From positions 1 through 34,036 of the IMG/VR virus record IMGVR_UViG_3300035145_002906: DNA of 34,036 bases; one strand, written 5' to 3'. Made by a program: the position numbers and the translations under genes. The first letter of the stretch is position 1. Each line of letters starts with the position of its first letter. Below the pieces are notes generated by a model. It made no database searches and was not told the DNA's origin. It saw only the letters and a program-made list of their open reading frames with translations. Positions 1 to 34,036 of this stretch are shown here, one piece after another. This DNA is from a virus.

Positions 1-189
1 GTTTGTACCTCCAGAATTTCTAGGAACTCTTGCTATCCACCCACCTTCTGTTGATAAATCTATATCATTTGTAATTGTAATGCTATTCTGTGTACCTTCG
101 TATAAATCTGCTGAAATTAAATCATCCGCATATAAAGTAGCACTGGCACTTGCGGCTCCGCCAATGGTCATAAGTAATTGTTGCATCAT
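1..189 (-). CDS. Phage fibre-type protein, N-terminal part only
   Basis: The gene runs off the left edge, so only its first 63 codons are present. It opens with two ATG codons (187-189 and 184-186). A perfect AGGAGG at 199-204 lies 9 bases before the first ATG, so I chose that one. The stop of the upstream fibre-like gene overlaps the start of this ribosome binding site. The visible protein starts MMQQLLMTIGGAASA and continues through LYADDLISADLYEG to a segment around residues 43-58 containing DIDLSTEGGWIARV. A short N-terminus, a 'DD..S..LYEG' stretch and a 'GIDL..EGGLVWIK'-like stretch are, from memory, how many cyanophage fibre proteins with lectin-like repeats begin. The role as a tail-fibre or adhesin component is inferred from that resemblance and from its position after another fibre-like gene. 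The strong Shine-Dalgarno stands out, because most large genes here have weak ones. Confidence 0.75.
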   Translation of the reverse strand, partial: MMQQLLMTIGGAASASATLYADDLISADLYEGTQNSITITNDIDLSTEGGWIARVPRNSGGTN

Positions 190-198
190 ATCCGAGTA

Positions 199-204
199 CC
201 TCCT
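199..204 (-). promoter_or_regulatory. Strong Shine-Dalgarno AGGAGG
   Basis: A full AGGAGG on the minus strand lies 9 bases before the ATG at 187-189. It is the best ribosome binding site in the window and settles the start of the truncated fibre gene. It touches the TAA stop of the gene at 204-2183, so ribosomes finishing that gene are placed at the new start. Confidence 0.8.
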
Positions 205-2183
205 TAGGTTAACTGAGTACCAGAAATGACAAACTCATTGCTAGCAGTACAAACAAGAGTGACCATACCTTTTGCGCCCACAGTCCTGTTTCCTGTAGCG
301 CCATCAGCGGCATTGTAAATCGTAGTTCCCGTTCCTTGTTCAATAGTGATGTCACCAGTTGAGACATTAAAGATGGAAATCATGTCGCCAGCTGACAAAA
401 TATTTTGAGGAACAGCGATTGTTGTGCCACTACCAGACATTCTAATCAACTGACCTGGATAGCTAGTTGTGAGAGTAAAACTGGTGCTAGCGGCATCAAT
501 ACCAATCCTTCTCAGTGGACCGATTGAGTCACTGATGGTTCCAGCAACTGTAAGATTGCCGTTACCAAAAGCTTGTAATGCAACGTTTGTGCCACTACCA
601 GTTGTATTAAGAATTTGGAAGCAGTCTGTCGCATATCTATCAGTGTAGATATTCAATGAACCATTATTACCACCAACTGCTACACCATTATTTCCTGTGG
701 AGTTTGAAGCTTGTCCAAAGGTGGCAGCTCCAGTTCCTGGGATAACAACATTCCATGTAGTATCAGCAGCATCTCGGACAAGAAATCCATCTGTAGCAGT
801 AGTACTCTTGACGATAATATTGCTAGATGAATACAATTCATCATTTACCTGAAGTCCAATATTAGTTTCCCAACGTCCACTGGTATTATTATAAGTAATT
901 GTCTTGTCTGTCGTAGCTTTCAGTGTGATTCCACCACCATCGGCTGTGGCATCTGTGGGAGTAGTAACATTACCAAGTTCAATGTTCTTATCTTCTACGA
1001 GTAAAGTCGTACTATCAATAGTAGTTGTAGTTCCAGAAATATCAAGGTTACCTACAACATAGAGATCTTTCCAAACAACAACTCTTTCAAGTCCATCTTC
1101 AGTTCTGAATTGCAGATAGTCATTACTACCTTCTCTGAATCTGAATGCATTTGTTTGATTATCTGGAAGTTCAATATATGTACTAGTTCCTCCAATAGCA
1201 AGGTTACCATTAATTTGTAGTCTATTATTAATGGTAGTTGTTCCTTGACCAGTTGTATTGCCAACATTGATATTATCATTGTTAATCAAAAGATCAAATG
1301 TTGTCTGGGAAGAGAGAAGTTCTCCACCATTAATCGCAAGGTCTCCAGAGCAAACCGTGTCATCACTAAGAATATTCAGGTTACTATTTCCACCACCACC
1401 AGAAACACCCATGTTAATAGTGGTTGCGGCACCAAATGCATTAACCTGTGTTGCTACTGTGTTGAACAGATTTTGTGTTGCTTCTGTTCCAACAATAGTA
1501 GGATTTCTGAGAGTCAGAGTTCCTGTAGTATCACCAATACGAATATCAGTACCATCACCAAATGCCTCTACAGTTGTAGCATAGTCATCAAATAAATCAA
1601 CTGTAGTTTGAGTACTGGGAACTCTGATATCACCAGATCCTACTGCAATATATCCGATAAACTGAGAGTTTTCATCAACAGTCAGAGTATCAATACTAGC
1701 AGTGCCATCAATCCATAAGTTGTTCCATTGCTTAGCAAGAGAACCTAAGTTATAGTTTGCAGTAGTATCAGGAACGATACTTGACTGAACATCTGCGTTA
1801 AAAATAATATTATCAGTATCAAGATCACCGAATGTCAGTGTACCACCTGCTCCAGCGCCTGCTCTAAATGTAATATCTCCGTCTACTTCTAAATTACCAG
1901 CAATAGCAAGACCAGTACTCAATCCAATCTTATTTGCATCTACCAGAAAAAATCCTTGATTAGTACCCCAATATAAACTTGGGGATGCTAGTGATCCAGG
2001 ATCCATTCCATGGGTCTGATTAATTAAATCAACATCACCATTGACAATCTCATTGATACCACTGACAAGTACATTCGTCGGCGTCAATAAAGTTGATGCA
2101 TCACCAACATCAGTGCCGATGAGGTTAATCATCTGGCGCTGTTGTTCAAACGTAAAGCTTGTAAGGACTTCTCTAATTGCCAT
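204..2183 (-). CDS. Fibre-like virion structural protein, 659 aa
   Basis: This is a probable tail-fibre or baseplate-attached fibre protein. The chain is rich in Thr, Asn, Gly and Ser and is made of short beta-type repeats ('GNLEVDG', 'GDLAINGG', 'GNLDISG'), as expected for a trimeric beta-helical shaft. Residues about 140-160 hold YNLGSLAKQWNNLWIDG, the 'LGs...W.nlyvdG' motif common in phage fibres. Around residues 395-440 comes VEDKNIELGNV followed by ADGGGITLKATTDKTI, a segment I recognise from cyanophage tail-fibre proteins. The C-terminal 110 residues (from about 550) look like a small beta domain that could be a tip or trimerisation unit. The ATG at 2181-2183 overlaps the end of the upstream 67-residue gene by 11 bases, suggesting coupled translation. 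No enzymatic motif is visible. Calling it a fibre is a family-level inference; the exact T4 counterpart is unclear. Confidence 0.75.
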   Translation of the reverse strand: MAIREVLTSFTFEQQRQMINLIGTDVGDASTLLTPTNVLVSGINEIVNGDVDLINQTHGMDPGSLASPSLYWGTNQGFFLVDANKIGLSTGLAIAGNLEVDGDITFRAGAGAGGTLTFGDLDTDNIIFNADVQSSIVPDTTANYNLGSLAKQWNNLWIDGTASIDTLTVDENSQFIGYIAVGSGDIRVPSTQTTVDLFDDYATTVEAFGDGTDIRIGDTTGTLTLRNPTIVGTEATQNLFNTVATQVNAFGAATTINMGVSGGGGNSNLNILSDDTVCSGDLAINGGELLSSQTTFDLLINNDNINVGNTTGQGTTTINNRLQINGNLAIGGTSTYIELPDNQTNAFRFREGSNDYLQFRTEDGLERVVVWKDLYVVGNLDISGTTTTIDSTTLLVEDKNIELGNVTTPTDATADGGGITLKATTDKTITYNNTSGRWETNIGLQVNDELYSSSNIIVKSTTATDGFLVRDAADTTWNVVIPGTGAATFGQASNSTGNNGVAVGGNNGSLNIYTDRYATDCFQILNTTGSGTNVALQAFGNGNLTVAGTISDSIGPLRRIGIDAASTSFTLTTSYPGQLIRMSGSGTTIAVPQNILSAGDMISIFNVSTGDITIEQGTGTTIYNAADGATGNRTVGAKGMVTLVCTASNEFVISGTQLT

Positions 2184-2376
2184 TGGTAAGTTTCTTTAAT
2201 AACTGCTTGATTTCATCAAGTTCTTGCTTCAAAGTATTTATCTCCGAAACCATCCCTTCTCTATTTGCCTTCGCTTTCATATAACGCTCATAGTCTGCCC
2301 GACTAGAGTTAATCACAGCACCACTATCAGGATCCCGATAGAGGTTGCTGTGACCTTCAACTTTTATTTTACTCAT
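2173..2376 (-). CDS. Small coiled-coil virion-associated protein, 67 aa
   Basis: The protein has two parts. Residues 8-35 contain GHSNLYRDPDSGAVINSSRADYERYM, a short conserved-looking 'LYRD..SGAvin' segment that I associate with small proteins next to baseplate genes in marine T4-like phages. Residues 43-64 form a heptad-like helix rich in Leu, Ile, Glu and Lys, probably a coiled coil. Its ATG overlaps the stop of the 2526-residue gene (ATGA), and its end overlaps the start of the fibre-like gene by 11 bases. It is therefore translated as part of the same structural block and may be a connector, chaperone or small virion component. The biochemical function is unknown. Confidence 0.7.
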   Translation of the reverse strand: MSKIKVEGHSNLYRDPDSGAVINSSRADYERYMKAKANREGMVSEINTLKQELDEIKQLLKKLTNGN

Positions 2377-5300
2377 GAATGTGCGATTACGCGGAGATCT
2401 TCTACTCTAGGAGCAAGTGCTGGATTATCTCCAGCAAACACAATCTTAATAGCGAATGATGAGAATGGTTTCAAATTCTCTGCAGTGTAAGAATACTCTA
2501 GATAAGAATTCATGTCCTCCATAGAAGGTGACAATGACTTCGTTTGATCTGGAGCAATGCTTGAATTGAAGTCAGAAAGACCAGTGCCATTAAAGTATTG
2601 CCAACCAATGTCAGCGAAGTTTTCAGAACTTCCATCGGGGCGAACTTTAAACAAGACTTTCATATTCTCATTACTGAACAAATTAGCTGTAATTTTACAA
2701 TCTAATGCTGTTCCAGGAGTATCAAGAGTTACTTCCTTCGTGAGATATTTAGATGCGGTAGAACTATTGAATGTATTTTCATCAACAAACAAGAATCCAT
2801 TTGTCTTAGATACTGCACTAATTTCTCTGTTAGTAACAGGAGATGTTCCAGCATTAGTATCATCAATTCTATCACCAACTTCAAATAAATCTTCAGTAAT
2901 AACTTTCACCTTAAGATTTCCAGTACCCGAATCCCAACCAATAACAATACCAGTTTTAGTAACAACATCACTCAGAGTTGCAGTCGTACCACCTTGTGCA
3001 ATAGCATTTCCTGGTACGAAGGTTCCAGTAATATCAATCAATTCTAAAGTGCCTGTTCCAACTTCTACGATTTGACCCGAGGCACCAGATGTTGCTTGGG
3101 TTAATCTGCTAGCACTATCAACAGTATTAACAAATGATCCTCCAGTTACACCAGTAATAGTAAACTTAGAAGCACTGACTACATCTGGGGTTACTGAACT
3201 TACGGTAAAGTCGGATGAAGTTGGGACAGTAAGTGTCTGAGAAATAGCACCAAATCTGTCTTCACTGCCATCGGGATCATCCATTCTAGTTGACGCTGTA
3301 ATTAAATTACAGCGACTAACATCAAGCACAGGTGAGAGATTATCTTGATCTGTGCTCATTGAAATGGTGTATGTTACTGATTTATTGTTATTCAGTAAGG
3401 ACGCTTGGTTACGATATACTTCGTTCACACCAGATGCAATTAATCTAGACTCCTCAAAATAGTAATTATCATTAGGACTAATGTTTACAGTAGGTGCAAT
3501 AGTATAATCATTTGTCACAGAAGAATCAATTGGTTTACCATATGCTGTTTTGAGATTATGTGATACTGATGATGATGGGAATGTCAACATACCAATTTGA
3601 GGTGTGGCAATTTGATACAACTTATTAGTAGTTGCTCTTGCGGAAGAACCACCACCAGATCCACTTCCTGTCATATTAACATTGGCAGCACTCCACAATG
3701 TATCATCAATCATGATACAATAATCATCAAGACCAACATTACTTACACTATGGAAACCATTAATTAGAGTAACTGGAATACCATAAATTGAATTATTTGC
3801 GCCAGATCCAAGAACATCTTTAAGGATAACAAAATCACCTTCCTTCATACCATGATTAGGATGCTTAACTCTAACTACCTGCTGATTTGTTCCAAAGAGT
3901 GCGGAAGATCCGTCAGTATTGTCTACAGTAATTGGATTATCTGGAAGAACTGCATAATCAAGATCTTCATTTCTCATTTCAATGCTTGCAGTTGCATTTG
4001 TAGTAAACACACACCTGTTAGCAGCAAATTTAATTGCTTCAGAAGTATCTTCAGACCAAGCAGTAGAGTTTTGTGACTTAAAGAGTGATCCCACACCAGA
4101 TTGTGGAGAGGCAATCACAGAACTTCCAATAAGTGCTTCGCCTGTTACAGCACTGTAAACTGTGTAATCTGGTGATGATGTAGTTACTACAAATGCATAT
4201 GTAGCATCATTTTCAAGATATATTGGAGATGGGAATCTAAATCTAGTTCTAGTTTCACCATCAGTTGATGTTGCAACACCCATTTTTACAGCAGGGTTGG
4301 TCATTGTAATAAACGCTTGACCAGTTGCCTGTCCGTCGCCACCATTAATTGTGACATTAGGTGCTGTATAATAGTTTGAACCTCTATTAGTTACCTCAAT
4401 ATCATAGATTCTACCATCATAAAGTTTTGCAGTAGCAGTAGCATTGGTGCCAAATAGTCCACCGTTCTCACCAACAACATTTACTGAAGTTGTGGCATCA
4501 TCATATCCACTACCAAATGATGTAACTTTGATTCTATCAACGATACCAGAGTCTTCGTCAATATTAAATGTTGTAGTACTAATCGCAGGAGATCTATTTA
4601 CAGTGAATGCCTCACCTGCCTGGAAGTCAATTCCGTTGTGATTAGAAAGAATCAAGTTATATCTGGTTCCTGCTGTAGTTACTGTAAGTGCAGTCTTGAC
4701 AGTTCCTGATGCACCAGACACAGATCCAGTGATAGTTTCACCAGCATTAATTGTTTCACCAGATGGAACATTAGTATTAATCTTAATTCTAAGTTCAGTA
4801 TCAGACCTCATTGTTACTTCACTAAACGGAATGACATTTCTAGTAGGAAGTCCGCCATTAGTTTCAGTCAAGTAAATTGATACTGGTCTGTTAGTATCAG
4901 ATTGAGTTGGAGTCTGCTTGTTTTTGAAGAACAAATCAATACTAGAAAGGAACAATCCACCCTCAAAACCAGAAACTCTGAAGTTTTGTGCCAGTGGATC
5001 TAAAAGACCAGTTTGATTAATGTTAACCAGTGAACTTCCGATACGCTGAACAGTATCAGAATTAGAAGTAGATCTTCTGTTGATATAAGGAACTCTCGTT
5101 GATTGAATTGAATTGGTAGTAGTATCTGGCAGACCACTTACAGTATAAACTGCCTCAGCAAATGTAGTTACATCAGCAGAGTCACCAGAGTTAGTAGAAC
5201 TAGAAGTTAATCTGAGTGATTTGCTACCAGCAACAAATGACTTCTTATCACTCGTTGTATCATAGAAAGAAGAAGGAGTATTAGATAGGTCTAAAGTTTT

Positions 5301-8300
5301 CTTTCCTTTGACAGGAGAATATCCATTAGGAATTAAGAAGAAACCACTAATGTTGCCATTTTTATCAGTAACAACTTTTTCCCCAAATCCTTTCTCAGCA
5401 TAACCCGCCATTCCTGTATATGGTGTGGCGATGTTAGTTACATCATCTGGGTTTACCCATGCAGAAACTTCAATACCATCAAAGAAAGCATAAAGTTGTG
5501 TGTCAGGTTCAAGACCTTCTGCAACAAACTTGATTAATCTGGTTCTGATATATGGAATATATGGTGTAGATACAGCTCTCTGACCTCTGTCAGTAGAAGA
5601 TGCACCATATGGCGATAATCTATTTTGTGTTCCATTTCTACTTCTGGTTCTAGTCTTACCTTTGATGACTAAATTAGGATCATCGGCAAATTGAGTTCCA
5701 GTAGTATTTGTGGAATTGTTTAATGTATATGTTGGAGTACCAGTCCAAGAAATTTGCCATTCATTCCAGAAAGAACCCCAGACATTATTATCATTTTTAA
5801 CAACATCAAAAACTGAGTTCTCATTAACAACTAACTCAGGCATTTTATAAGTATCCTTCCACTCATCAATATTTGGCGAAAGTGTCATGCCGCCAGAAAA
5901 CTTAGCTGATTTGCCTTGATTGAGAACAAGAGTTTTTGTTGAGTACTTATTCTCAATAGTATTTTGTTCAGTGAATGGCAGAGTAATCAAATCAGACTTT
6001 CTAGAATATCCACTAGCAGTTCTTTGAAGATCTGTTGTATTTCTTTCTTCAAGTGAAGTCTGTGATGAGGCGAAAGTTGGTCTAAGAACACCAGTCTGAG
6101 TATCAATAGAACACTTATAGTCAGTAGATGCAGTATTACCTACCCCATGACCCTCAAAGTTATCTACGAGAATACCGTTCTTGAATCTATCGTTACCAAA
6201 CTCATCTCTAACTTGAGAGTTGAAAGTATCTTGCTCAAGCAAACTAAGAACAGTATAGTATTCAAGTTTTTCAATTCTCTTCTCAAGTTTACCGATATCG
6301 CGCATCGTATAGCGACGATTATCAAAACTCTTAGTAGTAACGTCAGATAGTTTATAAGTATATGCTGGAATATTCAGATGATAAAGAAGAATACCATCAG
6401 AAAGTTCTTCTGGTGTCTGTGGATTGAGTGAAGGAGTTCCTTTAGCAACTACAAACTTACCAGTCTTAGAAATATAGAGTGAGTCAATTCTGTTTAAATA
6501 GAATTGATATCCAGATTCATATACTGTTTCAGAAATAGGTAATGGTGCTGAAGATGCTCCAGCTCCATTGAACTTAAGTGCATTAATTGTTCTTGCATCA
6601 CTATACCCAGGAAGTACAGTTTCAGTGTTCAGTCCAGTAAAATTAGATACTCTTGGTCTGAAGTCAACAACATCTCTCAGTGAAATATTGCCATGGACTG
6701 AAGACTCAAAGTTGGGAATATTGCCATAATCAATTCCAGTATATGAATCTACAGTAAAATATCCACTACCAGCATTACCTGTACCAACACCACCAATGTG
6801 GTCAAAATAATCATAGACAACTAAAAGTTGATTAGAAGGAGCAATTTCTCCTGGTTTCAAGACAATTCTTGCCAGATCATAGTGGGTATCTCTCTGACCA
6901 CCATCAAATATGAATCTGTCAGTAATCTCAACGTCAGCAGCTGTTGCAGGAGAAGTAGTTGAGGACATATAAACTGCTCTGAGTCTATATCCATCAGCAT
7001 ATTGAAGAGGAATTACAGGATCGTTAAATCCAGTTGCAACATTATATTCTATATTTGTTTTGAGAATCTTTCTCTTCGGTGAAGTATCAGTTTTTCTAAC
7101 TACAGCAATAAGTTTATATGGGTCATTCTGATGCTGAGTACCAAAGCTACTCATATCAATAGTGACACTCTGTGCGTTGGCACCAAGAGTTACCGCACCA
7201 GAGATATCAAGGAGTTGACCACTGGTTGGATTTGACATGATATAATTAGAGGAATATCCCAAGAATTGCTCATTGGTTCCTACACTAACTGTAGTTCTTC
7301 CACTAGCATCAAAAGCACCTAAAAACTCTCTTGCAACAGTATAGTTGATATTGGTGTTATCGGGGTCTAAGACCTGGGTCTTGACATTCTTATTGGGAAG
7401 GGGGTAAATAAGCGTGTTAGAGGAGACTCCAGACAACTTAGAACGCTTTCTTTGAATAGTCTTAGCAGTGAATGACGACAGAATCTCACCATAAACATAA
7501 ATTCTTGCTGTTGAGGTTGCGCCATCAATACAAGCAAACTTTACAGTGTATTTTCTATTAACACCTACATTGTCATTAAGTGAGATAATATCACCATCAA
7601 CAAGATCAAGATCAGGTCTTGAACCAAGGTTATCTGCTGAGATGAAATAATCACCTTCGGATGCACTAAAAGTTACACCACCAGCGACATAGAATGTAGA
7701 TTCTAATGATGCGATGTCTCCAGCAAATGGATTTCCAGTCGTATTACCAAAATAACTCTTAACGAAGGATGAGTTGTATGAAACTACGTTGTTGTAGTTC
7801 ATAACAGGTGTTAATTTTGCACCAGAACCTGATGTAGCAACAATTTCAATTTCTGGAGCTGTATTAAACTTGCCAATAGCAAGTCTAGCAGCATCAGTGA
7901 TAACAATAGATCTCAGTTCATTGGTTGAAATAGTGATATTAGAAGCACCAATGTCGGTCAAACGATTTACACCACCAATATTGATTTCAGTAATATCTGC
8001 GGCATCAACATATGCCGAACCAAAAGTTTCAACTTTAAACTCTCTAATAGTTCCTTCACTTTCAACAAAATTATTTGGTGTTGATGATCCAGTTTGTTCG
8101 GACAACAGAGTTTCACCTTCAATAAATTCACCTGTTACTCTAGAAAGAACTAACTCTCTACTATCATCAATAAGTTGCTCTACAATTCCTACAGCACCAC
8201 TAGTTTGACCAGTGATAAACTTACCAAGAGTGAAGTTAAGAGGATTTCTACATCTGATTTTTACAAAATACTCAAGACCAAACAATCCAAATTTAAATTG

Positions 8301-9953
8301 GGCATCTTTAGAGTATTCGCCATTGGTTGATGTACCAGACAAATACTTAAATGATCTAGTTTTACCAATACCAACGAAAGGAGTAGAGACTAATTCTACT
8401 GATCTTACAGTTGCTGTTTGAGAACCAATGTTAATTTGGTTGCCGATATCAAATGAACCACTTCCACTAGTACGCTTACCTATCGCAAATGCTTTGTCCT
8501 GCGAAGCATTAATGTGATATGCAAACATTGTTCCCTGCTGGCTGCCAAGAACCCAGTTAGCAGATCCGCCGCCAACAGTTACTGGGTTTGTAGTTGCAGA
8601 GAGGGATGAAAGTGTGAAAATATAATATGCATCAGTCTCTGGCGGTGTACCATCTAAGTTTTTAGTTGTATCGCCAAATTCAATATCACTGTGCTTACTA
8701 TATAAATTTACTTCCTGACCAGCGTTTGTACTAACTGTACCAAGTCCAGCAATTGCTGCTGTTCTGCTTTCAACGTCTGGAAATGAAAGAAGATTTTTTA
8801 CAGTATAATTAGATCCCTCTGTGGTAGTAATAGAGTTATTTTCTTGAGTTTGAGTATCTCTAGCTTTATCAATCTGAACATATCTAGTTGATGTAGTCTC
8901 AATCTCATAACCCTTGACATATGCTTTGCCAGGTTCAAGAACTGCTACAAACTTATCTGCACTACCACCTTGTGCAATAGTGTAGATACCATTGTTATCA
9001 GATGTTGCAAGACTTTCTTTAAGACTGAGTAAAAATTCTCTTACTACATAATCACCAGATTCATCAAATGTTCTTCTTGCAAGAATGTCTTCAATAAGAC
9101 CATTGGTATTAGACAGTTCTACAGTTGCAGTAGAAATGCCATTCTTGATTTGAAGTAACTGAACAAAATCTCTTTGATCTGGTGCATCAAGTGGTCTTGA
9201 GACCAATGTCACCGTCATCTTAAGTCTATGTGCTCCAGGAGCAGCATAGTTAGAATATCCTTGTGCATTATCAAGAAGGGAAAGATCTTCTTCTGGAGTT
9301 GTCAGTTGCTCAGATACAATGAAACCAACTTTATAAGTTGGAGTATTATTATATTTCTCAAGGATGATAGTTTGAGTATCGTTCTTGACTAATGTACCAT
9401 TAATAAAATAGATACCCTCTCTAACTGTGACTGCTGTGCCATATCCCATGGCAGTACTAAGAGTTGGTTTTACGTTTCCGCTAACACCAACAATTGCAGT
9501 AGGACTTCCAGGTGAATCTGCAGTGATTGTCTCTCCTTCCTGGAAAGTTTGTGCAGTATTTGTATCACCACCACTCTCATATTTTACAAACAAAGTAGGA
9601 GAATCAGTTGAAGTTAGTGCTGTTGCATTAACAACCGTTGCGGTGATACCAGAGGTATTGCCAGTCATCTTCTTACCGATATAATCAGTAATTTGAAGAT
9701 TATTTGTAAATGAACTTACTTTTACATAATTATATTGCCTATCTACAACAAGTTCCCCAGGTACTACAATAGATCCTTGCTTAAAGTTTGCTCTAGCAAG
9801 ATTTTCAACCTGATTTTGTAAAATAGATTGTAGAGTAGTTAACTCTCTAGACTGGATGGAATATCCAGGTCTAAAGAGTACTCTATAGAAACTATTATTG
9901 GGATCAAAATCATCAAAATATGGAGCTTTATTTAGATTCGTACTCTGGGGCAT
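2373..9953 (-). CDS. Giant DUF4815-type baseplate or tail structural protein, 2526 aa
   Basis: The N-terminus (residues 6-75, with LNKAPYFDDFDPNNSFYRVL and then RPGYSIQSRELTTLQSILQNQ) matches my memory of the DUF4815 family of large virion proteins in T4-like marine phages. A mid-protein segment with GNISLRDVVDFRPRV belongs to the same family pattern. The rest is beta-rich and modular. 'SGxxGxV' units lie at residues about 100, 585, 1746 and 2289, and a 'GSGY' unit pair lies around 1813-1890. It follows gp8, the place where T4 carries its peripheral wedge proteins gp9 and gp10, so a peripheral baseplate or fibre-attachment role is likely, although homology to gp10 is not shown. The start ATG is 38 bases after the gp8 stop, with no clear Shine-Dalgarno, and the end overlaps the next gene by 4 bases. 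Its size is far larger than T4 gp9 or gp10. Confidence 0.8.
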   Translation of the reverse strand: MPQSTNLNKAPYFDDFDPNNSFYRVLFRPGYSIQSRELTTLQSILQNQVENLARANFKQGSIVVPGELVVDRQYNYVKVSSFTNNLQITDYIGKKMTGNTSGITATVVNATALTSTDSPTLFVKYESGGDTNTAQTFQEGETITADSPGSPTAIVGVSGNVKPTLSTAMGYGTAVTVREGIYFINGTLVKNDTQTIILEKYNNTPTYKVGFIVSEQLTTPEEDLSLLDNAQGYSNYAAPGAHRLKMTVTLVSRPLDAPDQRDFVQLLQIKNGISTATVELSNTNGLIEDILARRTFDESGDYVVREFLLSLKESLATSDNNGIYTIAQGGSADKFVAVLEPGKAYVKGYEIETTSTRYVQIDKARDTQTQENNSITTTEGSNYTVKNLLSFPDVESRTAAIAGLGTVSTNAGQEVNLYSKHSDIEFGDTTKNLDGTPPETDAYYIFTLSSLSATTNPVTVGGGSANWVLGSQQGTMFAYHINASQDKAFAIGKRTSGSGSFDIGNQINIGSQTATVRSVELVSTPFVGIGKTRSFKYLSGTSTNGEYSKDAQFKFGLFGLEYFVKIRCRNPLNFTLGKFITGQTSGAVGIVEQLIDDSRELVLSRVTGEFIEGETLLSEQTGSSTPNNFVESEGTIREFKVETFGSAYVDAADITEINIGGVNRLTDIGASNITISTNELRSIVITDAARLAIGKFNTAPEIEIVATSGSGAKLTPVMNYNNVVSYNSSFVKSYFGNTTGNPFAGDIASLESTFYVAGGVTFSASEGDYFISADNLGSRPDLDLVDGDIISLNDNVGVNRKYTVKFACIDGATSTARIYVYGEILSSFTAKTIQRKRSKLSGVSSNTLIYPLPNKNVKTQVLDPDNTNINYTVAREFLGAFDASGRTTVSVGTNEQFLGYSSNYIMSNPTSGQLLDISGAVTLGANAQSVTIDMSSFGTQHQNDPYKLIAVVRKTDTSPKRKILKTNIEYNVATGFNDPVIPLQYADGYRLRAVYMSSTTSPATAADVEITDRFIFDGGQRDTHYDLARIVLKPGEIAPSNQLLVVYDYFDHIGGVGTGNAGSGYFTVDSYTGIDYGNIPNFESSVHGNISLRDVVDFRPRVSNFTGLNTETVLPGYSDARTINALKFNGAGASSAPLPISETVYESGYQFYLNRIDSLYISKTGKFVVAKGTPSLNPQTPEELSDGILLYHLNIPAYTYKLSDVTTKSFDNRRYTMRDIGKLEKRIEKLEYYTVLSLLEQDTFNSQVRDEFGNDRFKNGILVDNFEGHGVGNTASTDYKCSIDTQTGVLRPTFASSQTSLEERNTTDLQRTASGYSRKSDLITLPFTEQNTIENKYSTKTLVLNQGKSAKFSGGMTLSPNIDEWKDTYKMPELVVNENSVFDVVKNDNNVWGSFWNEWQISWTGTPTYTLNNSTNTTGTQFADDPNLVIKGKTRTRSRNGTQNRLSPYGASSTDRGQRAVSTPYIPYIRTRLIKFVAEGLEPDTQLYAFFDGIEVSAWVNPDDVTNIATPYTGMAGYAEKGFGEKVVTDKNGNISGFFLIPNGYSPVKGKKTLDLSNTPSSFYDTTSDKKSFVAGSKSLRLTSSSTNSGDSADVTTFAEAVYTVSGLPDTTTNSIQSTRVPYINRRSTSNSDTVQRIGSSLVNINQTGLLDPLAQNFRVSGFEGGLFLSSIDLFFKNKQTPTQSDTNRPVSIYLTETNGGLPTRNVIPFSEVTMRSDTELRIKINTNVPSGETINAGETITGSVSGASGTVKTALTVTTAGTRYNLILSNHNGIDFQAGEAFTVNRSPAISTTTFNIDEDSGIVDRIKVTSFGSGYDDATTSVNVVGENGGLFGTNATATAKLYDGRIYDIEVTNRGSNYYTAPNVTINGGDGQATGQAFITMTNPAVKMGVATSTDGETRTRFRFPSPIYLENDATYAFVVTTSSPDYTVYSAVTGEALIGSSVIASPQSGVGSLFKSQNSTAWSEDTSEAIKFAANRCVFTTNATASIEMRNEDLDYAVLPDNPITVDNTDGSSALFGTNQQVVRVKHPNHGMKEGDFVILKDVLGSGANNSIYGIPVTLINGFHSVSNVGLDDYCIMIDDTLWSAANVNMTGSGSGGGSSARATTNKLYQIATPQIGMLTFPSSSVSHNLKTAYGKPIDSSVTNDYTIAPTVNISPNDNYYFEESRLIASGVNEVYRNQASLLNNNKSVTYTISMSTDQDNLSPVLDVSRCNLITASTRMDDPDGSEDRFGAISQTLTVPTSSDFTVSSVTPDVVSASKFTITGVTGGSFVNTVDSASRLTQATSGASGQIVEVGTGTLELIDITGTFVPGNAIAQGGTTATLSDVVTKTGIVIGWDSGTGNLKVKVITEDLFEVGDRIDDTNAGTSPVTNREISAVSKTNGFLFVDENTFNSSTASKYLTKEVTLDTPGTALDCKITANLFSNENMKVLFKVRPDGSSENFADIGWQYFNGTGLSDFNSSIAPDQTKSLSPSMEDMNSYLEYSYTAENLKPFSSFAIKIVFAGDNPALAPRVEDLRVIAHS

Positions 9954-9991
9954 ATTACTAAGCTAGAATGGGATTTGATCTATGATATATA

Positions 9992-11563
9992 TCAGAATTC
10001 TACGACTAGTTTTACGTCTTCAATCTGATCAATTGAACGAGAAACTGTTCTTCTGTTTTCAACATAAATGATATCTCCAGTATACTTCTTGATCTCAGAT
10101 CCAGCGTAACCGTTGGTAAATGTCAAGTTAGAAGTAGTCAAACTATAACCTGTTTCTGGAGTCTCAACTGACCCAGAAACTGCACCCGTGATTGCATTAC
10201 CGCCTGAGAAAGCAGGAAGATCTCCTTTCTGATCACCAGTAGTAATATGCTCATAAGAACTCTGATAAACTTTCAGAATCTTAGTGCTAGAATCCCACGA
10301 AACAACTTTACCTTTGGCGTTTGTAGTTGCTTGGGTAACTTCTTCATCAATATTAAATGATGCAACAGTTGCCGAAGGAAACTTAATCGCTACAAGAGCA
10401 TTGTATGTAGAACTTGTCGCAACACCACCACCTGTTTGCTCTGGATCACGAATAATACCAATTCTTCTGAAGTCTGTGTCAACAGGGAACTCAAGGTTCT
10501 CATCATACTGAACTCTGGAGTTGACCATAACACGCTTGGTTCCGAGTTCCTTATTGATGTTGTATCCATGTCCACCAGAAGGAGGAATGATTACTTCTAA
10601 AACCGCACTGGTTCCAGGAGCACCAATACCAGAGATTTCAGTAGCATTTACGTTAATGTAACCGTAGGTATATCCAGATCCAGGAGTTGTAACTGTTACC
10701 TCTGTGACTGCACCGCTACTAACTTTAAGAGTTGCAAATGCCTGTGTTCCACCATTCTTCTGCCAGTCACCGCGAATGGGTACATTAGTATATCCAGTGA
10801 CAGCATTGTCTGTATATCCTGTGCCACCAACCTTAATAACTACTGTATCAATGGCACCATCTACAGCAGCTGCTTTAACATCAACACCATTAGTAGGATC
10901 GCCAGCAGTACCGACACCCCAAGCAGCAGGAACAGGAATATAAGAAGTAGTGAAGAATTTAATTACATCGTCTGTACCGATGCTATAAAGGAACTTCCAC
11001 TTATATCCATCAGCGGTACTAAAGATAGTTGTTCCCGTACCAGTGGGAGCAACTGTAGAAGCAGTTCCGTTGGGATTAGCAGGAGATGAACCGTTGTAGA
11101 TACACTTATAAACTTTATAGTCATTGACAATATAATACCTACCACCATAGAGATGGGGAGCATTTTCACCAGCAGAATTTGCTTTATAGTCTGCACTATA
11201 GTTTGAACGATACATGGAGTATGTGACTCCAGATGTCCAGTTGTATCTTTTGACGACCAATCTTACATCAGATGATTGAATTCTCTTAAGAGAAATCATG
11301 TCATCAAAGATCTCCTTTTCGTAATTAAAACTATCAATTGGAGTTGGAGGATTGTTTTCGTTCGGAGCAGCGAGATAAGAACCGCTGTGCTGACTACCTG
11401 CAGGTTGACCAATATATGAGAGAGCGCCAGGTACAGCAGTGGTGCCCCAGTTTTGTGGTCTACCCATGAAAAAGTACATGTTGGTGGCAGCGGCTTCAGA
11501 AAACGCTTCTTCAAACTGCTGTGCATTATGAATCCTAAATTGTTCAGAAATTAAAGCTGGCAT
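9992..11563 (-). CDS. 8: Baseplate wedge protein gp8, enlarged
   Basis: This is the T4 gp8-type wedge subunit. Recognisable landmarks in order are MYFFMGRPQNW (residues 29-39, T4 'FGR..pW'), RYNWTSGVTY (106-115), YKVYKCIYNG (149-158), DGYKWKFLYSI (185-195), YIPVP (208-212), FRRIGIIRDPEQ (365-376) and the C-terminal TGDIIYVENRR plus SIDQIEDVKLVVEF (495-523). All correspond to T4 gp8 features, including its end 'GEMIYMENR...mDQTEEINILF'. At 523 residues it is far longer than T4 gp8 (334). The extra length is two inserts: 'GGTGY/GSGY' beta repeats at 246-330 and an 'SGxxGxV'-like module at about 395-470, both also found in the adjacent giants. A TATAAATA late-promoter motif lies 32 bases before the ATG. 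gp8 pairs with gp7 in the wedge, which supports a gp7 role for the upstream giant. Confidence 0.9.
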   Translation of the reverse strand: MPALISEQFRIHNAQQFEEAFSEAAATNMYFFMGRPQNWGTTAVPGALSYIGQPAGSQHSGSYLAAPNENNPPTPIDSFNYEKEIFDDMISLKRIQSSDVRLVVKRYNWTSGVTYSMYRSNYSADYKANSAGENAPHLYGGRYYIVNDYKVYKCIYNGSSPANPNGTASTVAPTGTGTTIFSTADGYKWKFLYSIGTDDVIKFFTTSYIPVPAAWGVGTAGDPTNGVDVKAAAVDGAIDTVVIKVGGTGYTDNAVTGYTNVPIRGDWQKNGGTQAFATLKVSSGAVTEVTVTTPGSGYTYGYINVNATEISGIGAPGTSAVLEVIIPPSGGHGYNINKELGTKRVMVNSRVQYDENLEFPVDTDFRRIGIIRDPEQTGGGVATSSTYNALVAIKFPSATVASFNIDEEVTQATTNAKGKVVSWDSSTKILKVYQSSYEHITTGDQKGDLPAFSGGNAITGAVSGSVETPETGYSLTTSNLTFTNGYAGSEIKKYTGDIIYVENRRTVSRSIDQIEDVKLVVEF

Positions 11564-11594
11564 TTCTCTATAAAGTTTACAGTTTTCCTTGTGT

Positions 11595-11602
11595 TATTTA
11601 TA
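11595..11602 (-). promoter_or_regulatory. T4-type late promoter TATAAATA before gp8
   Basis: An exact TATAAATA (minus strand) lies in the 43-base gap between the giant gp7-like gene and gp8, 32-39 bases before the gp8 ATG. This octamer is the classical T4 late-promoter element, recognised by the phage late sigma factor, and related motifs precede structural genes in cyanophages. A transcript starting about 10 bases downstream would have a short leader. Function is inferred from sequence and position. Confidence 0.65.
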
Positions 11603-11606
11603 TTTA

Positions 11607-14600
11607 TCACCCTCGCCAAGCGAGTCTTAAATAATCGCCATCTGCGTGTGCAGACGCTGTTGTAGACTTGACACCTCTGACAACCGTAAAGTCTTGACCA
11701 GAGATTGATGTATATTCCATAGTTTCGTCACCAAATTCCAAATATCCTGCAGGTGGGAAGTTTGCTACATTACCAGTTACCGTAACGGTAGTGACAGCAT
11801 CATTAATAGCACCGTTCAGTGTTAGACCGTATGAAACATATGCATCAAGAGGGAGGTTAATAATAACACCACCAGCGGAACCGTATGCAACACCTGCGTG
11901 CGTAGTAAAGTCTCCAATCGTGATATTTGGAGCGTAACGAGTCATATGCTCAATGGTAACTCCAGTTCCAAGGTAATTTGCAAGAGGATCATTGAGTTGA
12001 ATAGGTTCAAACTGGAACTTAAGTTGATCAAACGTATTCAGGTTATATGCAAGTCCAGGTTCATTAGTTCTGTCTGCATTATGAAGTTGAGTTTGAACAT
12101 GAATAGTTCTTTCTGCACTGATCTGCGAAACAACCAGAGGGAGAATATCTTCAACTTCACTTTCATTGCTGACCCCAAGTCCAAGACCAGCATTGCCACC
12201 TATAGCAGTATAATCAATAATAATATCTTTTTTGGCGAATAGTGGTGTATGTGGTCTGATAATTTCATACTTTTTAGCAAAGATTATTTCAGGAGCAGCA
12301 TTATAACCAGAACCACCATCTGTGATTACAACATTAGTCACTTTACCATTAGTAATTTCAGCGTACCCCTTAGCACCAACTCCAGGATTGTCACATGTAG
12401 TCTTAAAGATAACCTCTGGAGCAACATCATATTCAAGACCAGCGTTAGTAATTTGAGCACCAGTCACTTGATATTCAAAGACAGTAGGAATACCATAAGT
12501 CCCAGAAACACCAACTGTATTTTCAATTCCAACAGTATTTCCACCAGAAACAGGAACTCCTGTAATTACTGCATTTGCAACAGCATTTTTACCGCGAATA
12601 TATGAGTTATCAGTATATACAAATGCTGTATAAAGTAGATTATCAGTATTTTCAAGTGCTTTATTATCAATTCTAATAATTTCCTTGGGGGTTTCGCCGT
12701 CAATTTTGATAAGGTCTCCAGGGAAGATAATATCACCAGTATTTGCAACTTTATTTTGATATCTGCAACCATCTGGACTATTATTGCCGATATATTCTAA
12801 GTCTTCAAATACATTACCGTTCCAAATAGAAATAGTTTTATCAAATGTCTTACCATAGAAATATAAACAATGACAATTCTTACCTGTTTGAGGTGCCTCA
12901 GCAAATGTCAATACGTTATCAACAATCGTGAATGCTTCACCTTCTCTCTGAGGAACTCCGTCAAGAAGCACCAAGATTTGATGAATATCTGGAGGAATAA
13001 TGTTATCGTCACCAAATTGAAGTTCAAAAGATTTTCTGTTATTATCAAGAAGGTGTGAGAAGTTATTTAAGATTTTATATTTACTGAACGTAAATCCAAA
13101 GAAGTGTCTATCTCTTGCAATTGGTTTAGTAAATACAATCTGGTTTGGATTTACTGATCTGTCAATTGTATAAGATTCGCCATAAAGTTGCATAACACCA
13201 TCAACAAATACCAACAGATTTTCATCTGGTTCGGTTACAACATTTGTCCCGTTTTTCTTGAGAAGGTCATATCTCGTAGATGTACCATCAAAAAGAATAT
13301 CCTTAATTTTATAAGAATATCTTGCATCATCAGCACTATCAACAAATTTAAAGAACTTGGAATAGAATGTAGTACCTTCTTTTGGTTTTTCATAGAATGT
13401 TATATCAGAATTACTATATGCATATTGACCTTCAGTAAGAAGGGCATTAGTAACATCACTAGAATCAAGAGTTCCTGATGTTGAAAGGAAGTCAGGTAGA
13501 ATAGTGAAGTCTTTGCTGTATAACTGGTTTGCAATAGCAAGTTTTGCCATGTCACGCGCTTTGTTAAATGCAGTAGTAGATTCTGCAAGTTCACCTGCAA
13601 TACCATTGGTAAGCAGAGAAGCTCCATTAATATAACGCTCTGTAGCATCAAGAATGTTAGAGTTACCACCAGATCTCATATCAGCGATAATTGCATCAAC
13701 AATAAGTCCGATGTCACGCTTACACTTACCTTCTCCAAAGGATGGTACACGCATAGACTCAATTGGAAGTGCTAATGGCGATACCAGAGATCCTTGATTG
13801 AGATATGTGGTTACAATACTGACAAGGTTATCAATGTTGCTTTGAACATCTGCACATGCTCCATTGCTATTGTTTGCAACAGGAGAATTAACAACAGGTC
13901 TTACGATTGCATCGGTCGCTGCTCTGACAAAAGTATGAGAATAGTCGCCACCAGAAATTACAGCATCGCTGAGAGCAGATACAAATGTATGCGTAGAAGT
14001 ATCAGTGGAACTACCAACATTAATTGTAATAGTAGTTGCAGTCTTCGTTACAATAGGAACTGCAGTATCGTAAGTCTTATCTTTTTTCTTCTTGAGACCA
14101 TTCTCTGTAGCACGGACAAATGTATGTGCTGATGTGTCAGAAGAAACACCAACCTTAACCTTGAAGGTGTCATAATACACATCGTAGATTGGAATCCACT
14201 TACCAGCATAAGGATCTTGTCCAGGACGTGGGTATGAGTGCTCACTTTGATTGCCATCTCTAGCACATGTGAATACTACAGAGTTGTCGTCAAATTTGAT
14301 GAAATCTCCATTCTCCCACCCATGATTCTCTACAGTAACTGTAAGAACACCATTTACAGGATCATAGTCAGCAGTCTCAATTGTTTCACTAAGAATAGTT
14401 GTCTTAGGATATGAATGCTGAGTCTGATGATTATCCAAAGAGCATGTGAAAGTTAAGCATTCATCTCTCAGTTTAATTGATGTTCCTGCACGCAGTGAAT
14501 GTGTGCCGATGTCCATCGTAACATCACCAGAAACAGGATCATAAGTTGCACTAGAAACCTGATGATTTACTCTTGGTGATGTACCAACGTTAATCTCAAA

Positions 14601-17600
14601 AGTATCTGTGGTTACGTTGGAAACTGCCAAAGATTGCTCATGATTTCCATCAGCAAGTCTTGGATAAGACTTCTCAGCAACGTTACCATCCATTGAACAT
14701 GTCATGGTGATACCATTAGATTTAATCACAACATCGTCGCCATTGCTGAGTCCATGATTAGCAATAGTAATTACAGAAATACCCGTGTTTGCGTCATAGG
14801 TGACGTTTGTTGGTGTACCAACAGCGGATCCCCAATAGTTTGCATTGGCAGCAGTAATTGTAAGATCCTTTGCAAGCAACTGGTTGACAATTGCTTCCTT
14901 CATAAGATCTCTGACCTTATTGAATGCTGTGATAGACTCAAGAATTTCACCGTCAAGACCATTAGTGGTGAATGATGTTCCAGCAGCGTTGAAGTATTGC
15001 TTGAGGAACTTACGGGCATAAACATTACCACCAGTGTGAACATCTAATGCCATGGCGTCAACAAAAAGTCCAAGATCACGCTTGCACTTCGCTTCGCCAG
15101 TTCTATCAGATCCGATAGTCTCAGTAGGAAGACCAGCAGTAGATCCTGCAGCAATAGCAGCAGTAACAATACCTGTAAGAGTTGTGATCGCAGAGGTTAC
15201 GTTTGCACAAGATGCAGCATGAGTATTAGATCCAGTAGCAGGATCAGGAGTGATTGTAGTATCAGTAACTGTCAGTTGGTTGGTAAATGCCAGGATCATG
15301 TTGTCCTTAGCAGCATTGAAAGCATCATTTGATGCTAATTCTTCACCGACCAATCCATTGGTAAGAGGATTGCCTTGATCATCAAAATACTGAAGAGCAA
15401 ACTTGCGAGCATACTCATTACCGCCGTTGACAAGATCCAATGATGTATAATCAATGAACAATCCGATGTCACGCTTACACTTAGTCTCTACCGCAGGATC
15501 AGCAGTATTTGATCCTGCTTGCATGGTAGTCCAAGCATTATCAATAATTTCCTGTCTGTTCTGTTGGATGAGTCTATAAGCGTCCTTAAAGCGATAATCA
15601 CTAGCGGTGGTAGGATCGCCAGGATAAACAAAATCAGGATGCTCTACGGCAATGTGGGCGGCACCTCTGTCAATCAATTCCTTGCGGTTGGTCATGATCA
15701 GACGATATGCATCTCTGTATCTGCTATATCCATTAGTTTGAGGATCATTAGGATAATAAAAATCGGGATGCTGCAGAGAAATTTCAGCATTTGCTCTATC
15801 AATAATCTCAAACTTATTGGCACTGATTAAGTTAGCACCATCCCTATGTCTGTTTGCACTAACTGGTCCTTTAGTAGGATCGGTCCAGATACCTTCATTT
15901 ACAATAGGTCTTGTTGCAGATGGATTTGCAGTATAATATGTTAGAATTGTTGTTAAATTATCAATCGTTGATTGAACATCAGCACAAACTGCTGGATCAT
16001 TATTAGTCAGAGTTCCATTTGGATTATTAATAGTTGCTCTGAAAGTATTAGATGATGGTACATCATAAATTTCAAATTTATCATTAAAATTGACATTTGC
16101 AACAGAATTTGCTACGCCAGAAATATGAACATACTTTTGATCTGGATATGTAGACCCAGTAACTGTTACTGCAAATCCATGATCACCATCAGTAGTGACT
16201 GTCATCATCCCAGCATCATAAGAGATACCTGTGATGTCCATCGTTTGATAAGGTTCCTGGAAAATCTCATTCAGAGCAAGAAGTACAGATGTATTTGATG
16301 TATCTGTTGGAAAGTTTCCATCATTAGTAGATAACGTAAATGTTGCTCTTGCTCCATCAAAACTACCAGAAAGATCTGCCATCTTTGTAGCTTCAATCTG
16401 ATTATCTAAGAAATTAAGTCTAGCAGCACCAGATCCACCATATGCTTTGATATTGACCGTGTTTATCGTTGATAATTCATACTTTTTAAATACAATATCA
16501 GATTCTACATTGATGTCTGGAAGTTGAATAATAACTTCATTTGCTGTTGGATCTTCACCAAGACCAATACTAAAGGGTAAACCTGTTACTGTATCATCAA
16601 AGTCTACATCATTTTCAATAGCAACTTCACCGAATAATTTGAATCCGAGTGGATGAGTAGTTTCGTCAACATATTGCTTATAATCACTCAGACCTTTAGT
16701 ACTCCTGATAACATAAGAGAAATCTTGGAAATAATTACTATCAGTGATTTTCTGAGAAGATGAGCTAATCTTGCCTAAATCAGAATCAAAGAATCCAACC
16801 TTAGCAATGAATGCCTTAACCACACCAACAATATCAGGATTGGTTACATAAGTTACTGTAGATGTTCTTTGATTAATTTGACCAGTTAAAACATCGTTTG
16901 CTTTCAATTCTCCTGCAACAACTGAAAGATTAAGTAAATAAATTCCAGTACTAATCAGAGAAATTTCATCAACTTTTGCCTCAAAACCACCAGAAGTAGT
17001 CACCACTTCTGCCAACTTATATCCGTCGTCAACAAGACCCTTAACAATAACTTTTTTATTGAATAATAAACTCTTACTTAAAGTACGATCTGGTGTGAAT
17101 TGACTTCCACTATTATTGAAACGAACTGTTCTAATTTTTCCAATATTTTCACCCTCTGCATAAATTTTTGCATTGGTATCTACAGCTAAGATAGTGTCAG
17201 AGCTAGAATATCCAGTACCAGGAGCATCTATTGTAATAGATGTAATTTTTTCATTGACAATTGTTGGTGTTAACTTAGCACCAGAACCAGTCTGACTATT
17301 GACAAATAATTTGGTGTGTGATGAATATCTAGATCCACCATTCACTACTTTAACATTAGAAATTGCTCCACCAACTAAAGTAATTTCAGTTCTCAAGTCA
17401 TCTAGCAAACTATGTGTAATACCTTCAATCTTTGGAAGTTTCTTATAACCTTCGCCACCATCAATTGTAGAGACGCTAGAAATTTCACCAATAGCAGTCT
17501 TAGATGTAGTTTTATATGAAATTAAGTTCAACCACTCAGGAACCTCTGGTTGGAATGGTGCAGTAAACTTAAATTTAGTAGGATTTACTACATTTACTGT

Positions 17601-20600
17601 CTGCGTGCCTGCGGGAAGTAAAAGTACACTAAAAAACTTATTGTTGTTTAAAACAGTTCTCGCTTCATCATAATAATAAACTCTTGATACATCAAAATTC
17701 AATAATGCTGCTTTTTCAATAGTTGCAGTAGCACCAGGAGTACCTGGAGTACCAATGTAAGACACATTTGATAATGTGTTTACATTAGCAGAATCTTCTG
17801 AGAAAACAAGGTTATGATTTAAGTTTGTGCCGTCACTTAAATCAAATACATACTTTGTTCCTCTAATGAGTCTAAACTGGAAATCTCTTACATAATAATT
17901 TCCTGTTCCCGTTGGATCAATTTCCCAATATACACTCTTTCCAGAAACACTAGAAATAATTATTTGCCTTCCAGTTGAAGTTGAATTATCAAGGATAGTA
18001 GTTCCACTGGATATTGTTCCTGAAGTAACTCTTACATCAATTGTTGATTTTTCTTTATTGATAGCATAAATCACACCAGCAATACCAGCAGCAGAAACAG
18101 ATCCACCAACAGTCAATCTATAATCAGGAGCATCATCTGGAATGTGCAATGATACAGTGTTTGTTGATGCATGTAATCTGAGTGGAGTATTAAATTGATT
18201 CCTATCAACTGTAAGTTGACCAGTGCTAGTATCAATTGCAGTAATTTTTAAAATCTCATCATTAATTTTAATATAATCGTTTAATCTAAAGTTTGCGGCA
18301 TCAGGAGTATCAATATTGATTACACTGGCATTAAAAGCTACATCAGCGACCAGAGTTGTAGTTACTGATGGTTTAGTATAAGTAATTGTCTGATAATCAG
18401 ACACTCTTACGTTAAATGTTTTCGTAATAGAAACTGCTTGTACATCCAGTGTTAATGTTACTTGATCTTCATTAGAAAGATTGTGAGGTTCGGAAGTTTC
18501 AACAGTAACATCATATGTTGTGTTTGCATACTGAGGAGCACTTACATTAATTGGCCATGGTGCTGTTGGAATACCATTCGTAACAGGAACAGATTGTCCA
18601 GGAACACCATGAATTGCAGCAACCTTTGAGCAAGATGTGTTAGATCCATCAGCCGAACAAGTTTGATCAAATTGAATAGGACCAGGAGCGTTTGCAACAA
18701 CACCAGCAATACCCGTTTCTAAGGTATTCATCTTAGAAACAAGTTTACCACCCTGAGAGTGACCGAACAGGTAAACATCATCAATAGTTTTAGAACCGCC
18801 CTGAGCTGTGATATAAGCATTCAAGGAGTTCTTAACCCAACCAACTGCTGCTCTAGCATAAGGTAGGTTATCTCCCATAAGGAAGTCTGACTGCTGTTCG
18901 CCAACCCCAGGTAAATTATACTGTAATGTATTAGAAATATGATCCTGAGGATATGCGACAGAGAAGACAATCTTGTCTCTTACATTAACACCACTTGAAT
19001 TAATAAATTGTGTTAGTGAGGTTTCTGATGCATCTTGGATAGTTGTAACACCATCATCAGTGACCGTTCCGTGGAATACAACTACAACATCAATAGAACT
19101 TGCTGCCAACCCTGTAGGAACATACAATTTACCCATAACTGGATATGATGTACCATCAATGGTGTGAGTTTCACCATCAGCAGGAACAATAGTATACTGT
19201 TCATTTGTAATAGTACCAGCTGGATTAGTTGATCCTACAGCAGATCTAATTGCTGCCTGAAGTGTTTGGTCTATTGTGAATGCTGCATGAGAAAGACTTC
19301 TATTATCTGGTCCAGGAATAGTTGTGACGGATACTGTGGCATTAGCACTAATTGCTTTAACAGAATTAATATAATCTCGCAACCAAGATGCTTGGTTGGA
19401 AGCACCCGTTGGGTCGTTCAATGCCTGCGTAAACAGAATTGGTGCATTGTGTGTGCTGGTCCAACTCTCAAGACCAATTTCATAATATTTGGACGATCCT
19501 TCACTACTATTGGGATCAGCAGCAACTTTATAAGAGACTCTTGGTACACTCTTTCCCTTTACTTCAGAAACTCTTCCGAAAGCTCTAGATCCTTCAGTAT
19601 CATCATTATTGATATACAGATAATCAGTATTTTTGAATGTATTTCCAGATTCTACTACTGTAAATTTATCAATACTGCCTCTTGCAACATCTCCTACTAC
19701 CAAGGATGCATCAAATCCTCTAGTAGGAGTATTTGATGTTCTAATTCTTCTTGCAATTAGAGGAATATTGTTGTCATTCTTCTGATCAAACTCAAGATTA
19801 AAATTATTTTTTGCAGGAACAGAATAAAAACTTCTTCCTAAGATATAAGGATATACTCCTGCTCCGTTACTATCAACGGTCAAGAAGTAGCAATATCTAC
19901 CTTCTGGATATTCGGGTGTTTTACAGAAACGACCATTACTGAAATCTAATGAACCAGAACCCTGAGTAAATTGATAGTCTTCAACAAATGCACCCAAAGG
20001 ATATTTTGTTGTACTAGGTCTAGTAGCATCTGCAGTTGTTTTCAGAATATACGATGATGTCTGCCTTACAACTCCACTGGTAGCATCTACAGGATTACTA
20101 TATCCATATGGTCCATAAATTGGGTTACCATCATATGCCCATCCAAGAATAGGTGAGTGTGTAAACCCTGAAGGTTTCTCAGCATAATTTGTATTAACAC
20201 CAAGAACATTATCTTGAAGATCATGCCTCAAGATTCTAGGATTTGAAGGATAACCATATTGAAGACCATATGCAGCATTTCTACTAGGATACAAATATCC
20301 ATTACCAGTATCAGATCTAACTACTGGCGCAGCTGCAAAATTACCATTAGCAGCAGGAGCATTCTTTGTTTTAAATACTCTATCAAATGCCCATTTCTTT
20401 ACATTTGCTCTAGCAAATACACCTGTTCCTTTAGATACAATTCTTACTCTAATTTGACTTCTATCTGTATAATCTGTACCGCCATTCAAAACAGTAATTC
20501 CAGTAACTTGATTATTAGTTACTTCAGCAATGGCGAATGCTCCCTTACCTCTTCCAGAGAGATCAGTAATCTCTACGCTAGGAGTTGCAACGTAATCCTG

Positions 20601-22511
20601 ACCAGCATTTCCGACAGTAATAGTTTTAATTTCACCATTCACTAAATGAGCATCTTGAGCAATTGATGCTGTAGCATCAAAACCATAAGTTACTTCAAGA
20701 TCATGATCTGTAGTATAGTTTTGACCACCGTTAACAACAGAAATTGAAGTTACTCTGCCATCAACTACTTTAGCACTGAACGTTGCTCCATTGCCAGTTG
20801 GATTTGCTATCCTAAACAATGGTTGAATATCTTCTTCAAATCCAATACCATTCTCTAAAATACTAACATTTTCAATTCCACCAAAAGAAATTTCTTCATA
20901 GTCTTGTGGACTAAACGCTTCAACACCATTAATAAACAATCCCACAGGAAGATTGCCTGTGAATTCTTCTCTGGTACTTTTTTCCGATTCTAATGGAATT
21001 GATTTTAAAATATGCTGATTTCTGATATCAAATCCAACGCCACCGAAAGCACCGATTGGATGTCTAGGTAAACCAGCACTAGTTACATAAGCATAATTAT
21101 TATCTTTAAATACCGAGAATGTTTCGGTGGGAATGTTCTCAACAGCAGCATTAACTTGAATATCAGAACTGGAAGATAATCTCCCTACTTCATTTAATTG
21201 CCAACTAGTAAATTGTACTCTGGAGTCGGTTGCACCGTCAGCAGAAAGTTTAATTTTTTCCCCATCTTCAAAATAATTTGAACCATCTTTAATATCTACT
21301 TCTGAGAGTAGTCCAAGCACTCTCATTCTAATTTTATCACTCTCTTCTCCCCTTCCAGGAGGATATCCAAAAATAAATTCTGTCGTTCTTACATCAGCAT
21401 TTGTGGAATGTACTGTAGCATTAGTGCCATAAGTACCCCTACCACAATCAATAAATTGATTGATAGTTTTTGTTCTATATGTGATAACTTCACCATCAAT
21501 TTCAATAATGCCATTTACTGCAGGAAAACTAAGTGTGCTATCAACAGTAACTACTGTGTCTGTAGCAGAAATATTCCTTCTCAGTATGGTTGTATTTGGA
21601 ATTGAAAATGGTTGAGACTCAAGAACGTTTAATCTGAGCTCATAAATGTTTTTGGATCCAGAAGCATAATTAGAAATATTATTGACAAGTAAATCATCAA
21701 TAATTGCCTGAGTTTGAATTACTCCTGTGGCATCTGTTTGTCTAATCTGGGCACCAATTAAGTCATAAGGATTTCCCTGGATTTCTTCTACCTTAATAAT
21801 ATCATCAACAGTCCAGTCAGAGTAAGAAGATTTAATAACTCTATCTTTTGGATAGCGAATAGTAACTTCTTCATCAAATAGTGCCCTGAAAAGAAACTGA
21901 ACTGAAAGATCTGTTCCTTTATAACTATAAAAATCTTTGATATTTCTAATCAGTGTATCTTTACCAATCTGATCAGAAATATTCTCGTGTGGGAATCCAG
22001 CAAGATACTGTTCCTCATAGTTCTTCAATATGAAGAAGAGAATCAAGTTTGAATAATTTAATACAGCAGCACCTGTAGCATGACTTTGAGCATTGCTGGT
22101 TCTGACTGTAGTTTTTTGATTATCAAATTTCGTGGTCGCAGTAAATCCTCTCTTACACCCAGTAAGAGTTCGTGTAGAAATATTTACGGTCTCATATTGA
22201 ATAATCTCACTACCAATTCCAATAATGCCACCATCGGTAGAAAGACCATCAATCTTATCCACTACAATAGAAGTAGCAGATTCATCAATAGCAGTTTGTA
22301 AAATATAACGTCTAACTAAGTTAAATTTTTGGAGATTATCAACATTTTTATACTCTAAGAAATTATTCTGGATATCTAAAATGCCACCAGAAACTTCTAA
22401 TGACTTATAATACTCTTCAAAGAATTTTACAAAAGTAGGAAACTCTTCAGCAACAAAAGATGGTAACTGCTGATCAACTAAATCTGATATTGTTAACTTA
22501 TTAAAATTCAT
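11607..22511 (-). CDS. Giant gp7-like baseplate wedge protein with YHYH and hydrolase-like domains, 3634 aa
   Basis: The gene lies between gp6 and gp8, where T4 has gene 7 (1032 residues), so a baseplate-wedge role is inferred from synteny. The N-terminus (LTISDLVDQQLPSFVAEEF, then helices to about residue 70) probably anchors it. Visible modules: four 'RG' units with centres near residues 119, 356, 1437 and 3612; 'GGxxY' beta repeats near 575-690, 1685-1770 and 3350-3405; a YHYH-family domain at about 785-900 (WAYDGNPIYGPYGY, LDFSNGRFCKTPEYPEGRYC); an alpha/beta-hydrolase-like segment at about 1107-1310 (GHSQGG, Ser1252); three helical repeats at 2176-3007 with 'CKRD(I/L)GL'; three 'TCxxD' units at about 2590-2780; and a C-terminal beta domain. 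gp6 ends one base before its ATG, so translation is probably coupled. It fills 32 percent of the window. Enzymatic activity is uncertain. Confidence 0.8.
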   Translation of the reverse strand: MNFNKLTISDLVDQQLPSFVAEEFPTFVKFFEEYYKSLEVSGGILDIQNNFLEYKNVDNLQKFNLVRRYILQTAIDESATSIVVDKIDGLSTDGGIIGIGSEIIQYETVNISTRTLTGCKRGFTATTKFDNQKTTVRTSNAQSHATGAAVLNYSNLILFFILKNYEEQYLAGFPHENISDQIGKDTLIRNIKDFYSYKGTDLSVQFLFRALFDEEVTIRYPKDRVIKSSYSDWTVDDIIKVEEIQGNPYDLIGAQIRQTDATGVIQTQAIIDDLLVNNISNYASGSKNIYELRLNVLESQPFSIPNTTILRRNISATDTVVTVDSTLSFPAVNGIIEIDGEVITYRTKTINQFIDCGRGTYGTNATVHSTNADVRTTEFIFGYPPGRGEESDKIRMRVLGLLSEVDIKDGSNYFEDGEKIKLSADGATDSRVQFTSWQLNEVGRLSSSSDIQVNAAVENIPTETFSVFKDNNYAYVTSAGLPRHPIGAFGGVGFDIRNQHILKSIPLESEKSTREEFTGNLPVGLFINGVEAFSPQDYEEISFGGIENVSILENGIGFEEDIQPLFRIANPTGNGATFSAKVVDGRVTSISVVNGGQNYTTDHDLEVTYGFDATASIAQDAHLVNGEIKTITVGNAGQDYVATPSVEITDLSGRGKGAFAIAEVTNNQVTGITVLNGGTDYTDRSQIRVRIVSKGTGVFARANVKKWAFDRVFKTKNAPAANGNFAAAPVVRSDTGNGYLYPSRNAAYGLQYGYPSNPRILRHDLQDNVLGVNTNYAEKPSGFTHSPILGWAYDGNPIYGPYGYSNPVDATSGVVRQTSSYILKTTADATRPSTTKYPLGAFVEDYQFTQGSGSLDFSNGRFCKTPEYPEGRYCYFLTVDSNGAGVYPYILGRSFYSVPAKNNFNLEFDQKNDNNIPLIARRIRTSNTPTRGFDASLVVGDVARGSIDKFTVVESGNTFKNTDYLYINNDDTEGSRAFGRVSEVKGKSVPRVSYKVAADPNSSEGSSKYYEIGLESWTSTHNAPILFTQALNDPTGASNQASWLRDYINSVKAISANATVSVTTIPGPDNRSLSHAAFTIDQTLQAAIRSAVGSTNPAGTITNEQYTIVPADGETHTIDGTSYPVMGKLYVPTGLAASSIDVVVVFHGTVTDDGVTTIQDASETSLTQFINSSGVNVRDKIVFSVAYPQDHISNTLQYNLPGVGEQQSDFLMGDNLPYARAAVGWVKNSLNAYITAQGGSKTIDDVYLFGHSQGGKLVSKMNTLETGIAGVVANAPGPIQFDQTCSADGSNTSCSKVAAIHGVPGQSVPVTNGIPTAPWPINVSAPQYANTTYDVTVETSEPHNLSNEDQVTLTLDVQAVSITKTFNVRVSDYQTITYTKPSVTTTLVADVAFNASVINIDTPDAANFRLNDYIKINDEILKITAIDTSTGQLTVDRNQFNTPLRLHASTNTVSLHIPDDAPDYRLTVGGSVSAAGIAGVIYAINKEKSTIDVRVTSGTISSGTTILDNSTSTGRQIIISSVSGKSVYWEIDPTGTGNYYVRDFQFRLIRGTKYVFDLSDGTNLNHNLVFSEDSANVNTLSNVSYIGTPGTPGATATIEKAALLNFDVSRVYYYDEARTVLNNNKFFSVLLLPAGTQTVNVVNPTKFKFTAPFQPEVPEWLNLISYKTTSKTAIGEISSVSTIDGGEGYKKLPKIEGITHSLLDDLRTEITLVGGAISNVKVVNGGSRYSSHTKLFVNSQTGSGAKLTPTIVNEKITSITIDAPGTGYSSSDTILAVDTNAKIYAEGENIGKIRTVRFNNSGSQFTPDRTLSKSLLFNKKVIVKGLVDDGYKLAEVVTTSGGFEAKVDEISLISTGIYLLNLSVVAGELKANDVLTGQINQRTSTVTYVTNPDIVGVVKAFIAKVGFFDSDLGKISSSSQKITDSNYFQDFSYVIRSTKGLSDYKQYVDETTHPLGFKLFGEVAIENDVDFDDTVTGLPFSIGLGEDPTANEVIIQLPDINVESDIVFKKYELSTINTVNIKAYGGSGAARLNFLDNQIEATKMADLSGSFDGARATFTLSTNDGNFPTDTSNTSVLLALNEIFQEPYQTMDITGISYDAGMMTVTTDGDHGFAVTVTGSTYPDQKYVHISGVANSVANVNFNDKFEIYDVPSSNTFRATINNPNGTLTNNDPAVCADVQSTIDNLTTILTYYTANPSATRPIVNEGIWTDPTKGPVSANRHRDGANLISANKFEIIDRANAEISLQHPDFYYPNDPQTNGYSRYRDAYRLIMTNRKELIDRGAAHIAVEHPDFVYPGDPTTASDYRFKDAYRLIQQNRQEIIDNAWTTMQAGSNTADPAVETKCKRDIGLFIDYTSLDLVNGGNEYARKFALQYFDDQGNPLTNGLVGEELASNDAFNAAKDNMILAFTNQLTVTDTTITPDPATGSNTHAASCANVTSAITTLTGIVTAAIAAGSTAGLPTETIGSDRTGEAKCKRDLGLFVDAMALDVHTGGNVYARKFLKQYFNAAGTSFTTNGLDGEILESITAFNKVRDLMKEAIVNQLLAKDLTITAANANYWGSAVGTPTNVTYDANTGISVITIANHGLSNGDDVVIKSNGITMTCSMDGNVAEKSYPRLADGNHEQSLAVSNVTTDTFEINVGTSPRVNHQVSSATYDPVSGDVTMDIGTHSLRAGTSIKLRDECLTFTCSLDNHQTQHSYPKTTILSETIETADYDPVNGVLTVTVENHGWENGDFIKFDDNSVVFTCARDGNQSEHSYPRPGQDPYAGKWIPIYDVYYDTFKVKVGVSSDTSAHTFVRATENGLKKKKDKTYDTAVPIVTKTATTITINVGSSTDTSTHTFVSALSDAVISGGDYSHTFVRAATDAIVRPVVNSPVANNSNGACADVQSNIDNLVSIVTTYLNQGSLVSPLALPIESMRVPSFGEGKCKRDIGLIVDAIIADMRSGGNSNILDATERYINGASLLTNGIAGELAESTTAFNKARDMAKLAIANQLYSKDFTILPDFLSTSGTLDSSDVTNALLTEGQYAYSNSDITFYEKPKEGTTFYSKFFKFVDSADDARYSYKIKDILFDGTSTRYDLLKKNGTNVVTEPDENLLVFVDGVMQLYGESYTIDRSVNPNQIVFTKPIARDRHFFGFTFSKYKILNNFSHLLDNNRKSFELQFGDDNIIPPDIHQILVLLDGVPQREGEAFTIVDNVLTFAEAPQTGKNCHCLYFYGKTFDKTISIWNGNVFEDLEYIGNNSPDGCRYQNKVANTGDIIFPGDLIKIDGETPKEIIRIDNKALENTDNLLYTAFVYTDNSYIRGKNAVANAVITGVPVSGGNTVGIENTVGVSGTYGIPTVFEYQVTGAQITNAGLEYDVAPEVIFKTTCDNPGVGAKGYAEITNGKVTNVVITDGGSGYNAAPEIIFAKKYEIIRPHTPLFAKKDIIIDYTAIGGNAGLGLGVSNESEVEDILPLVVSQISAERTIHVQTQLHNADRTNEPGLAYNLNTFDQLKFQFEPIQLNDPLANYLGTGVTIEHMTRYAPNITIGDFTTHAGVAYGSAGGVIINLPLDAYVSYGLTLNGAINDAVTTVTVTGNVANFPPAGYLEFGDETMEYTSISGQDFTVVRGVKSTTASAHADGDYLRLAWRG
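13494..13856 (-). repeat. Helical 'CADV...CKRDIGL' repeat, copy 3
   Basis: This encodes residues 2886-3006 of the gp7-like protein. It starts CADVQSNIDNL, has CKRDIGLIVDA 44 residues later, then GGN, LLTNGIAGELAES, AFNKARD and ANQLYSKDFTI. The same landmarks in the same order occur in copies 1 and 2, with about 120 residues per unit. Part of the DNA is identical to copy 1 (22 bases at 13707-13728). Confidence 0.8.
14112..14834 (-). repeat. Three 'TCxxD...YPR' beta units in the gp7-like protein
   Basis: Residues about 2560-2800 hold three related units with cores MTCSMDGNVAEKSYPRL (Cys2605), FTCSLDNHQTQHSYPKT (Cys2690) and FTCARDGNQSEHSYPRP (Cys2749). Each is preceded by 'YDxxxGxxTxxxxxHGLxxGD' style sequence. 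The spacing is uneven (85 and 59 residues). They sit between helical repeats 2 and 3. Confidence 0.75.
14850..15209 (-). repeat. Helical 'CANV...CKRDLGL' repeat, copy 2
   Basis: This encodes residues 2435-2554 of the gp7-like protein. CANVTSAITTL is followed 41 residues later by CKRDLGLFVDA, then GGNVYARKFLKQYF, TNGLDGEILES, AFNKVRD and VNQLLAKDLTI. It has the same architecture as the other two copies and lies directly after copy 1. Confidence 0.8.
15246..15986 (-). repeat. Helical repeat, copy 1, interrupted by an 'HPDF' tandem insert
   Basis: This encodes residues 2176-2422 of the gp7-like protein. CADVQSTIDNL and CKRDIGLFIDY are 169 residues apart, instead of 41-44 in the other copies. 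The extra stretch holds helical units of about 43 residues: two full ones with 'HPDFxYPxDP' (His2248 and His2291) and 'RxxDAYRLIxxNRxEIIDxA', plus a preceding partial unit (ISANKFEIIDRANAEISLQ). The insert therefore expands an otherwise regular repeat. Confidence 0.8.
18582..19193 (-). other. Alpha/beta-hydrolase-like domain inside the gp7-like protein
   Basis: This segment covers residues about 1107-1310. It has the order expected of an esterase core: a beta strand ending IDVVVVFHGT (residues 1140-1149, with a His-Gly like an oxyanion-hole loop), KIVFSVAYPQ (1180-1189), and YLFGHSQGGKLVSKM (1247-1261), a textbook nucleophile elbow with Ser1252. Downstream comes KVAAIHGVPGQSVPV (1296-1310), which resembles the 'HGxxDxxVP' motif of PHB-depolymerase-like esterases except that the usual Asp position is Gly1305. 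No obvious final catalytic His follows before beta-structural sequence resumes. The fold call is fairly confident; activity is doubtful. Confidence 0.65.
19800..20165 (-). other. YHYH-type domain inside the gp7-like protein
   Basis: Residues about 783-904 contain HSPILGWAYDGNPIYGPYGY and, 50 residues on, LDFSNGRFCKTPEYPEGRYC then YFLT. These match the YHYH domain family pattern ('GYA.DGfPIYGPyGy', 'LDe.NGrf..TPEYP.GtYhY') as I remember it. The signature YHYH is here RYCYFL, so the second and fourth aromatic or His positions differ. YHYH domains occur in secreted bacterial proteins and in phage structural proteins; their function is unclear. Confidence 0.65.
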
Positions 22512-22512
22512 T

Positions 22513-24363
22513 TTACGCTACTTCTTGGAATACTTGGAAAGTACTATTTTCTAATGAGAGGTTCAAATATACCTCTCTAACTGCAAAGATATCGTCATTT
22601 TTTGGAGTTGCAGTAATGTAGATATTATTATCGGCATCACTTCCACTTGTAATTTGAATGGAATTTAAAGTTACATCACCTTTATCAAAATTGACGATTC
22701 CAGCATCATCAATTAAAATTTTCTTTTCGGCAGTAACTGGATCAATACTATATATTCTTATTGTTCCTGACTCATTATTCTCAAGATAAGCATCTTCATC
22801 AAACCCACTAATTCTAAATTTAGTGCTGGTAATAGTAGTTGTTCCATCACAGTATGATCTAAATGGATTTACATAACAAAGAAGATATTGTGCCTTGGTG
22901 TTAAGTGCTGGAACTAATTTTTTTCTTAAACGGAACACAGTATTATTACCAGTAATAGATTCCTGAGCAGAATCAATAACTGTAGTCACTTTACTCTTTC
23001 TAATAATACCACCAAACTTACTAAGGTTATTAGTTTCGTTATATTCATTAAGATTAGAAATAATTAAATTCCTGATTTGCTCAGGAATCAAATTTGTCTG
23101 TGTTTGGTTATAATAAACCTTAGCTCCCACTAAAACATCAACAATAGATGGATCTACGATAACTGGTGTTACGGATGCAACTGTAAATTTCCTTAATTTT
23201 GTTAAAATGTCATTTTTCGTAGAATTACTCAAAAGATCACTATATTTTGGTTTAATAGCAATCTTGACACGACCATATTCTGGTGGTTCTTCGGTTTCGC
23301 CACCATAAACAATAATATCAGCAATAGCAGAGTATAATCTCTGAGTAATAACCTTATAATCCTCTAATGTTACTGCTCTGTTCTGTGCAGAGTAGAATTT
23401 TGGCGCATTTGCCTTAATTAGTTCATCAGATTCAATATCATCACCACCACTGCTACTTGATTTTACAGTTACATTGATTCCATTTAAAATTCTGGAACTA
23501 TTTTCATCATAAATCTCTCCAGAGAAAACAAAATTCTGAATATTGTTACCATTCTGTCCAGATGATGTCAAATATGAAACTTCAATGACCTGACCATCCT
23601 CTAATTCCTTCCCTAAGACTCCATCACCAAAAATTAATTCGTATCTACTATCATCAATCTCTTGAACAAAGAAAATTGGATCATTTGCCGATACATCTAA
23701 GATATTTGATACTTTTTCAAATTTAGTCAGTGATGATGAGTTAGCATTCTCCCTAACATTGACTCTAATAGTCTCTGCATCAAGATTTGCTGTTGGGATA
23801 ACGAATTTTTGATTTGGAATTGTATCATCTACAACAAAATTGAAGGTTAAATAAACACCTTCAATAACTCTCAAATTATCACTTCCTTCTTGATTACTAA
23901 CTAGGCAAATATTATTTTCAATGGGACTTACAACATCTTCAAGCACTGAAAATTGATAAGTTTCACTTCTATTTTCTGGATTTGATGCAATAAAGCAATT
24001 TCCTTTCTTCAAAGTAAGAAATTTTGGCACCAATCTTTGGTCAACTGCAGCAACTGCCGTAAAATCAACCTTAAGTTCAACGTGTGCAGTGGATGAAGTC
24101 TTTGATTTAGCAGTATATCCTAGTTGTTTTGCAATTCTTACAATATTATCTCTTAATGAGGCAGAAGGCAAAAAACTTTCATTGACTGCCATCGTTGTGT
24201 TGAAGGCAGTATAATAAGTATTGTACGCCAAAAGATCAACCACTGCTGAGAGGGTTGATCCTTCAAAATCATAATCAGTAAAATCTGTATTACGCCTTAA
24301 GTATTCAACCAGAGCAGATCTGATATCAGCGTAATCTAGAGAACTAACTTGTGCGAATGCCAT
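22513..24363 (-). CDS. 6: Baseplate wedge protein gp6
   Basis: This is the T4 gp6-type wedge subunit of the baseplate J-like superfamily, 616 residues against 660 in T4 gp6. Landmarks are an N-terminal helical segment with FEGSTLSAVVDLLAYNTYY (33-51) and NESFLPSASLRDNIVRIAKQ (61-80), a central YELIFGDGVLGKEL (241-254), and AVTLEDYKVITQRL (330-343) followed by IVYGGE (351-356). These are the typical 'AVT..DY' and 'v.v.GGE' motifs of the J-like core. gp6 dimers form the inner ring that ties the baseplate wedges together. The ATG lies 3 bases after the gp25 stop, and the stop lies 1 base before the gp7-like ATG, so all three are probably translated from one late transcript. No truncation is seen. 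Confidence 0.93.
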   Translation of the reverse strand: MAFAQVSSLDYADIRSALVEYLRRNTDFTDYDFEGSTLSAVVDLLAYNTYYTAFNTTMAVNESFLPSASLRDNIVRIAKQLGYTAKSKTSSTAHVELKVDFTAVAAVDQRLVPKFLTLKKGNCFIASNPENRSETYQFSVLEDVVSPIENNICLVSNQEGSDNLRVIEGVYLTFNFVVDDTIPNQKFVIPTANLDAETIRVNVRENANSSSLTKFEKVSNILDVSANDPIFFVQEIDDSRYELIFGDGVLGKELEDGQVIEVSYLTSSGQNGNNIQNFVFSGEIYDENSSRILNGINVTVKSSSSGGDDIESDELIKANAPKFYSAQNRAVTLEDYKVITQRLYSAIADIIVYGGETEEPPEYGRVKIAIKPKYSDLLSNSTKNDILTKLRKFTVASVTPVIVDPSIVDVLVGAKVYYNQTQTNLIPEQIRNLIISNLNEYNETNNLSKFGGIIRKSKVTTVIDSAQESITGNNTVFRLRKKLVPALNTKAQYLLCYVNPFRSYCDGTTTITSTKFRISGFDEDAYLENNESGTIRIYSIDPVTAEKKILIDDAGIVNFDKGDVTLNSIQITSGSDADNNIYITATPKNDDIFAVREVYLNLSLENSTFQVFQEVA

Positions 24364-24366
24364 GGA

Positions 24367-24771
24367 TTATAACTTTGATGAAGACGTTAACGTTAATGAA
24401 GTTGTGAATACTTTTGGATCAGTATCAGGAATTGTGTAGACGATTTGAATATCATATGAGTTTTCTTCATAATTCAGGTCTACCAACACTTCTAATAAGT
24501 TAACTCTGGGTTCATAGGTACTAATTAAATTATTTACCTCAGACTTCAGAGCTCCAGCGGTGGCAAAATCAAATGGTTCAAATAACAGATCAGGAATTCC
24601 ACTACCAAATGTTGGGTTGAAAAACTTCTCGCCCTTTCTATACGAAAATAAGTTAAGGAGAGACCTCTTAATTGCATTCTCATCTTTAAGAATGTTGAGA
24701 TCTTTCCTTAACGGGTTGATTTTGAATGTAAAACTCAAGTCCCTATAGGATCTTGACGGATTCAACGCCAT
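24367..24771 (-). CDS. 25: Baseplate wedge protein gp25
   Basis: This is the GPW/gp25 family wedge component, 134 residues (T4 gp25 has 132). The hallmark is residues 47-67, GEKFFNPTFGSGIPDLLFEPF, matching the 'GE....P.fGsgl..llfep' core of this family, which contacts the sheath and gp6. The N-terminus has RSYRDLSFTFKINPLRKDL, also typical. It is the first gene of the gp25-gp6-gp7-like run and has a TATAAATA late-promoter motif 21-28 bases before its ATG. There is no strong Shine-Dalgarno. The start is clear because the ATG precedes the conserved N-terminus and the upstream sequence is the promoter. Confidence 0.94.
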   Translation of the reverse strand: MALNPSRSYRDLSFTFKINPLRKDLNILKDENAIKRSLLNLFSYRKGEKFFNPTFGSGIPDLLFEPFDFATAGALKSEVNNLISTYEPRVNLLEVLVDLNYEENSYDIQIVYTIPDTDPKVFTTSLTLTSSSKL

Positions 24772-24791
24772 TTGGTAGTAGTTTTTTCAAT

Positions 24792-24799
24792 TATTTATA
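24792..24799 (-). promoter_or_regulatory. T4-type late promoter TATAAATA before gp25
   Basis: An exact TATAAATA on the minus strand lies in the 33-base gap between the downstream 2OG oxygenase gene of the cassette and gp25, 21-28 bases before the gp25 ATG. It would start a late transcript carrying gp25, gp6 and the gp7-like giant. It is identical to the motif before gp8. Function is inferred from the match to the T4 late element and from position. Confidence 0.65.
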
Positions 24800-24804
24800 G
24801 AGGA

Positions 24805-25407
24805 TTATTGCATGTGTATCTTTAAATTGAAGGCAAAGGAGATTCTAGATCTATCTGTAGTATTTGTACTCACTTTATGAAGTGTGTTTGCAGGAAACAA
24901 AACCATTTGACCTGGAATAGGATTAATTCTATAATTGCCACCAAAATTATATCTCATCAAAATTTCTGGACGAACATTTTCATGCCACATATATTGTGAA
25001 TATTGAAGATCATTTTGAAATTCTAGATTGCCTGATCCTGGTCTAATGTCAATCCATAGACAACCTGCAATATCCGAATATGGATGGCAATGCCACTCAT
25101 TCATACAATCTTTATTATTGACATTCAACCAACAATTTAAAAGTTCAATTTTAACATTATCTTTAAATATATCTCCTAACGCTCGGTTTGAGTGAGTCAA
25201 TGTAAACTCAGCATACCTTTTAAAATTATTTCTTTTATGAATATTTGACTCGGACTGCCAACCTCCCAAATTTGACTTCATTACACCATCAGTTTCTGAC
25301 ATTTCATGATAAGTATATTCCATAAAAGATTTTTTAATGGAATCAAACTCAGGTTTTGTATTGTGTCTAATGAGTAAAGTTGGAAAAATTGGTATAATGT
25401 CAGTCAT
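24805..25407 (-). CDS. Putative 2OG-Fe(II) oxygenase, 200 aa
   Basis: This is a likely iron- and 2-oxoglutarate-dependent dioxygenase of the phage-rich family Pfam calls 2OG-FeII_Oxy_5. Residues 92-117 have CWLNVNNKDCMNEWHCHPYSDIAGC, fitting the family pattern 'sWiN....n..H.Hp.s.lsG'. FPANTLHKVSTNTTDRSRISFAFN (171-194) gives the distal His177 and the Arg that binds 2-oxoglutarate (Arg186 or Arg188). His106 and His108 replace the more usual H-x-D as candidate metal ligands, with His177. The substrate is unknown; family members hydroxylate proteins or small molecules. It shares KSNLxG and the overall plan with the other oxygenase at 25997-26599, so the two look like distant paralogues. Its ATG lies within the last codons of a 44-residue gene (8-base overlap). 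Confidence 0.72.
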   Translation of the reverse strand: MTDIIPIFPTLLIRHNTKPEFDSIKKSFMEYTYHEMSETDGVMKSNLGGWQSESNIHKRNNFKRYAEFTLTHSNRALGDIFKDNVKIELLNCWLNVNNKDCMNEWHCHPYSDIAGCLWIDIRPGSGNLEFQNDLQYSQYMWHENVRPEILMRYNFGGNYRINPIPGQMVLFPANTLHKVSTNTTDRSRISFAFNLKIHMQ

Positions 25408-25534
25408 CTGCTTTTTTGCGTTCAGTATTTTTTTGTTTTGCTTTTTTTAGCAGTCTATCAGAGTCAATTTGAGTGATTAGAGTCATCCCAGACTTAATGA
25501 AGTCCTTACTTTTGTCGGTTGGTGAGTTTCCCAT
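25400..25534 (-). CDS. Small lysine-rich hypothetical protein, 44 aa
   Basis: This short gene reads from an ATG at 25532-25534 to TGA at 25400-25402. The protein starts MGNSPTDKSKDFIKSGMTL and ends in a charged helix (LLKKAKQKNTERKKADD). It overlaps the end of the 164-residue gene by 29 bases and the start of the oxygenase by 8 bases, filling what would otherwise be a gap. That is the main reason to believe it. No clear Shine-Dalgarno and no known family are visible. It could be a basic accessory peptide, or simply a translational bridge. Confidence 0.5.
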   Translation of the reverse strand: MGNSPTDKSKDFIKSGMTLITQIDSDRLLKKAKQKNTERKKADD

Positions 25535-26000
25535 CGGTTCTTTGTGTAGTTTTTACAATTTCGTAGTCATCTCCAAGGATTTCTTGCATCATTGCATCGT
25601 TCCAATGTGCATAATATCCAGATTTTGCTAAAATTTCACGATGTTGACGCAATTTTACCTTTGATTGACACAACATTAAGTTGTACTTGCCATTATTTGT
25701 CTGAATTCCATTAAGAAAAGTGTGATAATTAGCGCAATCTTCCAAAAATATGAATTCTGGGTAGATTGTGTTGTAAATTTCACACCACATTTGGATAGCA
25801 TCAGCATCAAGATAGTCTTCAACGACAAAAATGACGACATCACACCCCTTAATAGGCATGATATCGTCAATCGGCGCTTCTATGACCTCATATGTTGCGG
25901 AGTTAGAGTAAGGACAGATTGCAAAATTACCTAATTCAGGACGAACTTCGGAAATTTTAGCAATCCATTCTTTAATATGCTCTTCAACTTGCGATTTCAT
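25506..26000 (-). CDS. Hypothetical protein between two oxygenases, 164 aa
   Basis: No family is recognised with confidence. The protein looks soluble and alpha/beta. It has an N-terminal helix (EEHIKEWIAKISEVRPEL), then FAICPYSNSATYEVI (residues 27-41), a strand CDVVIFVVEDYLD (54-66), a helical segment with MWCEIYNTIYPEF, and a C-terminal part with LRQHREILAKSGYYAHWND (118-136). The 'LG.faICPYs..a' start faintly recalls the 'lnLCPFAk' start of DUF1415-type proteins, but this is only a hint. The ATG overlaps the stop of the preceding oxygenase (ATGA), so the two are translationally coupled and may act together. Cys at 30, 54, 75, 89 and 111 and several His residues could bind a metal, although no fixed motif is seen. 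Confidence 0.7.
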   Translation of the reverse strand: MKSQVEEHIKEWIAKISEVRPELGNFAICPYSNSATYEVIEAPIDDIMPIKGCDVVIFVVEDYLDADAIQMWCEIYNTIYPEFIFLEDCANYHTFLNGIQTNNGKYNLMLCQSKVKLRQHREILAKSGYYAHWNDAMMQEILGDDYEIVKTTQRTDGKLTNRQK

Positions 26001-26599
26001 ATGATATTGCCAGAAACGGAAATTCTATCTTCATCACAATTATAGAATGGATATACTTGATGCCTGAGTTCTGACGGAAAAAGTAACATTATTCCCTCAG
26101 CTTCAGGGTTCATCTGATATGTGTAAGTCTGAATCTTACCAAGAGTGTTGGTATAAGAAAATTGAAATGAAGAGATTCTAGGATTTTTTGCGTTTAATGC
26201 GATTGGATTTTGGTTTTGTTCCAGGTGTCTTGTAGGAATTTTCATCCAAATAACAAAACTATAGATTCCGTTGTGATTATGTAACGGATTAAACTCAGTC
26301 TGCTTCTGATAATTCACCCAGAAATCAACTAAACCATGCTGAACACTACCTAGAGGTTTGAATTGGCATTCATATTCATAACACAGGGGTGAAAGTGTAT
26401 GTTCATAGAACCAATCAGACTGATCAACTAAAGTATTACTTTCGTGGATGTTTCCAGCAAGATTGCTTTTATAGGATTTTCCACGATCGTTAATACAATC
26501 CCACAAATAATCAACTTCATTTGTAGAAAGTTTTTTCTCTAACCATCCAATATTTGGGGGAGTGACTACTCGCACTCCCTCACTATCACTCTTCCTCAC
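25997..26599 (-). CDS. Putative 2OG-Fe(II) oxygenase, 200 aa, GTG start
   Basis: This is the second member of the 2OG-FeII_Oxy_5-like family in the cassette. FWVNYQKQTEFNPLHNHNGIY (residues 93-113) gives His107 and His109. Residues 172-198 (LLFPSELRHQVYPF, then DEDRISVSGN) give the distal His180 and Arg192, matching the family's 'lFPs.l.H.V.P......RisisgN' end. Catalysis would couple oxidation of 2-oxoglutarate to hydroxylation of an unknown substrate. The start codon is GTG at 26597-26599, 14 bases inside the end of the upstream 37-residue gene. No ATG lies near the N-terminus, and this start keeps a natural length of 200 residues, equal to its paralogue. The stop overlaps the next ATG. It lacks a strong Shine-Dalgarno, so coupling to upstream translation is likely. 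Confidence 0.72.
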   Translation of the reverse strand: MRKSDSEGVRVVTPPNIGWLEKKLSTNEVDYLWDCINDRGKSYKSNLAGNIHESNTLVDQSDWFYEHTLSPLCYEYECQFKPLGSVQHGLVDFWVNYQKQTEFNPLHNHNGIYSFVIWMKIPTRHLEQNQNPIALNAKNPRISSFQFSYTNTLGKIQTYTYQMNPEAEGIMLLFPSELRHQVYPFYNCDEDRISVSGNII

Positions 26600-26699
26600 T
26601 AGATTCTTCGGATTCTCTCTTATCTGGGTGATCTTGATCGGCAGGTCTACGTCCTACAACGTAACCATAAGATTTAGGTGCTGGAGTTTCTTCGCTCAT
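26586..26699 (-). CDS. Small acidic-tailed hypothetical protein, 37 aa
   Basis: ATG at 26697-26699 to TGA at 26586-26588. The protein begins MSEETPAPKSYGYVVGRRP and ends in a Glu/Ser tail (ESEESSEEE). Its ATG overlaps the stop of the 48-residue gene (ATGA), and its end overlaps the GTG of the oxygenase by 14 bases. Such close packing supports a real gene. No family is recognised. The acidic tail contrasts with the basic upstream neighbour and may suggest that the two small proteins bind each other, which is speculation. Confidence 0.6.
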   Translation of the reverse strand: MSEETPAPKSYGYVVGRRPADQDHPDKRESEESSEEE

Positions 26700-26842
26700 T
26701 TTCCTTGTCCGCGATAACGTTTACGGGCTCCATTACGGGAGCTTGCACTATATTTAGTATGCTGACCGTCTCCCTGGCGAGTTTTTTTGGGCTTTGACTC
26801 AATGTTGGCGTTACCACCAGTAAGTGAAGGGCGCTTTGCCAT
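26696..26842 (-). CDS. Small basic hypothetical protein, 48 aa
   Basis: ATG at 26840-26842 to TGA at 26696-26698. The protein opens MAKRPSLTGGNANIESKPKK and ends SRNGARKRYRGQGK, with about 12 Lys and Arg and few hydrophobics, so it is probably disordered or binds nucleic acid. From memory, short proteins with 'KRPSLTGG' and 'RNGARKRYRGQG' motifs recur in cyanophages, without known function. A GAGG Shine-Dalgarno at 26848-26851 lies 5 bases upstream, and a sigma-70-like promoter lies just before that. This is therefore the first gene of the accessory cassette. Confidence 0.72.
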   Translation of the reverse strand: MAKRPSLTGGNANIESKPKKTRQGDGQHTKYSASSRNGARKRYRGQGK

Positions 26843-26865
26843 GAATTCCTCAAATGTACCTCAAT

Positions 26866-26894
26866 ATTATATCACATGAATTATTGCTGTGCAA
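26866..26894 (-). promoter_or_regulatory. Sigma-70-like promoter for the oxygenase cassette
   Basis: On the minus strand TTGCAC (26889-26894) is followed after 17 bases by a perfect TATAAT (26866-26871). The -35 matches TTGACA only in its first three bases, but the spacing is ideal and the -10 is perfect. The -35 lies in the last codons of the adhesin gene and the -10 in the 38-base gap before the 48-residue gene, about 24 bases from its ATG. This points to host-RNA-polymerase transcription, unlike the TATAAATA late elements before gp25 and gp8. Confidence 0.6.
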
Positions 26895-29800
26895 CACTGA
26901 TGATTTGAATTTGCGGTGCTCCTCTTTCATTTCCATAAGAAGTATTAGACACAACGACCTCTGCAGGACTGTTTGAGTTTGATGAAGGACTTGGAAGACC
27001 ACCAAAGTACGAAGATCCGCCTCCGCCTCCGCCGCCGAAGTAACCACCCTCGTTAACATCTTGATCCCATCCACCACCGCCGCCACCGCCGCCGTAGTAT
27101 CCAAATCCACCAGCACCACCATTACCATCAACACCGCCACCACCACCGCCAGCACTAAAGAATCCTCCATTACCGCCACCACTGGCACTAAGATCTCCAC
27201 CAGCAGCACCGCCATATCCACCAGAACCACTTCTATAACCACTAGTTGAACCACCAGTGCCGCCATAGGATGTATTCAAATTAGATCCACTAGCACCAGC
27301 AGGATATCCAGCATTACCACCATCAGGTTCTGATGGTCTGGGTAAACCACCAGCCCCCGATTCGCTTCTAGGATTACCTTGATATCCACCCTCGGCAGCA
27401 AGCATAACGCAGTTATTGCCGCTTGTTCCTGTTCCATAGAACACAGCAGCATATCTAGTATCATAATGAAGTCTATAGGTCTGTCCATCTCTTACAGTAA
27501 ATGTACCCTGAACATAACCACCATCGCCGCCATTACCACCAGGACTGTTGCCACGAAGTCTTATAGTAACATTATAGTCAAATCCAGATGCTGATAAGTA
27601 CGCAGGTTCTACTATTGTTGTTGCAGTAGAAATATCTGAAGCATCAGTAACATTACTAGTATTAACTCCAGTAAGTGTAAGTGCTCCAGGAACACTAATA
27701 GAAACTACTGCAAGACCATTCTGACTAGATCCTCCATGACCACTGACATATTCAGAGAGACCACTTTGAGGAGCACTAACTCCTCCAGCTTGACCATTAC
27801 TTCCATTGCTATAGGAAGTTCCAGAAACATCATTGATAATTGTGGCGGCAACAAAAACTGCTCCTGATCCACCACCACCGCCGCTTCCAGAGCAGTTATC
27901 ATTACTATTACCACCACCGCCGCCGCCACCGAACCATCCTGATCCACCGCCGCCCCCACGCTTTCCTTGGTAGAGTCCAGAACCAGTACCAGCGCCACCG
28001 CCAGATCTACCAGTGCTTCCTCCGCTAGTAACTACATAATTGTATCTTTTTACATCAAATCCGTTACACACGTCACCATTTGGTGATGTACAAGTTCCGC
28101 AAGAATCATCAGTACACCAACCGTAGACACTACCTCTATGTGTTCCCCAGGTGTAAGCATAATTTCCAACAACTACATAACCATCAACAATTCCTGATGC
28201 TCCTCCATCATATACTAGAGTTCCTCCCCATAAAATTTGCAGTGCTCTTACACCCTGACCACCATTGTTTTCATTATTTCCAGTTCTTGTGTACCAACCA
28301 TTATTAGTATTAGTACAAGATGGTTTTTGTGTGAGACTACCACTACCAGTTCTTACAGTCTCATTGGTATATGAAGCGCCAGATCCGCCACCAGAGGCAT
28401 TAGCAGCAGCAGCACCAGCATATGGTCCACTACCGCTACCTGCAGATCCATTTGGAGCACCACCACGACCGCCCTGACCAGCTTGACCAGCACCACCACC
28501 ACCGCCAACGTACCAATTAGCGGTGTTGCCTGATCTAGTGTATAAAAGTTCTGATCTCTGACCACCACGACCAGCACCATATCCAGACATACCAGATGGC
28601 GATCCCTGACCAGTAGCACCCACAAATACTTTTAATGTATCAGTACTACTTAAATTACTGATTGTTCCAGTTGCAAATGCTCCTGAACCACCACTAAAGT
28701 TTCCTGCTTGAAGTCCTTCTCCACTAGCAGGACATTCTCCAATACCAATGCCACCCGCACCCCATAACCAAAAAGTAAATTCACTCGCACCAGTGGGAAT
28801 AGGAATATTAGTTTCACCAGGAGTCGTAATTGTATATGTTTGAGATCCAACACTACTAATGAGTACTACGACATCATTGGTAGTTTTCGTTGCACAAAAT
28901 TCATTGCTAATAACACATCGGTATGTATCGCCAGCATTTGATGCACTTAAAGTACCTGTCGTGTAATTAGAAGAAGTTGCGCCAGAAATATCTGTATAAG
29001 TAGCACCAGATTTACTCTGCCACTGATAAGATACTGAACTTGTTACACCATTTACTTGACCAATAGCAGTAAAAGTTGCAGTATCACCAGAATTTACAAT
29101 AACTGAAGATGGTTGTGTTGTAATTTCAATAAATGTAGGATCAATAACAATTCTTGAATCTTCCTGAAGATCTCCTGCATTGCCACGATTTGGATGAGAT
29201 GATCCAGCAAATGCACTTGTAGTTCCAGTAGCAGTAGGATGCACAAAACCAGATCCACCTGCACCACCGCCACCTGATTGTGGTCCTATGCCAGGATCAG
29301 TCTGTGAGTTCGTATAACCATCATAACCACCAGCGCCACCGCCTCCACCATAATATCCGCCGCCTCCGCCACCACCTCCAGCAGCAGCTTGACTTCCAGC
29401 ATTATCGCCGCCATCGCCGCCCTGCAAAGCAGCACCAGAATCTCCATTACTAGAACCTCCAGAAGATGTAGTTCCTCCCGAACCTCCAGTAGATTGTGTT
29501 CCTGCATCGCCTCCAGTAGCACTGATTTGAGACTGAGTACTATCTCCACCATCAGTACCCGAAGTACCTCCTCCAGCGCCCCCTAAAACTGCTGCCGTGG
29601 CAGTTTGAGTATGAGTACCAGCTACAGTTTGATATTGTGTACAAGGATATGAAGTTGTAGTTGTCTTCGTAGCACTATAACTCCAACTAGAAACATAACT
29701 ACTTCCACTATTGTCATTTCTTTGGAAATAGACTATAAATCCCCAAGTATATTTGTTAAGACTAGAAACATAAAATCCAGGACAAGCACCACCACCAGCA

Positions 29801-31305
29801 GTACATGATCCAGGGTAGATATTTAAACTATAATTAGTATCTGGCATGTATGGATTCCAGAATACATAATATCCTCTAGGTGGCCAATGACCTGTTATGA
29901 ATACCAAATTACTACTGCCACTGTAATTTAAATAGTTACTAGTTTGAGCAGCGTTATTATATGAGTGGGAAATGCTACCAGATCTGCTCTCAGTAGAAGT
30001 ACTGTAGCAAGTACTTTGATATGGTTGCTGATAGGTATAACCATAACTCACTGTCTGTTGAGTTCCTCCACACCCAGCGGTGTTAAAACTAGACCCCCCA
30101 GCACCGCCTGCAATAGCAAGAGCATTGGCATGTGATACCGAAGTATCAAAGATGCCAGCATACCCTCCTCCTGCCTCTGCATAGCGTCCAGAGTCTGATG
30201 CTCCTGCTGCACCACCACCAGCATTCATCTTCAATGCCATGACATCACCAGCAGTGAGTGGAATATCTGCATCAGTGTATCCACCCTGTCCTGCACAAGT
30301 TCCTTGACCCCATAAATGAGTACTAAACTTACTTCTATTAGGTTCTAGTGATGTGATGCTATAATCGGTAGCATTTGTGGGGTCAAAAATTAGTGGTCCA
30401 TTAAGTTCAAGATCCCAGAATTCAATACCACCAATTGCTGGTTGGATTCTAAAGTCTGCACCACTGACTGAAATAGTAGTACTTGAAGTGACATTATATG
30501 AGGCTTTATCTGCAGTGTAACGAACTCTATACTCAGTACCAGTATCTGCTGTTACAAAGTTTGGTGTAGTGTATTGTAATGTAACTCCAGAAGCATTCGT
30601 ATTCTCAGTACCAGCAATATCAGTAAATATAAGATCTCCTGGACCCTTTCTTTGCCAAATACCAGTCAATGTACCACTAGTAATTGTGGCAGATGCCTCA
30701 ACGGTCGTATTAGTACTCTGAGTAACAAAAATAGAACTAGTTGGTTGTGTAACAATACTAATAACTCTACTAATACTTACAGTGACTTCATTTGAATATA
30801 ATGGTGTTGTAATGGCACCAGCATGTTCTACCTCACAACGATACTTATCACCATCATCATTTGCTACAGTAAGTCCAGATGGTACAGTATATTGTGCAGT
30901 TGTTGCTCCAGAAATATCATTCCAAGTTGTTGTGCCAGAATCTTGTTTCTGCCATTGAAATGATAATCCAGAATCTTGAAGATTTTTTAGTGTTACCTCA
31001 ACTTCTAAAAGATGAGTACCTGTAGTAGGTTCAGTATCAACAATAGTAGTAGGTTTTACATCTGCAGTAACAATAATTGGAAGAGTATTTTGAAGGTTAC
31101 CTGTAGATCCGCCCCCTGATGGAGGGTTATTAGGATTACCTAGATCCGAGGAAGCACCAGCACCACCAGCTGATTCACCAATAGCAATATCCTGCGCGGT
31201 CACACTAAAGTGATCGGCAGGATGAATCTGTCCCGAGTTAACACGACGGTCTTTTGGGATAAATTTACGCTGATTGCTAAATGGTGTCCTCGTATGCTTT
31301 CTCAT
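26881..31305 (-). CDS. Adhesin-like virion protein with Ig-like and glycine-rich domains, 1474 aa
   Basis: This is a probable host-contact protein. After a basic N-terminus (residues 1-75) come two Ig-like domains (about 76-180 and 181-282, with FQWQKQDSGTTTWNDISGAT and YRCEVEHAG). A glycine-rich module follows (about 283-725), then a third Ig-like domain (about 726-818, QWQSKSGATYTDISGAT, YRCVISNEF), and two more glycine-rich modules (about 819-1206 and 1207-1474). Each glycine-rich module has a 'FTFWLWGAGG' or similar strand, a Cys-containing or aromatic middle, long Gly runs and a final strand ('VVSISV', 'IQIISVAQQ'). The pattern resembles the glycine-rich domain of ALK-type receptors and, loosely, the glycine-helix adhesins of T-even phages such as S16 gp38. 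The ATG overlaps the PAAR gene stop (ATGA), so a baseplate attachment is likely. A structural role is fairly sure; receptor binding is inferred. Confidence 0.8.
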   Translation of the reverse strand: MRKHTRTPFSNQRKFIPKDRRVNSGQIHPADHFSVTAQDIAIGESAGGAGASSDLGNPNNPPSGGGSTGNLQNTLPIIVTADVKPTTIVDTEPTTGTHLLEVEVTLKNLQDSGLSFQWQKQDSGTTTWNDISGATTAQYTVPSGLTVANDDGDKYRCEVEHAGAITTPLYSNEVTVSISRVISIVTQPTSSIFVTQSTNTTVEASATITSGTLTGIWQRKGPGDLIFTDIAGTENTNASGVTLQYTTPNFVTADTGTEYRVRYTADKASYNVTSSTTISVSGADFRIQPAIGGIEFWDLELNGPLIFDPTNATDYSITSLEPNRSKFSTHLWGQGTCAGQGGYTDADIPLTAGDVMALKMNAGGGAAGASDSGRYAEAGGGYAGIFDTSVSHANALAIAGGAGGSSFNTAGCGGTQQTVSYGYTYQQPYQSTCYSTSTESRSGSISHSYNNAAQTSNYLNYSGSSNLVFITGHWPPRGYYVFWNPYMPDTNYSLNIYPGSCTAGGGACPGFYVSSLNKYTWGFIVYFQRNDNSGSSYVSSWSYSATKTTTTSYPCTQYQTVAGTHTQTATAAVLGGAGGGTSGTDGGDSTQSQISATGGDAGTQSTGGSGGTTSSGGSSNGDSGAALQGGDGGDNAGSQAAAGGGGGGGGYYGGGGGAGGYDGYTNSQTDPGIGPQSGGGGAGGSGFVHPTATGTTSAFAGSSHPNRGNAGDLQEDSRIVIDPTFIEITTQPSSVIVNSGDTATFTAIGQVNGVTSSVSYQWQSKSGATYTDISGATSSNYTTGTLSASNAGDTYRCVISNEFCATKTTNDVVVLISSVGSQTYTITTPGETNIPIPTGASEFTFWLWGAGGIGIGECPASGEGLQAGNFSGGSGAFATGTISNLSSTDTLKVFVGATGQGSPSGMSGYGAGRGGQRSELLYTRSGNTANWYVGGGGGAGQAGQGGRGGAPNGSAGSGSGPYAGAAAANASGGGSGASYTNETVRTGSGSLTQKPSCTNTNNGWYTRTGNNENNGGQGVRALQILWGGTLVYDGGASGIVDGYVVVGNYAYTWGTHRGSVYGWCTDDSCGTCTSPNGDVCNGFDVKRYNYVVTSGGSTGRSGGGAGTGSGLYQGKRGGGGGSGWFGGGGGGGNSNDNCSGSGGGGGSGAVFVAATIINDVSGTSYSNGSNGQAGGVSAPQSGLSEYVSGHGGSSQNGLAVVSISVPGALTLTGVNTSNVTDASDISTATTIVEPAYLSASGFDYNVTIRLRGNSPGGNGGDGGYVQGTFTVRDGQTYRLHYDTRYAAVFYGTGTSGNNCVMLAAEGGYQGNPRSESGAGGLPRPSEPDGGNAGYPAGASGSNLNTSYGGTGGSTSGYRSGSGGYGGAAGGDLSASGGGNGGFFSAGGGGGGVDGNGGAGGFGYYGGGGGGGGWDQDVNEGGYFGGGGGGGSSYFGGLPSPSSNSNSPAEVVVSNTSYGNERGAPQIQIISVAQQ
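26884..27687 (-). repeat. Glycine-rich module 3 of the adhesin
   Basis: Residues about 1207-1474. After strands FDYNVTIRLRGNSPGGNGG and YRLHYDTRYAAVFYG come six or more glycine clusters, among them SAGGGGGGVDG, YYGGGGGGGGW and YFGGGGGGGSSYFGG. The DNA is a low-complexity run of GGN codons (ccaccg/ccgccg on the plus strand). Confidence 0.75.
27688..28845 (-). repeat. Glycine-rich module 2 of the adhesin
   Basis: Residues about 821-1206. The module opens with a beta strand EFTFWLWGAGG and LKVFVGATGQG, then has WYVGGGGGAGQAGQGG, a non-glycine excursion with four Cys (Cys1064, 1069, 1072, 1080), and a second set of glycine clusters (RGGGGGSGWFGGGGGGG). It closes with NGLAVVSISVP. Confidence 0.75.
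29131..30459 (-). repeat. Glycine-rich module 1 of the adhesin
   Basis: Residues about 283-725. The module opens with FSTHLWGQGTCAGQGG, runs through glycine clusters near 361-415, and has a Tyr/Ser/Trp-rich middle (415-570). It ends in AAAGGGGGGGGYYGGGGGAGG (643-663) and the strand SRIVIDPTFIEI. It is the longest of the three modules. Confidence 0.72.
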
Positions 31306-31607
31306 ATCATGAAGACATTAGGCGATCCTACAATGATTGGAAATACTCCTGTAATACCTAGTGCTAAATCACCCAATGCTTCACCAGCAATTTTATTCAC
31401 AAATACCTTTGGTGATCCTGTAATTACAGGTGCAACGTGTGTTTTACAGCACTTAGGGCAAGGAACAATCTCTAGGTATGGTGCTGTGACATCTCCAAGT
31501 TTACTCTTGGCAATTTTATTTACAAACACATTAGGAGATCCCGTTGCTTGCACAGGAGTGTTGCAACGATTTAGATAAATGTGACCAATTGTACTTGCAG
31601 CTAACAT
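31302..31607 (-). CDS. PAAR-motif spike-tip protein (gp5.4-like)
   Basis: This is a PAAR-family protein that should fold into the small metal-stabilised cone capping the cell-puncturing spike, as T4 gp5.4 does. It has 101 residues (T4 gp5.4 has 97). Three repeats carry the family motif: TGSPNVFVNKIAKSKLGD (22-39), TGSPKVFVNKIAGEALGD (63-80) and VGSPNVFMI (93-101). Between repeats 1 and 2 lies CPKCCKTH (Cys50, Cys53, Cys54, His57), a likely metal-ligand cluster together with His9 or Cys15. An AAAGGT sequence precedes the ATG by 7 bases. The start shares one base with the previous stop (TAATG), and the end overlaps the adhesin start (ATGA), so the three neighbours are coupled. Confidence 0.88.
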   Translation of the reverse strand: MLAASTIGHIYLNRCNTPVQATGSPNVFVNKIAKSKLGDVTAPYLEIVPCPKCCKTHVAPVITGSPKVFVNKIAGEALGDLALGITGVFPIIVGSPNVFMI

Positions 31608-32617
31608 TATTGTACCTTTGTGGGTTTAGTAAATTCTACGTTTCCAGCAGTCTCAGGGAATGTTTGATTATAACGTTCGTTAATTTCTTCCTCTGAACGC
31701 TGACGATCACTAATCAAATCATTAAGAATTTTTTCATGATCATTATTACTATTATTTACCACATGAGTAATTGTATGAGTATCAGTTCCCGTTTGACTTG
31801 CACTGCTATAACCCATCTTGGATAGAATAGATTGTTGCTGCGATGAAGACAAGTATTGTCCGTATATACCCCAACTTACATAAAGTTGCCAATCTACTTC
31901 AATTTTAAATGTAAGAGTTGTGAACTCTCGTTGATCTGGAATATACTTATACAATCTATCAAACTTCTCTGGCAACTCCCATAAACTACTCACTTCATAT
32001 GTGCCGCCCTCATAATCATCAGTATATCCGAACTCATTATAACAAAATACTGCAGCATTATATGAACCCTTGATGGATAATGTATTCCAATATGGTACGT
32101 TAAATGTATGAGTGTCGTTCTTCTCTCCTCCAGTTCTGGTGTCTATAGAACTGGTTATAAATGTAAATTGATATGTCCCTGATTGTGGTGCATTCTCAAC
32201 AAACGTTACACCACCACCCTTATTGTCTCCTTTGGCTAGTACTTCTTCACTAAACCAATCTCCTTTCTCATTCTGTGCAATTCCATCGTTCGTGGGTCCC
32301 TGATCATTAACCCAACGCATTGCTGTCGGAATCCGTGCAACATGAGTGCCGAAATATGAATTGTGGGGATATGATGTACTACTTCCTGGTCTAGAACTAC
32401 TTGTTCTCCAACTTTGTGCCTTGTTATAACTTCCTGCTCCACTCTCTTGTGTGGAAGGAGTGTTAGAGTTTGCTGTAGTTGATTTAACCTCAAAGTTAAA
32501 AGTATTATAGAGGTTCACGTCAGGAAGAATTGGTGTCTCTGCACCACTCCTAAAATCATAGGTATCCTGTGATCCTGGATAACCATTATAATCACTATAA
32601 ACTACGGTATAACTCAT
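31607..32617 (-). CDS. Hypothetical virion-associated protein, 336 aa
   Basis: I do not recognise this protein. It opens MSYTVVYSDYNGYPGSQDTY and is rich in Ser, Thr, Tyr and Asn, as phage structural proteins are. It contains aromatic beta-type stretches (WQLYVSWGIYGQYLSSSQQQ at about 244-263) and ends in a charged helix (ILNDLISDRQRSEEEINERY). No signal peptide, membrane segment or catalytic motif is visible. The ATG overlaps the stop of the 62-residue gene (ATGA), and the TAA shares a base with the PAAR start. Its position directly before the PAAR tip protein suggests a tail or baseplate role, or an assembly factor for the spike. That is inference from neighbours only. Confidence 0.75.
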   Translation of the reverse strand: MSYTVVYSDYNGYPGSQDTYDFRSGAETPILPDVNLYNTFNFEVKSTTANSNTPSTQESGAGSYNKAQSWRTSSSRPGSSTSYPHNSYFGTHVARIPTAMRWVNDQGPTNDGIAQNEKGDWFSEEVLAKGDNKGGGVTFVENAPQSGTYQFTFITSSIDTRTGGEKNDTHTFNVPYWNTLSIKGSYNAAVFCYNEFGYTDDYEGGTYEVSSLWELPEKFDRLYKYIPDQREFTTLTFKIEVDWQLYVSWGIYGQYLSSSQQQSILSKMGYSSASQTGTDTHTITHVVNNSNNDHEKILNDLISDRQRSEEEINERYNQTFPETAGNVEFTKPTKVQ

Positions 32618-32802
32618 TTGCTCTCTAATTCTGATACTTTGTTATGGAGGTAGTTCAGCGTGTCTGCTAGTTTCTCGTACTCTGTTGCCCCAGGTCTCTT
32701 GTAGTTAAGATCTGGTCCTTTGAGCAATTCAGCGACAACAACTTCCAGATTATTTATGCGCTCTAGTACCTCCTCAAAGTCAAAATACTCTTCATTCGCC
32801 AT
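32614..32802 (-). CDS. Small helical hypothetical protein, 62 aa
   Basis: The start is the ATG at 32800-32802, chosen because GAGGAG lies 6 bases before it and the protein then reads MANEEYFDFEEVLERINNLE, a clean helical start. A longer reading would overlap the upstream gene deeply. The sequence is acidic and helical, with a likely coiled coil at residues 9-28 and another at the C-terminus (LADTLNYLHNKVSELESK). The start overlaps the end of the 65-residue gene by 11 bases and the stop overlaps the next ATG. Function unknown. Confidence 0.7.
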   Translation of the reverse strand: MANEEYFDFEEVLERINNLEVVVAELLKGPDLNYKRPGATEYEKLADTLNYLHNKVSELESK

Positions 32803-32989
32803 GCACTTCTCCTCTATGTAATACCTCTGAGACAAACGCGCTAGCCTCCTTCTTAGTCCGCCAGGCTTTCGCTCGGTCCTTATCAGATGTCCAAGTGTTG
32901 ATTGAACCACCCTCTGTCCAGTAAATATAAGGCTCGCTCACATACCTTGAAGAATTTACCTCACGCACATACCATTTCTTAGTTGCCAT
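32792..32989 (-). CDS. Small hypothetical protein, 65 aa
   Basis: The start is the ATG at 32987-32989, with AGGAG 8 bases upstream and within the last codons of the 64-residue gene. The protein begins MATKKWYVREVNSSRYVSEP and continues with INTWTSDKDRAKAWRTKKEA and a helical end (SAFVSEVLHRGE). The pattern of a short beta hairpin followed by a helix rich in Ala, Lys and Arg resembles small phage proteins that carry a 'W.sdk..A..f.tk.eA' motif, whose role I do not know. A soluble cytoplasmic protein is likely. Confidence 0.7.
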   Translation of the reverse strand: MATKKWYVREVNSSRYVSEPYIYWTEGGSINTWTSDKDRAKAWRTKKEASAFVSEVLHRGEVHGE

Positions 32990-33173
32990 TCGTATGCTCC
33001 TCAAGTGTGTCCATAATATTATCAATTGAACTAATGCTTTCAATGTCACTGATCACCTTTGCGATCTGTGTGCAAACAACTGGTCTCTCACACCTTGCAG
33101 CGAACGCAAGAGCATTCCTAAGAGATTGTTCTGCTTCTTTCAGTGATTCTTCTACTTGATTACCTAATGCCAT
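32979..33173 (-). CDS. Small helical hypothetical protein, 64 aa
   Basis: The ATG shares bases with the glutaredoxin stop (TGATG), so translation is coupled. A GAGGGAA stretch upstream may also serve as a ribosome binding site. The chain (MALGNQVEESLKEAEQSLRN, then AARCERPVVCTQIAKVISDIE) is predicted to be all alpha, with two Cys (28 and 34) flanking PVV. No known family. The next gene starts 11 bases inside its end. It may work with the glutaredoxin, but only their coupling suggests that. Confidence 0.7.
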   Translation of the reverse strand: MALGNQVEESLKEAEQSLRNALAFAARCERPVVCTQIAKVISDIESISSIDNIMDTLEEHTNGN

Positions 33174-33409
33174 CAGATTCTTCCCTCGTTTCGCAGTTGT
33201 GTAATGGTCTCGCTACATCCTCCGATAAGCTTACCATCTTTCAGGACTCTGGGAAATGTACTCCCATACCCGAACTTATCTGTAAATTGTTCTCGGGTGA
33301 AATCGCGATTCAGCGTAACTTCCATATAAGATTCGCCAAGTCCTGTGAGAACTTTCTTAACATTCTCACAGTAAGGACAGTTTTTCTTTGAGTAAATTGT
33401 GTATGCCAT
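33173..33409 (-). CDS. grx: Glutaredoxin
   Basis: This is a small thiol-disulfide oxidoreductase that would use glutathione to reduce disulfides, in phages usually to support ribonucleotide reductase during nucleotide synthesis. The 78-residue chain has the dithiol active site CPYC at residues 11-14, TFPRV at 51-55 with the expected cis-proline (Pro53), and IGG at 62-64 that contacts glutathione. The order and length are those of a complete single-domain glutaredoxin, slightly short as in phage versions. It begins 18 bases after the 55-residue gene and overlaps the next gene at TGATG. The Shine-Dalgarno is weak. Cyanophages commonly carry such a gene. Confidence 0.92.
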   Translation of the reverse strand: MAYTIYSKKNCPYCENVKKVLTGLGESYMEVTLNRDFTREQFTDKFGYGSTFPRVLKDGKLIGGCSETITQLRNEGRI

Positions 33410-33427
33410 TCTCAGTATATTAAAGGT

Positions 33428-33595
33428 TTATTCTACACCAAGGTCGTATTCCTCGTCAAGCTTCCTCTGAACATCAAAAAGAACCTCCTCGTACTCGCCC
33501 GCCTCATATTCATCAGCGTTCTCTATGGCGATTTCTAAGGCGTTCAACATGACATCCATCTCATGCTCTGATAAGTCTAGATGAATATTTTCCAT
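33428..33595 (-). CDS. Small acidic hypothetical protein, 55 aa
   Basis: The start is the ATG at 33593-33595, giving MENIHLDLSEHEMDVMLNAL. A longer form would need a TTG at 33625 and add only 10 residues. The protein is strongly acidic and helical (ENADEYEAGEYEEVLFDVQRK), with no recognisable family. It heads the run of small genes that contains glutaredoxin, and no promoter motif is clear before it. A perfect 11-base palindrome (33600-33610) lies 4 bases upstream of the ATG and could be an operator or chance. Confidence 0.65.
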   Translation of the reverse strand: MENIHLDLSEHEMDVMLNALEIAIENADEYEAGEYEEVLFDVQRKLDEEYDLGVE

Positions 33596-33777
33596 AATTG
33601 TTTCGGAAACTATCGTATATAGCAATCGGGGTTTTTTGGAGAATTTTTTTGGGGGAAAATTTTTTATATGAAAGAGATTCTCTCGGGCGTTTGGGAACCT
33701 TTGTAGGTTAGGGTAGTTTGGGTTTTTTGGATTAAGGGCGCAACGCCCCCAACCCGCCTAAGGGCGGGGGGACTGTG
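33596..33777. other. Gene-free stretch with homopolymers and hairpins
   Basis: About 180 bases between the HicA-like gene and the 55-residue gene have no supported reading frame. They hold runs of T, A and G (33630-33665), a palindrome at 33600-33610, an 11-base palindrome at 33673-33683 and two GC-rich hairpins at 33736-33768. The base composition changes across this stretch, from AT-rich on the phage side to GC-rich on the right. It is the longest gap in the window. Confidence 0.7.
33736..33768 (-). terminator. Two adjacent GC-rich hairpins, possible terminator
   Basis: Hairpin A (33736-33748) pairs GGGCG with CGCCC around a 3-base loop. Hairpin B (33753-33768) pairs CCCGCC with GGCGGG around a 4-base loop. 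They start 10 bases after the stop of the HicA-like gene. A run of T does not follow either hairpin on either strand, so a standard Rho-independent terminator is not proven. Confidence 0.35.
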
Positions 33778-34002
33778 CTATGCTGCCACTGCTCGCCTGA
33801 TGTCGCGTCGGATGTTTCGCAGTGCCCTGTGGTCTGATGCTGTCTTGCTAGTGGTGACGATTGCCCCGCTAGCGTGTTGCCAGATTAGGTGCTTGCCAGA
33901 CTGACGCCTAAGGGTGAAGTGTGCTTCCCTCATCAGAGGGGTGACCTGATCGCGTGCCATATCACTCAAACGTGGGGATCTTGTCCAGTGCTTCCTGAGC
34001 AT
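33778..34002 (-). CDS. HicA-like small protein, 74 aa
   Basis: The C-terminal 55 residues follow the plan of HicA-type mRNA interferases: a helix (PLMREAHF), strand TLRRQSGKHLIWQHASG with His37 where HicA has its catalytic 'GSHhif' His, strand AIVTTSKTASDHRAL and a basic helix (RNIRRDIRRAVA). HicA toxins cleave translated mRNA. Phages also carry HicA-like orphans whose role is unknown, and no HicB antitoxin is visible here. The start is uncertain: ATG at 34002, a shorter ATG at 33960 (60 residues, close to the HicA domain), or TTG at 34026. I used the longest ATG. The DNA is clearly GC-richer than the rest of the window (70 of 120 bases in 33781-33900), so this gene may have been acquired, or may belong to another sequence joined here. 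Confidence 0.6.
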   Translation of the reverse strand: MLRKHWTRSPRLSDMARDQVTPLMREAHFTLRRQSGKHLIWQHASGAIVTTSKTASDHRALRNIRRDIRRAVAA

Positions 34003-34036
34003 AGCAGCGGGAGTGGATTGCTGCAATGGTCACAGC

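Follow-up and report, generated by a model that had tools for sequence, protein, structure and literature searches.

Carrier protein and catalytic residues of the inserted domain

The window, the whole stretch of 34,036 nucleotides that was analysed (IMG/VR virus record IMGVR_UViG_3300035145_002906), derives from a marine cyanophage and contains an esterase-type domain inserted in a giant tail-baseplate protein. The carrier, P0001, is a 3634-aa ORF product (Table 1) that matches the baseplate wedge family phrog_2885 of PHROGs (E 9.8e-223) and also phrog_4406. Its gene is flanked by gp6-like (22513-24363) and gp8-like (9992-11563) genes, with a gp25-like baseplate gene also nearby, and the presence of these baseplate genes places P0001 in the gp7 position. 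Both its gp6-/gp8-like neighbours and its wedge family match are those of a T4 gp7-like baseplate wedge protein. The Pfam family PF23786 scored under its cut-off on P0001 (21 versus 27 bits). A YHYH domain (PF14240) is located upstream of the insert.

Two putative 2OG-Fe(II) oxygenase genes (PF13759) lie among the baseplate genes on the minus strand (24805-25407 and 25997-26599); 24 such genes were reported in phage S-SCSM1 (PMC9602691), which also carries the hydrolase domain. A Phycobilisome match below the Pfam threshold (E 7.6e-4) was detected at aa 2311-2378 of P0001 (window ~15378-15581, minus strand), and the segment concerned (CKRDIGLF...) is present about three times in the protein. 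The gene at 31302-31607 on the minus strand encodes a small protein that resembles the PAAR motif family (PF05488, E 8.5e-4, under the cut-off) and may be a tail-spike tip.

Table 1. Features of P0001 and of the inserted hydrolase domain
Feature	Position in window	Strand	Basis
Carrier P0001, gp7-like giant baseplate/virion protein	11607..22511	-	PHROGs phrog_2885 and phrog_4406; gp6-/gp8-like neighbours
YHYH domain (PF14240) of P0001	19866..20177	-	Pfam, E 1.2e-30
Inserted circularly permuted alpha/beta-hydrolase domain, aa ~1005-1305	18597..19499	-	Homologue conservation, AlphaFold, Foldseek, swapped-order BLASTP
Acid segment, aa 1005-1056: strand (APILFTQ), Asp loop, helix	19344..19499	-	Alignments, model, BLASTP
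Catalytic acid Asp1033 (ALND)	19413..19415	-	Invariant in 34 homologues; three residues past its strand in the model
His segment, aa 1057-1099: strand 8, His loop, terminal helix	19215..19343	-	Alignment, model, BLASTP
Catalytic His1075 (SHAAF)	19287..19289	-	Invariant in 34 homologues
Core segment, aa 1100-1302: linker fusing the old termini, strands 1-6, oxyanion HG, nucleophile elbow	18606..19214	-	Alignments, model
Oxyanion motif Phe1146-His1147-Gly1148-Thr1149	19065..19076	-	HGT invariant in 34 homologues
Catalytic nucleophile Ser1252 in GHSQGG	18756..18758	-	Invariant in 34 homologues; strand-elbow-helix in the model
Conserved Cys1285 and Cys1294	18630..18659	-	Invariant Cys columns
Unoccupied repeat copy of P0001, aa 2562-2686	14454..14828	-	Occupied L024 1902->2201 aligns with P0001 2612->2609

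The first-pass annotation had noticed an alpha/beta-hydrolase-like segment at 18582-19193, which corresponds exactly to aa 1107-1310, and the positions of its motifs were verified: VVVVFHG at aa 1142, GHSQGG at 1250 (Ser1252) and HGVPGQSVPV at 1301, with Gly1305. These motifs are real, but the start of the domain was set too far downstream; the segment conserved in homologues identified by tblastn in phages and IMG/VR spans aa ~1001-1305, and thus ~100 residues upstream of the earlier start belong to the domain. The first 100 residues of the domain include the sequence APILFTQALND, and the His of SHAAF follows 42 residues after the final Asp of that sequence. The acid segment corresponds to the canonical strand 7/helix E part, relocated to the N-terminus. 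In the window copy, five residues that are absent from the aligned relatives are inserted just before His1075.

In the alpha/beta-hydrolase superfamily, Ser is the nucleophile, His the base and Asp the acid, and the HGT motif lies near the oxyanion hole; roles were assigned to the present residues on this basis. An alignment of 34 sequences, in which identity falls to about 40% for some, contains 35 invariant columns; HGT, GHSQG, two Cys and both the Asp and the His are among them. The invariance of the Ser motif is partly a selection effect, as members were gathered partly via motifs near the Ser; the other segments were likewise located with Asp and His patterns, and there was no full-length member without these residues at the expected place.

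The earlier suggestion that the domain is perhaps inactive, lacking its acid and His, is therefore not supported: the Ser-Asp-His set is complete and shows no variation, and it is the circular permutation that divides it and places Asp1033 and His1075 N-terminal to the segment originally noted. That the domain is a relic that only binds, or that it employs Asp1282 or Asp1288 with His1301 as a stand-in set, would be consistent with the absence of a canonically placed acid/His pair from aa 1107-1310 alone. However, with the true acid and His lying upstream in the window protein and being invariant across the 34 homologues, with Tyr in place of His1301 in several homologues and with neither Asp1282 nor Asp1288 invariant, we regard this as very improbable. 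Asp1282 and Asp1288 were also rejected as the catalytic acid on the ground that they adjoin or fall inside the variable region that surrounds the conserved pair Cys1285 and Cys1294, which could form a disulfide.

Fold and chain order of the domain

The acid and His parts of alpha/beta-hydrolases normally come after the serine part. This canonical order (serine, acid, His) was found in the records L018, L019, L030 and L032. BLASTP aligned the window domain with L019 in two pieces whose order is reversed, one of 201 residues at 71% (E 2e-101) and the other of 91 residues at 58% (E 2e-28), and reversed two-piece matches were also obtained with L032, L018, L030, L055 and L076. The swap point differs in the comparison of the window with isolate S-SCSM1, and the family, which comprises about 46 records, therefore has three orders: type 0 (canonical), type I (acid-His-serine, the window) and type II (His-serine-acid, S-SCSM1). 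The window domain is a circularly permuted alpha/beta-hydrolase, whose acid/His part precedes the oxyanion HG/Ser part. Because its chain order is acid-His-Ser and not the Ser-acid-His order kept in relatives such as L019, we describe it as a permuted variant that is a sequence homologue of the canonical-order members, without counting it as canonical itself.

AlphaFold modelling of aa 1000-1310 of the window protein, with an alignment of 18 type I sequences as input, yielded a model with a mean pLDDT of 82 and a pTM of 0.87. The N-terminal part of the model consists of a strand (26-31), the Asp at 34, a helix, a strand (61-66), the His at 76 and a helix (83-93), followed by the remaining strands, in which FHG ends strand 140-147 and the Ser elbow lies around 253. 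Strand 7, Asp, helix, strand 8, His and helix are thus placed ahead of strands 1-6. The model has a central sheet with helices and a nucleophile elbow after strand 5, and the invariant Ser, acid and His are positioned at the elbow, after strand 7 and after strand 8, respectively, relative to the model strands. The first-pass proposal that a gp7-like baseplate protein harbours an alpha/beta-hydrolase domain whose nucleophile elbow is GHSQGG was thus borne out, with AlphaFold and Foldseek supporting the fold; GHSQGG does not lie in a loop of a beta-sandwich, and the domain is a discrete one, with empty counterparts at other insertion sites.

The difference in chain order was also apparent in the Foldseek searches. 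The model of the type 0 domain of L019 (pTM 0.79) yielded 908 full-length matches in the PDB at E<=1e-3, the top ones being mostly esterases, together with lipases (~310 columns, TM ~0.5). The window model, despite being the better model, yielded only 16 matches at this threshold (TM ~0.3), and the best TM among the matches listed (0.35-0.40) was that of the engineered circularly permuted HaloTags 8b6n and 8b6p. In BFVD, the S-SCSM1 protein was the only close match to the window model (TM 0.75). A YHYH-domain protein of Cyanophage S-RIM14 (A0A1D7SKQ1) showed a weak structural match (E 0.06), which may reflect a second, different hydrolase domain or chance.

Most records of the family are metagenome contigs, and the order could in principle be an assembly artefact, or the halves could come from different domains. 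However, the identical order is found in intact ORFs in many contigs and samples, an isolate genome is also permuted, and a single compact and confident model spans both halves. An origin other than true permutation is therefore hardly credible.

Profile searches did not assign the domain to an existing family. Its best domain scores against Abhydrolase_6, Abhydrolase_5 and Hydrolase_4 of Pfam were below the curated cut-offs, so that it is not filed there, and NCBIfam contained nothing specific for it. No significant match to PHB depolymerases or LpqC-like esterases was obtained, the best PDB profile match being 3d0k (E 0.042 over 21 residues only), and no cellular relatives were detected in two genome scans. 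Weak matches to a periplasmic-binding-protein family (PF13433; Rhizobium/Agrobacterium plasmids) were contradicted by the fold result, and this identity was rejected.

Insertion sites and history of the permuted forms

Judged from the sequences, the domain behaves as a roaming insert in surface loops of many unrelated tail, baseplate, fibre and nozzle proteins. Assignment of the carriers by PHROGs and Pfam identified gp7-like giants (the window, L001, L024 and L116), phrog_529 tail fibres with two sites (L008 with L018, L019 and L032; L010), phrog_4924 short tail fibres (L015), phrog_30655 proteins (L020 and L030), a collar fibre (L014), Ig-containing proteins (L017 and L076), subtilases (L025, L026 and L115), the podovirus nozzle PF25675 (L013) and the small tail-fibre ORF of S-SCSM1. 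In L026 and L115, the domain apparently lies between the pro-segment and the protease domain of the subtilase. All of the 20 records searched, including the complete genome of S-SCSM1 and a contig of 250 kb, contain one copy of the domain.

Five occupied sites have empty counterparts, namely in the S-T4 fibre (680->684), the S-RIP1 nozzle (282->281), the S-CAM3 fibre (246->258), the S-CAM4 protease-cupredoxin (641->638) and a repeat copy of P0001 itself, which corresponds to the occupied site of L024 (Table 1). For the site that the domain occupies in P0001, no empty homologue was found, and a flank query for uninserted homologues of the S-SCSM1 carrier retrieved only itself. Target-site duplications at the insert ends were not detected beyond chance, except for one glycine-codon run. 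The same loop is filled by type I in L008 and by type 0 in L018, L019 and L032, and the type I domain of L020 and the type 0 domain of L030 apparently occupy the same site of homologous proteins. It is plausible that permutation is tolerated since the two ends of the domain come together for loop insertion.

In a tree with a divergent type 0 clade as the outgroup, type 0 was basal and type II formed one clade; the canonical order is apparently ancestral. A single origin of the acid-His-Ser order was borderline rejected (AU p 0.039). This result is due to L029, without which a single type I clade was not rejected (p 0.42); the fused linker of L029 differs from that of other type I members. Type II shows the loop of type 0 (AIHGASTGDGSEPYKSIGLE) together with a fused linker resembling that of type I (GSTNPGGPI.NAQF), and this coexistence suggests that type II may have arisen via an overlapping tandem or circular intermediate, or by recombination between types 0 and I. 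Identities of individual segments are suggestive only and do not decide whether the S-SCSM1 form is a mosaic of the other two. We tentatively propose, as a possibility that we hold with some doubt, that the domain is a roaming virion enzyme domain of marine phages that was reopened into new orders more than once, and that phages generate permuted enzymes while moving them between tail proteins.

Predicted function and relation to known systems

We consider it probable that the window domain, as a member of a roaming permuted alpha/beta-hydrolase family, most likely serves as a serine esterase that is displayed on the virion and acts on the envelope of the host; its active-site geometry, activity, substrate and place in the virion are what we infer here. 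The elements of the domain form a ring that is opened at different loops, giving the canonical, the acid-His-Ser (window) or the His-Ser-acid order. Ser1252 would attack the ester carbonyl, His1075 (base) and Asp1033 (acid) would form the relay, and the HGT loop would assist the oxyanion hole. The predicted reaction is the hydrolysis, at contact, of an ester of the host envelope, such as an O-acyl substituent of LPS or capsule; the cleavage of a surface ester at contact, which the first-pass annotation had raised, is plausible. This substrate is a guess, given Pfam scores below the curated cut-offs, the lack of a specific NCBIfam family and the lack of a detected cellular relative.

The occurrence of the domain in varied tail parts, with one copy per record, is in keeping with display of the enzyme on the virion, its precise location there being of little importance. 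The carrier gene of S-SCSM1 is annotated as 'tail fiber protein (virion protein)'. The virion proteome of this phage comprises 45 proteins identified by mass spectrometry (PMC9602691), and about 48 genes are labelled as virion in its record, including non-structural ones named in that study. The two numbers do not agree exactly, and the label probably, although not certainly, records detection in particles. A virion location of the other carriers is inferred from the annotation of the carrier proteins only.

The weakness of the Pfam and NCBIfam matches would also be compatible with an intact fold that has a role other than cutting host surface esters, such as action on another substrate (lipid or amide), action after entry, or mainly binding. 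However, the oxyanion motif and the three catalytic residues are invariant in sequences as divergent as those aligned here, and esterases and lipases make up most of the nearest folds. We therefore consider such a role unlikely, although it deserves some weight, and favour the virion-displayed esterase.

Several known systems resemble the family in part. The 'tail fiber protein' of S-SCSM1, QFG06499 (SSCSM1_235), contains the same domain with the full Ser-Asp-His set (about 66% identity over aligned pieces), but it differs from the window in its opening point (His-core-acid) and in its small size (368 aa). TrLipB (7wol), feruloyl esterases (7xri and 3pf9) and HSL-like esterases share the fold and the catalytic layout with the canonical-order relatives, but their identity to the phage family is only ~10-16% among the matches listed; these canonical enzymes are not inserted in virion proteins, whereas the order of the window domain is permuted. 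HaloTags 8b6n and 8b6p are permuted like the window domain but engineered. The PHB depolymerase of Penicillium funiculosum is a natural circularly permuted alpha/beta-hydrolase; it is a single fungal enzyme, whereas the phage family shows three orders.

In the passages on permutation found in a 2024 survey of the superfamily, it is mentioned only for peripheral strands (PMC11878206). Enzymatic modules, including an SGNH hydrolase, are shuffled among the tail proteins that serve as phage receptor-binding proteins (PMC10684548), in a text in which the term 'circular permut-' does not occur. In contrast to that mosaicism, members of the present family are inserted within loops of nozzle, baseplate, fibre and protease proteins, and permutation occurs in addition. 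Thus, permuted alpha/beta-hydrolases and domain shuffling in phage tail proteins are already known, whereas searches of the open-licence literature retrieved no description of this hydrolase family, nor of any family with three permutations or of a comparable domain at the position of gp7. We are aware of no other enzyme domain for which three natural circular permutations exist in a single family, at so many insertion sites.

The family provides a natural series for studying the evolution of permutation and loop insertion, and it may explain how the envelope of the host is processed by some cyanophages. The case also illustrates an annotation trap, in that the catalytic residues of a permuted domain can be wrongly judged to be missing. 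The annotation of QFG06499 does not recognise the hydrolase.
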